Assembly (NCBI RefSeq): GCF_964204865.1
Contig: NC_135252.1
Span: forward strand, 13,103,383 to 13,167,382
Length of the DNA: 64,000 nucleotides
Source: Styela clava
Lineage: Eukaryota > Chordata > Ascidiacea > Stolidobranchia > Styelidae
Direction of reading: 5' to 3'
Positions 1 to 64,000 of the stretch are shown here, piece after piece (the stretch's first letter is position 1; every line of letters begins with the position of its first letter). The position numbers and the translations under genes are program-made. The notes under the pieces were generated by a model, which was not told the DNA's origin, made no database searches, and saw only the letters and a program-made list of their open reading frames with translations.

Positions 1-204
1 CAAACTTGCTTATTGCAAACAGAGAAATCTATATGAAATTCAATAAATTCGTGGTGAATAGCATATGTTGATAATTCATCCAATAAAGTCAAGTCTGCAT
101 GACATTGAATGAGTTTTATGGGATTGTAAGTCGCGTCGAGGATGATCATCCTCTCCGACAGTATATTTTATTTCATATTTATTACTTCGTTCTTTTTTAC
201 AGTA

Positions 205-3200
205 ATGGAAGTTAGTATCGAAACAACAAACACATCAAGGAGTGAAGAAGCACCACAACTAGTATACAACAAGAGAAGACACAGTGCTGCAGGCAAAAAT
301 GGAGATACGCTAGGTAATGATTTGGCCGAACAGCATAACTGATAAGGGGTTAGACAAATGACAAAAATCGTGTAGTTCAAAGCAAAAGAGGTATACAAGT
401 ACCATATCATTCCATAATTCTTTTATCATTTGATATCTATGCATAAGCATCATTTGTATTGAGGAATATTTGCAAAAAAATAGATATAGCTAAATAAATG
501 CGCTGATCGAAGTATGTTTTATGCTGTTATTGTTGCACATCAAAATAACTACAAAAATATTGTAAAATATGAGAAAAATATTAAAATGAATTATATATAA
601 ATATGTGCCTGTGAGCATTTTGTAAAATTTTTTCATTTTTGCCAGGTTTGCTTCCAAGTTTTGGCAGCGACAAGAGCAAGGTGAGATTTGATTCAGAATT
701 AAAGGTTGACAAAAATAAACTCGCTAATGATATTATATGCAAGATCAATACTAAAACTATGAAATTTAGGAATAAAGAAGGAATAATTCATTAAGCACCA
801 TTTAAGATAAAACATACATTTGAATGAGTGTATCTAGATCATGCATTCTTGCTTCGTTAGTCATTTATAAAAAGCGTTTTAAAGACCTGGTCATCCTTAA
901 AATTACCATTTAGATGTAAATTCATCAATTACATTGAATTTTCACATGGGGATCAGATGGTCCATTATACCTATCCTTGTGAGTATCTCGTAGACAATAT
1001 TATTTCTAAACAATATTATAGACTCGCAATCGTAGGCATTCGCTTATGGCTGGACCAGATGCACTACGAAGAGTTTCAATTGACATAACAGACGACCAAA
1101 GGAAGATGCTACAGTTGCCGAGATTTTCACAGGTACCGATAGAGTATATAAAATCCGGATCCAAATATTCTCTCGTAATATGTGTTTTTGATGGTAGAGG
1201 TCAAATCAAAATCCAACTGGACACTGAAACAGGGAAACTTCTTTCAGAGATTATAAATGATATCTACGGCAACTCTGTAGAAGAGTTAATCCGATATTTA
1301 TCTGCAAAACATCTTACATCTGTATTCATCTCACTCGTTGATCTCTGGGAATTACAAACTTCTATAAAATTGAAACTTTTAAAGTTACTAACTGATCGGT
1401 ATTTGCGAAAATCATCGGATAACATTTGATGTTTTTTGCGTTTTGTGTACTAATTATAAACAGAGATATTGTAACCAAGAAAAATTTCTGCAGGTTTTTG
1501 GATTTTCTACATTCAGTGGATTGCCGATGACAAGTTACAGAGATCCCGTAATCGGTTATGAAAATACATATAAAATGCAGCCTGATAAAAAGTTTCAACC
1601 ACATGTCGCTCGAAAAGTTGTAGAGAAGGTACGCGCCTGACTATAGGGGTTGAATAATTGAATTGAATAATTGGTGCTCCCAAAGTATCCATACCAAGAT
1701 GGCGCACAACATGAACATAATTTGTGTACCAGGTTAAGGTTGTTCAGGTTGTGCGTCATCTTGGTACGAATACTTCCGGAGCGCCGAATAATTGAGACCC
1801 ATATTTCGTTTGTCCAAACTTTTTTGTTTGGAACTAACTTCCTAGAAAGAGAGACAAAACCAAAAGGTTCTATAAATAAATAAAGCGCCACTTTCAAGGC
1901 GACAATTTACACGCCCATAGGACTTTGATATTGTGTGTACTCTGTCAATAACATACCTAAAACAAGGTGCAAATATATTTGAAAGTCGGTCTTTTGTTGT
2001 GTATGTTTGGCAAACAGAAGCATCATTAAAAAATTATTTTTCTCAATTTGAACGTTGAGCGGCGGTTGTAAATAAAGATCAAATTTCAAAATATATCCGA
2101 ACTTGAGAGTAATGCCGATTTCCAACGTGAGTATATATTACTAACTCCGTTGCATATAGGTAAATCTAGCAGACAGGGGTAAATCCGCAACGAAGATATT
2201 GGAAATTAAGTTATATATTGGCACATACTTTTTATATTCCATCCATATAGAAGGAACTTTTTTAAATCTATTCTCGCGCTCACGGAAGCATGGTTGTACT
2301 ACCATGAAGACAACGTCTTCTATAAACTAACGAAACTATATAAATTACTGTGTATCCCCGAAAATAAGACTAGGTCTTATTTCAATTTTCTTTCGAAAAA
2401 TAACACTAGGGCTTTTTTCGGGGGATGTTTTATGTTTTCATTTATCAAAAACAAAATTACAAAGTAGAGAATTACGAGATTTTAACACATACAAAATATG
2501 AGAGCCGATATCCATTTACTAATAAATAACACGTTTTTATTCAAAATAACTGCTAAACATTGATTATTATATACTTGTAGGAGGGATTTCTTGCTATCGA
2601 CTAGGTAAAAAAAATCGCGTTATTGAATAGGTCTTCAAAGGGAGGTCTTATTTTAAAATTGAATTTTTTTCCTTATACATAAGCTACCAAGTTATCGTAT
2701 TCTTACATATTTAAAAATATAATTTCAAGTCAGAAAAATCCGATAAGAAAATATAGATAACTTGTTATTAAAAAAGTTCCAAATCACATTGTCAAATTTG
2801 TCGTTATATCTATTCTACACAACGAACGCAGTAAAATTTATAAGCACCATTTGTTGGCAATCAATAAAATACTGCATTCATTTCCTTCAGGTTATCGACG
2901 ATTTGCTCTATTGGGATGATGATGTTTTAACAGATGACGGTAAGCCTAAAAATAAAAATTTCATCTACTCACCCTGTGCCAGTTTTACAGATGCTCATTC
3001 GTCAACAAAATTATAAGTTTTACTGCCTAATATTACAGTGAATATATATTGGTTGTAAAATTTGATCGTGTTTGCACTGATATTTAGCGGTGAAAATAAT
3101 TAAACCGCGGTTGGATTAAGCGCCCCCCGTCCTTGAAAGGTCTCATATTTATCATGTTAAAAGAGGTGAAATTCGGTATATACTGAAAAGATGTCGTTTT

Positions 3201-3652
3201 TATAGGTTTGAGAAACTTCTTTAGTTTGGGCAATTTGTCTATGTCATGCAGATACACCAACCAAAACAACAACTTGTGTAAAATGTATTATCCCTGTAGG
3301 TACGCCACCGAATGAAATGAAAGAACTTGCGGCGTACGAATTAGCAAAGCACAAGCGAAGATCAAAATTGACATTGAAAATGGCTGATGAAGTTAAAGAT
3401 GAGTTGAAACAACTTGATTTTCCAAGGTATAAAGTGTATTTTATCATATTGTGCAGTCATTATATTCATATCTTTTATTTTTTCAGGTATAAATACGTTG
3501 TCAACGTCATGATAGGACAGTTAAAATTTCAAGGGATACGGGTAGCCAGTAGATGTCTTTGGGATACTAACGTTGATAATTCCTTTTGTGTGAAGAAAGA
3601 AGGCAGACATTGTTTTGTAACTGTATTGGTTCATGCAATTTATTACGAATGA
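205..3652 (+). CDS. Tctex1-domain dynein light chain (DYNLT2/TCTEX1D-like), 6 exons
   Basis: Exons are 205-313, 646-680, 1494-1628, 2891-2939, 3300-3426 and 3487-3652, total 621 nt or 206 aa. All introns are GT-AG and phase is kept throughout. Residues 71-74 read ENTY, the usual opening of the Tctex1 domain in this subfamily. The C-terminal half has the diagnostic order FPRYKYVVNVMIGQ, then ASRCLWDTNVDN, ending in HAIYYE. Family members are light chains of cytoplasmic or ciliary dynein that dimerise on the intermediate chains. The basic, Ser-rich 70-residue N-terminus resembles the TCTEX1D1/TCTEX1D4 group rather than short DYNLT1. The start at 205 lies just after a TTTTTTACAG acceptor-like site, so a 5' UTR intron is likely. 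An in-frame ATG at 142 would add a hydrophobic stretch that does not fit the family. AATAAA at 3881 is a plausible poly(A) signal. Which paralogue it is remains uncertain. Confidence 0.88.
1046..1429 (+). CDS. Unrecognised 127-aa ORF inside intron 2 of the dynein light-chain gene
   Basis: An ATG-to-stop ORF of 127 codons lies in the host gene's orientation between exons 2 and 3, with an in-frame TAG at 1019-1021 just upstream. The product looks protein-like: mixed hydrophobic and charged, with an amphipathic C-terminal half (KLLSEIINDIYG, LWELQTSIKLKLLKLLTDRY) and no low complexity. I recognise no family. It cannot be a retained exon in the host frame because it ends in its own stop. It could be a nested single-exon gene, a retrocopy fragment, or an alternative terminal exon. 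No TATA box or poly(A) signal could be tied to it. Confidence 0.35.
   Translation: MAGPDALRRVSIDITDDQRKMLQLPRFSQVPIEYIKSGSKYSLVICVFDGRGQIKIQLDTETGKLLSEIINDIYGNSVEELIRYLSAKHLTSVFISLVDLWELQTSIKLKLLKLLTDRYLRKSSDNI
1673..1785. mobile_element. Near-palindromic MITE, copy 1, with 8-bp target duplication
   Basis: A 113-bp element starts GGTGCTCC and ends GGAGCGCC. Its two halves are near-complementary (CCAAGATGGCGCACAAC on the left, GTTGTGCGTCATCTTGG on the right). It is flanked by perfect 8-bp direct repeats GAATAATT at 1665-1672 and 1786-1793. Related copies lie at 17084-17182 and 23490-23703. The 8-bp duplication suggests mobilisation by a hAT-type transposase. It sits in intron 3 of the dynein light-chain gene. 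Confidence 0.85.
2349..2660. repeat. Possible degenerate transposon fragment with CCCCGAAAATAAGAC motif
   Basis: The stretch opens CCCCGAAAATAAGACTAGG, followed by GGTCTTATTT and, about 50 bp on, TTTTTCGGGGGATG, an imperfect inverted arrangement. A second GGTCTTATTT occurs near 2645. Interspersed elements of other animals carry similar motifs. No clean target duplication was found. It lies in intron 3 of the dynein light-chain gene. Confidence 0.3.
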
Positions 3653-4622
3653 CCTTGGTATGTTGCACACTATATCAGGAAAAGATAGTAGCTATTTATC
3701 CCAAGATGAAATTAGCCTGTTAATGGGCCGTCAATAGTGTACACTGTCTGTCCGCTGGTTAGGTCACTCTTTCAACGGAAAATGCTTTCTGCACCAGAAG
3801 TTAATCCCTTAGTAGAACTTCAAAACATACATGCAGTTGGTATAATTCTGATCCTACTACATGTCAAAAACTAGAACATGAATAAAAAAAATTGATTAGA
3901 AACTTTTATCGACCACATTGGGTCTTTAAATTATCATATTTACTTTGCTCAGTTTTTAATTATAATGAATTATAAAAAAACTTGTTGCCGAATATATTAG
4001 TTAGTACCTTCAATTTTGCAATTAACGTATAATTTGAAAATGAGATTAACTTCAAAGGACATATTTTATAATATTTCTCATTGTATACTCTAATTAAACC
4101 ATATTCATCTAAATATATTTTACACTTTTGTTTGTTAACATTTGAATATCATTTTCTGTAATATAATTTGTCTACACAACGGAAGTAAATTAATATGACA
4201 AATATCAACCTGGACTGAAAACATGGTTTGAAAAGACTTTAAATATAGTTGAAATCAGATAGCTAAACGTATGTAAATATATTTATTGTATAGGATGCTA
4301 GGGCTGTTTCTCTAATATAAGACCCGTGCGCGCCGAGACTGCGCACTGATCAAATTACGCTCGTTTGGTTACAGATGTCAACTCGAGTTGCGCGGTATCC
4401 ATTTTGCAGCAGTATGATATGATAAAAATATCTTATTTTCTAACTAACAGCAGAAGGGACTGATTTTGTCGTGGGGTAACTGCAACACATTGTGGATTGG
4501 CATTGTGAATAAACCATCATCTAGTCTAGATCCAATGCAAGTGACCCTGGGAAGCTGTGACGGCGACAAATAAGTTCCAACTGAGATAGCCATGGCCGGC
4601 TTGTAGATTAAGTAGCTGGACG

Positions 4623-4904
4623 CAGTGATTTCCAACCCTCCCCCCGCTTAAGCGCGCCCTGAACCCCAGCCGTGTCGTCCCGCACTTTTCCTTGCTCCCC
4701 TTTTCTGGCCCTACAATTTCATTCTGCTGTGGATTTGGGCTGGCCGTCAATCAACTTGGGGGCCCCCATGTACATCGTTTCTTAAATACATACCATTTTT
4801 TTTAAGAATACAAATAGCCTAGTTTTATCTCTAATAGCAAATTATTTACCACCCCCTAAATTTTGAAACACCCCCCCTAAAGAGAAAAGCTGGGGAACAT
4901 ACTG
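4623..4904. mobile_element. hAT-type non-autonomous element with perfect 8-bp target duplication
   Basis: The element starts CAGTGATTTCCAACC and ends GGGGAACATACTG, degenerate termini of the CAGNG...CNCTG hAT style. Perfect 8-bp repeats GCTGGACG flank it at 4615-4622 and 4905-4912. At 282 bp it is too short for transposase. Its C-rich interior stands out against the AT-rich surroundings. Confidence 0.75.
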
Positions 4905-5648
4905 GCTGGACGCATTCCCAAATTCATTTGTCTGCCTAATACGCTTGCCACCGACTTACAATGTGAAACAATTATTCCAATATGAACAATTCCGTGCATT
5001 TAATTTGATACTTGATAGGCTCCGATACAGGATATTATATAAGCGTCCGTCATTGATGTATAGCCCTAGTAGATGCTGCTTGCTGCAGTGCTGTGTATTT
5101 AGAATTTCTTACAGATGTAGGACAAACATGTTTGATTGTCGCTAGACCAAGTTAACGGCCTATGTATCAATATTAAGATGGAAATATACGTTCACTGACA
5201 GCAAGGCGAATGCAGAAATTTAAACTCCACCCCTAAACTAGAAATGGGCTGCTAAATGCAAAGCGCAGCCTGAAACAACGAACTGATCTAACCTTGGGTC
5301 TTAGTCGGTGAAGGGCGAAGAAAACCGCGGGCTCGTAACATCTGTGTGATGTCATAATTGGTACTGTATTGGATGACCCGTGACCAAAGCGTATACTGTA
5401 TATAATACCCGTATATGCCACTGAACTGGAAATACATCCGTGGTATATGCCCGTGACTATACTCAAGGTCAAATCAAGGTAAGGTTCATCGTTAACGTAT
5501 TATCAAACTATCTGATTAAAAATACAGAAAAGAAGCTGATCGCATTATGCTTTGGCGATATATCAAAGCTACAATACATGTTATGTAATGGGCAGCATTT
5601 TAGATAATCTTTTACTGATAGTTTAGTAAATATTTCGATAATATTATT

Positions 5649-5828
5649 CATGCATAGTTTACATAGAAATTTTCACGCCAGCAAATCTGTTTTGAATGGG
5701 TTTATCCATACTTTTTTAAAGTGACGAATCTGACTAAACTGCCAGTATATTAAAAATATTTAAAAAAAATAACAGCACGATAAGAAAATCTATATACAAA
5801 TACTTCTATACATGTACTATGAATTCAC
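5649..5828. repeat. Dispersed direct duplication, copy 1
   Basis: From CATGCATAGTTTACATAG to ATGTACTATGAATTCAC this block matches 7720-7890 at high identity in the same orientation. Small indels make it 180 bp against 171 bp. The copies are about 2.07 kb apart. No terminal motif points to a class of element, so a local segmental duplication is as likely as a transposon. Confidence 0.8.
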
Positions 5829-6216
5829 TATCGTGATAAAGTGAACCAATTACCGGAACTGCCAGTTCATTTAAACGCTGCGCTTTTGTATGCATTCTTG
5901 CGTGAGTGATAAACCTGAGCTAATATTTGAAATAATACATAGACAGTCTCTTTTTAGCTTGTCTGGCCTAATCGATAATTACAGTCCTCGTCGCATTTTT
6001 GAAGTGCAATGCAAATGGGCAATTTCTTCAAGTTGCTGAATACTCTAGAATTATACGCCCGTAATCCGTCATTATCTTTGCAGAATTGCAGATCAATAGT
6101 GACATCACACTGCAATGAACAGTTTATTGTAACTGCCAGTTCATTTTGAGCGCTGCGCGTATTTTTGGCATCCTTTCTCGCGTGACATTAATCTGGCTGA
6201 TGCCTGATAGCTAAAA

Positions 6217-6394
6217 CGAGAATATCGGTCAGAGACCGAAGACTTATTGATCGAAAGTTAGGGGATCCCCCAAAAAAGCGCTCTTACTCCATAGTGACAC
6301 CTTGTGTCCCATCACTAATTAATTAATAACTCACTAATTATACATACAGACAAATACCTATCACATACTTACCGATTAAAATCGATAGGTAACA
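6217..6394 (-). repeat. 240-bp dispersed family, copy 1 (reverse orientation, shortened)
   Basis: The reverse complement runs from CGATTTTAATCGGTAAGTATG through GATAGGTATTTGTCTG to TCGGTCTCTGACCGATATTC. It matches the copies at about 21095-21370 and 53341-53576. The family starts with a short hairpin (ACTTATCGATC...GATCGGTAAGT) and ends GATAAGTCTTCGGTCTCCGACC. It has no coding capacity. Exact ends are uncertain. Confidence 0.65.
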
Positions 6395-6732
6395 AGTTCA
6401 TCAAAATCCCCAAAGGCTTCTCCAGTTTATGGACTATCGAAATGAAAGACAACTTGTTTGTTTGAAAGAGTGTTCTCTTCTGCGGGGAGTAGCGTTGTTG
6501 AAATTTTTATTTTCAACTTAGTTGATGAGAAAATGGCTATAAATTGTAACGAAATTCGAAATTTTCTAACGATCGGCACGTTTTTTTTTGCTGTTGCCAT
6601 GAAAACAAAACTTCAATCTAAACTTTTTTGACAAAACGCACATAACAGGAGTTACAGGATAACCCACGTGAGAAATTTCGTACAGATCGGCCCAGTCGTT
6701 TAGTCGCTACCAAAGCGTATACAGACAGCCAG

Positions 6733-6816
6733 AACGACTGATAACAAGGGTCTCCTAGAGCGGAGATCCAATAGAACGACTGATAATAAGGATCTAGTAG
6801 AGCGGAGATCCAGTAA
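6733..6816. repeat. Two 42-bp imperfect tandem units
   Basis: The unit beginning AACGACTGATAACAAGG and containing AGAGCGGAGATCCA occurs twice in a row, at 6733-6774 and 6775-6816, with a few substitutions. It follows repetitive sequence next to the 240-bp family copy and may be the tail of that composite. Confidence 0.7.
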
Positions 6817-7719
6817 TATGAAATTATCTATTCAGACGATATTACGGCATATCTTCACAAGAAACGAGATAATGATTAGTAATGATGCCATTTTTATCTG
6901 AATTATTAGATACAATCTGCAAAAAAAAAACGTCGATAATTTCTTTTGAAAATGGGAATATTAAAAAAAACATGGTCAAATCTGTCATAGATATGGAGTA
7001 TAGTAATTAAAGTAAAAGATAGATGCCGCAAAAAAACGAAACCATCGACACAGGTATCCAAAAGTAATTTACTATATATATCGCAATTCGATCCTCAAGT
7101 GGATAAGAATACATTAGCAGCAAAATGGATGGGATTGAGCAAAATTTTCACCCTCCTGGGAGATATATATCTTCTTAGCACTATGCTACTGAGTTTTACG
7201 CTTATTCCAATTGAGTTGAGTACATGTCTATTTGATCAAAGTACATCGTTTCAGAATTTTCAGCAAGTAAATAGCATATTTAATTAGCGTTTGATTATTC
7301 AGTTTGATAAAAGATCGGAAGCGGAAGAGATCTGGATACTTCCGCACTATTGTATTTTGTAACGTAATTCACGAATTCTCAAATTACCCTGCATTTGTCT
7401 GAAATGTAGAAAGAATCTGCGTTTTGGAATCCCCGTACTTGAACACATGTAATAAATCAATCTTACGAAATTAACACAAAGGCAAAATAGAAAAAATTTG
7501 AGAAAATAAATAATATTCGACAAGACTATAAAGTCTAAAGCTTTGAGAAAGACAATATAAAATTCTGATATGCAACTGTGCTGTTGGGAGCGATTGAGTG
7601 CATTTCATCACGATTTAGTGTTGGGCTTTCATGGGTCAGAGTTATTTGATAACACTGAAACTAATTCGTTGGATCTAATATTTTCTGACATAAGTTTTGT
7701 TAAATAAAATAGTATCATG

Positions 7720-7890
7720 CATGCATAGTTTACATAGAAATTTTCACGCCAGCAAAATGTTTTGAATGTGTTTATCCATACTTTTTTAAAGTGACGAATC
7801 TGACCAAACTGCCAGTATAATAAAAATAACACAGCACTTGGATAAGCAAATCTATATACAAATACCACTATACATGTACTATGAATTCAC
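7720..7890. repeat. Dispersed direct duplication, copy 2
   Basis: Second copy of the 5649-5828 block, 171 bp, same orientation. It ends about 70 bp before the orphan exon candidate at 7963. Confidence 0.8.
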
Positions 7891-7962
7891 AGACGAAATA
7901 GGAGTTGCTTTCCTGATACTTGTCAGGTTCATATGCCTTTTCGTCAATAATTTTTTTTGTAG

Positions 7963-8120
7963 TGCCTACCTACAGCGTGTTGGATATAAGCACCGGTGAA
8001 TACAATAGTACTATTGTTCTAACAGCCAATGAAGCCGGATATATACCCGGCGTAATAGCTGCACGTTTTCCAGTCATGCAACATTGGGAAGCATATGCCA
8101 CAAGGCAACCGTACAGTTAA
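7963..8120 (+). CDS. Orphan 3'-terminal exon candidate, family not recognised
   Basis: A TTTTTTTTGTAG acceptor is followed by an open frame of about 52 codons ending in TAA (VPTYSVLDISTGEYNSTIVL at the start, WEAYATRQPYS at the end). AATAAA follows about 35 bp later, in GCAAAATAAAGCG. The residue mix is protein-like, with an N-S-T glycosylation sequon and a G-Y-I-P-G-V turn. I found no convincing upstream exons on this strand between 3653 and 7962. It may be a broken gene fragment, the end of a gene with a very long intron, or chance. I do not recognise the sequence. Confidence 0.3.
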
Positions 8121-8888
8121 ACTTATACACAGATATTTCTGCAGTTGATAGCAAAATAAAGCGCCAAGATAGAAATGTGGGGTAACCTGTATATAGTTAT
8201 AGAGGTATTTATACAAAAAATGCTTTCACGATCTATGTCAACAAAATATGTTTTGTTTACGACATGACTCATAGCCATAATTAGTCTCAGAGTGCCAAAG
8301 ATATGCTGGAAATCGTGCAGAATCGATTCTTACGGTCTCTTCGAACAGCAAGATAAAGGTTCGGTACTTGAAACGTGAACCCCCTGATAATTTGCTCAAT
8401 GCGACGTTTATTACATTTCAGTAATGTGGTCATAGAAATTGAATACAAAGAAGCGGAAGGATATAGTAATAATATATAACTCTTGACTCAACGTCTTTAA
8501 AATGAGTAATCATCATAAAGCATTGGTATTACTTATACATATTCATATAATTACGCGGATTGTCTAGCAGAAACTGTCAAACCTTTCAGCCCTTTGATTG
8601 TACTTACCGGCGCAAAGTTGAGAAAACAATAATAGCGTGTAATCGACTTTTATAAAAATACTGTTTTGCAGAAATACAACAGTATTACAAAGTTTCGACA
8701 TACTGATAGACAGTTCAGTTTAATATATGTTTATATTAGTACATCGAAGCAAAGAGGCATTCAACATACCATTAAGATGCATCCTATACAATACGATATG
8801 TTCCCGATTTGAGAGATGCATGAAATTAAGGTGTCTGGTGTCTGTTTCCGTTAGTCTTGCAAGGTGCCGAAATTGCAATTTTTTATAC

Positions 8889-8989
8889 GTTGTTGTTAGC
8901 GTAAGCGTTGTCAGCCTCAACGCATTTTGTGCACGTTATTCATAAGTTGTTGTTAGCGTAAGCGTTGTCAGCCTCAACGCATTTTGTGC
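8889..8989. repeat. Tandem duplication, 57-bp period
   Basis: The 44-bp segment beginning GTTGTTGTTAGCGTAAGCG and ending AACGCATTTTGTGC occurs at 8889-8932 and again, unchanged, at 8946-8989. This suggests a recent duplication. No gene overlaps it. Confidence 0.9.
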
Positions 8990-9841
8990 TAAAATTTATC
9001 AGGTCATATCAAAGATTGAGAGATTGAGTAGGTCACCTTTGATCTTGTTGTTACCTTACAAGTTGTATTTTTTTTAAAGAAACAAGTGAAAAGGCAAATG
9101 GTCAATGTAGTTTTAGTTTAGTGCTTAAAGTTCATAAATATATACTTATGAAACGTCAACAAAATTGTAAAAAACATTTTTAATAATTTTTAATGTGTCA
9201 TAATTATTCTTATATAGTCAAGTGCTATTAATATCGGGATGGTCTCATAAACATATATATCTCAATGTCGATATTATCACAATATGATTTAAAGTTCAGC
9301 TCAGTATTGAATCTCGTTCTGAATTAATGTATAGCAGAGCTACGGGGAGCAGAGCGTTTTGTGGGTCGCATGTGTCCCGTTTGTCTCGTTTCAATATCAT
9401 CGTTGCAGCGTCGTAGTTGATGTATTTATATCAATAGGGTATTTAATTTTGGGAAGCAGTTTCGATTGGAATGCAGTATGGTCACTGAAGCTTTATTAAA
9501 CACCGTGCTTAAACTGTTGATAATGAGGTAATAAAGACAGAAAATTGTTGGGTGAACACCAAGTGAAGAACCTAGTTTACATAATAGCGAAAGTGGTAAT
9601 GGAAATAAAAACAACTAAGAGATTATCCGAATCTAAGATTATCTTGATATTATTAGAGGTAAAAACCAATTTTGATTTCTTTACACGATCATGATAAGTT
9701 AATTGATTTCTACGTCTCACCAGAATAAGCATTGTTCACCATTTAGTGATACACTCGGCAGATAATTTTTTTTATTTGACGAGAGAAAGTTTGGATTTAG
9801 CTGCTTATGGAAACGAAGCCCTACATTATAATTTGAAAGTT

Positions 9842-12800
9842 ATGTCAACTCTTCGTACTTCATTCTGGGAAAATTTGCTCCGAAAAAAGACGTTGACTGC
9901 AGATCTTATGAAAACAGGTATTGGGGGAATGCATATGTTATAATATATTGAAACACAGGCCGATGTGCATAAATTTTAGAATGGTGGACAGTGAAACTCG
10001 AATATTGTATTGAAACATAGTCTAGCTAGAACCATTTAACCAATATTTTCCATCCAAGGCATTTATTATTCATTCAAATCTCATAGTTCGAACTTGAAAA
10101 AAGGTTTTAAAAATATTTTTTTGAGTATTGTAATATAATACTTTTTGCATACAATTTAACTTGAATAAAGCATCATGAAGAATTAAAATTGTGCCATCAT
10201 AAGACATTAAGCCACTTACACCATAATATTTTCACATATTCATTGGTAAAATAAATATACAGTCTAATACCAGCTTTGTAAAAAGCATAATATGATACTA
10301 CATTTCTTTCAGATTTGCAAAAATGTTTAACGTTATCTGATCTCACATTTATGGCAATTGGTTCAATGGTTGGTAGTGGATTATATGTTCTGACCGGCAC
10401 AATAGCTCGTGACGTTGCTGGTCCATCTGTTATCATTAGTTACATTATTGCAGCAATAGCATCCTGTTTATCTGCAATTAGCTATGCTGGTAAGTTGAGA
10501 AATGACATTTTATATATCAGAGTAGCATGGTTTGATTACAATTCGGCTATACGTCCACGTAAATGAAGTCGTCATGTTTGTTCGTTAAACTACGTCAATA
10601 AAAAATTAAATAATATACGTCAATTTCAATCCTGTTATTATTAGCCGATTTGAAGCTAGTCATACCTTCATAATTGGTGCAATTCAACACTTCCGTTGCC
10701 ATTGGCACTCGAAAAATCGAATTTTCATTTTTGAAAAACATTTTGATATTAACTTTCGTTTATACTTTTATATAGAAACCATATGTCAAAACTGGTAACT
10801 TTTCCTTTCAGAATTTGGAGCTAGAATTCCTATTACCGGATCAGCTTACCAATTCACTTACCTGAGTATTGGTGAATTTTGGGCTTTTATTATCGGGTGG
10901 AATGTACTGATTGAGCATGTTGTTTCTGGTGCTGCAGTTGCCAAAGCTTTTAGCGGGTAAGAACTGTTGCATAAGTTTCCAACAAAATTTGTCACACAAA
11001 AATTTTGGAATTTTGAAGTTTTCTTCAGTTACGAATCTTACGATATTCTTGTTTTGTATTATTCCTACTATCCTTTGAAGAAAATAGCCAAACTTAAAGT
11101 AACTTAATTTGGTATTGGCAATGTTATCTCAATGCTTTGCCAAACTTAAGCACACTGCAGATAAGACAGATGAATTTTAAATAAAAAAACACTTTTATTA
11201 TCACATATTGCATATTTTCAATAAAGGTACGTCGACGGTTTAACTAACAATGTTGTTCGTAAATACTTGATCAAACATGCGCCGATGATTGGAGGGGGAT
11301 TAGTGGCAAAATATCCAGACTTACTTGCTGTTGCTATTCTCATTGTGGCAACTATTATCTTAGCTACAGGAGCTAAATTATCCAGTAAAGTAACTGCTGG
11401 ATTTGCGGGGCTGAACTTGCTTGTCGTTGTATTTGTCATGGGTGAGACAACTTATATCCTTTTTATATTCTCTTGTACTACAACAAGTACTTCAACTTTT
11501 GGTAGACCACTCATGTAGTGTTCTAGAGCTAGGCCAAACTATGAGCGCCATTCATCTACTTTTCTGCTTACTGTCAGCACATACTACGGCTCTCAAATAT
11601 TCAACACTCGTATGTACCAAGGGATGTAGCATCATGTAGGTAAAAGTTGTTATCTAGAGTTACATATATCAACGAGGACAGACTGAAGTTTGAAAAACTG
11701 TTATGGAAATGGATGATTCACGGACAGTATTTCCCAAAAATGATTTCTTTTTTTGACACCAGGAACATATAGAGTCTTTGCATATTACGTTGTTAAATGT
11801 ATTCAGGCACTGGTTTTTATCTTGGTGATTTGAAAAACTGGACTGAAGTGAAAGGAGGATTTTTTCCGTATGAATTCTCTGGGACAATCGCCGGTGCGGC
11901 TACTTTGATATTTTCTTATGTGGGATACGAAGTCCTAGCTTCGGCAACGGAAGAGGCAATAAATCCAAACAGGTTGAGTTGCATTATTTATAAATCACGA
12001 AAATATTTACACTACAATTTCAATACATACGCAAAGTTGTAAAATGATTTCAGCAGCAACTTGTCATTTATAATCGTATACGCGTTACTATTATTATTTA
12101 TATGTATACTACGGGGTCATACGAACAGTTTTCCCATTTTTAACTCATAATGCCTCGACTAAATTTATTAGTTTCAGAATTCTAGCGAAGACGATATAAA
12201 GCGTTTTTATAGTATAGTACATTGAACTATTACCAATCTATTACAGGGTGGAAAAGGCTAGCATGTGTATTTTCAATACTCGGTGGTTGTCACATCGAGC
12301 TAATCGCTAAGAACACCCTTGCCATTGTACCTCTAATCACCCTGCGCAAGTTTATAGGTTAGGATCCCTGAGGGATAACTATATGCGAGAGGAATTATGG
12401 ACTCTTCATAGAGGTAGGGTGATTTACGTGACAATTGTTTCATCAATAACGCCGTACATCCGAGACAAGTAACTGGTCCCATCCCCGACATGGACAGGTA
12501 ACCGGACAAGAATCCGTGGTTCGTCGCATCTTTATGTCGTCTTACTGACTTTCCTCTCAACCGAGGTGAAAATTCTTGCTTAATTCGTTTAATTGAGGTA
12601 AATGTAATTACGTAGAATGAGGTTTATGAAGTAACTCACAACTTCGTTGGAAAAATGCCATGGTTCGTAGGCTTGCACGTAATTGACAAAAATCAATTCC
12701 GTAATTACGGCCAAATCGATTACGTAATGACCCCGTAATTGCGATATTTTTTTCACACTTTTAAACCTATCATAACAACCAATTTAATCCACTTCTATTC

Positions 12801-15800
12801 CGAATGGGATATCGACAGTTGGGACAGTTTGGTTTTCATATTTCCGCCAGTACTACACGCCGGCGACAGATGCTAAAGACAAATATCGAGGAGTGAATTC
12901 AAATTAATTTTATTCTGATTTTTATCTTTTGTGTTAGCTTTGATTTTCCTTTATCAACTTTATCACCCAATTTTATGCGATCAATTTTATCATTACCAAC
13001 ACTGGTAAGTGGTAATATTTATGAAACGATAGTTGACTTTTTTAAAATCGTATTAACGTATTAATACGAGTTTCGTATTGAATAAAAATTCCGGGTTTCT
13101 AATTTATAAATCAACGACGAGCGTATTCTCCCGTTTGATTATACTTGCGCTTGCCTCGCGACGAAGACTTGTTATTATACCGTCATTTTACATTATCCGA
13201 CTTTACTACCTAGTTAGCATTTTATAATAATTATTGATGCCGACTTATTGACGATATTCCGATTACCATGCTTCTTTTTACATCAAATCATTTCGCGGCC
13301 TAAATGTTATAGCATTATTTGCGATAAATTTAGATCAAATATTAATTATTTGCGCATAATTTAAATTCCGTACTTATATGACATGCCTTCTCCGAAAATA
13401 CAAAGTTATATCGCAAAACAATGCATTTTGTGACATTTATTTTGCACTCACGAAAATATTAATTTACTTTTCTAACTCAAGTCGACAATCCTATCGGCTA
13501 AGATCGACACAAGTTTGGTCGAGTGCCGGTGGTATTTGAGTCGACGATAAATCAAAATAAGTTGCCGCATTTGGTAAAGACTTAAAGATTTTGTAAAGAC
13601 ATATTTGGCCGAAATAGTGCGAATTTACGTAATTCGTAACTTCGCTTCCGTAACTCGAAATAATTCCGTAATTCCGTAAATTACGTGCAAGCCTACATGG
13701 TTGTAGTGAATTCTTTTCAGCTTGCATTCAATATTCAAATATTTTGATTCAATAAATTTCAGAGATATTCCGCTCTCACTCCTCATTGCTATGTCAACAG
13801 TTGTGCTAGCGTATGTTGGTGCTTCGTCGGCTTTAACTCTGATGGTTCCATACAACTTAATATCTGTATTATCACCTTTTCCTGATGCTTATATTGAATA
13901 CGGATGGAATTGGGCACGGTGTGTATTGTTTACTAATGTTTTTAAACAGCAATGGAAATTTATTTATTAATTATTTATTACGGTATTATACAATTATCAT
14001 TGAATGTACCAAAATCCCATAACAATTCATAACATGTTAATTTTGCCGTTGTAATGCACAGCTAGTGAGCGTTGATATAATCAGCGATTATAAAAAGATA
14101 ATTATCATTAAAGACAATATGAAAGTGTCAATTAAAAATTCACAATGAATATATGTTTTATATTGTAATAATAATGAATAATAATAATTTTACATATATA
14201 ATTCTGTCTTGCCAACAATATCTTCAATCATTTACTTGTATTAAAAAATAAAACCATGGACTTATATATCATTATCCCAGTGAGTCCATGATCCCAATTT
14301 TGAACTAATTTACCGCATGAGTTTAATAGGTGGACATGTTTTTTTCACGATATACGCCAGGTATATCGTAGCGGTTGGTTCAATTGCCGCTATGTCCACT
14401 GCAATGTTATCAGCAATGTACGTTGTTCCTCGGTATTTCTTTGCCATGTCTAGGGATGGTTTGTTGATGACTATATTCGCAAAAGTCAGTGGAACAACAC
14501 AAGTGAGTTCGTTCGACCAAATTTTTTGTCAGTACCTAGTAGACCATTGTCCAAGTTGTATCACAATTCTTTTATTATGTGAAATGAGATTTTATCGTTC
14601 GTTGCCAAAAGAAAGTCAAAGCCCAAAGTATATATGAGTATTCTAAAAGCATGACAAATTCAATATAACAGCGGATTATAAATATTGAACGCGTTCGAGT
14701 TTCAGTTCATATGATTGATTCGTGGTTAGAACTACGATCGTAACTTCAATTACTTAGAAATGCCCTAATGCTTCTTATCAAATCTGTTGTTGTGGTTTGT
14801 CTGCTTCATATAAATTTTCACATTAAAAATTTATGTATTTTCAGGTTCCTATTTTTGCGATTGTTGTGACTGGGATCATGTGTATATTATTTGCCGTAGT
14901 TTTTGAGTTGCATGCCCTCGTCGAATTCATTTCTATCGGGCAACTTCTTGCCTGTACTTTTGTTTCAATATGCGTCATAAAGCTCAGATACCAACCAAAT
15001 ACTATAACAAGGTAAAAACGGGTAATAAAACAACTTTGCCAGAATAGACCATCAACAATTAGTTGCGTCTGAAATGCGTTCAAGAGATACCCAAACTCAT
15101 CTGCCACAATTCGCAGATGGAAGTATTGGTTTCTGCACAGTTTGTGATAAATATAGATCAAGCCACTCATTATCTCAAAATAAAAGCAAGTGCCTATGAG
15201 TTTTTTTAAATGCTTGGATAATGGTCAGAAAACGCTAGGAATGCACAGTAATATATTTCAATTTTCAAAAATTCAGGTTTGTAGAACTGCATCATTTTGG
15301 AGATTATGAACGGCTTTTGGATACAGAAGAAACAAATGAGGTTTCATCTAATGGAAGAGTAGTGGAAACTGATCGGTCACGCCTGACTGAAACTTCTGTA
15401 ATTTCAGAAATGGAAATAGAATCGAACGATGCCTCGTATGCATCCCCTAAAAGTGAAACAACAAAATCGAACACGACAGACGAAGATCTCTGGCTAAATA
15501 GCGAACATATAGTGGGCACCGTGAAAACAGAAGTTTTATCTAGTAGATTTGGATATATTTTTCAGCCATTGACTATATATGAAGCTGGTTCCGTTCCAAG
15601 CTATCTACTTATTATTTCCACATTCGCGGTGACAATTGTTGTTGCATTCTGCCTCTTCACGCACGAGTATATCACTTCGTGGTGGAGTATTCTAATAATT
15701 TGCATATTCTCTCTAATTGCTGTTGTCTCGCTTCTTCTACTTCTCACATTCAACCAAGACGAAACTATCAAAACATTTACGGTAAGTTTGCGTAAGCAAC

Positions 15801-16597
15801 GAGTTCAATCATAGACGCATCTAATGAGGTTTGTCCTAATTTAACCAAAATTTATTTATCTTACCACAGGTTCCAGCAGTTCCATTTTTACCTTTTGTTA
15901 GTGTAATAATCAACATTGTTCTTATTCTGAAACTCCAACCAATGACGTGGATACGACTTGGTATTTGGTGCACAATAGGTAAGAGAAAAGTGAAATCCAA
16001 CCGCTTAACGTAACTCGTTCTGAAAAGATATGTCATATTACCGATTTCTCGTAAAAAGGACCGAATTGATGAATAAACTCTGTAATACCACGCCTTAATT
16101 ATCATTCACTTCTATATGCTTTTAAAAAACAATGAAACACAATAAAAATAACCAAATATAGAAACTTAAATGCCATTGATTTAATTCTTTAATGTCAATA
16201 AAATTACAAAATTAATTTTCCTTTTGGCAAAATAAGCTTTTGTCCATATACAAATATCCTTTTGTTCATATATAATGTATTTGATTCTGAAACACATGGT
16301 GTTCAACCAAAAGTTGAAGTGTATTAAATATCACATGTCATTATCGATATGACGAGTACATGAAACATGTGAAGAATAAGCATTTTAATAATACAATACG
16401 TTTAATATATGCAATCAATCTAGAGTTTTGTTAAGCATTATATATTGGTTTACGAACGACTTCTTTCAACAGCTATTTACCCACTACATTTCAATATATA
16501 CTCTTTCAAATAAATTTGTTCTATTTTTGATCTAACAGGATTGATCATTTATTTCTGTTACGGATACAGAAACAGTGCAGAACGTAAGAATGAATAG
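9842..16597 (+). CDS. SLC7A4-like cationic amino-acid transporter family member, 11 exons
   Basis: Exons are 9842-9917, 10313-10489, 10812-10956, 11227-11441, 11807-11972, 13763-13918, 14361-14502, 14845-15011, 15277-15781, 15870-15978 and 16539-16597, total 1917 nt or 638 aa, matching the family's usual length. The protein is an APC-superfamily membrane carrier with about 14 hydrophobic segments. TM1 holds the unwound-helix motif GSMVGSGLYVLTG (residues 42-54). It is followed by SYAEFGARIP, GSAYQFTY, IGWNVLIEH, SATEEAINP and the C-terminal VPAVPFLPFVSVIINI. The M-V-G-S-G form and the C-terminus resemble SLC7A4/SLC7A14 more than the arginine carriers CAT1-3. Transport activity is therefore uncertain, since vertebrate SLC7A4 is poorly active in assays. 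Exon 9 encodes an acidic, Ser/Thr-rich cytosolic loop (about residues 425-480). The exon 4 acceptor is a weak AAAG. Confidence 0.93.
12240..12590. repeat. Possible interspersed repeat in SLC7A4-like intron 5
   Basis: This block is clearly richer in GC than the surrounding intron and has a 75-codon reverse-strand ORF (12333-12560) with no recognisable domain. Its compositional contrast and its position beside another transposon suggest repetitive DNA. I cannot name a family or see a target duplication. Confidence 0.3.
12666..13695. mobile_element. 1.03-kb inverted-repeat transposon with 7-bp target duplication
   Basis: The left end reads CGTAGGCTTGCACGTAATT and the right end AATTACGTGCAAGCCTA, giving terminal inverted repeats of about 17 bp. 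Degenerate CGTAATTACGG-rich arms extend inward. Perfect direct repeats CATGGTT flank it at 12659-12665 and 13696-13702. No transposase ORF is visible, so it is non-autonomous. It accounts for most of intron 5 of the SLC7A4-like gene. Superfamily is unassigned: the 7-bp duplication is unusual and may be an 8-bp one after mutation. Confidence 0.8.
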
Positions 16598-17758
16598 AAA
16601 AAGAAGTTGTAAAACTGCCTTCTGGCAATGCGATGACGATGAAAGTGCTGTTGCGACACTGTGTTCATTATGTTACTTTCAGCTTTTCTATTTAAACGAC
16701 TCTATTTAACATTGTCTCACAAATATTATAAAGTAATTAGGTAAATATTCAATATATATATTCTTTAGTCGCATTTTCATGGGGCTGCAGATAATTAATA
16801 CTTTCATATTGACTAACGTGTGGCTTATCAGGAACTGGAAATTCCAGCTAGCCATCCACGTGTATTGACAAATATAATTTTTCATTTTATCCCAAGCAGC
16901 TTTCCTTCTAGAATATTCATCAACAAACTCACGAATAAAATTTAGTCCTTAAGTTGAGAAATGTTGAGAAATGAGTGATTGCTTTCTGTTCTGATATGCC
17001 TCCGGTTTGGCATTGGTTAAAAAACAATTCTTTGCATAGTACAAATTACACCATGAAAATGGTAACAAAAACATTGCTTTTCGGGCGCTGAGGAAGTATG
17101 TGTACCAAGACGACGCACAACCTGAACCCTAACCTGGTACACGTACCATGTTTGGGTTGTGTATACATACTTACGGAGCACCGCTTTTCGGGGTGCAAAG
17201 ATATCTGATAAGAGCTAATTCATTCAGAAGCAGTTTTAGTAAATCCAACTATATCTATCGTGTTTGTGAAAGATATGATTTTTAATGAGGGGATCAATAT
17301 TTGAATTACCAAGATAAAAATGGCGATAAACCTAATACAGAAATAGACAAGTTTGTACTCCATGCTTTTATTATCCCAAACGTCAACCAAGTGTCCTAAA
17401 GCAGCTCAAATCAAAGAAAGAAGTTCAAATCAAAACACCGTGCCGTTAACAGAAGAAAGGTATACGTAAGAAGCGTCAAATATCGTGATTGTATAAAGCG
17501 TTAGTAGATGTCAAGATACAAATCCCCACAGCAAACATTCAGAAAAAAAAATTCAATTGCTAACGTTACTAAAAAATAATATTCAACACGAAGTTGACTT
17601 ATGGGTCGTTTTCTTAAATTGCTAATGTTGTTTCCGGGATGGTAACGGTTGTTGTGGTTGTTGTGCAGAAATAAACGCCATATGATTCATATATTTTAGC
17701 ATTTTTCTTCTGAGTAAATGAGTAATCCAAATAAAGGTATTATAGTAATGAACAATTA
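16598..17758. other. Tail-to-tail intergenic spacer
   Basis: This 1.16-kb spacer lies between the convergent SLC7A4-like gene and the first lipocalin gene. It contains the palindromic MITE at 17084-17182. I see no other gene, and no clear AATAAA for either gene. Confidence 0.6.
17084..17182. mobile_element. Near-palindromic MITE, copy 2, with 8-bp target duplication
   Basis: A 99-bp element runs from GGCGCTGAGGAAGTATG to CATACTTACGGAGCACC. Perfect 8-bp repeats GCTTTTCG flank it at 17076-17083 and 17183-17190. The interior holds GTACCAAGACGACGCACAAC and, on the other arm, GGGTTGTG. It is the best-preserved full-length member in the window. Confidence 0.9.
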
Positions 17759-19194
17759 TTAATGTAATAAATAGTCTGAAGGTATAAGGTCGCCACATTC
17801 AAATGTCATTAATGTTGTTGGATCGACGCCTTGCTTCACTGCAAGAGCTGTAAATTTGGAAATGTCTTCTTTGTTTATTTTGGGCTTCCTGGTTAAAATC
17901 TGAAAAAGCTTACGACCTGAAAACAGATGTTAACGCTGACGATAGTAAATATATTAATTTCCATATCATTCAATTAAGAAAATTGTACGTTACTTTGAAG
18001 CAGCTTAATTACAAATAATGCGATTCAATTGCAACAAAATTATAATATTCGTATACTCTTTTCACACATTTTAAGTTCAAGTATAAATCATCTCTATGTT
18101 AGATTACTATAGTAATGTTATGTACTGCAAACCTTTTCAGAGCCTCCATGTGACCAGTAGCATCATGTATAACACGCAATTATCCATTTTACATTATTAC
18201 ATGAAAGTACAAATTGTGTAACCTATTCCATCACAAAATGATCTCCCTCAACTTAGAGTATATCAAATTGTACATTTTATTAATTTATATTCAAAGACTC
18301 ACCATCGCGCATTGTTGTCAGATGATTATAGAAATTGGAATAGTCAGTCATATAAAAGTGCGGATGAGAGCGGAACCATGGTTCATCTAAAAGTATAAGA
18401 TTCGAATTTGTTTTGTTTCGATATGCTTTCCTTGGCAATTCATGCACCTGAATTTGTTTCAACTGCTCTTTTCTCGAAGTATAACTCTGCACCTAACTCT
18501 TGCCATGTTCCCTCTAGAAACGGATTATTTAGAATTGAAATTTAATTAGTATAAACTTGATTATTCAAACCCATTTCTATAATATTGAAAGAGCAAGCTC
18601 TGTCCCATAATAAAAGATGATTAAAAAAAAATTATATCTAATCCGATACTTACTTGTGTGCGACCCCATCCAATATTGACCCATAGAGTCGCGTGTTACG
18701 TCTTCAATAATACTCTCAGGGGACTCTGAGTTCATTCTAGTGTAAAACAATAGCATGAGTTATTTTATGCATAATTTATTCTTAATTAGAATTAAGGCGT
18801 TTGCGTTTTGGTTCATATTGTGTAAAAATAAATTGAACGCACCGGGGAAAATTGTACGTGTAGAACTTCATTGTATTCTCTGTTACGTTGAAAGGTGCAA
18901 TTATATGGCATCTCCACAATGCGTTCCAGTACCAGAAATCCACACCAAAAGTGAGAAACCAAACTCCTTGCAACTGCATATAAGAAAAATTGTGTGAAAA
19001 TGATCTTTCGGTTTATATTCAAGCACCATTGGGGAAAAAAATGAGAAAACACAAAATATTACCATTACCTATTGGGCGGAATAAGCATTTTAACATACCT
19101 GTTCCATATCGATTTCTTTTCCAGAATAAATATCTAGACTCCATGCACATGATAAAATCATAAGAATCAAGAGACCAGAAAATTTAGAGCCCAT
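17759..19194 (-). CDS. Secreted lipocalin A, 6 exons
   Basis: In transcript order the exons are 19194-19099, 18973-18843, 18736-18654, 18513-18448, 18386-18303 and 17916-17759, total 618 nt or 205 aa. The N-terminus is a signal peptide (MGSKFSGLLILMILSCAWS). Exon 2 opens with L-Q-G-V-W-F, giving the lipocalin strand-A G-x-W (G35, W37). Exon 6 carries the third lipocalin region, LFQILTRKPK, and the C-terminal helix KFTALAVKQGVDPTTL. C54 and C194 could form the barrel-closing disulfide. Lipocalins are eight-stranded barrels that bind small hydrophobic ligands outside the cell; the ligand here is unknown. The 33-bp intron-spanning frame change between exons 4 and 5 is required to keep the WQEL frame joined to DEPWF. 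It is a tandem paralogue of lipocalin B, in the same orientation. Confidence 0.9.
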
Positions 19195-19406
19195 CGTTTG
19201 TCCTTGTCATTAGCTCAGTGAAGACAAAGATTTGGAACTTCCTTCGAGGCAAATTGAGATAAGCATGGAATGTGATGAATTGATATCCTTCTCCGTCATA
19301 TGAAGGGTATTGATCTGTGAGCTCATCGAACGTAGGCCTACACTGATTTTGACTGGGAAAATTATATGACATTCAGTATCATTCAGATTCAAACAAATAT
19401 TTGGGA

Positions 19407-19414
19407 TTTATATA
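19407..19414 (-). promoter_or_regulatory. Possible TATA box of lipocalin A
   Basis: TATATAAA on the minus strand lies about 213 bp upstream of the lipocalin A start codon. It would place transcription start near 19380, with a 5' UTR of about 185 nt. This rests on the motif and its position only. Confidence 0.35.
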
Positions 19415-22091
19415 GCAGGAGTAAATGAAATTAGTTTGTCATTTTAATCTTTGCTAGAAAATATTGATAATTTGTGTTATTGATAATTTGTAAAAAAAAT
19501 ATTTCGATGGTTTTATTTTTCAATGGTCCGTGGAACGTGTGACAGAGACCTAAAAATTATTTGTAGTGTTACCAGATCAAAATTTATAATAAATATCATA
19601 TTTACTTCCTCTGACTATTTATGCCCTTGCTACCTAAAGAATAAAGTCAATATAGCCTTATGAGGGGTTGGAAGGGCTTTCCCAGGCCTAGAGTGACATC
19701 TGTTTATTTAAATTTCATATCTTCGAAATTGATTGAGCCAGGGTACTGCGTTTTCATTTGAAAGGCATCTAACCAAATGTTGTATGTTGCTTTCAAAAAT
19801 TTTCCCATAAGCATCAGTTGAATTCTTACAGCGTATTCCTAGAATATTTTCTAAAACAATTCGAGTAAGAGAACTCAAGTTTGTAAGAGAACCTGAGCGA
19901 TTCAACTGAGAGTGTAGTTTGTGGCTATTTGGGACTACAACACTTAAAATAAATAAAAAGGGTGTTTGGACCCGAGCGAGGACCTATTAATTATTGCATC
20001 TAATTTAACAAAATTTAACGATTATTAGCCAATAAAAATTAGATGTTAATTTCAATTCATGTCATAATTCGAATTCGAGGTGGAAATTCTCATTCGAACG
20101 AGTGTTGCAATGACATAGCTCGACACCAAGTGAAAATGGCTTTGGGCAGTAATTCTCACGTGAAAATGAATCATTTTCGACATGTGTACAAGTTTATTTC
20201 TGTAAATTAGGTCATTATTGTTCGATCCAAAATTTCATTTCAGATAAAACGAACTGTATTTAATAGGTCTACTCTAAAGAGTCTTTTTCGTGTAAAATTA
20301 CCAATGAAGAGAAATAAATCGGCCGTGCGGATGAAAAATTCTGAAGCTCGTAAAAAATTTGATTACCAAAACAAATTTAATTAGTTGCGATTCAATTGGA
20401 AATTTACTAGGAAAACTATACATCTGAAGAAAACCAATCATATTTTTTCGACCAAGAATAATTTATATGATTGTGAGTTTATGTCTTTAGTTTTAGTTGT
20501 TTTAGTTTATTGCAATACGTATTATACACAGCAAATAAAATAAGATAATTGAATGACTTTAACAGTTATATAAAAATAAAATGAAAAAAAAACAGTATAG
20601 TATATATGCTAAACTTCTAAATAATGAACCGATCTATATCCAGTATTTGGTTTTTTCAACGAAATCCCATCATACGTGTTTCAATGCTTAGCCCCCAAAA
20701 CACCACCAGCGTGCAGCAGTGGGCGTGTTGGTTAATTAACTGACAAAGCCAAACTCACCAATAATAACAGTAACCTGAAAACTAAAATCCCTAACTTTAT
20801 AAATTTAATTAAGTCAAATATACCTTTGGTCTCGATGCTTGATAACAAGCTTTGGTTACCTGCGCTTCCTGTTTCCTAAGTAAAATTGCGTTCATTTCGC
20901 TTTCTCCTGATTTTGCATGCTATTTTTACTGGCTGTATAAGTATAAACTCGAATAGGAATTTTACAAGAAAGGGATCAATAACCTATTTTAACCTGTATA
21001 TAAACTTTTCATATATATTCCATGAGGTTTTTGTGGAGATGTGTGCGTAGGAGCATGTAAAAGTATACGATACATTGAACAAACGCACATATTATTACTT
21101 ATCGATCTTTAGATCGGTAAGTATGTTGATAGGTATTTGTCTGCTTGTCTGTCTGTTTGTCTGTTAGATGCACGCGATATCTCACGAAGGCGTGGTTGAA
21201 TCTGCTCCAGATTTTGCATGTGCATTCATCATATCTCGGACCAGAAGCGTGTCGTATAATTAGCGAATTATTAATTAATTAGTGATGGGACACGCGGTGT
21301 CACTATAGAGTCATAAATCGAAACCGCAGTTTCGAGCGATAAGTCTTCGGTCTCCGACCGATATTCGCGTTCGAAACTTGTTGAAACAAATATAGATCAA
21401 CTTGCTTTTATCTGGTTAGCGCATGTGCGCAATATCAGACGTTTTGCAATGCTGTGTGTAAACCATTAGGTCTGGAATGTTTGTTATGGCCTTGCTTGGA
21501 AGAAGAGCTAGTTTCCTACACATCAATATAAGAATGAACGTTATATGACATTTGGAAGTGATAAAAAATCGCTTACATTTAAGTTACCGTACCGTACAAA
21601 AGTGAATTTCAGTTGACATCTGGAATAAAGTAATTTGTGGAATCGGTTTCTTGCCGCAGCGTTTTGACAAGCGAAGAGCTTGTAACTGTATTTACCAATT
21701 TGAGTTCAAACAAGAAGGCTCTTCTCTACCTTGAATTTACTAACCTGGGATATTTGAGAGATACAAGACACGCTACTGCTGTACAAAGTTTGAAGCAGGC
21801 GAGCCGTATTGAGCATTAACTACATTGATTCAAAAATTAAAATACGATACTAATCATTTCAAACAAGGCAAACAGGGAAGGACAGGTAAAATTCGGTCAG
21901 TTCAGTATGGATCACCTTACATAAATCTAACATCATCGTGTTTGTAATGTTAATTAGTGACATTGAGTTCCAAACATAGTCAAATAATTTACTTTCCTAA
22001 AATAATAATGATTCAATCGATAATTTTACCGAAAAATTTTGGTTAATAAATGACTAATTTTAGTCCCGATTAACGTTATAATAAACATCCG
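19415..22091. other. Spacer between the two lipocalin genes
   Basis: About 2.7 kb of AT-rich DNA. The only clear element is the 240-bp family copy near 21095-21370. A 60-codon ORF at 21637-21819 has no recognisable domain or exon signals and is not called. Confidence 0.6.
21095..21370 (+). repeat. 240-bp dispersed family, copy 2 (fullest copy)
   Basis: It starts with the hairpin TTACTTATCGATCTTTAGATC...GGTAAGTATG and continues with GATAGGTATTTGTCTG, a (TGTC)-rich stretch, TTAATTAATTAGTGATGGGA and GTCTTCGGTCTCCGACCG. It matches copies near 6217-6394 (reverse) and 53341-53576. Coding potential is absent. It may be a MITE; no target duplication is clear. Confidence 0.65.
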
Positions 22092-23857
22092 TTAATCTAA
22101 TAAATAATCTGACGGGATCAGGTCGGAACATCCAAATGTTGTCAATGTGGATGGATCGACTCCGTGATCAACTGCAATAGCTGTGAATTGAGACATATCT
22201 TTTTGGTTTATCCTGGGTGTCCTGGTATAAAATTGAAACAGCTTCTGACCTAAAAACAGTGTAAATGCTTTATTTTTGAGTAACAGCAGTGAAAAGATAT
22301 TTGAGTTTATTTTGAGTTTGAGTTTGCAAAATATGCGAAGTGAAAACAGTAATATTGTGCTCTTTCCATAATTTGCATGAATCAGTCTAAACTTTTTATT
22401 CATTTTATCGGTAGAATATAACGTTGTTGTATACAATGTATAATAAACCCATTAGTCATACTTGTGGAAAATAACTAACAGTTTTGCCAAACCTTCTCGA
22501 TGTCTATATTTATTATGACATCATGAAAAGTCCAAACGTATTAAATTACGACATGATCACGCACCCCATACTATAACGAATTTTGTATTTTGATTTAAAA
22601 ATGTATTAAGTACCTATGTTGAATACTCACCATCATTCAACAATGTCAGATGACTGTAGAAAGTGTTGTAGTCAGTTGAAAAAAAGTGGGGTTGAGAATC
22701 GAACCAAGGTTCATCTGGAGATATAAAATTGGAATTCATTTTTTCTGGATATTTTTACATTTGTAATTTGTGCACTTATGTTACTGACCATGTGAGGGAG
22801 GTTTTATCTTTGTGTCAACCGGTGGTTGCTCTAGATATAGCTTTGTTTCTAACTCATGCCATTTCCCGTCTGAAAAATGAAATCGAAGTTTTTGATTGTT
22901 CAGTAAGTCTAATTCAAAACCAATAATCTCATCCGCATAACGGAGTTTCTTCGTATAAAAAAAACATGGTTCATAATTACTGATTATAGAAATGAAAATT
23001 ATTATTGTTTAGACACTCACGCGTGAGAGGATGCATCCAATATTGACCCAAAGAATCGCGCCTTATTTCTTCAGTAACCATATTCGGTAACTCTGATTTG
23101 TCCCTAATATATAAAAGAAAATGCCAACAGATTTTTGCATATTCAGAGCACTCGGATTAATTTAGTTAATTAAAAACAGATAGCTTTGTGCCGCTTGTAA
23201 CACAATATGAAACGTACCAAGGAACATTGTAGGTGTAGAAATTCATCGTATTCTCAGTCACGTTGAAAGGTGCAATAATATGGCATCTCCATAATACGTT
23301 CCAAGACCAGTAGTCTACACCAAAAGTGAGAAACCAAACTCCTTGCAACTAAAAGTAAATTAAAACGTGGAAACGTCTTCCCAATGTTTTGATCGCTCGG
23401 TGCGGAATAGATTGGACAAATTGCTTATATTAAACAAACAATATTATTGTTAAATAAAACTTTATAGGTGAGTAAAAAGTAAAAAGAACGGTACCCCCGT
23501 AGTATGTGTACCAGGTTAGGGTTAGGCCATAATTTTATTCTGATATTCCCTATTTAAATTTTATTACGAGTTCGGGAATTGTATATGTTAGCTCAATGAA
23601 TACACCCCCTGCCCATAGTAATCAGTTCCTGTACATAATCAGTTGTAAAGTAAGCGAACAAAATTGGTTACCTCCGTATTGGTACACATACTTCTGGAGC
23701 GCCAAAAATACACACAACATATTTTTAACTGCTGTTGGAAAATAAAAACATTTCAACTTACACGTTCCATATCTATTTCGTTTCCAGAATATATATCTCC
23801 ACACCATGCAAATGAGAAGATTGCGAGAATCACAAGAACTGAATATTCAGAGCCCAT
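22092..23857 (-). CDS. Secreted lipocalin B, 6 exons
   Basis: In transcript order the exons are 23857-23762, 23348-23218, 23103-23021, 22869-22789, 22714-22631 and 22249-22092, total 633 nt or 210 aa. Five of the six exons have exactly the lengths seen in lipocalin A (96, 131, 83, 84, 158 nt); exon 4 is 15 nt longer (81 against 66). A signal peptide (MGSEYSVLVILAIFSFAWC) is followed by G-V-W-F at the start of exon 2. Exon 6 has LFQFYTRTPR and FTAIAVDHGVDPSTLTTF, with C199 matching C194 of lipocalin A. The canonical T-R-T-P-R motif makes the family call firm. The ligand is unknown. It is clearly a tandem duplicate, and its divergence indicates the duplication is not recent. Confidence 0.91.
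23490..23703. mobile_element. Near-palindromic MITE, copy 3, expanded and diverged
   Basis: The left arm (GGTACCCCCGTAGTATGTG, then CCAGGTTAGGGTTAGG) and right arm (TTGGTACACATACTTCTGG, then AGCGCC) match the MITEs at 1673 and 17084. About 110 bp of extra sequence separates them. The flanks AAAAGAAC and AAAAATAC are only roughly similar. It lies in intron 1 of lipocalin B. Confidence 0.65.
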
Positions 23858-24283
23858 CGTTCATTTCAAGTCAATGATCTAGGTAAGACACAGGCTTGTC
23901 TTTCTACTCGTGGCAACAAATATGCGGCAAACGTGATGACAAACGTGATATTGTATTGCTACTTTTTTACAGTCTTAGGGTGCAAATAAGGTATCGATAA
24001 GTGAGCTTGCCGAAGTACCCTGATTCTGACTCGTGAGAGTGTATGAAACGATATACCAATATTATTTAGCTTCAAACAACAATTTATCAGTTAATACAAC
24101 AGAATGTGCGTAATAATGTTTGTCATTTCACTGTGAATCACAGAATATTATGTAATCGTTGTTATCTAAAAATTGTGAAAATTTCTTTAGATGATTTCTA
24201 TTTCGATTTTTCAATAATATGTGAAAGAAGCTTTTTTTGTTATGTGAATAAGTAGGTACATAAAAAATTAAAAAATTCAAAGT

Positions 24284-24493
24284 TCAGGATCTCTGGAAGG
24301 ACAGAGCGTCTAAATTCTCCACATCTATAGAAGTAAAATTATTCAGGTGACATGGCGATCGTTGATGGAAGAAAATAAAATTACATCTGTAAGTAGATTT
24401 TTCCGGGTAATAAGCTTCATGAACCCATTCCTCGGCTCCATAAAAAAAAACTAACATCACTTTTTGTATCGTGGAAGTCACGATGTTAAACAT
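24284..24493 (-). other. Coding-looking 69-codon reverse-strand ORF, function unknown
   Basis: The translation has a V-M-L-V-F-F-Y-G-A-E-E-W stretch that loosely recalls the second strand and start of helix 1 of thioredoxin folds, but without a C-x-x-C. Two later cysteines do not fit that fold. No flanking exons were identified. It could be a gene fragment or chance. Confidence 0.15.
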
Positions 24494-25112
24494 CGAATAA
24501 TGACATGACTATTATGCAATTTATCAATATCATCTTTTCAAAAACAATTATCTTAATGTTCGTGGTGTGATTATTGTTTTCATCTGTTATAGTGAGGCCA
24601 ATAAAACGAGCATACTTATACAACTATATATTTATACAACTATTTTATGGCAACTCTGCGAATGGCAATTCATCTAAACGCCTTATGCAATGGGAAAGAG
24701 AATAAGTTGTTTTGTCAAGCACTTTGTGATATATTTGCAACGCTTGGAAATTTTATATTGAGATATTGTTATGGCAAATTATGGTTGTTTGTGCACTATA
24801 TATATGCTTTAATTGGTCGAACAAACTTGCCTCGCGATTTATTTTAATTTGGTATTGAGGGAATATGTGCGACATCATCTTTTCGAGTTTTTTGGCAACC
24901 ACTATTTACACATCAATAAGACATTGCAATACACAGGCAGACTAAGCGCAGCAACGAAAAGATACTATATCTTAACCGAATTTTCCAACCTTTTTAATGA
25001 TTAGCAATTTCGAAATGAAATACTTAATAAAAGCTGTTAGTATTGAAACGTCAGTCCCGATTTTCCATACAAAAAGAAAACTACCGGTATTTAAAAAACA
25101 TGAAGCGGCAAT

Positions 25113-25130
25113 CCCCCCCCCCCCCCCCCC
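25113..25130. repeat. Poly-C tract, 18 bp
   Basis: Eighteen consecutive C residues on the + strand, striking in AT-rich intergenic DNA. Such tracts are length-unstable and prone to assembly error. Confidence 0.95.
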
Positions 25131-27354
25131 TTCTCTGCTATCAACGGTTGCTAATAATTTCGTTATATTTTCACTTCATCACAATTCAAAGAAGAGATTG
25201 ATTCTGAAAAGAGAAGTGAATGTTATGTATGCCACAAACACAAACATCTGTGTCAAACCACCCCAGATCCGAAAATAAACAAGAGATTGGCGATAACCGA
25301 GTTGTATTTATATAAGTTATGCTTTGAACAATATGGAATATATTCTCGGCTTTGGAGCTGGACTGACACAGATTTTTGTCGTTTACTGTTTACATATAAT
25401 AGATTTGATTTGAGAAAAACCTCTTTTTAAGTTTCGACCAAGCCCCGTTAGTATCCATCAATGATGACATAACATGAAGAACTTCTGGACCTGATTTCAC
25501 ATTATAGATTTGATCGAAATGTCAGTCTCTTGTCTTCGTTTCAGATAATGATCTAGTTATATGAGGACGGACGAATAGTACACAGTACACGTAAATATAT
25601 ATATATTATGATATTACTGATCACTGAATATAACTGGGTAACTGGAGTTAAAATACACTAAGTCTTACTAAACAATTATTATAGTACATACATTCTATAA
25701 TGACCAAATAAGAAAAGTTGTAGATTAAATTATTTCAACTTAATATAGCACAAATGGAATAACAAAATAAAAATACTTGGACCGGTTTGGGAAAAAAAAT
25801 AGATAAAAAAAAAATGATTTCCATCATTCATATTATTACTAGTTACTTCTAAATTTATCCTAAATCCTGCATACTCTACTGTTTAATTTTGACCTTGAAG
25901 GGAAAAATATGCCTAAGGGAATATCTGTTTAAAATGTCTGGGTTTGCTTTATTTCCCGGTATTCATTTTTCTTTTGAGCAAAAAACCGTCTGGTTCACGT
26001 AATTTCCGTTTAAATATGTGATTACCGGAATGCCTTAAATATCTTTTTTTAAATTTGTGCTAAATTCAAGTATTTCAGATTGCAAAAAAAATGAAGTAAA
26101 AAAGCAACAAAGCTTTGTAAATCTAGATCAAATTTTCTATAATTAGGAACTCTATTCCGCAAATCATTTTTCTTCTCAAATCTGACTTTGTAAAAGGTTC
26201 ATGTCATGTGTCGACCGTTGCATATTTTGATACTTCACCAATAATTCATTAACTCACACGATGAAAAAGATAGCCCTTTCATACAAGAAGATCAATTGTT
26301 GATAATCCGGAACTATATAGATTAATATCATTTATTGCGGTTTTAACGCTGAAGGTTAATTTTTCGCTTTTTATTGGATTTTTCAAGGAATTGACTGGTG
26401 TGGGCAACTGTACTAATGATTTTCAATCTATTTAAGTATTTGGTAAGCAAAAGTCATTCTCAACGATTTCCAACCACAAACTCAAGATATTACTCACAAT
26501 CTTGAAGCTTTCGTCACGGAATGAATATATCATGTTGAATGATGTGACATGATATAATAAAGGCGGTGGTTTACGTAACTTTTTTTATTTAAATCCAAAG
26601 CAAAAATTTCAAGAAGCTCTGCTTTAAGTGGGCATGTATAAGAAAAGAAATTAAAAAATTTAATTTTGATCAGGATTGACTGTCCAGACCAATTACAAAC
26701 CTTAAGGTTTTTAGTTATTTCACACCCAAGAAGTTTAAAATAATAAAATAGGTAAATCGATAATGTATTTTTTCGTGGATATACCTCTTAATCCGCTAAC
26801 GTTTGACATGACACTTGACGTTTTGTATTTAGCATTTCCAGACACTTTAATCCGCGAAACTTGAGGTTTTTCTACATAGTCTTCCTAAACTCGTATAGCG
26901 ATTGCTAATACTCCTGTGAGAAAATTGATGACACAATGTAAAGTCCCTCTTTTCCATTTTATATCGCTAAACTTTGGTTTCGTGTATATACCTTGCTTGC
27001 ATACCTCCTTCAGCTTGCTTGCAAATAAAACTTGCCTCCGACAGAAAATAATTGATTATAAAAATAGCTTAAAATTGCGGTTCAATTTTGCCATGTGACT
27101 CGTATCGCCCATACAATGGTATCAATGTATTTTATCTCGTCGCATATTATTTTTTTATTAAATAAAACTATTGATATACTGTATTCTATAAGTGATCATT
27201 TATATATTCTTAACAAAATCTAATAATCTAAGACAGTAATATACTGATGTTTACAAATGTTTACCTAACTATAAGGCGTGTTTATATCAGATTAATCACG
27301 AGACACCTTAACGAAAAAAAAAGAAAATAAGAAATTCGCGACCATCCATTTAGT

Positions 27355-27360
27355 TATAAA
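27355..27360 (+). promoter_or_regulatory. Possible TATA box of the WxxW gene
   Basis: TATAAA lies 95 bp upstream of the start codon at 27450. It predicts transcription start near 27385 and a 5' UTR of about 65 nt. The evidence is motif and spacing only. Confidence 0.4.
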
Positions 27361-27449
27361 TGCCGCAGACACAGGTGGCGATCTCATCGGCAGCTTGAGT
27401 TTGCCGGTCGACAACAGTAAGCTACTTGTTAGATTGTAGAAAATTCAGT

Positions 27450-30400
27450 ATGAGATCTTATTGTATACTACTGATACTTTTACTGGGATTCTTTCTACAA
27501 CCAACCGTACATGGTGAGCATCTGTTTATAAATTTTTGTCGGAGGTCAGGTCGTCTAATTTGAATTTCGATTAAACACAATATAAAAGTGATCATATTCA
27601 GGGTGTGCCTTTGCTTAGGCACCACCAATACAGAAACAATGCAACAATGCAGTATTGGCCATTTCTTGCTAAGTTATTTCTGTAAAAGTTTCTAATGGAG
27701 TTTTTACAAAAATCAACAGCCTTTTTCTATTATATTCTTTTCCGTTTTATTTTTAAACGAGTTTTAGGTTAAATATTAAGCCGCTATGATATGAATGACA
27801 CATTCATTACCCGCGGGTATATTTACAGTTTAATAATCACGTTGAAGAACAATTGATGCTTTTAAATTGTTTTCAACCAACCTGAAAACTTTTAATCGAT
27901 TATAGTTTATCAAGTAGGCTAAAATCTTCAACATAAATCGTGCCAAAAATATAAACTGATTGTAAAACAGTTTAAATTATATACAATGTATACGTACTAA
28001 TTACCAGCTTGTCACAACGCTCTACATGTGAAGCCAAAGTCTGGATTGGATATTTCTGGACGAAGGAAGCGTCATGTTGGACCGCATCCGCATCCACACA
28101 GTAATCACTCATCAGAGAAGGACGCAGACCCAGAATTGTCTTTATTTTTCTCTGGTTGTATGTTTAAAAAAACTGGGCCAATGTTCGAATCCTGGCCTAG
28201 TGTAATCGATTTTATTCTACGGGATTTATACTGGTTTGAAGCCAGCGATATTGCGTATTGTGGGTAAGTTTTATGGTACCAGTCAGTGAAACAGATGAGT
28301 ATACTTTTCTGCTGTGTATTGAGTTTTATGTTGATGACAAAGTGAATGACAAACATTCTTTGCGGTAAAACTGTACGCCCGGGGTGTTATAACAACATAA
28401 TCTGTAAGGATATAATTTTGGGATGATATTGAATTAAATATAGTAATTTTGAAAGTTTGATTGCGATCTGAAGAAGAACAAATGTATTAGTATAAAATAT
28501 TAACCTCAGTGTAACCTAAACAGTTTTACAAAAATTTTTAGAACTTTGCATTGTTTTTCATTCCTTATTTCGTATATAATATACGTGTGACTATTCTTCA
28601 TGTTTTTGAGTTCATCCCTTATGAAAAGTAAAATTTCATCTTATTATATTCTAGGAATACAAGCAAGATGTGTTTGTTACGATTAATCACATTACTCAAA
28701 CGGTATTTATATTCAACATATTTTAGAGGTTATAAAGATACAGCAAGATGCTGGCAAAGACGACTGAACTTTTTACTTAAATTCGAATCTTCTCTAATGA
28801 TACCGGGAAAGGAATGTATACAGGAATACGATGAATCTATAAAAAGTGAAAGTAAGCAATAAATACAAAATGGGTGTATTTTATAGTTGACTTTGGATGT
28901 CAGTCGCTTCAATTAATGATTATATTTGGTTGATTTTAATTTTCACCACAAAAGCACAAGAGATTTTTTTAGTAAAATGAGACAAGTTTTTTATTTGTCT
29001 TATTATTATAAATCTATTGATTAACATAATATAATATAGACCAGGTATTTTGAACATTTTTCAATGAATGGTTAGATCCGAAATTTAAAAAACGGTTTAT
29101 CTGTTGTATCGAATCAACTAACAACAAGTTTTCTCATTTAAGAAAATGTTTGGAACGGGTTTGCTTGAAACCGATAATACATAATAAGGCACATTGCGTA
29201 CAACTTTCGTTATCTTCAGTACGTATGGTACCGTATCTGTTGTTAGTTGGGTCCGCAAAATGCTTAACGTAGGCACGCCAATTATTTGCGATTTATAGTA
29301 TTCAATATAGCGCCAAGAGAACATTTTATATCTGTCATGGAGCTTCTAAAACAAATTTCTTGTTCTTTTTATCGTTTTTATTTTGTGCATATGATATCGT
29401 TTCAATATGTAAACGAGATAGCATACATCGCCGACTTATCGATCGAAACTTTCTTGGCGGAAACTTGCGCATCGCACACACACACCCAGCACATGCGCGC
29501 TCTCGCGTAAAAATTCTAGGTCTTACACGTTCACGTTTCAATATGTAGAGGAGCATAATGCGCAGCGTAAATTTTACCTCCTTGTCGTCGTCGACACGGA
29601 AATACAAATCTGGGAGACGTTAATGACTGTGTTGTTCACTTAATTGCGGATTCTACCATTTAATTATCCTTATTTATTCCTTCGTAGTAGACATTTCTCC
29701 GTGGACGTTACAATTCTTGTGGCTCACGACGTACATCTTGCCGAAACGATATATAAAGATGTTCACGGCCTAAACAGTCACGTTCACATAAACAATAATC
29801 AACCCTGTAAAAATTACACGCCTTAATAGTGATATCCTGACATTCTTCCCTAAAATTCAGGAGGGGGAAGGAACGCACGTGGATGTGCCAATAACAACAG
29901 TATTTCACTTACTGTCAGATTCAATTTGGGCGGCTTTTATTATCAATTTTTATCACAGATATGCTTGTTTGTTTTTTCATTAATTCGCAACTTATCGAGA
30001 ACCGAAAAACTACGGTCACTTTGTGACACCCTATTTGTTGACTTATTTTGGGCGGTGGAGGTTTTTAAACTCAATTTTCATTGAAAACTGATCTTGGTTT
30101 AAAATACAACAATGTATGAATGTTACTCTAACTTAGGGCAAAATTTTGTGAATATATGGTATTATACCAAACTTTAGTGCAAAAATAATAGTATACATTA
30201 TCGTTATCATCGTAACAGGTTATCTTCATCTTCCAGGGGGACCCGCATTTGAAATTTTTTATCGAACTCATTATGATTCTTATCAGCATGAACCAGTTTA
30301 TGGAGAATTCAAACGATTCAAAAGACAAATAGTTGGCATTGATGACACACTGAGACGAGCAGAAGATATTTTGAACAATTTGGATGATTTTTTGGATACA

Positions 30401-32734
30401 AAATTCACAACACCGCGCTCGTATTTTCAAGGCAAAACGACAAGTGAGCCCGCTACTTTGACAAAGACAGAAAAAGAACGGGAATGTCCCAAATTTTCTT
30501 TAATCGAGTTCAACAATTGTATCCAGTCTCGAGTAGATGAATTAGTCCAAACACAGTTGATACAAAAATATCCGTCTTTAAGAAATTTTAACGAGAAGTC
30601 GAACATAGAGTTTTTTGAAGATCATATGTCCAGCTGCAGGTAAGCCTCGTTTTAAAAATTTATTTGAAAAAATTCCCATTTCTAATATGATTTACATCAA
30701 TGCTACTCTACGTAATACTGTTGGGAAATTCTCCCCTTCTTCCGAGATCTGTCGGGGCATATAACATTGTGGAAGCTGTGATATAACACGATGTTTTGTT
30801 TTCTCCTTACATTTTTTTAACTGGACGGTGTAAAATGCATTCAGTTTATTTATGCACAATGATAATAATTGATATGTTCATACTATTTTTTGTAACATAT
30901 AAGTAAAACATAACTTTTCCTTCAGAATAACTAAAGAAAGGAGAGGGAAAAACGTCGTTTACATTGAAAACTGCCCCGTATCGAACTCAAGAACAAAACG
31001 GCAATCGCCATTCAAACCAAATACTTTGTTGAACAGAGGCGAAATTTATACAGTAACGGACACAGGCCCATCTTTGCCAGGAAACAAACCTTTATACATA
31101 CCAACTTATCATTTCCCATCAGAACTATGTCTGATAATAGATTATCCAGATGTTGTCAAACCAGCCTCACCTGTTCGTGTACCTATCACATTATGTGCGG
31201 AGAAATATTTGGGAACATTTTTTAATAAAACAGACCAAGATTTAGATCTGATTCCAACAATTGACCCAAATGAGAGATCCATGTACCAGAGGCCAAGTTC
31301 TAAAGGTAAAGCTTTTAAAAAGTTACATATTATTAAATATAGAAAAATTTAGCGTGCTGAAACGCATTGAAATAATTAGTCAATTAGCAGCATATACGGG
31401 TCTCAGAATATGAATGATTCAACTATAAGCTGTCAAGATCGCTGAGCTTGCAAATCTTTTGTCGTTAATATTAAACGACGCAACGCTGAGGGTATAGAGT
31501 TTTGATTTTGTTATGTAGAGCCAAAATATATCTGCGCTACAGCACTTTTAGTTACAATGTTTTACTTTTAGCTACATGTTCATGAAATATTACATTAGGT
31601 AACCAGTCGCTTGATTTTATATGCTTTTCAGGAAAAATAGGATCGTGTACCAAGGATGACGCATGGACAAGGTATTACAACGTTGACAATCAAGACGAAG
31701 AAGGTGACTTTGAAACATTAGAAGATCTTCGCAATTTATTTCCAAAACTTATTTGTGATTCCCCAAAAGCAATTGACGTACGAATCGCAAAAGGTAACAA
31801 ACCTCACTTTAGATCGAAGGAGTCTCTTTATATTTCTCTCGCCGATGGTTTTAGATGTTACAATGACGAGCAAAAAGATGGCGTATGTGAGGATTACAAA
31901 GTTCGATTTTGCTGCCCAAGTGAGCATCTTTTTTTCATTTTTTTAAAGGGTAAAGGTCATTACGTTTATGTGTACGGAAAATCACAATTTTCTCATTAAG
32001 TCATCATTTTCAATAAATTATTGTATTATTCTATCTTCAAAATTATCTACTATTCATTACAATTATATTGTAAACCACATCTTCCCGCTCCCTGTGCTCA
32101 AATCCTCAACCTCAATCCACGAGGAGAATTGTTTAAAGAAAAAACTATCCGACCCAAGTTCATTACAACTCAGACCCGAGTTGGGTATACACAGGTTTGA
32201 CCTATGTTGGATAAATATTGAGTCAAAAGGTTTTCGGTGCCTTACTTGATCGTGTGTGAACTCTCAAAACCATACTATATGGGTCCAGGCAATTAAACTT
32301 ATTTATACGAGTCACACTGGAGCTTGTCTATTCTCCAACAAAAGGAGACTCGAGTCCTACTCGAACTGGATTGCCATTGTCTGATTTTCCTTGTTATGAA
32401 GACTAAAATAACATGTTAATAATAATAATGTTGTATTTCAGAACAACCCTTGTGCGAAGAACCCAGTTCTTGGACAGGATGGTTAAACAGGAAACGTGGT
32501 CGTTCGTTCGGGGATAGAGAAACTTTGGGATACCACAAGACCAATAACAATGTTTGCGACCACCCGCTGTCAATACGTGCGAGATTGAATGGCAGTAAGA
32601 AGCCATATTGGTTTGGAAATAACATTATTGAGATTTCACCAATCATTGGTTTAATCTGTCGGGATGCTGATCAAAGTGATAGACGTTGCAGGGACTACTC
32701 TGTTTCCTTCTGTTGCCCTTTACTATCAATGTAG
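27450..32734 (+). CDS. Secreted Cys-rich protein with two C-terminal WxxW domains, 7 exons
   Basis: Exons are 27450-27513, 28008-28263, 28727-28851, 30237-30639, 30926-31305, 31632-31919 and 32442-32734, total 1809 nt or 602 aa. Residues 1-22 are a signal peptide (MRSYCILLILLLGFFLQPTV). A furin-like R-R-K-R lies at 40-43. The N-terminal 300 residues are homologous, exon for exon, to the next gene (34691). Exons 6 and 7 each encode a mucin/CILP-type WxxW domain: C415...W421-T-R-Y-Y-N-V-D-N...GDFETL...RFCCP, and C510...SSWTGW...GDRETL...SFCCP. The order is therefore signal, novel module, WxxW, WxxW. In known proteins WxxW domains occur in mucins and cartilage intermediate-layer proteins, so an extracellular-matrix or mucus role is likely but inferred. 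An upstream in-frame acceptor at 28654 could add 24 residues to exon 3; the paralogue's exon length favours the shorter form. Confidence 0.88.
28008..31305 (+). other. Shared N-terminal Cys-rich module, copy 1 (exons 2-5 of the WxxW gene)
   Basis: Conserved with 36768-38608 are: G-R-[RK]-K-R-H-V; the block FF..C.F.KTG..F.SW..VIDF.LRD..W..ASD...C; CW..R......S.L....EC.QEY in exon 3; and EY or NF, then N.KS...F..H.S.CRIT and GNV.Y.ENCP in exons 4-5. Intron phases 1, 2, 1, 2, 1 are identical in both genes. Exons 1 plus 2 total 320 nt in both. Copy 1 has a longer exon 4 (403 against 217 nt) with extra basic sites (K-R-Q) and a longer exon 5 (380 against 191 nt). I do not recognise the module. Confidence 0.85.
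29115..29250. repeat. Short inverted-repeat element candidate in intron 3 of the WxxW gene
   Basis: CAACTAACAACA near 29115 and its reverse complement TGTTGTTAGTTG near 29239 bound about 135 bp of non-coding DNA. No target duplication is obvious, so this is only a possible small MITE. Confidence 0.3.
31632..32734 (+). other. Two tandem WxxW domain exons
   Basis: Exon 6 (31632-31919) and exon 7 (32442-32734) each encode one complete WxxW domain and are separated by a phase-1 intron. The second keeps the canonical W-T-G-W; the first reads W-T-R-Y, losing the second Trp. Both end in F-C-C-P. The first carries the typical YNVDN....GDFETL run. Confidence 0.85.
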
Positions 32735-34690
32735 CACAGCATATGTTAAATTGAATTTCCCAATCATGTTGATTATAATTTTGTGCCAAAAACACGAAGG
32801 ATATGCAGTTTGTGGTACAACTCTGAAGTAAACTACTCAATGCTATGTAGTCAATGCTGTACCAGATTTTTACTGAATATATTTTTAAGTTTGATGATAT
32901 CTGAAAAAACCACATTTGTATTACCTTAACTTTCTCTATCAGTGTTCAGTGTTTCAGTTTTCTGTAATATTAAATTGAACAAATTAGCAGTATTAGTAAA
33001 TACATGTATTTGAAGAGTATTAATCACAAATTAAAACTATTATTTTGTTATATCATATTCAATCGATGATTATGTGATGATGACAGGGCAAAAATGCAGG
33101 ACTGAAATTCTTTGAGGTGGTAAATAGCATATCAGTTTAATCGAGCAAGCAGCATTGTCATTTTGGAATTATAGTACTTGTAAAATTAGGTAATTTAAAT
33201 AGTAGACAGTAGTCATTTAAGATCCATCACCCTTCGGGAAAATATAAAAATTGGCATGAATAAAGATATTTTGGGCATAAGGAAAATGTTGTCCCCAGAT
33301 CATGACGTAGCATATTTTAATAGGACAGTAGACCAAGGTTAGCCAGATGATTATCGATATTCGGCACAAATTACGTTTATAGACAATTATCTAGCTAGCT
33401 ACACAACAGAGAAAAGGAGTGCAATTTTCATCATCTTATATATGCGGCAAGATGAACAAAAAAAGTTCAGTACTGGCATTCCGCAAGAGATTGCCACAAC
33501 AGACTCCGACAACTATTAATTCAGCAAAAAAAACTCTCTCATAATTCTAATAATGAGCGGTGTACCAAATTTTTTTATCGAGCTTCCACGCAAATATATC
33601 AATACCTCCAGTTATTAAAACTAGAAATACATTTGTGTTAGTGCGCTGCAAGACTTGAATCAAAGACGCAGTTTCAACAAAACTAGAAAAAAATGCAAAG
33701 ATATTCTCTAGTGACCACAAGGATAAAAACTAGGTAATGACAAGCAAACTCCAAGATTCTCTAATTACATCTACGCAACAGTAGCGATACACGAAATCAT
33801 TGTATTATTGTATTACAAAATGGCCATATCGCCAAATCTAACTTCTTTGCGCTTTTCAGAGTTGCTTTTTATATATTTATTAAAAACAATAGTAACATAC
33901 TTAAGCTATACATAGCATGCAGTGCTGCATTAGAAAATAAGACAAGACAAATCTAAGAGTTCTTCGGACTTTGTCAGAATTAGCTCACACCACACATCAT
34001 GCTGGTGTCGGCAAACTCTTTCAAAACCGACGGGAACTGACTTTGCAACAATTTCATACAAATTTAGTTACAAATACTTTTTTATAACTTGCCCCATTTA
34101 GAATAATCCAAACTCAACTTAAGAACATGCTTAAACTACAATGTATCAAGCTAGCATTTTAATGAGCACAAAGGAAGATTGAAATTTTTAATCGCGTGAA
34201 AAATGTTTTTGCTTAGATTTGGATGCGAAGTGACGTCTCAGTACGAAGTACATTCACTAGACTTCAATTCCAATTAAATAAGTTTGTGACCATCTTTAAT
34301 TAATTAAGCATTTGGCATTCATTTGAAGTTTTGAAGTGACATATAGAGAGAATTTAAAAAGTATCGGCTCGTTGTTTTTTATTTTGTTAATATTATAGGC
34401 TATGACTTCCACAGAAAGCAATTTACCTCACACGTTGCAAACAAGATTTATGCATGGTTGATTTCGGTATTTAATCGTGCACAAATATAATACTATGACT
34501 AAATACGTAAAGGCTGTGGTGAACAAAACAACAACATATTACTGCCTTAAGGAAGGCCTGAAGGTATATTAACGAAATGAAATATGTCATCGAACTTGAC
34601 AGCATATACGCCAGTGCGAATTGAATTATTAACCAACTGACAACAGAAGACAACAGTCAGATTTTGAACTGAGTTGGTAAAATACAAAAA
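32735..34690. other. Spacer between the two paralogous secreted genes
   Basis: About 1.96 kb of AT-rich DNA holding the 3' UTR of the WxxW gene (AATAAA in GAATAAAG near 33258) and the promoter of the EGF gene. I see no gene or clear repeat. Confidence 0.6.
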
Positions 34691-37600
34691 ATGTGGTTTC
34701 AAAAAACCTTACTGCTTGTGTGTTTCGTTTTTATGGGAGTAGAAGGTAAGTTATCATTTTTGTTTTTTATCTGAAAATGCCCGGACGACAATTTATTCGA
34801 TATGATTATTATCTATCGAATATTTGCCTGCGCAAAAATAAGAATGAAGTTTGCTTTTGGTTTAATAACATTGTTCATTATTTGGTATTTGTGCCAAAAA
34901 AAATTTGTTTTTGCGCGTTTTTTATATGGAGAATTATTGAGGTAAATATGCAGAAACATTTCATAGAAATTAAAATATTATTGTGCTTCTTCTTCTATTG
35001 ATTTAGAATGTTGTCTTAGCCATTGCGGATAAAAACCGACCGATTAAGAAATTTTTTTTTTGACAATTCCGACAAATTATCCAACACTGAATGCCCAATT
35101 TACGATGATACGTACTGACGCATTCCCATCGTGCATTCGAGACGTAGTTTTTCTTGCGGACGCAATTCATCACGAATGAAAAATAGTTACACTGAGAATG
35201 ACGATAATTATTGTTAAAAGATAAGAAAAGAAAAAAATTTGAATGGAGAAAATTTTTTGGTTTATCGAATCTTCTTCCTCTAGCTTTTAGTATTTTGATT
35301 AGAGGATGGCCATAAATCAACGGACATGAGAAACATGGTCAGCGTATGCACGTAAAATGGCATTCAGAACAAACGTATTTTGCAAAAATAAATAAACTCT
35401 GTCAAACAACACTTAGTACGATAAGTTGTAACAAAGACCCATTAATCTCTCCTTTAAACACAATCCGTGCGCTTCAACAAGAATGAATATTATTGAGCAT
35501 CAAAGAATAAAATCAGTGTTCAGTGAAGATGGAATTGTCAGTTGAACATGATTAAAGATGTTTACCATCGATCGGATTCAAATGCTTCATAAAATAATTA
35601 ATATCGTAATCAATTAATATTACTTAAAATATTGTGGTAAATAATGATATCATCATTAATATTTAAAAGCATTTATTTATAGTTTTACAACCACCGCGAT
35701 ACGGAAATTTTCATGTAGACTCGCCCTCAAGCCATTTCATGTAAATGCTTTCGTTACATTTTTAATTTTGACGTGAGCATTTTGAGACGAATCGGTGACT
35801 CATCTCATGTCAAAATTTAATTAAAACATATTGAGTCATTTTAATTTTCGATTTCTGTATTGAATGGAAAGTACAGGGTTTCGATGCTAAAAACATTTCC
35901 GAACGAATATATTATTGCCAGGCATGGAACGTACGTGAAATACTCTTTATCAATGAAACATACCAACTTTCATGATTATAAGTTTCCAACAGTTTCATAT
36001 AAACTTTTCCACTTGCAGACATTAACTTGTTTTTATCCATATCAAGCTATTCAAAAATAGTAACGTTTTTTCTTGGTGCATAGAAATGTGATTCGGTCCA
36101 TTAATAGTTTTCTCTATTGTTCTTAGTCAATAAAAATATAAGATATTGTAGATTACAGAAAATAGGAAAACTATCCATTTCTAAACATTCATCGAAATCT
36201 CGACATTTTTACGTTTACATCTTCACTTAAAATCTTACATTTCATTAGAATCATAAGAATATATTAATCTAGAAGTTCAATTCTCTAAATTAACAAATTA
36301 ATGTTTAAATACTGTCGCAAGATAGGTTTAAATTATTTGTGAGAACAAAAGAAATGGCACTGCTGTTATGAATAAATATTTCGTAAATTCAAAATTAAAA
36401 TGTAATGTGGTATCTCAACATTTTTCTGAAATAACATGAAAGCAATCTCTTGCGCACTCATTCGGAAATAAGAGACACTCATACTAGAAAAAATTTCGGA
36501 TGGCATATGAAATACCACGAGCTAGTGAAATATTTCAGATTGATGGTAGCAGTTTCTTATGTTGTGAACAGCGTTTATTAAATAGCTTCGTATGTACATA
36601 TTTTTTAATTTTTAAAAATGTACGCCAAATTAAATTATTAAATTTTCCCTGTGTTGTAATTTTTCAACTCCCAAATTGAGCATATGACGAATAATTCTTT
36701 ATGTTGATGTTGTAACATTTTTTATGAGCAATATTTCGAGTTTTAACTTTCCTCGTCTATGTTCCAGCGTGTCGAATGCCAAGTAAAGATTATCCACCAG
36801 ACGCGTTCCCCGAACATGGCGACCAAGGCGATCAAGATGGGGATTCACAAGGCAGAAAGAAAAGGCACGTGGTAACTAACCCCCACGACGTTGACCATGT
36901 TTTGAGCGACTTTTTCACTACATGTTTGTTTGATAAAACCGGAAGTGTTTTCTCATCGTGGAGAGCCGTTATTGATTTTGTTCTTCGTGATACAAGATGG
37001 TATTCTGCATCCGACGAACAGTTTTGTAAACGGTGAGTTTATTTGAAAATAATAATTTGAGTCTATGAATTCATAGAATTCAATAATGATTTACCATTTT
37101 AATAGGATTAAATATAATTTAATTTGTGTTTCCAGACAATCCAATATTAATTAAATGAAAGCAACAATAAACCACCTTATTTTACAGAAACTATGACCGC
37201 GAAATTCCTGTTGAATGCTGGCAGAATCGTTTTGAAAAGCTCGTTGCTCTAGATTCAAAGTTGCTTCCAAAAGCGAAGGAATGCATGCAAGAATATGCTT
37301 GGTCGAAAGGTAGGAGATATAATTTCCATATTATATTCTTATAAAAAAGCGTTGCAGCAACATACAAAGGGTAAGGTATGGATGTTCCTATTCTGTTACG
37401 ATAAATAGAAAATCTTATCTGCCATTTACATGACAATCCCGTTGGACATCGGATGGAAATTTCGAAGATTTTAGAAGTGTCAGTAAATGAAGATATAAAC
37501 AATGCCCACAAAAATGAGTATATCATAAATAATTTCCCAACCCGATTTTCAATTCATGTAGTGGTTTCGAATGCATAACTTGTACAGCCTGATAAACCCC

Positions 37601-40600
37601 AAAGTGATTGGAAATTGAAGCAATGAGGATACGGTGGTATTTTTGATTGTTATTACCTTTTATTATTTTCTTTTCTAGAAACACCTATCCGTGGAAAACG
37701 TGGCGTGGCGTCACCTGGACGTCCTCGAACCACCTTAAAAATTGATATTTGTCTTGGAATTTCCACAAAGGAATATGGATCTTGCGTGGAAGATAATCTC
37801 TTAACTAGAAAAAATATTGCAATGTATGGTTCATTGAAAGAATATAACCAGAAGTCCATTGATGACTTTGTATCCGATCACTATTCTGAGTGCAGGTATT
37901 GATTGAGCTCTTACGATATTTGGTATAAGAAATATACCGGAATGCATAATTAACTAACACTTTACCGTTTAAGTGCTACAAGTATTTTTTCTTGAAAAGT
38001 ACACGCGCAAGGTGAAAGTATTAAATTACACTGTGCGAGACTATTTTTCAACAGGCATTTCACCAAACATAACACCACAGATCTTCACAAGTATCTAAGA
38101 AATTAGACTACAATGTGTCCTGGAAGTACATCAACAGCCAATTATTAATCAATTAAACTGAATTATAAAAACATACATATGAGATTCTATTACGACATGA
38201 ACTGAAAAATCATTGCTAATTGATAGGTAAAAACGTCCTATATATATATATATATATTAGTATAATTGTGCATGAGTACAATGTAACAATGTAAAATTAC
38301 AGCAAACTATTGTGACTCTCCATTGCTATTCCATTATATTTACTGGGTTGGTCAGTTTCGTTTGGTGTTTCACGGTATGGCAAAAAAGTTAAATCAAATG
38401 CTAACAATTTGTTTTAGAATCACATCTCGGTACAACCGTTTTACTGGAAATGTCTACATGGAAAATTGTCCAATTCATTATTTGAATCCATCATTCAATA
38501 CAGCACCTCGTACGCCTACATGTTTGTCAACAACGTTCAAGGAAATTGTACGAACTTCATCGCCTCTTTTCGCTGCAACAAAAACTTGTATTCAAAAATA
38601 TTCTAACGGTGAGAACTTTATTTTAATTTACATGTACACATATTGATTTTGTCTCATACGCGTCATTTTTGTTAACGTTTGCGCAATATTTGTGGGTAGT
38701 TCAGCATGTATTTGGTTTGTTTCGAGCGCCCTCAATGAACACGAGGTGTGATACAGCATTAATTTAGCCCCGGGCTCGATAAATTAATCCGTATTCTGAA
38801 CGACGGAGCAAACACGTAGAGGAATATTATTGCTGTGCTAAAATTTTAAGTAAAATTTTTTTAAATTTTTATTTTGCAAGTTGTCTCATCTTTCTTAATT
38901 AAATATTACATTAATTAAATTACATTAAATATTACATAAATTAAATAAATACAGCATTAATTTAGCCCCGGGATCGATAAATTAATCCGTATTCTGAACG
39001 ACGGAGCAAACACGTAGAGGAATATTATCGCTGTGCTAAAATTTTAAGTAAAATTTTTTTAAATTTTCATTTTGCAAGTTGTCTCATCTTTCTTAATTAA
39101 ATATGGATGGTGGATTAAGCATCAAATTTACGCTTTCCCTGCAGTTCATCCGTATTTATGGGCTGCATCGCTATGTATTATCACTATTTTTACTGCAGAT
39201 AAATGCAAAAATGTGAAATGCTGGCGTCCGTATGAACAATGTGACCCATCAACTGGAAGATGCATTTGTCGGCCGGGATATGAGAAAAATAACCGAGGAA
39301 CTTGTGTTGGTAAGACGTCAATAGGCTGTTGCTGTTTTCTCTCCATCTCCACTTTTATTTTTTTTTAAATTCTGTATTTTTAAACAGAAGAAAACAAATG
39401 CCGGGCCAGATTCTGCAGTGGCTTACACAAAGTGTGTGATCCAGATACGGGAAACTGCGTCTGCAAGGAAAACTACGTCTTGAATGCACGCGGTGATTGC
39501 GTCAGTACGTATTTGTTACTTTTTTATCGAAATTGTAAAAAAAATATTCTTTTTCATTGATTGGTTTTTATTCGTAATGGGTTAGACCAGGGGTCTCCAA
39601 CTCAAAACATGTCGTGGGCCACTTTTTAAAATTTATTGACTACGCGGGCCGCAAACCAAGAAATCAGGTATAAAAATGGGTATCTGAATGTATTGTGTTG
39701 AAATTACACTTGAATCTCACAGCAAACGAGACATGAAACATATTCATTCACTTGTGCTGGATATTTGATCTCGATGTTTGGCCTTATTTTGCGTTGGTGT
39801 GCTAGTCTTAAGACAGCATGCAAATGCTCGTCCGTTAGTCGTGTGCGGAGGGCTGACTTGCTAACTTTCATAGTGCTTTCATAACTGCTCGCAAATATAA
39901 GAACTGCCAAAAATTGCAGGTATGCAAAGTGAATGTGCAATTAGCTTTGCAAACCATTCTTCGGGCACAATGGAGTGACCGAAACTCGTTTATTTCGTCA
40001 CAATGAACATGCGAAATAAAATTATCGCATCTATAATAATTGCATCATAACAAAATTATAAAACATGAACGTGGACAACAGGGGGGAATTTTGCTTCACT
40101 TTTCACAGTTTGTCGGACTCTTGATGATAAATGACGCGATAAAACCTACTAATAGTGAACGTCGTACTATCTTAGTTTTTGTGGAAAAATGCCAAACATG
40201 ATGCGGACGCAAAAAAAAAATGGTTGGCGGTCCGCATGCGGCCCGCGTGTTGGAGACCCCTGGGTTAGACAATATTCTAAATTGACAGAGGCAGAAACAC
40301 AATAATATTCTAATTTCTGTGAAATGTTTCCGCAGTCTGAGTCGGTATTTTTTTTAAATCTTTGCCAAATAGCATACCCCGATTTGTTGTACAATGAATA
40401 AAGTGATGCTCGACGTTTCTCTAAATACACCATAAAAAATAAATTTAGTGGTTTACGATTTTATCAATTATTTGGTGATTTTTTATTTTATTCACTCTCT
40501 TTATGTCTGATGTTCAATTTTAGTGCTGAGTAGATGCGCATTGATATTTTGTGGAGGACAATATAAAACTTGTGACGAACGAACAGGATTATGTGTCTGT

Positions 40601-43600
40601 ATGGAAGGTTACGTTCCAGATGGGAACGGTATTTGTCGTGGTGAGTCCCATCAATTCTGTCGCTTCGTTTTTCTTTATTCCCTGACTTTGTCCTTGTTGG
40701 TTCTTCTGTACTACCTTAGCTCGTTGTTTTCATACCCACTTATTTATTTCTCTTCTCTACTTGAATATTTACTGCAGAAATTATAGTTTATCTTTGTAAA
40801 AGTTTTAGTTGTTTTTAGAACAATCTTCTGATCCATGTCGGAGAAAGATTTGTGGCGTTGGTGAACAATGTGTTGTATATGAAGGATCCCCGTTTTGTGT
40901 TTGTATGGAAGGTTACGAAAGAATTGTTCCTGGAATATGCAGAAGTGAGTCGGTATTACTATAAATTTTAATGCTATTTCAGCTTTATATATAATAGTGT
41001 TTTCTATTGACGCGGTTTCATTATATCGGTGGAATTAATATGAATACTCCAATTAACATTCATGTGTCATTTGTGAATATTCTTTTTTAATACTCTAATT
41101 ATAACGTAATTCTTTAAATTGCAGTGCCAAACAATTGTCGCCAAACGAATTGTGGGCCTAATGGTAGATGTAGAATGAGACAGGGGCGGCCGGTTTGTTT
41201 TTGCAATCCTGGGTATATCAGGAAAGGCGGCAAATGTGAACCAGAAGGTATTACTTTTTGCTTATTCTTGATAAACTAAATAAATGAAGGGGTGAGTTAA
41301 AAATGATACATAATGTATGATAATATAGAAAATGAACCACTTACCACTCACAATTTTGTTTTCGTCCTCCCCCCTTATACCCTCAAGAAGGAGTCGTGGA
41401 ATAATTGAAAATTCAGTTTAATGTAACGCATATCTATCTTTTTACACATTCAGTTTAATTTAAAACCCAGCATTTGATACGACTTATTGTTTCCACAGTA
41501 ATTGATCCATGTGCAACTGTCCGTTGCGGTAGATATATGGAGTGTAAAGTCGATCAATTCGGTGCACCAGGTTGCGTTTGCATTGCTGGATATGTTCCTG
41601 ACCCTGAAATGAATGGAGTAGGCTGCAAGCGTCCTGGTGAGTAGAAAGTTAAATAAAAACTACTGCGAGTTTAGCTTAATTATTGATAGGGCATACCTTT
41701 GTGCAGACTGATAATTATAACGCGAAAGTGCTTGAGACTTGATCCAATCCGATTAGTTATCCAAAAGTATGTTGCGTTGGACAGTGTGTTTAATCACACA
41801 GTTGAACTTAGATATTTTTTTATAACAGACCCGTGTGATAATGTTGATTGCGGTCCGCACGGTAGATGTGTCAGAAACGGAAACTGTGTTTGCAATCCGG
41901 GATATAGCAAAGTAAACGGACGCTGTGTTGGTAAGTTATCCCAATTTTTTTTTTTTTTTTTATTTATTTATCACAATTTCTTGCTTGATGATAGTTTAAT
42001 TCTGAAATGCATCTGAAAAAGGAAACTAAAATTTTTTTTTTTAGATCCTTGCGAAAACATTAATTGTGGGCCAAACGGTAGATGCGTAAGAGGGCGTTGT
42101 ATTTGCGATAGAGGTTTTGTAGAAGTTAACAGACGATGTGTTGGTAAGTCAATAATAAATCCTATAGTGGTTACGTATTTGATACAGATAGTTATTTGGT
42201 CGCTCTATTTATATCGCGATAGACTTGAATTTTCAATCACCTTCAATCACATTATAAGATGACTTATATCATTTTACTTATAATTCGCAACAACTATCCT
42301 CCTAGCTAAAAGATTGTTCAGCATAGCTCTCCATTATACACAACAATTATCACTCGAGTCAGGTTTGAAGTCTGAAGGTGACCAATGGCTCACGGTGGGC
42401 TTAATATAAACGTCAATGTTTACAATTCAGGGTGGTCCAAAGCTGTCGGCTTCGGCGGGAACAAAATTATTTTTGCATTGTTCGCGGGCCACAATAGTGC
42501 CAGGAATAGGTGAACTGTGCAATAAAAAACAAACACTTTTATTGTGCAAACGCATTGAACGCATTGTCATTTATCAAGCTAGAACATGCAAAAAATACCA
42601 AAACACGTACTAAAACCAGCAAAAGTCTTTCCATATCTACATTTAGTGTAAGATTTCAAGCTATTCAGAACGGAAAAAGCGCTTCCGAAAATCTAAGTGC
42701 TTTCGAACATCGATGAAATCTTCAAACCACCAAAATCTTAACTTTGGAAAATGCTCATTGCTCACACGATTCTAAAATTCTGTTTTGAATTATATTCCTT
42801 TGTCACCGACCGACACGACTTGCCTACATATCAAGCAAGCATTGTGGTATTTATTATTCCTCACCCATCCAGTTAAAAATCTGTTTGAATTCGTCAGCTT
42901 TCTTTTCAAACTCATGTTTACAAAATAACTTACAAAAAACTGCAGATTGATCGATTACCAATTGTGAGGTACGGAAGGGTAATTACAAAATTTTCTGATA
43001 TGCAGCATTTTTTAAAATACTGTTTAGGCTGGTTGCAAAAAAGCCGGCATGGATTATATTATTAGGCCATAACATTAACGTTCAGTTATCAGGCATAGCC
43101 AACCTAGGCTAATAAAATCCGGATTCGATTTTTAGTTTTCTATGATGCCAAAATTGGTAGGATATATATTTCCGACCAAAAAGGTAGAAAGCAAGATAAC
43201 AATTTAGACTGCCTAGCCATAACACTAGTCAATTCAATGACATTATTGATGTAACAATTTGTCGAAATATTTTTTGGGGTTATTTTTATGACGAAACAAC
43301 ACCAAATGCGATTTTTTTTAATATTCTCGTAATGCGACGCGGGTCACAGACAATGAGTCCGCGGGCCACAGACAATGAGCCCGCGGGCCTGGGTGTGGAC
43401 CACGCTGGTCTACATAATCATGATATTATAAAAAAAAAAAAAATGAGATCATCGTTGAATAAACATGGATCTTCTTGATTTCTATTCCACTTTTCGCGAT
43501 GAATTCAAAATGGAGGATTCACAAAAGCAATTTTTACCATCAATGTTCATACAATATTAGGCATTTTCCAAAAATTATACGAATATTCCATTGTGTTTTT

Positions 43601-46600
43601 ATAATGCGTAATCTTACAATCTGCTAAAATAATGAGCATTTTTGCCTCGTTTAACGCAATTTTCGATATGTTTTACAGGTCCATGTGACGGTGTTACTTG
43701 TCCAGATAACAGTGCCTGTAGTAATGGAAACTGCGTGTGCGATTCTGGATTTTCTAAAAACTCAGACGGAGAATGCATAAGTAAATGAATTTTTTTTTCC
43801 ACAGTCAACGCTCTATTTTAAATAATATGAAGTTTTTTTCTTAGCATTTCTTTAGCATGCAGTCACTAACAGTCTTTTATTATATATATATATACCTGCA
43901 ACAAGTACCAAAACGAGTTTATAAGCTAAGGCACGAAAATATGTCGAAATATAGGTTTGATACATATTTTTGAAAGTAAATACAATTTTGCAATAGTTAT
44001 CGATTTTTTTCAGGAATAAACCCTTGTGATGGAGTTACATGCGAAAGGAATCAGAGGTGCGTTAGGCAAACTGGACAGTGCGTCTGTTTACCTAATTTTA
44101 TTCCCAATCCAGTCGGACCTGGATGCGTACCGAGAGGTAATAACTTTATATATGTGTTGATAGCCGTTTTGTTATAAAAAGCATGTGTTTTGTTGAAAAG
44201 GTTTGAGGCTGTATAGGCTTTTCTCCAAAGTTTCTCAGATATTGTTAAATATATACAGTTGATCACAAAAAATAAGAATCATTGATTTTACTTCTTATAG
44301 GCGTCAATACTACTAACGTTCAGTTTTTATCTTTGTGTAAATAATACCAATGAATACCAACAACCTTGATTTAAAAACGGCAAAGGAAAAAATTACTCAT
44401 TATATCTTTTCAATATTGATCCTCAAAATTGTTTAGTCGTGAACTATCAAGCCAAAAGCTAAGTTTGTGTAAAGTCAAATAAATGAAAATTACACAAATC
44501 CATTTCTGGTAAAACCACAAAAAAATTGTAAAAAAAGTTTCATTGGGGGATAGATAAAATTTGAGTTCATTCGTCAAAGGGTTACCAAATCTAAATTCTT
44601 CATTTTTTTTACCACTTCGATTCATTACTCAGACCGTTGCGCTGGTGTGACATGCACCGGTAACAAGGTCTGCGATAACGGAAACTGCGTGTGTGCATCT
44701 GGATTTAGAGAAAATGCAGATGGAGAATGTACAAGTAAATGATTTTATTTTCACAGTCAATGCTTTATTTTAAATAATATGAAGTTTTTTTTTAATTTTA
44801 GCATACAGTTACTAACTGTCTTTTTTATATATAACTGCAACACGTACCAAAACGAGTTTATAAAGCTAAGAAACGAAAATATGTGGAAATATAGGTTTGA
44901 TACATATTATTAAAAGTAAATACAATTTTTCAATAGGTATCGATTTTTTTTTCAGGAATAAACCCTTGTGACGTAGTTACATGCGAAAGGAATCAGAGGT
45001 GCGTTAGGCGAACTGGACAGTGCGTCTGTTTACCTAATTTTATTCCCAATCCAGTCGGACCTGGATGCGTACCGAGAGGTAATAACTTTATATATGTGTT
45101 GATAGCCGCTTTGTTAAAAAGTGCATGTGTTTTGTTATAAAGATTTACGCCTGTATAGGCTTTTCTCCAAAGTGTTTCAGATATTGTTAAATATATACAC
45201 AAAAAATAGGAATCATTGATTTTACTTCCCATCGTGCGTCAATACTACAACTGTTCAGCTTTATCTTTGTGTAAATAATTTTGGATACCAACAACCTTGA
45301 ACTAAATCGGAAAAAGAAATATATAAAATTACTCATTATATCTTTTAAATATTGATCCTCAAAATTGTTTAGTCGTGAACTATCAAGCCAAAAGCTAAGT
45401 TTGTATAAATTCAAATAAATGAAAATTACACAAATCCATTTCTGGTAAAACCACAAAAAATTGAAAAAAAAGTTCCATTTGGGGATAGATAAAATTTGAG
45501 TTCATTCGTCAAAGGGTTACGAAATCTAAACTCTTCATTTTTCTATCACTTCGATTCATTACTTAGACCGTTGCGCTGGTGTGACATGCACCGGTAACAA
45601 GGTCTGCGATAACGGAAACTGCGTGTGTGCATCTGGATTTAGAGAAAATGCAGATGGAGAATGTACAAGTAAGTCCGTTTTATGCTTATTTGTGATGTAG
45701 TACTTATGTGCTTTAATTAACAAACATCAAAAATATGCTGGCGTTTTTTTTAAACTATAACTTAGTAATAATCATAGGCATTTTCAAATTAAACCGTTGA
45801 TAGTGTATGGGAAGATTAGCTCATTCTCAACCGATGACTCGTGGTCGAAATAAGATCATGATGGAGCCAAGAATCTAGCCCCAAAGACCGAAAAGTACAC
45901 AGTTTGTTTGCAGAGTTTAATTCTCTAAACCTAATCTCTGCAACGAAATGATTTTTCGATATTCAATGTTCAATTCAATGTGAAATTCTCCAATTTTGTC
46001 GTTACAACTTTTTTTTTCAGGAATAAGCCCATGTGAAGGTTTTAGATGCCCAACAAACATGAGGTGTCAAGTTAGAGGGGAAGGTCAAGTATGCGTTTGT
46101 TTACCTGGCTTTATACGAAACCCTACTAATGCTCCTGGATGCATAAGAGGTATGTTTATATATCATACTTTTTTACCCGAACAAATATGTGGGTTCATAA
46201 ACAAAGTCTAACCGAATGGGCGACATTCTGAGCAAAATTTCCTGTCAATACTGTCAAACCCATAATGTGATGTCACAATATCAACATTAAATTTTATCAT
46301 GGTAATGAAAAAAGCCTGGGTCCTAATTCGTGGTTTCTTCAACTGTTATTGTGCTATAATCAGATGCGTGCGCGGGAATATCTTGTCCGGACAACAGCGT
46401 GTGTATCAATGGAGATTGTATCTGCCAGCCACCATTAAGAAAAGATGAATCTGGTCAATGCGTCAGTAAGTATCACGAGTTACAATATAATTCTCTCTAA
46501 TATTAGAATCTGACGTCTGTTCGTCCTGATCTCAACTAAATATTTAAAAATGTGCCGATCTTCTGTACTTTGTAGAAAATTTGGATTTAAGCGGGGTTTG

Positions 46601-49600
46601 TAATCAAATAGGAATCTCAATATTTTTCATTTTGGATAAATTAATTTGACTCACTAGAAAATATTTTGTTCATATTATTTTTTTATAACAAATGTCACGC
46701 TGACTGATAACAAAAAAACATATACACTCTCGATCGCTGCGGAAGGACCAAATTCCACTGACGTGTAATAAAGACTTATTTCAGGTTGTAATAAATTTAA
46801 GTATTGGTTGATCTTGAAAAAGTGTTATTTGTAAAAACTCAGGTGGAAGTCTATGCGACAACTTTCCTCCATGCGGAAGAAACGAAGAATGCCGAATCAA
46901 TTCTGATGGTTTGCCTGAATGCCAGTGCATGTCAGGTTTCATCAGAAATCCAAGAGGATCTGGTTGTATTGCAGGTAAGGTGGTTTGATAATATATGGAT
47001 GGTTGTAAAGTATTTTAATTTTGTAAGTCTACACAGATGTGTTTTCAACACTGCAAGAAGCAAACATTTTGTGTATAATTTTTTCAATTCAAAAAGTGTC
47101 GTTATATTCTTACGAACTTTACTGCGCATCATAGTACATTAACACTGTATTACCAGAGAAGGCAGTATTGGAACAATTCCCTGTGATGTTTGGACCGTAC
47201 ATGGTGGTAGTAAAGTGGTAAAATTTAAAACAAAAATAGAACGTAAAAGCAGGCTGAATTCTTCTGTAGCAGGGCGACGTCATCAATTGAAGCGCTGAAT
47301 TTGCAAATTCCTCAAATCCAATTGTAAATTTCTTGACAACGATTTTATTCATATATATCAATAGTTTTGGAGAACGCTTTGTGTGAAAATTACATAAGAA
47401 AAAGATAAGGCTGCAAATAGTAATCTAGTATTAGCATTTGACCCTTTGCTATACACACGTTCATAAAACTTTCACAAATTTTTGGCACCATGGCCACATA
47501 GCTGAGAAAACGTAGGCATACGCTAATGAAGATCCGCGAGTGAAGTTTCAGGGCCTAATGGTTGATGATTTGAATAGCTTTGAAAAATCCGATACAAATG
47601 GGAAGAACCCAAGCCTACGGAGCCTAAGGAATAAATAAATGTTCGTTTGTAGAATCAGTTTCTATACTTTTGACTTGAACATTTCTAATATTCCGCACAA
47701 CTTCATACATATCGATCCCAACCATATCAACAATATTGTATTTGCCTAAAAGACATTGTTCCATCAAGTTATTCCAATTTTACAATTCCGTATTTCTAAA
47801 AATGTTCGCAAAAATACTTGAATGTATTATTTCACGAATATGATTTCTTTACGTAATTTCTCAAATACAGATCCATGCAGTACTTTGGATTGTGGAGATA
47901 ATAGTGTCTGTGTTCGAGGAAGATGCCGATGTTCGCCAGGATTTAGAGAAAACGATTCAGGAAACTGTGTTTGTACGTCTTTTTATTCTTTATTCTTTTT
48001 ATTCAACAGCAATCAACAACCCTATGTGTAGAAATACATTTTTTGTAACCCATCATTTTGGTTATAGATACTCCCTATATTAGAATTAAGTGAGATGCAA
48101 TGAGGAAACATTTTGACGCTTTCCATTTCGCTCTGATCGTAGCTTAGGTAGAAGCATGAGTTATGCAAGAACCCGGCGTTAACGCATGATATAAATGAAT
48201 AAACAATAGTTTTACTATCCATGGAGCTTGCCGCATATTTAGTCCATGAGAACAGTCGTGTTATGGTTGAAATCTTCTATGCTAATGAAACACGGTATGC
48301 CAGTGCCACATCAATGATATTAGGCAAATCTTTTGTTCATTTATAGCGTTCGATGTATGCGAAGATTTCTGTGGAGAAAACGAAGACTGCGAAGCTACGT
48401 CTGGTAGACCAAGATGTTTCTGCAAAGCAGGATTTACACTCAATGAATTCCGAGAATGTGTCCCTTCAAGTGAGTCGCAGGCATTCGCATTATGGCCTTC
48501 AGATGTATATTCATCCGTTCCACCAGATAGTAATTGAAATGAAAATTAATAAGAGAACAGGCCATTTACCTCATTTGTAAACAAAACATTCAAGTCCATC
48601 ACCCAATAGAAAGTTAGTATGTTTAGACATTAACGTGTTAGATGAAACAAGATCAAAATAAAGAATGTTCAAAATATGCATTTACCATAAGAATACAAAA
48701 ATTCACGTTTTTATCGCCGAATTAGCAAAAAAGTTCTTTTTCTTTGTGTTTTTACAAATTAAAAACACACAATATGTTTTTTTATATTATCTACCTATAT
48801 CTGGAATATAAAAAGCACTTTTAACACACTGAAACTAACCATTATCCTATTTTGTATACTTTATTAATCCTCGAGGCGAAGCATAGAACATGAAATATTT
48901 ACTTTAGATTGCTATGGATTAATGGTGCTAAGATATATTGAATCCCCTTTGTGTTGAGAGTTTTCCAATCGATTCAAATTTTAAAATGAAATTTAATTCA
49001 ATTCATGAAATATTTAAGAATTTCTAAAACAATTTAATTAACCGACTAAAAAAAATTTGAAGCAATAAATTTAAAAATCACAAGTGAGATGTTTTTCAAC
49101 GAGAAGTAAGGAGTATTGGATATTTTCGTGTTTTAGAAATAGATACATCGTTCATTCAGGATGAGTTGATTGAAATTACTTTATTAATTTCACAAATTTT
49201 TATCATTGGTATAAATTCATTGGCTACCCAGATTTTTTCGTCAAAATCAGAACATGGATCTATATCAAAACCCCGCCTTATTTAATGCTAAACATTAGCC
49301 TACAACTAAACAACTCCCGACACATTTTGATTCATGCAATCCGAGAAAACAGAAGTAAGCTATTTAAAATAGCTTGAATAATGAGATGATTTTTTGTTCG
49401 GTGCTGGCTCCCTACTGGATAGTTCAAAAGAGAAAAAATTCCATCAAATGCATTAGGCACACGCCATGAGCCAATCTCCTTTTGCAAAATTACTGTAAAA
49501 ACGATCTTGGAAAAAAATTGAGTTTCACTGAATTGACTTAAAAAAAAACACTCATTTTGTTATATTCAGCAACGGATCCATGTGATGGAGTTACCTGCGG

Positions 49601-51705
49601 GAGAAATATGGATTGCAGGAATGGTAACTGCTTTTGTAGAACTAACTTCATAAGAGATCCAAATGGAAACGGATGCGTGACACCTGGTAATGTATATGTT
49701 ATTAAATATTGTTTTGATAAATAAAGAAATACACAATCGACCTATATATCATCGCACTTAGAAACTAGCAAAATATATATTCGGTATATTTCAATATGCA
49801 TCTGCAGATGTTTATAAAAAAACCTTTGCAAATTTTCAGAAAATAGGCTTTTCATCCTATTTCTAAATAAGGTTCAGACTTTTTAAAAAATATACTTCAC
49901 TTATAACTTAACACAAGAAAGACAATAGCTGTGAAAAAAGTATCATAGTGACCAATAGCATTGCATGGATTTTTGGTTTTGAATTACGTAACAGCGTCTT
50001 GCATGCTATAAAGTTACAAGCATACATTTGATTGTATTAGTTAAAAATAAATATTATTCAAATATTTTTAGTTGTTAGATGTGGCGGCACAAGATGTGAC
50101 AAAAACATGGTATGTCAGAATAATCGATGTGAATGCGCGTCAGGGCACGTACCTGATCCATCAGGCGGTGGGTGCGAACAAATTACCGTCAGTAAGTATC
50201 AGCATATTTCAATGAATATAAAATTTTACCACATTGACATAGGACTGCTATATCATATATGTAATATATCTATTAATGTTTTTTTCTCCTGAATTGTTGA
50301 TTTTGTTCCCATAATGTTTCAAAATTTCACTCATTATTAAGACCTAATATTATATTCATATAACTTTGAACTTCAGCTTCTTGTGACCGGGTTCAATGTG
50401 AACGAAACATGGAGTGCAAAGCTGGAAGATGCGTATGCAGGGATGGGTTCGTTCCAACCCCACCTGGCGAAAGAGGCTGTCAACGACCCACGAGTGGTAC
50501 GTTGATTTCTGGTGTCGATTTCAGTTAATTCAGAATTTTTTTTTTCATATCATATTTCAAAAACACAAAAGAAGTAATATATGCACAATTACAAAAAGTG
50601 AAAACAAGTATAAATTCACAAATAATATTTAGAGAAAAACTAACAATGTCAAAAGCAGCTTGAAGGTCTATTTTAAAGCAGAATGCTTCACTATGAAGAT
50701 AATGCTGACGTCGATTATCAGCGTTGAGAACTAAAGTAAATTTTCAATCATACTTTCAGCCTGTACCGGAAACAAAATTTTCAACGCATGCCCAACAATG
50801 TGCCCACAAACTTGTCAAAATCGAGGTACTTCCATTTCATGTGCGGCTGGCTGCAGGCCAGGTGTTACGTGCGTATGCAGACCGGGTCAGGTAGAAACAA
50901 GCTCGACAGATTCGACCTGCAGAGATCCAAGTAGCTGTCCGGGTACGGCCAAATATTGTTATTTATATGAGTAAATTTGATTTCGTATTTCTTGTTTTTA
51001 TCTAGCTTTAATGATTCAAAAAATAAATTTTAACAGAACGTTTCAGTTACATATATAAATCAGCCGACAGCCGACAAAAATGGCAATATATTATAATCTT
51101 TTAGTACATTCCTAAACTCTCTGGCAAAAAAAAGCCGCCATTCAAATAAATCGACTTTAAATTTGTAATAAATGAGTATTTGAACTTAAAACTTAAGTAT
51201 TGTAGTATTTGATGTATTTTGCAACAATTCTGTAAAATATTCTCATTTTCAGCTTCTGGTCCGTGTGAATCGAGTCCATGCCTGAATGGAGGAGTATGTA
51301 GCGTTAGTGGAAACGGTTATTCTTGTCAGTGTAGAAGCCCCTTCTCAGGAACGAGATGCGAAAGTATGATTATTATGCTAGAAATTTACATATTAAGAAT
51401 CGTACTGACTTTCAATATGTATATATATAGATAGAAAAAGAATGCATTTCATTTATGAATGCACTGGACTAAGCCGAGTAACTTGAAATCTGAATCATGC
51501 AAGAACAATTGCTAACATTATAAAAATTTTAATCATCTTATATATTATAAATAAAGAATAAAACTAAAAAGTAAATTCTAATGTTTTCTTTTTTGTAGGA
51601 GGTTGCACTGCTGAATTTTGTGGAGCAAATGGAAGTTGTGCTAATAATAGTTGCCGATGCAACAATGGGTTTTTCCCAGATGGAAAGGGAGGCTGCTCTC
51701 CCTAA
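34691..51705 (+). CDS. Secreted multi-EGF protein with novel N-terminal module and TIL domain, 29 exons
   Basis: Exons 1-5 are 34691-34745, 36768-37032, 37188-37309, 37679-37895 and 38418-38608. Exons 6-13: 39199-39309, 39388-39504, 40524-40640, 40819-40944, 41125-41247, 41499-41636, 41829-41930, 42045-42143. Exons 14-21: 43679-43780, 44014-44136, 44633-44734, 44956-45078, 45567-45668, 46021-46149, 46364-46465, 46843-46974. Exons 22-29: 47871-47972, 48347-48469, 49570-49686, 50072-50191, 50377-50496, 50760-50942, 51253-51363, 51599-51705. The total is 3681 nt or 1226 aa. Signal peptide MWFQKTLLLVCFVFMGVEA is followed by R-K-K-R at 48-51 and the shared module to residue 283. Exons 6-26 each encode one six-Cys EGF-like module, exon 27 a TIL domain, exon 28 a classical EGF and exon 29 an EGF-like end. 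Every EGF exon is phase 1-1. No transmembrane segment follows, so the protein is secreted, probably matrix or mucus; that role is inferred. Confidence 0.9.
36768..38608 (+). other. Shared N-terminal Cys-rich module, copy 2 (exons 2-5 of the EGF gene)
   Basis: Homologous to the module of the WxxW gene with the same phases and conserved cysteines (A-C at the mature N-terminus; F-F-T-T-C; E-Q-F-C; V-E-C-W; A-K-E-C; S-E-C-R; M-E-N-C-P). It has R-K-K-R (48-51) and R-G-K-R in exon 4 as possible proprotein-convertase sites. The segment before the first site is Asp/Gly/Gln-rich. Confidence 0.85.
38751..39104. repeat. Direct duplication of 156 bp in intron 5 of the EGF gene
   Basis: The blocks 38751-38906 and 38949-39104 are nearly identical. 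Both start ATACAGCATTAATTTAGCCC and end TTTCTTAATTAAATAT, with 42 bp of AT-rich DNA between them. Few differences imply recent duplication. Confidence 0.9.
39588..40262. mobile_element. hAT transposon remnant with 14-bp TIRs and 8-bp target duplication
   Basis: The ends are CAGGGGTCTCCAAC and GTTGGAGACCCCTG, perfect 14-bp inverted repeats. Perfect 8-bp repeats GGTTAGAC flank it at 39580-39587 and 40263-40270. The 675-bp element lies in intron 7 of the EGF gene. Its reverse strand encodes a decayed transposase C-terminus, annotated separately. Confidence 0.95.
39704..39940 (-). pseudogene. hAT transposase C-terminal fragment
   Basis: The reverse-strand frame reads S-S-Y-E-S-T-M-K-V-S-K-S, then RTRLTDEHLHAVLRLA. 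This matches the hAT dimerisation-region pattern (C-E-x-x-F-S-x-M-K-x-x-K-S-x-x-R-x-R-L-T-D-x-H-L). The first Cys and the Phe are changed and no N-terminal part remains, so it is a dead internal-deletion copy. Confidence 0.75.
42428..43407. mobile_element. Degenerate hAT-type element in EGF-gene intron 13
   Basis: The ends CAGGGTGGTCCAAAGC and GTGTGGACCACGCTG are diverged inverted repeats about 980 bp apart. GCGGGCCACA-type subterminal motifs occur at both ends. On the reverse strand near 42800-42900 a broken frame contains a C-L-I-C-R-Q-V run, suggestive of a BED zinc finger, followed by stops. The flanks GTTTACAA and GTCTACAT are similar but not exact or exactly placed. It explains why this intron is much longer than its neighbours. 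Confidence 0.6.
43679..46149 (+). repeat. Tandemly amplified exon-pair unit (about 0.95 kb) in the EGF gene
   Basis: The pair exon 14 + exon 15 (43679-44632) is repeated as exon 16 + exon 17 (44633-45566) and again, with a diverged second half, as exon 18 + exon 19 (45567-46149). Intron sequence is repeated too, for example CAGTCAACGCTCTATTTTAA after exon 14 and CAGTCAATGCTTTATTTTAA after exon 16. Exons 15 and 17 differ at only a few bases, and exons 16 and 18 look identical. This indicates recent unequal crossing-over. Confidence 0.92.
50760..50942 (+). other. TIL (trypsin-inhibitor-like) domain exon
   Basis: The 61-residue module runs A-C-T-G-N-K-I-F-N-A-C-P-T-M-C-P-Q-T-C-Q-N, then C-A-A-G-C-R-P-G-V-T-C-V-C-R-P-G-Q-V, then S-T-C-R and S-S-C-P. 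The order C..N..F..C...CP.TC......C..GC.pG..C..G.v.....C is the ten-Cys TIL pattern found beside vWD and EGF domains in secreted proteins. TIL domains can inhibit serine proteases or act as linkers; no reactive-site inference is safe here. Confidence 0.75.
51253..51363 (+). other. Classical EGF domain exon
   Basis: The spacing C-E-S-S-P-C-L-N-G-G-V-C, then Y-S-C-Q-C, then F-S-G-T-R-C is the standard laminin/Notch-type EGF pattern. It differs from the shorter modules in exons 6-26, so this domain has a separate origin in the array. Confidence 0.85.
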
Positions 51706-51856
51706 ACTTATCGCTTCCATTTTGATTGGACAGATAAATAATACTGGAATTTAGCATTTGCATCGTATTAGAAATTCATACATTGCATTCATTTTATTAT
51801 TCGTTCATTTACTCATTAGTAATTATATACTGCAACTGCAACTGCATTAACATAAA

Positions 51857-51862
51857 AATAAA
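51857..51862 (+). terminator. Poly(A) signal of the EGF gene
   Basis: AATAAA lies about 150 bp after the stop codon at 51703-51705, followed by a T/G-containing stretch. It is the first good candidate downstream. Confidence 0.5.
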
Positions 51863-54800
51863 TACTCATACTTGTAGGGTGGTGATATAAATGGTATTTT
51901 TGTTCTGAAATATAAAGATCTCAGTAATAGTAAAGACACCCCGGTTATAAGCATTAATTTACAATTTTTGTTGTAGTTGAATATTATCAATAAATGTTGA
52001 TCATAATGCCTTTAGTTAAAATGCTTAGACAAACTTTTGTCTACAGCTTGTTCCTGGCAGCCATCATTTAGGGAAGTATACCCAGTTGGCATGATTGCTT
52101 CGGGAATTGTTTCAGATTGCATCAGATTTTACGTTTCATATGTGAAGTCATCGACAATCGAGAAAATGCGATACGAGCATTGTCGCCGGATGATATGCAA
52201 TATGTCTGTCTAGCATTGAAATTCAAGAGATTGCAACTGGGAAAATATAGTTAAATTCGATGTATTGCCAAAGTATGCTGAAAATGAATACTTGAAGAGG
52301 AAAATAATACCAGTTTGGTGCTTTGTTTGCAACTTCAACATTGCCAAACATATTTTGAAAAACAAAAAATCGAATAATAATAAAAAGAATATGTTGGACA
52401 ATGGTTACAGCACCAATTATATTAAAGCAACATTGATGATATAATATTATGAAAAAAATCCAGAACCGTAATGCAGAAACTACGGATTAAAACCGACAAT
52501 TTTAATTAGCATTAATGTACTACAAAATTACAACATTAGGACTTGAAACCTTCAGGAAATATTTCCAATATGGCGCTTTGTTTAACTAACCGTTTTCAAG
52601 TATAGATGTTGAAATCTATAAATACGATTTGCACCATTTTTCGGGACGGGTAAACTCAAAAACGCAGAAATCACATTAATATATATATATATATATATAT
52701 ATGTGTGTACTCGGGTTTGGCATTGTTCTAACTAAGCCTTTATTGTACGTAAACATATAAATACAACTCTAAATCTTCAAGACAAATATACTATAAATTT
52801 TATAAAACGCTTCGAAAAAATTTTGAATTTGAAGTTGAAGTTTAAAAAATCAAAGTAGTGAAAACAACTGTGAAGATACCAAAAATATGGGTTGGCAAAA
52901 TCTAGCTCGATGTGATGTACCTCAATAAATGTTCCAAAACCTTAGATAACAAACAATACAACCAACAATGAAAATCAATACAACGCATATTTTCGAAACG
53001 ATCCGCTGTTTTCATTCAAAATAAGTATAACATTTCGTTAAGATTTCAACACTCGTTCAACTTACAATATCAATCGAATCGATGTCAATGATGAATTACA
53101 ATCAGCATTATAGAAACGAAAAAACTAAGCTGCAATTAGAATTGATGACAACAACAGTGTGCCAAAAAAACATAGTGCAACTGTATATGATGACAATAAT
53201 GCAATATGTAATCAGCATGTTCGATATCGGCATTCAAGGCACTAAAGCTGACGAAACATTGTACTGCAAATATGCCAAGCGGACATTATGACTCGTAATC
53301 AGCATAAAATATTTCTAATTTTGTGGGTTTGTTTCCGTTGTTACTTATCGATCTTGGTCGGTAAGTATGTTGATAGGTATTTGTCTGTTAGACACTTTCG
53401 TATGTTACGCGATACTGCGCGTATATATGGATGAATTATGTCGTATAATTGGCGAGTTATAACTTATTTAATCATTTTTTAATTTAATTTTCATTATTTA
53501 TAATTAGTTATTAAATAATTTTTTTTTTTTTTTTGTGGAAGATCGATAAGTCGGCGGCCTCCGACCTCTATCTCGTTTCACTTTTGTCCACATTTTGAAA
53601 CTAGGCATTTGGAAAATTAAAAGGGATCCTAACAATTGATACACTAAAAAAGAAAGCTAAGAAAATTCGACATAGCTTGCAATAGAGTTGGAGAGATGGT
53701 GGAATTAGATGAACTTATGTCTGTCGAAAATAAGAGTCGAAACTTTCTAAAATACTATCACTCAGTTGCTTTGTTTTCGATTTCGCCAATTTTCAGAATG
53801 GCCAAACTTACCAACATAGAAATGTCGATGCAATGCTTTATTTTAACATAAGTCAAAGCTTTATGCATAAGAATGGCATTGTGTTAAGCATTTAACTATA
53901 CCAACCAAATCAAAGCTATGGCGGTTACGCAATTTCAGAAACGACAGGTCAGACGTTACAATATGAGGCTAAAATTCATGTAGCGTACTGCAAAAGTGTT
54001 CTGAACAAATACCATAATATAAAATAAATATTACGGAAATATCGTCAGTTTTTTTTTTCGAAAAAACGAGTTTTTTTTTTAAATTTTACCTGTAAATTTC
54101 ATCGTGTTTCGAGATGGTCAAACTCAAAACATCGAAGAATGTTTCCTAATCATTTTGCTCAAAGCAAAACCATTTCATTAACTACCGATCAAAAATGAAA
54201 ATGCATAGCTATAAGCTATATGTGGAAATTGGAATATAATAACAGTTTGTAAGTACTTTTATATCGAGTACTGTATTAGCAAATGCAAAAAGGAATAAAA
54301 ACACCATAGTGATTTTAAAATCACTTGTATCCGCCATAAAACGTTGGATTTGAAGACCGAAACAGTGCGAAGGAAGGTTACGTTATAGGTTTACGACTTG
54401 ACGTACGTTTTAAAATGCGTCACTCATAAACAATCCAATATTGATTATTCAAACGTTTAATGGTAACGACGCTTGAGTAGTCAACCGCAGATTTACAGCA
54501 CAATGAGTTGCCTAAAAATTGATAAATTATTAAAATGACCCGGAAAAATATAATAAACCCCACCTTAATAACATTTGCTGGAATTGTTACAAACCAGAAT
54601 GTTGAAACCACAATGGAAACGCGATTTCATACGTTCTCATTTTGTGTTTCTACCCTGTAATTTTATGATGGTGGTCATCTATATGGATTAATATGAATAT
54701 GGCCTAATAAGTTATAAAAAAGGCATCAATTGTACTTATTTGATAAGTGAAATAAAAGAGAGTAATTGTGGTTTATCAAAAATAAGCAACGCTGAGTGGC

Positions 54801-56939
54801 CGTGACCAAAATAACACGACGCTATTTCTAAATTATTTTTAAGCGTATGCGTGTGCTTTTGTTAGCTCATTTCCTTGTATTGATCTGTCACTACAGTCTC
54901 GATGTCTAATAGCAAAACGAAATTTATGCCTGAAAACTGATCTTATTTTTCGGCTTTGCTCTATGTTTCAGATGTCAGGTGGCTTCAGAAAAATATGGAT
55001 CAAAGCAGAATTTCCTAAAATTATTTTTTTGCCTTGAAAACTTAATCGTGTCCAATTAACTCAGAAAGAAGCTTAGAATACCAATCACAGTGCATGAAGA
55101 TCAAATATTACAGAGTTTAAATCTTTAAATCATGTTACGATTTGTATACAGATGAGTGGCAGAAATTGCTGGAAACTGTAAGTGTTAATAATCAGAGCGA
55201 AATAATATAATTGTGGAATTAGGATATCAATACAGTAGGAGAAGATGAGCGAAAGCTCTGTTGTATTTTAGTCAACGAGAAGAAAATACGTTGGCAATCA
55301 ATCATAAAACACCGATTAAGCGACATTGTTGTAATAAAAATGTTTTAAACTTGCCTAATTTTTCGAGGATACGTACTTCAAGTCGCCTCGCGCTGCTTTG
55401 TTTATTCATGATACAGACCTTTGAATCGGATTATATACATTTTCCCAAATGAGCTGAATTTTGCGTATTCCACAAAGTCAACGCTCGATATATCGATTTC
55501 TGAAGGTTTACTTTCAGCTAGCAAGGTGGTAGGTAAAGGTTAGCTACCATTTGAATGGCTTATCTAAACAATTTGGGTATAACATTTAAAAAAGATTTTT
55601 CTGTGATAGGCATTTGAGTGCACAGATAATTCTATTCGCTATGTAATATGCAAGCGAATGAGACAAACTAAACTTTAAATTGCCACTGAAAGATATACAG
55701 ATTTTCGAGGATATCTCAGTTTGAATATTAAACCAAAATATACAATTACAGTTCAAATTGAAATATTATTGAATTAAATATCTGAAATACTGAAGGTAAA
55801 TTGTCCCGTGTTTTCAAAATTGGGCCCGAGACCTATTCTAAAATGATCAACCCAAATAAATATATATAGTGTCAGCAATAACATTGCATAAAATAATCTT
55901 TGTTCGAAGGCTTCACACGTAGTCATGACCGCGTGGAAGAGAAAAACGAACTAATCAATTGTCATATGTATAAGGGATGATGTGACTGAAATTAAGAATT
56001 TGACTAATGAATGAATATGATTGTCAATAAATGTGTTGTGTCGATAATTTATGAGTATAGGGTTTTTCAAAAAAAATCAGCATATAAGCGATTGTTCTGT
56101 TTGAATGCAAATAGTAGCAACGTTGTATTGTTGTAGGCATGTGCAATTTAATCGTCGAAGCTAGATTGCGGATTCGAACTATTATTTGTTTAGCACTTTT
56201 ATTTGCAATTTTTTTATTGAGCTGTGATAATGCTTAAGTTATTCAAATTATTTTACCATCTATATAGTGAATGAAATGACAACTGTCATTGAGATCTACA
56301 AATTAGCAAATGGACGAATCTTTATGAACATTGCAGGTTTCAGGTTGCAGCAAACGCTACAAAAAAATTGTTCATTATTGTGAGCGGTTTATTTTTTATA
56401 CAATAATCAAAAATTATTCGATTCGTTTTAAAGCGGTAGTATGCCGAGAAAATCAAATGAATCTAAATTTATAAAAACATAAACACAATCTGTTTTCCAT
56501 ATTTGGAAGCATTGGTATGTTTTAACGTATAATTTGGTTATAATATATTTATTAAATATAAAAACCTTTGTAGTGAACCCAACAATCACACCCGATGAGA
56601 CTAACATATCATTAAGTTACCAGAAAAGTAGTTGAATGTTATAGCAATACATTATGTTTGTCTGGCGGGTATTGATCACGCTAAAGTTCTGAATTTCCTG
56701 CAAAATCTACATTTTATTTTAAAATTGAAATGGCATTAAAATGGTACCATTAGTCAGTTCTATAATAAATTTATACATAGAAAAAATTTATGTTTATGTA
56801 AACCGCTGCATCATATTTTCTAATTAAAAATAGAATTTTTTTTGTTATTTTTTCTCTAAAAAAAAAACATTTTTTTTTAGTTTTAATGTAGTGCGACGAC
56901 GATATTTACGATATCAACATCGCCAGGTTACCAGTAAAT
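51863..56939. other. Intergenic region before the annexin gene
   Basis: About 5 kb of AT-rich DNA with a (TA)n run near 52678-52703, the 240-bp family copy at 53341-53576 and T-rich tracts near 54055. No exon-like sequence is supported. The last few hundred bases should hold the annexin promoter; no TATA box stands out. Confidence 0.6.
53341..53576 (+). repeat. 240-bp dispersed family, copy 3
   Basis: It starts TTACTTATCGATCTTGG and continues TCGGTAAGTATGTTGATAGG, matching the start of the 21095 copy. It ends GATAAGTCGGCGGCCTCCGACC. The interior is shortened and carries a long T tract at 53519-53534. Confidence 0.65.
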
Positions 56940-59900
56940 ATGTCTGGAAGAAAACGACTGAATCGTTTCACCGGTAGCGTGAAACAAGCCCCACATTTCA
57001 ATCCAGATAAAGATGCCGGAACTTTACATTCAAACTTACGAGGAATCGGTAAATTCTATTCTGTTCTGTCTGTTCTGTAGATAATTTAGCGAGTAACATA
57101 GCATTAAAAATTATCCATCATTTGGTGAAACACCACTATTGATATTTGAAATAACTCAAAACTCAAATCAAAATTAGATTACGAATTTAATGTAATGTAA
57201 GGATAGGTAAGGTAGATTTTCCGTCATATTTCATTGACTTTTTCACAAAGATGATATCTGATTGGTAAACATTGGTTAGGTCAATAGAAGTTCTGTTGTC
57301 ATTGGCTTTATCCTGTTCACTAGTGACCACTATTGTTAATTCTAACCAATCAAAATTATTATTTTCACAAAAAGAAATTTTTCAAAAAGAAAAAGTCACA
57401 AAACAGAAAAAAATGTTTAATTCAGAATTTGCATCAATTCAGTAAATGTTACAGGTAACGATGAAGCGAGTGTCATTTCAATTTTATCTTCAAGAACCAA
57501 CGCTCAACGGCAAGAAGTTGCCAGAAGTTACTTCAGTGCTTATGAAAGGGTAAGAAAAACTTCTGCATATTAACAATTGTTCATGTTTTGTACATATCTA
57601 TTTCGATGTGTTATGAAGCTGCGTTTGCGACTTAGCGCCAATATTGATCACCCGAGCCAACTTTCGCGACACTTCACGTCAATTCATTACTTAAAAAATG
57701 AGAGAGTCAAGATTTATTTTTATTATGTCACCGTTTCTACAATCCTTCATGTTTTAAACAATTAAAACTATTTTTAGCAAAACAAGCTTTTTTGTGATGA
57801 GATTCTCATAAACTCTCGATTCTCGGTTACATAATTATTGATTTTCGCATCAATTTTATATAACTATCTATGTTTTCCTTAATTTATACAAGAATCTCAT
57901 ACAAGACTTGAAGATTCATTCAAAGGGCGATTTTCAGACTATTTTGCTTGCGCTATTCCATTCACCGCGTGTATACGATGCCACATGCTTGAACAAAGCA
58001 ATTAAAGGACTGATAAAAGATCCGAAGGTAAAACAAAAAATAGTAAATTGAGTTAGAAGAATTTTATTCCCATATAGCCTACAAGATAATCACCAGCATG
58101 CGAAGACTAGACACGACTTACAATTATACTTTTAGGCTCTATGTTTCTACCTTTCAATGAATTTGAAGTTCGAATAAACGTTCTGGTTAATATAGGAAAA
58201 AAATTTGTTATCACCTTTATATGGAAGATATGAGGAAATGCTTCTAAATCAGTGGTCGGCGAACTTTATGTACTTGCGGGCCAAATATACACTTTTCCGA
58301 TAGCGCGCGGGTCGCAATATTTCGCCTTCGAACAATCGCCACATTAAACTTCAAATTATGGCGCATTCGCACGTTCTATTGCTGCGTTGAAAGCCTGCCA
58401 CAAAAAGATGTGTATGTTGCCTTTTTTATTATATTGTTTAACAATACATTGTTTTTATTTACTTATTATCATTGTGAAGGCTGATGTTTTTATGACAACT
58501 TGCCCGCGGTAAGTCGTCCAAATGACGATCTGACAAGCGAGTACGAAATTTATTCTAAATGTAATGCATTTTGGATAAAGCTGCCCATAGCAATATTTGC
58601 TTCCGAACGTGCACTTTTGCACTGTCGCACAGATGAGCTGTGGCGCAGTCCCGGGTCTCGGGGTCGAATATTCGATGACACCGTTCGTAACGAGTTTAAC
58701 ATTAAATTCCTTAATAACTTCGATACTGAATGGGCATATCGAGCAAACGGATTTCGGAATGCGCAAGAAAGAAAAATATTTTTCCGGCCAAGCACTTTGA
58801 AATGTTCGACCCTCGTCGCGAACTCCCCCCGTTTCCCAGACATTTCCAAATATTAAAAATCAAAATTAACTCGAACGACATACAACTGACGCTACTCATT
58901 ACAAAACAACCGCCGTACAGCAGCACTTGTTACCACATAAAGCCGTCTGGAGACAATAATAAATTTAGGATCAATTTTAGTTTTATGTATTAAATGTCGG
59001 GTCGTTCGAGGGCCGAAACAAATTGCCGACCCCTGTTCTAGATCATTTCGATCGACGTTATACCTAAGATACCCATTTTTATACCAATAAATCTGTAACG
59101 AATAATTTAATTTGCGAATCATACTGGGACATATATACAACAACCGAAAGCGATTATGTATCGCTTTGTTCATATTCACATTTTATGTGTTTTCACACTC
59201 TTAGCCTAAAGGAAAATATGGGTACGCAGACACTACTGAGTAATAAGTTTTTATTGTGTATGAAAATTCAATATTATTCCGTAATTGCACAGATTGTCGA
59301 TTTCATTTTCATAATTTACGTTTAATATATATATATATATATAGGCTACAGATATCTATATTTGCAACTATTTTATTTTTTGTGTTTCAAGGCCATGACT
59401 GAAATACTGATGACAAGGACTCCAGAAGAAATTAAGAAGATAAAAGAAATATATCTGGAAAAGTTTAGTCGTGAACTCACTAAAGATATCGAAGAGGATT
59501 GCTCCGGAGAGTTTCGAAAATTTTTGCTCACTTTAGCTACGGTAAGAAATCACCTATTGTGTTTTATATACATATATGAAATCAAACGGTGGGCTTGTGT
59601 CTTATAATTAAATTTTCAATATGTGAGAAAGAGGCAATTTGAAGATATATTAGACTTTGAGAGGGCGGTCTTTTCTCGTCGATTTTACACTGCGGACCAA
59701 ATATAATTACTATATTTGCAAGCTTATAAGCTTCGGACAAAGGAAAGATCATGAGCGATTCCAAAGTTTTTGATCGGCGATGGCAACTTAAATAGGCCAA
59801 TGTACAGTCTCCTAATCCATGAAAACTATGTTATCCAATTCGATCTTATTTTAATCAATTTCAATAGCTTAGAATTCAGGGGTCGGGAACCTTTTTGGTC

Positions 59901-61476
59901 GAGAAAGTCAAGCCTGAATTTTTATTCGAAAGCCCACACATACAATGTCAATATACATTCAATGTGACTATTGATGCTGCATGTCGTCGCTTGAACGGCT
60001 GCTCACACGCAGCACGAGTTGGAATCTACGATACTCAACACCCTTCTTTCGGTTAGGCATCTCCGTAGTATTTTAATAACTAGCTTTGCTAGTCCGATCT
60101 AAATATGACAAATACTGTAACTAGTAAGTACAAACGGACAAAAGGCTGACTTAGATCATCATAAACTGTTTGCTATCGTACTTTATTTGGAACCTTTCGA
60201 TCAGCTATTTTTTTTTTTCAAATGCATTGATAAAAACTATTCATCAAATGCTCACAACACAGACTGAACGTGAAGATTTCCAAGCAGTATCAGCAGAAAA
60301 GGCGAAGCTTGATGCAACTTCACTGCAAAATGCAGTCAAAAAACATGGCGAAGAAATGTCAGCAACGTTTATTTCAATTTTCTGCTCGAGAAGTTTTGCA
60401 CAACTAAATGCAGCATTTTACGATTATAAAAAGGTTTGTACAAAATTTTACCTCATTTCTTTGATATTCCGTAGCATATACGAACCATGATGTCGTAATT
60501 TTAAAACGTAACGAATTTATAAATTTTAAGTTGATATTGCCACTCACTTGCTTTCTCGATATCTTCCAATGTCCTTATAAAGTGATATAAAAAGGAATAT
60601 TCAATTCGTTTACCATCATTGAAGTAATCTTTCAATCTCAGCTTGCAGGTCGCGATATCACGAAAACCATAACCTCGGAGTTCTCGACCGATCTGAAGGA
60701 TGGCTTGAAAGCAATTTGTGAAGTTGCAACCTATCCGCCTGATTATTTTGCGGACAGACTCTATCGATCTATGAAAGGGGCTGGAACTGACGATAAAACA
60801 TTGATTCGTGTAGTTGTAACACGATCAGAGGTAATCAATCTGATTGAATTTCTTTATTGTAAAAATGGTCTAAATACCAAATTTAGAATTGCGCACTTTA
60901 AACTCATCTGGTTTAAGTATAAATAAATTAGATAGAACATAAGACCTGCTATTTTGTACGGTGATTCATTGATTATTCCCATATGGTCACACAATTTATT
61001 TTACATTCATAACATCGGCAAAATCGTATACGAAAATTGCAGGATAATGAGGGTTAAAAATAAATAAATGGTTGACCATATATATAAACCAGCTGCATGT
61101 AACGAATATCATTAATGAGGTAATTAAATTGAGGAAACTTATCATTAACGGTATTTCAACAAGTAGGGTAATTGAAGTTATGAGGATGATCTTGCACTCA
61201 TTTTAATGAGGTTCAAATTGAATTGTTAACTGAAGCACCCGCTTGTTTTAACAAGATGTATTATTTTATTGCTCTGGAGTGTCGGAAAAAAGGATTTTGC
61301 GTTACAACTGACGAATTGAATAAATATCAAATGTTATTCTCCTCCATTTTCAGATTGACATGATTGACATCAAGAAATCTTTTGCGGAAAAGCACGGGAA
61401 ATCACTAGAAAAATACATCGAAGGAGACACGAGTGGGTCTTATAAAAAACTTCTTCTTGCCCTTGTGTACGACTGA
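56940..61476 (+). CDS. Annexin, 7 exons
   Basis: Exons are 56940-57048, 57455-57549, 57893-58027, 59392-59541, 60263-60433, 60642-60830 and 61354-61476, total 972 nt or 323 aa, the usual length for a four-repeat annexin with a short N-terminal tail. Annexins bind acidic phospholipids in a Ca2+-dependent way and act in membrane traffic and repair. Repeat 4 is canonical: R-S-M-K-G-A-G-T-D-D (residues 262-271), then SEIDMIDI and EGDTSGSYKKLLLAL. Repeat 1 has R-G-I-G-N-D-E in place of KGLGTDE. Repeat 2 has K-G-L-I-K-D-P, and repeat 3 has K-K-H-G-E-E-M. The N-terminus is basic (S-G-R-K-R-L-N-R). The start at 56940 is the first ATG of the open frame. Acceptors of exons 3 and 4 are AAG rather than CAG. 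The vertebrate orthologue is not resolved. Confidence 0.94.
58250..59035. mobile_element. hAT-type non-autonomous element in annexin intron 3
   Basis: The ends CAGTGGTCGGCGAAC and TTGCCGACCCCTG are inverted repeats with one or two mismatches. The flanks TTCTAAAT (58242-58249) and TTCTAGAT (59036-59043) form an 8-bp target duplication with one difference. The 786-bp interior has overlapping ORFs on both strands (58455-58856) but none resembles transposase. Confidence 0.88.
59877..59905. mobile_element. Solo hAT-type terminus in annexin intron 4
   Basis: CAGGGGTCGGGAACCTTTTT resembles the end of a hAT element. I could not find the matching CCGACCCCTG end downstream within the intron, so this is a truncated copy whose other boundary is unknown. 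Confidence 0.4.
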
Positions 61477-63038
61477 AGCTATCATATCTATTAATTTCAG
61501 CTGCTTAAGAGCAGCTCAGTTTCTTCACTTGCACAAAAAAATTTTGCGGCTTGTTTGTCGTGTACTCACTTTGTTTGTGTATCTTTAGTTAGAAAATAAG
61601 TGTATGCCTGACTTATAAGTATAGCTGTGATCTTATTCTATATGGATTAACGCGGGAAACCATTTTCTGTTTGTCAGATACAATCATATCTTTCTAATCT
61701 ACTTATTTGATTGAAATATGCACAGTTTCCTATCAATGTCGTTTGCCTAAAGTATTGAATTAACCACTTTTGCCCTGCTCAATACTTTCTAATACCGAGT
61801 GAAAGTATGATATGTAAAGACCATTCAATACTACTGTTCGAGTTGGTTTTATTTATTGTAATTATTGAAAAGAGTTCGAAAATGTGCCTTAGTATTTAGG
61901 TTCAAAACAGAGATTCGAAGTGATGTATGTATATGTGCTCGGTATCGGCGAATAAGACGATTCTGGCAAGCGATAATATCCAAATCACTAAATTCAAATT
62001 GCCGACTTCAAATTACAGAAAACTGATGGGTTTTAATTAAAAGTTGGTTACGTTTATCCACACTCGTTTTATGAGGTGGGTGTAAGTAAGTTGTGATTTA
62101 AACTGGTTTAAATACCGGTAGTTAAGTGTTAGCGTTTGAATATAAACGGCAATGAAACCTAACTTTTAGATCAATTTGCCAATACTCCATACTCAGCTTA
62201 CATTACAGAAATAAACAAATGTTCGATGGCTTAATTCTTTTCCGTTTAGTTTTTGATTTACTAAACTAAACTGTATAAAGTTTAAAGATATAACATATTC
62301 GTATTATATTACGTAGATTCTATTCTCTGCAGAATTATCATTTTAGAATCACAAAACAGTCTAGTATTCTAGTTCATGTTCACAAAAATAAATTTGCATG
62401 GTATTTGTGCATTTGTATTTTTTTTCGCGATGGTTGAGCTTATCAATCTGAAACACTGCTGAGCAGGATGTCCTTTTTAAATCGGGCAAGTGTAAGTGTC
62501 AAATCGAATAGACAAAAGAGTGTCAACTTATTGACCATTATTAGACGTCGCTAATTTCACCAGACAGGTTATAGATAGGTGGGTAATCAATCAAGCGACT
62601 TCAAAAATGATTCATGGTAGTATACTGATGAAAAAAAAATAATTGATTAAAAAATACTTGCTTAACTCAAGCTGGAAAACTTATAAACCGTGAATACTGG
62701 TTCTCAGGAAGCCTTGAATAGTACTATATTATGTAAAAAAAACTTTGAAGCGTAATATAAGAAAATGCATAAATTATATGTAGCAAACCGATAGTTTTTA
62801 TTTATGTGGAACAATATTGTTCTAAAATGGGATTTTATTTCTAAACGAAGGAATTATAATAAGAAACTTTGGTGCAGACATTTCCAGAAGCAATACTGCT
62901 TCTAAATTTGGCAAGTTCACTTGAAATGAGAAATTCATTTCATATTTTTTTTCAAATCTTTGTCACTATCAAAACCGTTTTGAAACACGCTGTTGTGACA
63001 TCACAACTAGAGGATTGAACAAAAAACAATATATCGTT
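61477..63038. other. Downstream flank of annexin
   Basis: About 1.6 kb, AT-rich. It must contain the annexin 3' UTR; candidate poly(A) signals are AATAAA near 62209 and 62387. No gene or clear repeat is seen. Confidence 0.5.
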
Positions 63039-63287
63039 TTATTGCCAGGGGGACACCACTCCTTTTACAGGTCGATAGGCAGCCTGCAAGCAGTCAATCT
63101 CTTCTAATGCCGTTGATTTTGGAGAAAAAATCATACACCCCTCGCTGTCAGTAGACTCGTCCACCATTGATGATATTAGCCCAACTGTAGAAGCTTGACG
63201 GGATGTGACCTTATGCACCTTGCTTGCTACACGAAGACGAAGGGCGCTGAACCGTGCGCCAATATTTTCCAGTCTAAACGCTCTAGT
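63039..63287 (-). CDS. Candidate 3'-terminal exon of an unidentified reverse-strand gene
   Basis: Read on the minus strand, a GTGATAG acceptor-like site is followed by 82 codons ending in TAA, and that stop is part of an AATAAA signal (63038-63043). The product includes R-V-A-S-K-V-H-K-V-T-S-R-Q-A and ISSMVDESTDSEGCMIF, ending V-V-S-P-W-Q, which looks like a protein C-terminus. A second open frame on the same strand (63227-63467, with LDNFTTHYNSPVFNKVAYCG) overlaps it in another phase and is also protein-like. One coding sequence broken by a frameshift is therefore possible. The family is not recognised. Confidence 0.3.
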   Translation of the reverse strand, partial: TRAFRLENIGARFSALRLRVASKVHKVTSRQASTVGLISSMVDESTDSEGCMIFSPKSTALEEIDCLQAAYRPVKGVVSPWQ

Positions 63288-63467
63288 CTATCACAATACA
63301 GCAATATTTGTCTATGTTCGGTCCAGACAATCCTCTCCAAATTATCCCGTCTTATAACTGAGATAAGCAAACTGAAGTCCACAAGCCCACAATACGCAAC
63401 TTTATTAAACACAGGAGAATTGTAATGTGTCGTGAAATTATCAAGCACCTGCTCATCACAAAATATA

Positions 63468-64000
63468 TAATCTAGATGTCAGATGGAGCCAAATAGATTA
63501 CGGAAACAGATGACGAATACAGATAGAGATGAAATAGAGAGGTTTCCTAAAAAAAAAAACAGCCTACACTATAAATACTATGAATTTGCCGCATAAATAA
63601 CCAACATGCAATCAAATTATATCGCTTACCGACTGTTTTTAGCCAAGGTCAACAATATATCGAATCTTTTATGTAACTGCAGAACACTGAAAATAAATAT
63701 GAACAAAGAAGCACTACAGTAACAGTACTTGACCCTACAGCATTAATTGTGGCAATAAATATAATACCAACAGTATTTCATCCAAATAAGACTACTATAT
63801 AACAAGCCGAATGCAATGAAATACAGAAAACTCACCAAGAATATTTCACAAAACAATCAAAACGCAGTACAGATTCACAAAATACAGTTCAATAATCCAG
63901 AGTTCAATGCAGCAAATTTTAAACTATTAGCAAGTTAAATAAGCATGAAACAAAGGAAACCATAATTAGCCCACTATAATTAATATGATACAGCTTTTCC
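63468..64000. other. Right-edge sequence, nothing identified
   Basis: AT-rich DNA with no supportable exon or repeat. If the reverse-strand candidate at 63039-63467 is real, further exons should lie beyond 63467 or outside the window. Confidence 0.5.

Follow-up and report, generated by a model that had tools for sequence, protein, structure and literature searches.

The Mucin2_WxxW domain (PF13330) is called CysD in gel-forming mucins, whose defining feature is the joint presence of VWD and WxxW/CysD, and Ci-META1 is a secreted ascidian protein with EGF and TSP1 domains. The oikosins of the Oikopleura house are described as secreted proteins that have multiplied through duplication and whose named domains include EGF, TSP1, and ShKT, and 35 of 80 are listed as lacking similarity to known proteins (PMC3390340). 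Tuphoxins are described as an ascidian secreted mosaic protein that combines EGF with TSP1 and for which limited proteolysis has been suggested (PMC9395347). In the window studied here, the whole 64,000-nucleotide stretch of Styela clava DNA, two genes (A and B) begin with the same kind of module and, as modeled, continue into WxxW domains and an EGF-like array, respectively. With a probability of roughly 55%, we read them as part of a family of tunicate secreted mosaic proteins in which a common, processed N-terminal head would be combined with exchangeable extracellular tails.

A five-exon module in two neighboring genes

Genes A and B are adjacent on the same strand with 1956 bases between them (Table 1). 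Their exons were joined on the basis of splice signals and open frames, with AG/GT at the modeled junctions, and the first exon of gene B is the better of two candidates from a scan of 33000-36760. A sequence-only reading of this DNA had proposed a secreted module common to both genes, and its description holds. Each gene starts with a five-exon N-terminal module of matching intron phases (1, 2, 1, 2, and 1 after exons 1 to 5), exons 1 and 2 together measure 320 nt in either case (64 + 256 in gene A, 55 + 265 in gene B), a basic site is followed by H-V in both (RRKR-HV and RKKR-HV), and the quoted FF..C.F.KTG block is present as FFSGCMFKKTGPMFESWPSVIDFILRD in gene A and FFTTCLFDKTGSVFSSWRAVIDFVLRD in gene B. 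The two modules are homologous, with 54 of 124 residues identical between the proteins (98.2 bits, blastp) and 50% identity across exons 2-3 downstream of the basic site. This resemblance lies at the protein level, because a blastn comparison of the two loci gave no DNA match at E ≤ 0.01, exons included, and the differences at codon positions 1, 2, and 3 (110, 91, and 153 over 234 aligned codons) are as for coding sequence under constraint. Exon 3 encodes a helical-looking C-x21-C unit, exon 4 of gene A exceeds that of gene B in length (403 nt), and across 10 modules six cysteine columns are invariant and two near-invariant.

Table 1. Genes A and B and their exons, in positions of the window
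Feature	Coordinates	Strand	Description
Gene A	27450-32734	+	WxxW gene; seven exons, stop included; 602-aa model
Gene A exon 1	27450..27513	+	signal peptide MRSYCILLILLLGFFLQPTVH; ATG, hydrophobic core, gtgagc donor; phase 1
Gene A exon 2	28008..28263	+	first complete codon is Cys; basic site RRKR-HV; conserved block FF..C.F.KTG..F.SW..VIDF.LRD; phase 1-2
Gene A exon 3	28727..28851	+	CW..L.FLL...S.L...KECIQEY; phase 2-1
Gene A exon 4	30237..30639	+	second basic site RFKR; ..YPSL...N.KS...F..H.SSC; phase 1-2
Gene A exon 5	30926..31305	+	NVVYIENCP, C..V..ASP....C.EKY; phase 2-1
Gene A exon 6	31632..31919	+	Mucin2_WxxW domain 1; PF13330, 72.4 bits
Gene A exon 7	32442..32734	+	Mucin2_WxxW domain 2 and stop; 54.8 bits
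Gene B	34691-51705	+	EGF gene; spliced model of 1226 aa
Gene B exon 1	34691..34745	+	signal peptide MWFQKTLLLVCFVFMGVE; 55 nt; GTAAGT donor; phase 1
Gene B exon 2	36768..37032	+	RKKR-HV and conserved block; phase 1-2
Gene B exon 3	37188..37309	+	CWQNRF...KECMQEY; phase 2-1
Gene B exon 4	37679..37895	+	second basic site RGKR; phase 1-2
Gene B exon 5	38418..38608	+	CLSTTFKEIVRTSSPLFAATKTCIQKY; clear relative of exon 3; phase 2-1
Gene B EGF-like array	39199..50496	+	21 splice-consistent exons, phase 1-1; Pfam EGF_TEN 6.5e-23
Gene B TIL-like exon	50760..50942	+	PF01826, E 0.00012, 22.6 bits, below curated cut-off of 24.5
Gene B EGF exon	51253..51363	+	PF00008 at model residues 1159-1188
Gene B last exon	51599..51705	+	EGF-like, carries stop

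Behind the module, the gene A protein matches PF13330 in two stretches (E = 1.2e-32; 112.8 bits against a curated Pfam cut-off of 22.4), which makes its tail a member of Mucin2_WxxW. WxxW was the only Pfam family matched by the 602-aa model at E ≤ 1, with VWD absent; gene A therefore has no gel-forming-mucin VWD domain and falls outside the gel-forming mucins as defined by VWD together with WxxW/CysD. The tail of gene B is that of an EGF-like array protein by curated Pfam cut-offs, scoring 82 bits for EGF_TEN (cut-off 65), 23.1 for EGF (21.5), and 31.2 for cEGF (26.6). A candidate WxxW relic within this array (45704-45850, E = 1.8) was discarded, being absent among the 54 PF13330 matches listed for the genome.

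Searches for a named domain

The sequence-only reading had linked the pattern to no named domain, and this stood up, with nothing above cut-off in Pfam and nothing credible among PDB sequences. Eight of 10 full modules had no Pfam match at E ≤ 1 and two had one weak match each, to ANTH (14.6 bits, cut-off 21.5) and to BAHCC1-like_Tudor (12.3 bits, cut-off 28). The 12 exon 2-3 units gave a single Pfam match (Sec8_C, E = 0.21), and 0 of 12 matched in NCBIfam, a prokaryote library. Against 177635 PDB sequences, the whole-module profile found no match at E ≤ 10 and the exon 2-3 profile three poor ones (best E = 0.78), and full-text searches of an open-access library turned up no name for the module. 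The one structure model is all-helical and poor (mean pLDDT 64.7, pTM 0.39; its input ORF reads through an intron), and the fold is probably helical. With copies at many other places in the genome, ahead of quite different tails, the module seems to be a component of secreted tunicate proteins that has yet to be described. It could instead be a diverged form of a domain already known, such as a helical disulfide domain, beyond the reach of sequence profiles, as would suit the predicted helical fold and members so divergent that end branches reach 4.4 changes per column; the Pfam and PDB results argue against this reading, which we still place only a little short of even odds.

A dispersed family with diverse tails

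Whole or partial modules were modeled at 13 loci on five contigs. In the window and eight further regions, an exon 2-3 HMM built from genes A and B matched 19 of 6042 ORFs (E ≤ 1e-3), a count that includes four exons of genes A and B themselves (15 without them) and regions of which seven were chosen because single-protein searches had matched there; each of 20 column-permuted profiles matched 0 of the same 6042 ORFs at this threshold. With all three phases allowed, the best-scoring donor fell in the expected phase in 25 of 27 exons of the other genes and the best acceptor in 23 of 27, a test that covered 27 of 39 exons and omitted eight exon 5s and four others. Of 12 genes, 11 have a hydrophobic phase-1 candidate for the first exon in the 6 kb upstream (weak in C17.1, none in C17.2); such candidates also occur in 67 of 200 windows placed at random and in 1 of 12 on the opposite strand. 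In the 30 kb covered near the C18 WxxW cluster, neither profile matched a module at domain E < 3. We also note that PF03552 and PF01341, a cellulose synthase/GH6 pair that marks the genome as tunicate, lie ca. 2 kb apart on one strand.

The domains downstream of the modules are diverse, comprising WxxW, EGF, and TSP1 by Pfam, TIL by Pfam (in gene B below the curated cut-off), and ShK-like exons by eye, though most of the joins between module and tail we infer. WxxW follows the module in three genes (A, C3b.1, and C3b.2, all above the Pfam cut-off) and EGF in four (B and C16b by Pfam, C16a and C1 by eye). In C3b.1, WxxW and an exon-5-like piece (8.4 bits, equaled by 0 of 500 shuffles) share a single open exon; the exon-5 assignment of C3b.2 is unsupported, with 75 of 500 shuffles scoring as high. 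The ShK-like exons of C17.1 and C16b have no Pfam match at E ≤ 0.1 and carry a cysteine pattern, seen by eye, that we take to be of this type. The idea that WxxW in these three genes goes back to one lineage was tested and dropped; a tree of nine WxxW rows, from which two near-copies had been removed beforehand, has no starred branch.

The sequence-only reading had proposed one tandem duplication followed by fusion to WxxW in one copy and EGF/TIL in the other, a history that is unsupported as stated in view of 13 loci with three WxxW and four EGF genes. A single duplication at this site with independent later fusions would account for two genes on one strand, so closely spaced and with the residue identity given above, but gene B is closer to C16a on another contig (77/152 aligned residues) than to gene A (65/155), WxxW stands behind the module in two more genes, and EGF-like repeats do so in three others (two by eye), which makes this history unlikely; a clade of A and B was neither recovered nor rejected (p-AU 0.123). 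Within the module, an exon-3 HMM applied to 10 exon 5s scored two of them at 23.3 and 18.7 bits (500 shuffles with cysteines fixed reached at most 8.9), and an HMM built without A, B, and C16a gave 19.6 bits for exon 5 of B and 18.1 for that of C16a, both of which are clear relatives of exon 3. The remaining exon 5s score at most 6.3 bits with the reduced HMM, and a change that came later, in the B/C16a line only, may therefore be involved. Duplication of the whole exon pair is unsupported, since no homology was detected between exons 2 and 4 (at most 4.4 bits, where shuffles reached 8.7); the idea is kept for the relation of exon 5 to exon 3 in B and C16a.

Candidate processing sites and comparison with known systems

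The motif R-x-[KR]-R is enriched at two places in the module, occurring in the exon-2 prefix of 8 of 12 genes (mean 0.33 and maximum 3 over 2000 shuffles) and in the linker ahead of the exon-4 cysteine in 7 of 12 (mean 0.35, maximum 4). Sites flank exons 2-3 on both sides in six of the 12 genes (A, B, C17.1, C17.2, C8.1, and C8.2), the first site alone is present in C16b and C3c and the second alone in C3b.1, and C16a, C1, and C3b.2 have the motif in neither scanned stretch. The C3b.2 linker was scanned to its exon-4 cysteine and a later RGKR in the unsupported exon-5 model is uncounted; C3b.3, with its exon 2 outside the sequence covered, was left out of this count and of the tree. These motifs have the R-x-[KR]-R form of proprotein convertase substrates, and may be cleaved. 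The paired sites could also point to a hormone- or cytokine-like precursor from which double furin-type cleavage would free the first exon pair as a ligand, a helical unit of ca. 90 aa with four cysteines, and leave the rest as carrier or matrix anchor, as the low-confidence all-helical prediction would allow. However, both sites occur together in just half of the genes, the large adhesive tails would be an odd carrier, and the cysteine after the signal peptide together with those of the second unit could link the pieces, all of which leaves this reading improbable. Weak as single-exon matches near E = 1 are, the idea that helical, cysteine-bearing ORFs match by chance and form no family is mainly refuted by the permuted profiles (0 ORFs each against 19) and the phase agreement of donors and acceptors, and we give it next to no credence.

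In the modeled members, the module has eight largely conserved cysteines and is encoded by one exon for the signal peptide followed by two pairs of exons (phases 1-2-1 each). Under the favored reading of a mosaic family with a common processed head, the protein would enter the secretory pathway via the signal peptide, a furin-type proprotein convertase would cut R-x-[KR]-R just ahead of the first of these pairs, with another cut ahead of the second pair in roughly half of the copies, and disulfides may hold the cleaved pieces together. The tail (WxxW, EGF, TIL, TSP1, or ShK-like) would then determine what is bound, whether in an extracellular matrix, in mucus, in the tunic, or in a secretion of blood cells, with the module as a common assembly or processing head. 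A bolder version, which we find doubtful, casts the module as a tunicate-restricted disulfide-helix domain, derived in part from doubling of the C-x21-C exon, that serves as a universal secretion and processing head on which adhesive tails of five or more kinds were swapped and which furin-type cuts free or activate. If true, the lineage would have its own matrix or immune toolkit, built around a single new domain through the shuffling of exons. Should the module be limited to tunicates, a new extracellular domain would have arisen in the sister group of vertebrates and spread by exon shuffling with its phases conserved. The module would also name proteins that annotation now labels by their tails alone, and the regularity of its basic sites opens processing to a direct test.

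Among the closest known systems, Mucin2_WxxW includes as members exons 6 and 7 of gene A and the exons of this type that follow the modules of C3b.1 and C3b.2, with the module ahead of them lying outside PF13330. Ci-META1, compared by description, resembles the module family in its types of tail domain. Oikosins, also compared by description, are alike in secretion, duplication, and domains of the EGF, TSP1, and ShKT types, and the portions of that description used here contain nothing resembling this module (PMC3390340). Tuphoxins are alike as secreted EGF/TSP1 mosaics with suggested proteolysis and differ in carrying a tyrosinase domain, of which none was seen in the module-family tails examined (PMC9395347). 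The module itself is apparently unnamed, and the secreted mosaic proteins that carry it form an expanded family of a type already known.

Structure and likeness of the two neighbouring genes

The window lies at G000:C3:13103383-13167382 of the 376.6-Mb genome and holds the WxxW gene (gene A) and the EGF gene (gene B), which share a five-exon N-terminal module with a signal peptide as exon 1. Our rebuilt exons confirmed what the sequence-only reading had claimed of this module, namely that both genes have intron phases 1-2-1-2-1, 320 nt in exons 1 and 2 combined, and the quoted conserved block (FF block) and basic site. Gene B runs beyond the end at 38608 assumed in that reading and comprises 29 exons in a single open frame of the splice model (1226 aa), with 21 EGF-like exons, then one TIL-like exon, followed by two further EGF-like exons, all 3' of this position. 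A and B are identical at 54 of 124 positions by blastp; since blastn at E ≤ 0.01 aligns neither exons nor introns of the two loci, whose coding sequences vary most at third codon positions, the resemblance is, by sequence, an old one at protein level.

Within gene B, a two-exon EGF unit is present twice, ca. 0.94 kb apart, and its near-identical exons (the same 33 residues in the second, two differing positions in the first) probably reflect recent tandem duplication. The intron between module and EGF array carries a near-identical direct repeat, and upstream of the two genes lie two similar sets of ORFs, identically ordered, that point to tandem duplication of a multi-exon gene. A short match to the end of the WxxW domain is perhaps a relic or chance.

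A family of module loci with different tails

Counting own exons and scoring only the best candidates, genome searches gave at least 19 exon matches with A and 24 with B at E ≤ 10, and at least 28 with C17.1, eight with C3b.2 and seven with C3c at E ≤ 1. Exon modelling in the window and in 18 genome stretches of 10 kb each yielded 13 module loci over five contigs (see table), of which C3b.3 is partial and three (C16b, C8.2 and C3b.1) are incomplete in the splice model, with some exons missing. In exon 4 of C8.1, HSSYER stands in place of HYSYCR, so that an otherwise near-invariant cysteine is absent, through loss of this residue or because the copy is decaying.

At E ≤ 1e-3, an HMM of the A/B alignment of exons 2-3 matched 19 of 6042 ORFs, including four own exons; 20 column-permuted versions matched none. 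Because seven of the eight fetched regions behind this ORF set had been picked beforehand through matches, the independent evidence lies in each gene's further exons, which share a strand and follow in order. Our initial exon listing had kept expected-phase splice sites only, and we therefore rescored sites of all phases: the best donor was in the expected phase for 25 and the best acceptor for 23 of 27 exons (from 39 modelled, leaving out eight exon 5s and four others, with A and B excluded).

Tails were identified for ten loci, with C8.2, C17.2 and C3b.3 outside this set, and their joins to the module are modelled from exon order and strand, and also from phase in those cases where it was inspected. 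Unlike in gene A, an exon-5-like piece of C3b.1 (8.4 bits, reached by 0 of 500 shuffles) shares a single open exon with WxxW, making their join independent of splicing; exons 2-3 lie ca. 6 kb upstream, and only their order links them to it. C3b.2 resembles A in that the acceptor of its downstream WxxW exon is of phase 1, but its exon-5 assignment found no support against shuffles. Four near-identical WxxW exon pairs (L002-L005), spaced ca. 6 kb apart, occur on C18 with no module match within the 30 kb examined.

Module loci and other features of the window and genome
Feature	Position	Tail or remark
Gene A	C3 13.13 Mb; window 27450-32734	WxxW; seven exons, 602 aa
Gene B	C3 13.13 Mb; stop at window 51705	EGF array, TIL-like exon (below cut-off)
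C16a	C16 9.00 Mb	EGF-like repeats (by eye); Pfam label TSP1_TSH7A-B_C, 35.7 bits
C16b	C16 12.77 Mb	EGF, 33.4 bits; ShK-like exon (by eye)
C17.1	C17 11.86 Mb	ShK-like (by eye)
C17.2	C17 11.86 Mb	
C1 locus	C1 15.97 Mb	EGF-like exons (by eye); TIL, 28.3 bits (above cut-off)
C8.1	C8 22.59 Mb	TSP1-like exon (by eye), no Pfam match
C8.1 exon 4 ORF (L033)	C8:22591394-22591744	
C8.2	C8 22.59 Mb	
C3c	C3 11.47 Mb	TSP1, 62 bits, three stretches
C3b.1	C3 13.63-13.65 Mb	WxxW
C3b.1 open exon	L031:4182-4667	
C3b.2	C3 13.63-13.65 Mb	WxxW
C3b.3	C3 13.63-13.65 Mb	
Additional match	C8:22578685-22579808	three pieces, best 9.1e-5; internal stops
Weak additional match	C8:9486575	E 0.028 and 0.66
Weak additional match	C2:17845659	E 0.025
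EGF unit copies, gene B	window 44014-44734, 44956-45668	
Direct repeat, gene B	window ~38752-38908, 38950-39106	by eye
ORF sets	window 18280-19068, 22614-23424	minus strand; by eye
Presumed SLC7-type exons	window 10313-10956	plus strand; resemble cationic amino-acid transporter
WxxW-like stretch	window 21747-21788	E 0.48
WxxW exon pairs	G000:C18:9644292-9663226	

Module anatomy and family history

Of 12 genes, 11 have a signal-peptide-like first-exon candidate ending in phase 1 in the 6 kb upstream (weak in C17.1, none in C17.2); the same scan gave candidates for 67 of 200 random and one of 12 opposite-strand windows, so that, A and B aside, individual first exons are no more than likely. In the chosen models of all 12 genes, exon 2 has cysteine as its first complete codon, and ten aligned modules share six invariant and two near-invariant cysteines. 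The motif R-x-[KR]-R precedes the FF block in eight, the exon-4 cysteine in seven and both in six of 12 genes, an enrichment that makes cleavage at these basic sites likely. Against an exon-3 profile, exon 5 of B and C16a scores far above shuffles, the remaining exon 5s match weakly or not at all, and profile comparison with shuffles gave no match between exons 2 and 4. AlphaFold2 predicted only helices for the copy on C1, in which the intron between exons 2 and 3 happens to be open, and with a mean pLDDT of 64.7 and pTM of 0.39 an all-helical module is only hinted at.

No branch was starred in a module tree of 12 genes, where C16a and not A is nearest to B. The proposal of a single duplication followed by two fusions thus stays possible, given that neither an A+B grouping (p-AU 0.123) nor a single group of the three WxxW genes (p-AU 0.177) is rejected, but it is not required; repeated tail exchange through phase-1 exons would explain the family at least as well.

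Relatives and likely roles

As the sequence-only reading had supposed, the module bears no named domain in Pfam and PDB sequence searches, and our search of open-access literature listed no publication naming it; we conjecture that it may be restricted to tunicates. Tunicate cellulose synthase carries GH6, and on C9 the families PF03552 (cellulose synthase; 26.6 bits, cut-off 24.7) and PF01341 (GH6; 35.4 bits, cut-off 27) match ca. 2 kb apart on one strand, a pair by which the genome is recognisable as tunicate. That A and B are secreted proteins with adhesive tails is well supported. From the accompanying tails, and by analogy with tunicate house proteins (PMC3390340) and blood-cell proteins (PMC9395347), the module may act as a head in proteins of the matrix, the tunic or blood cells.
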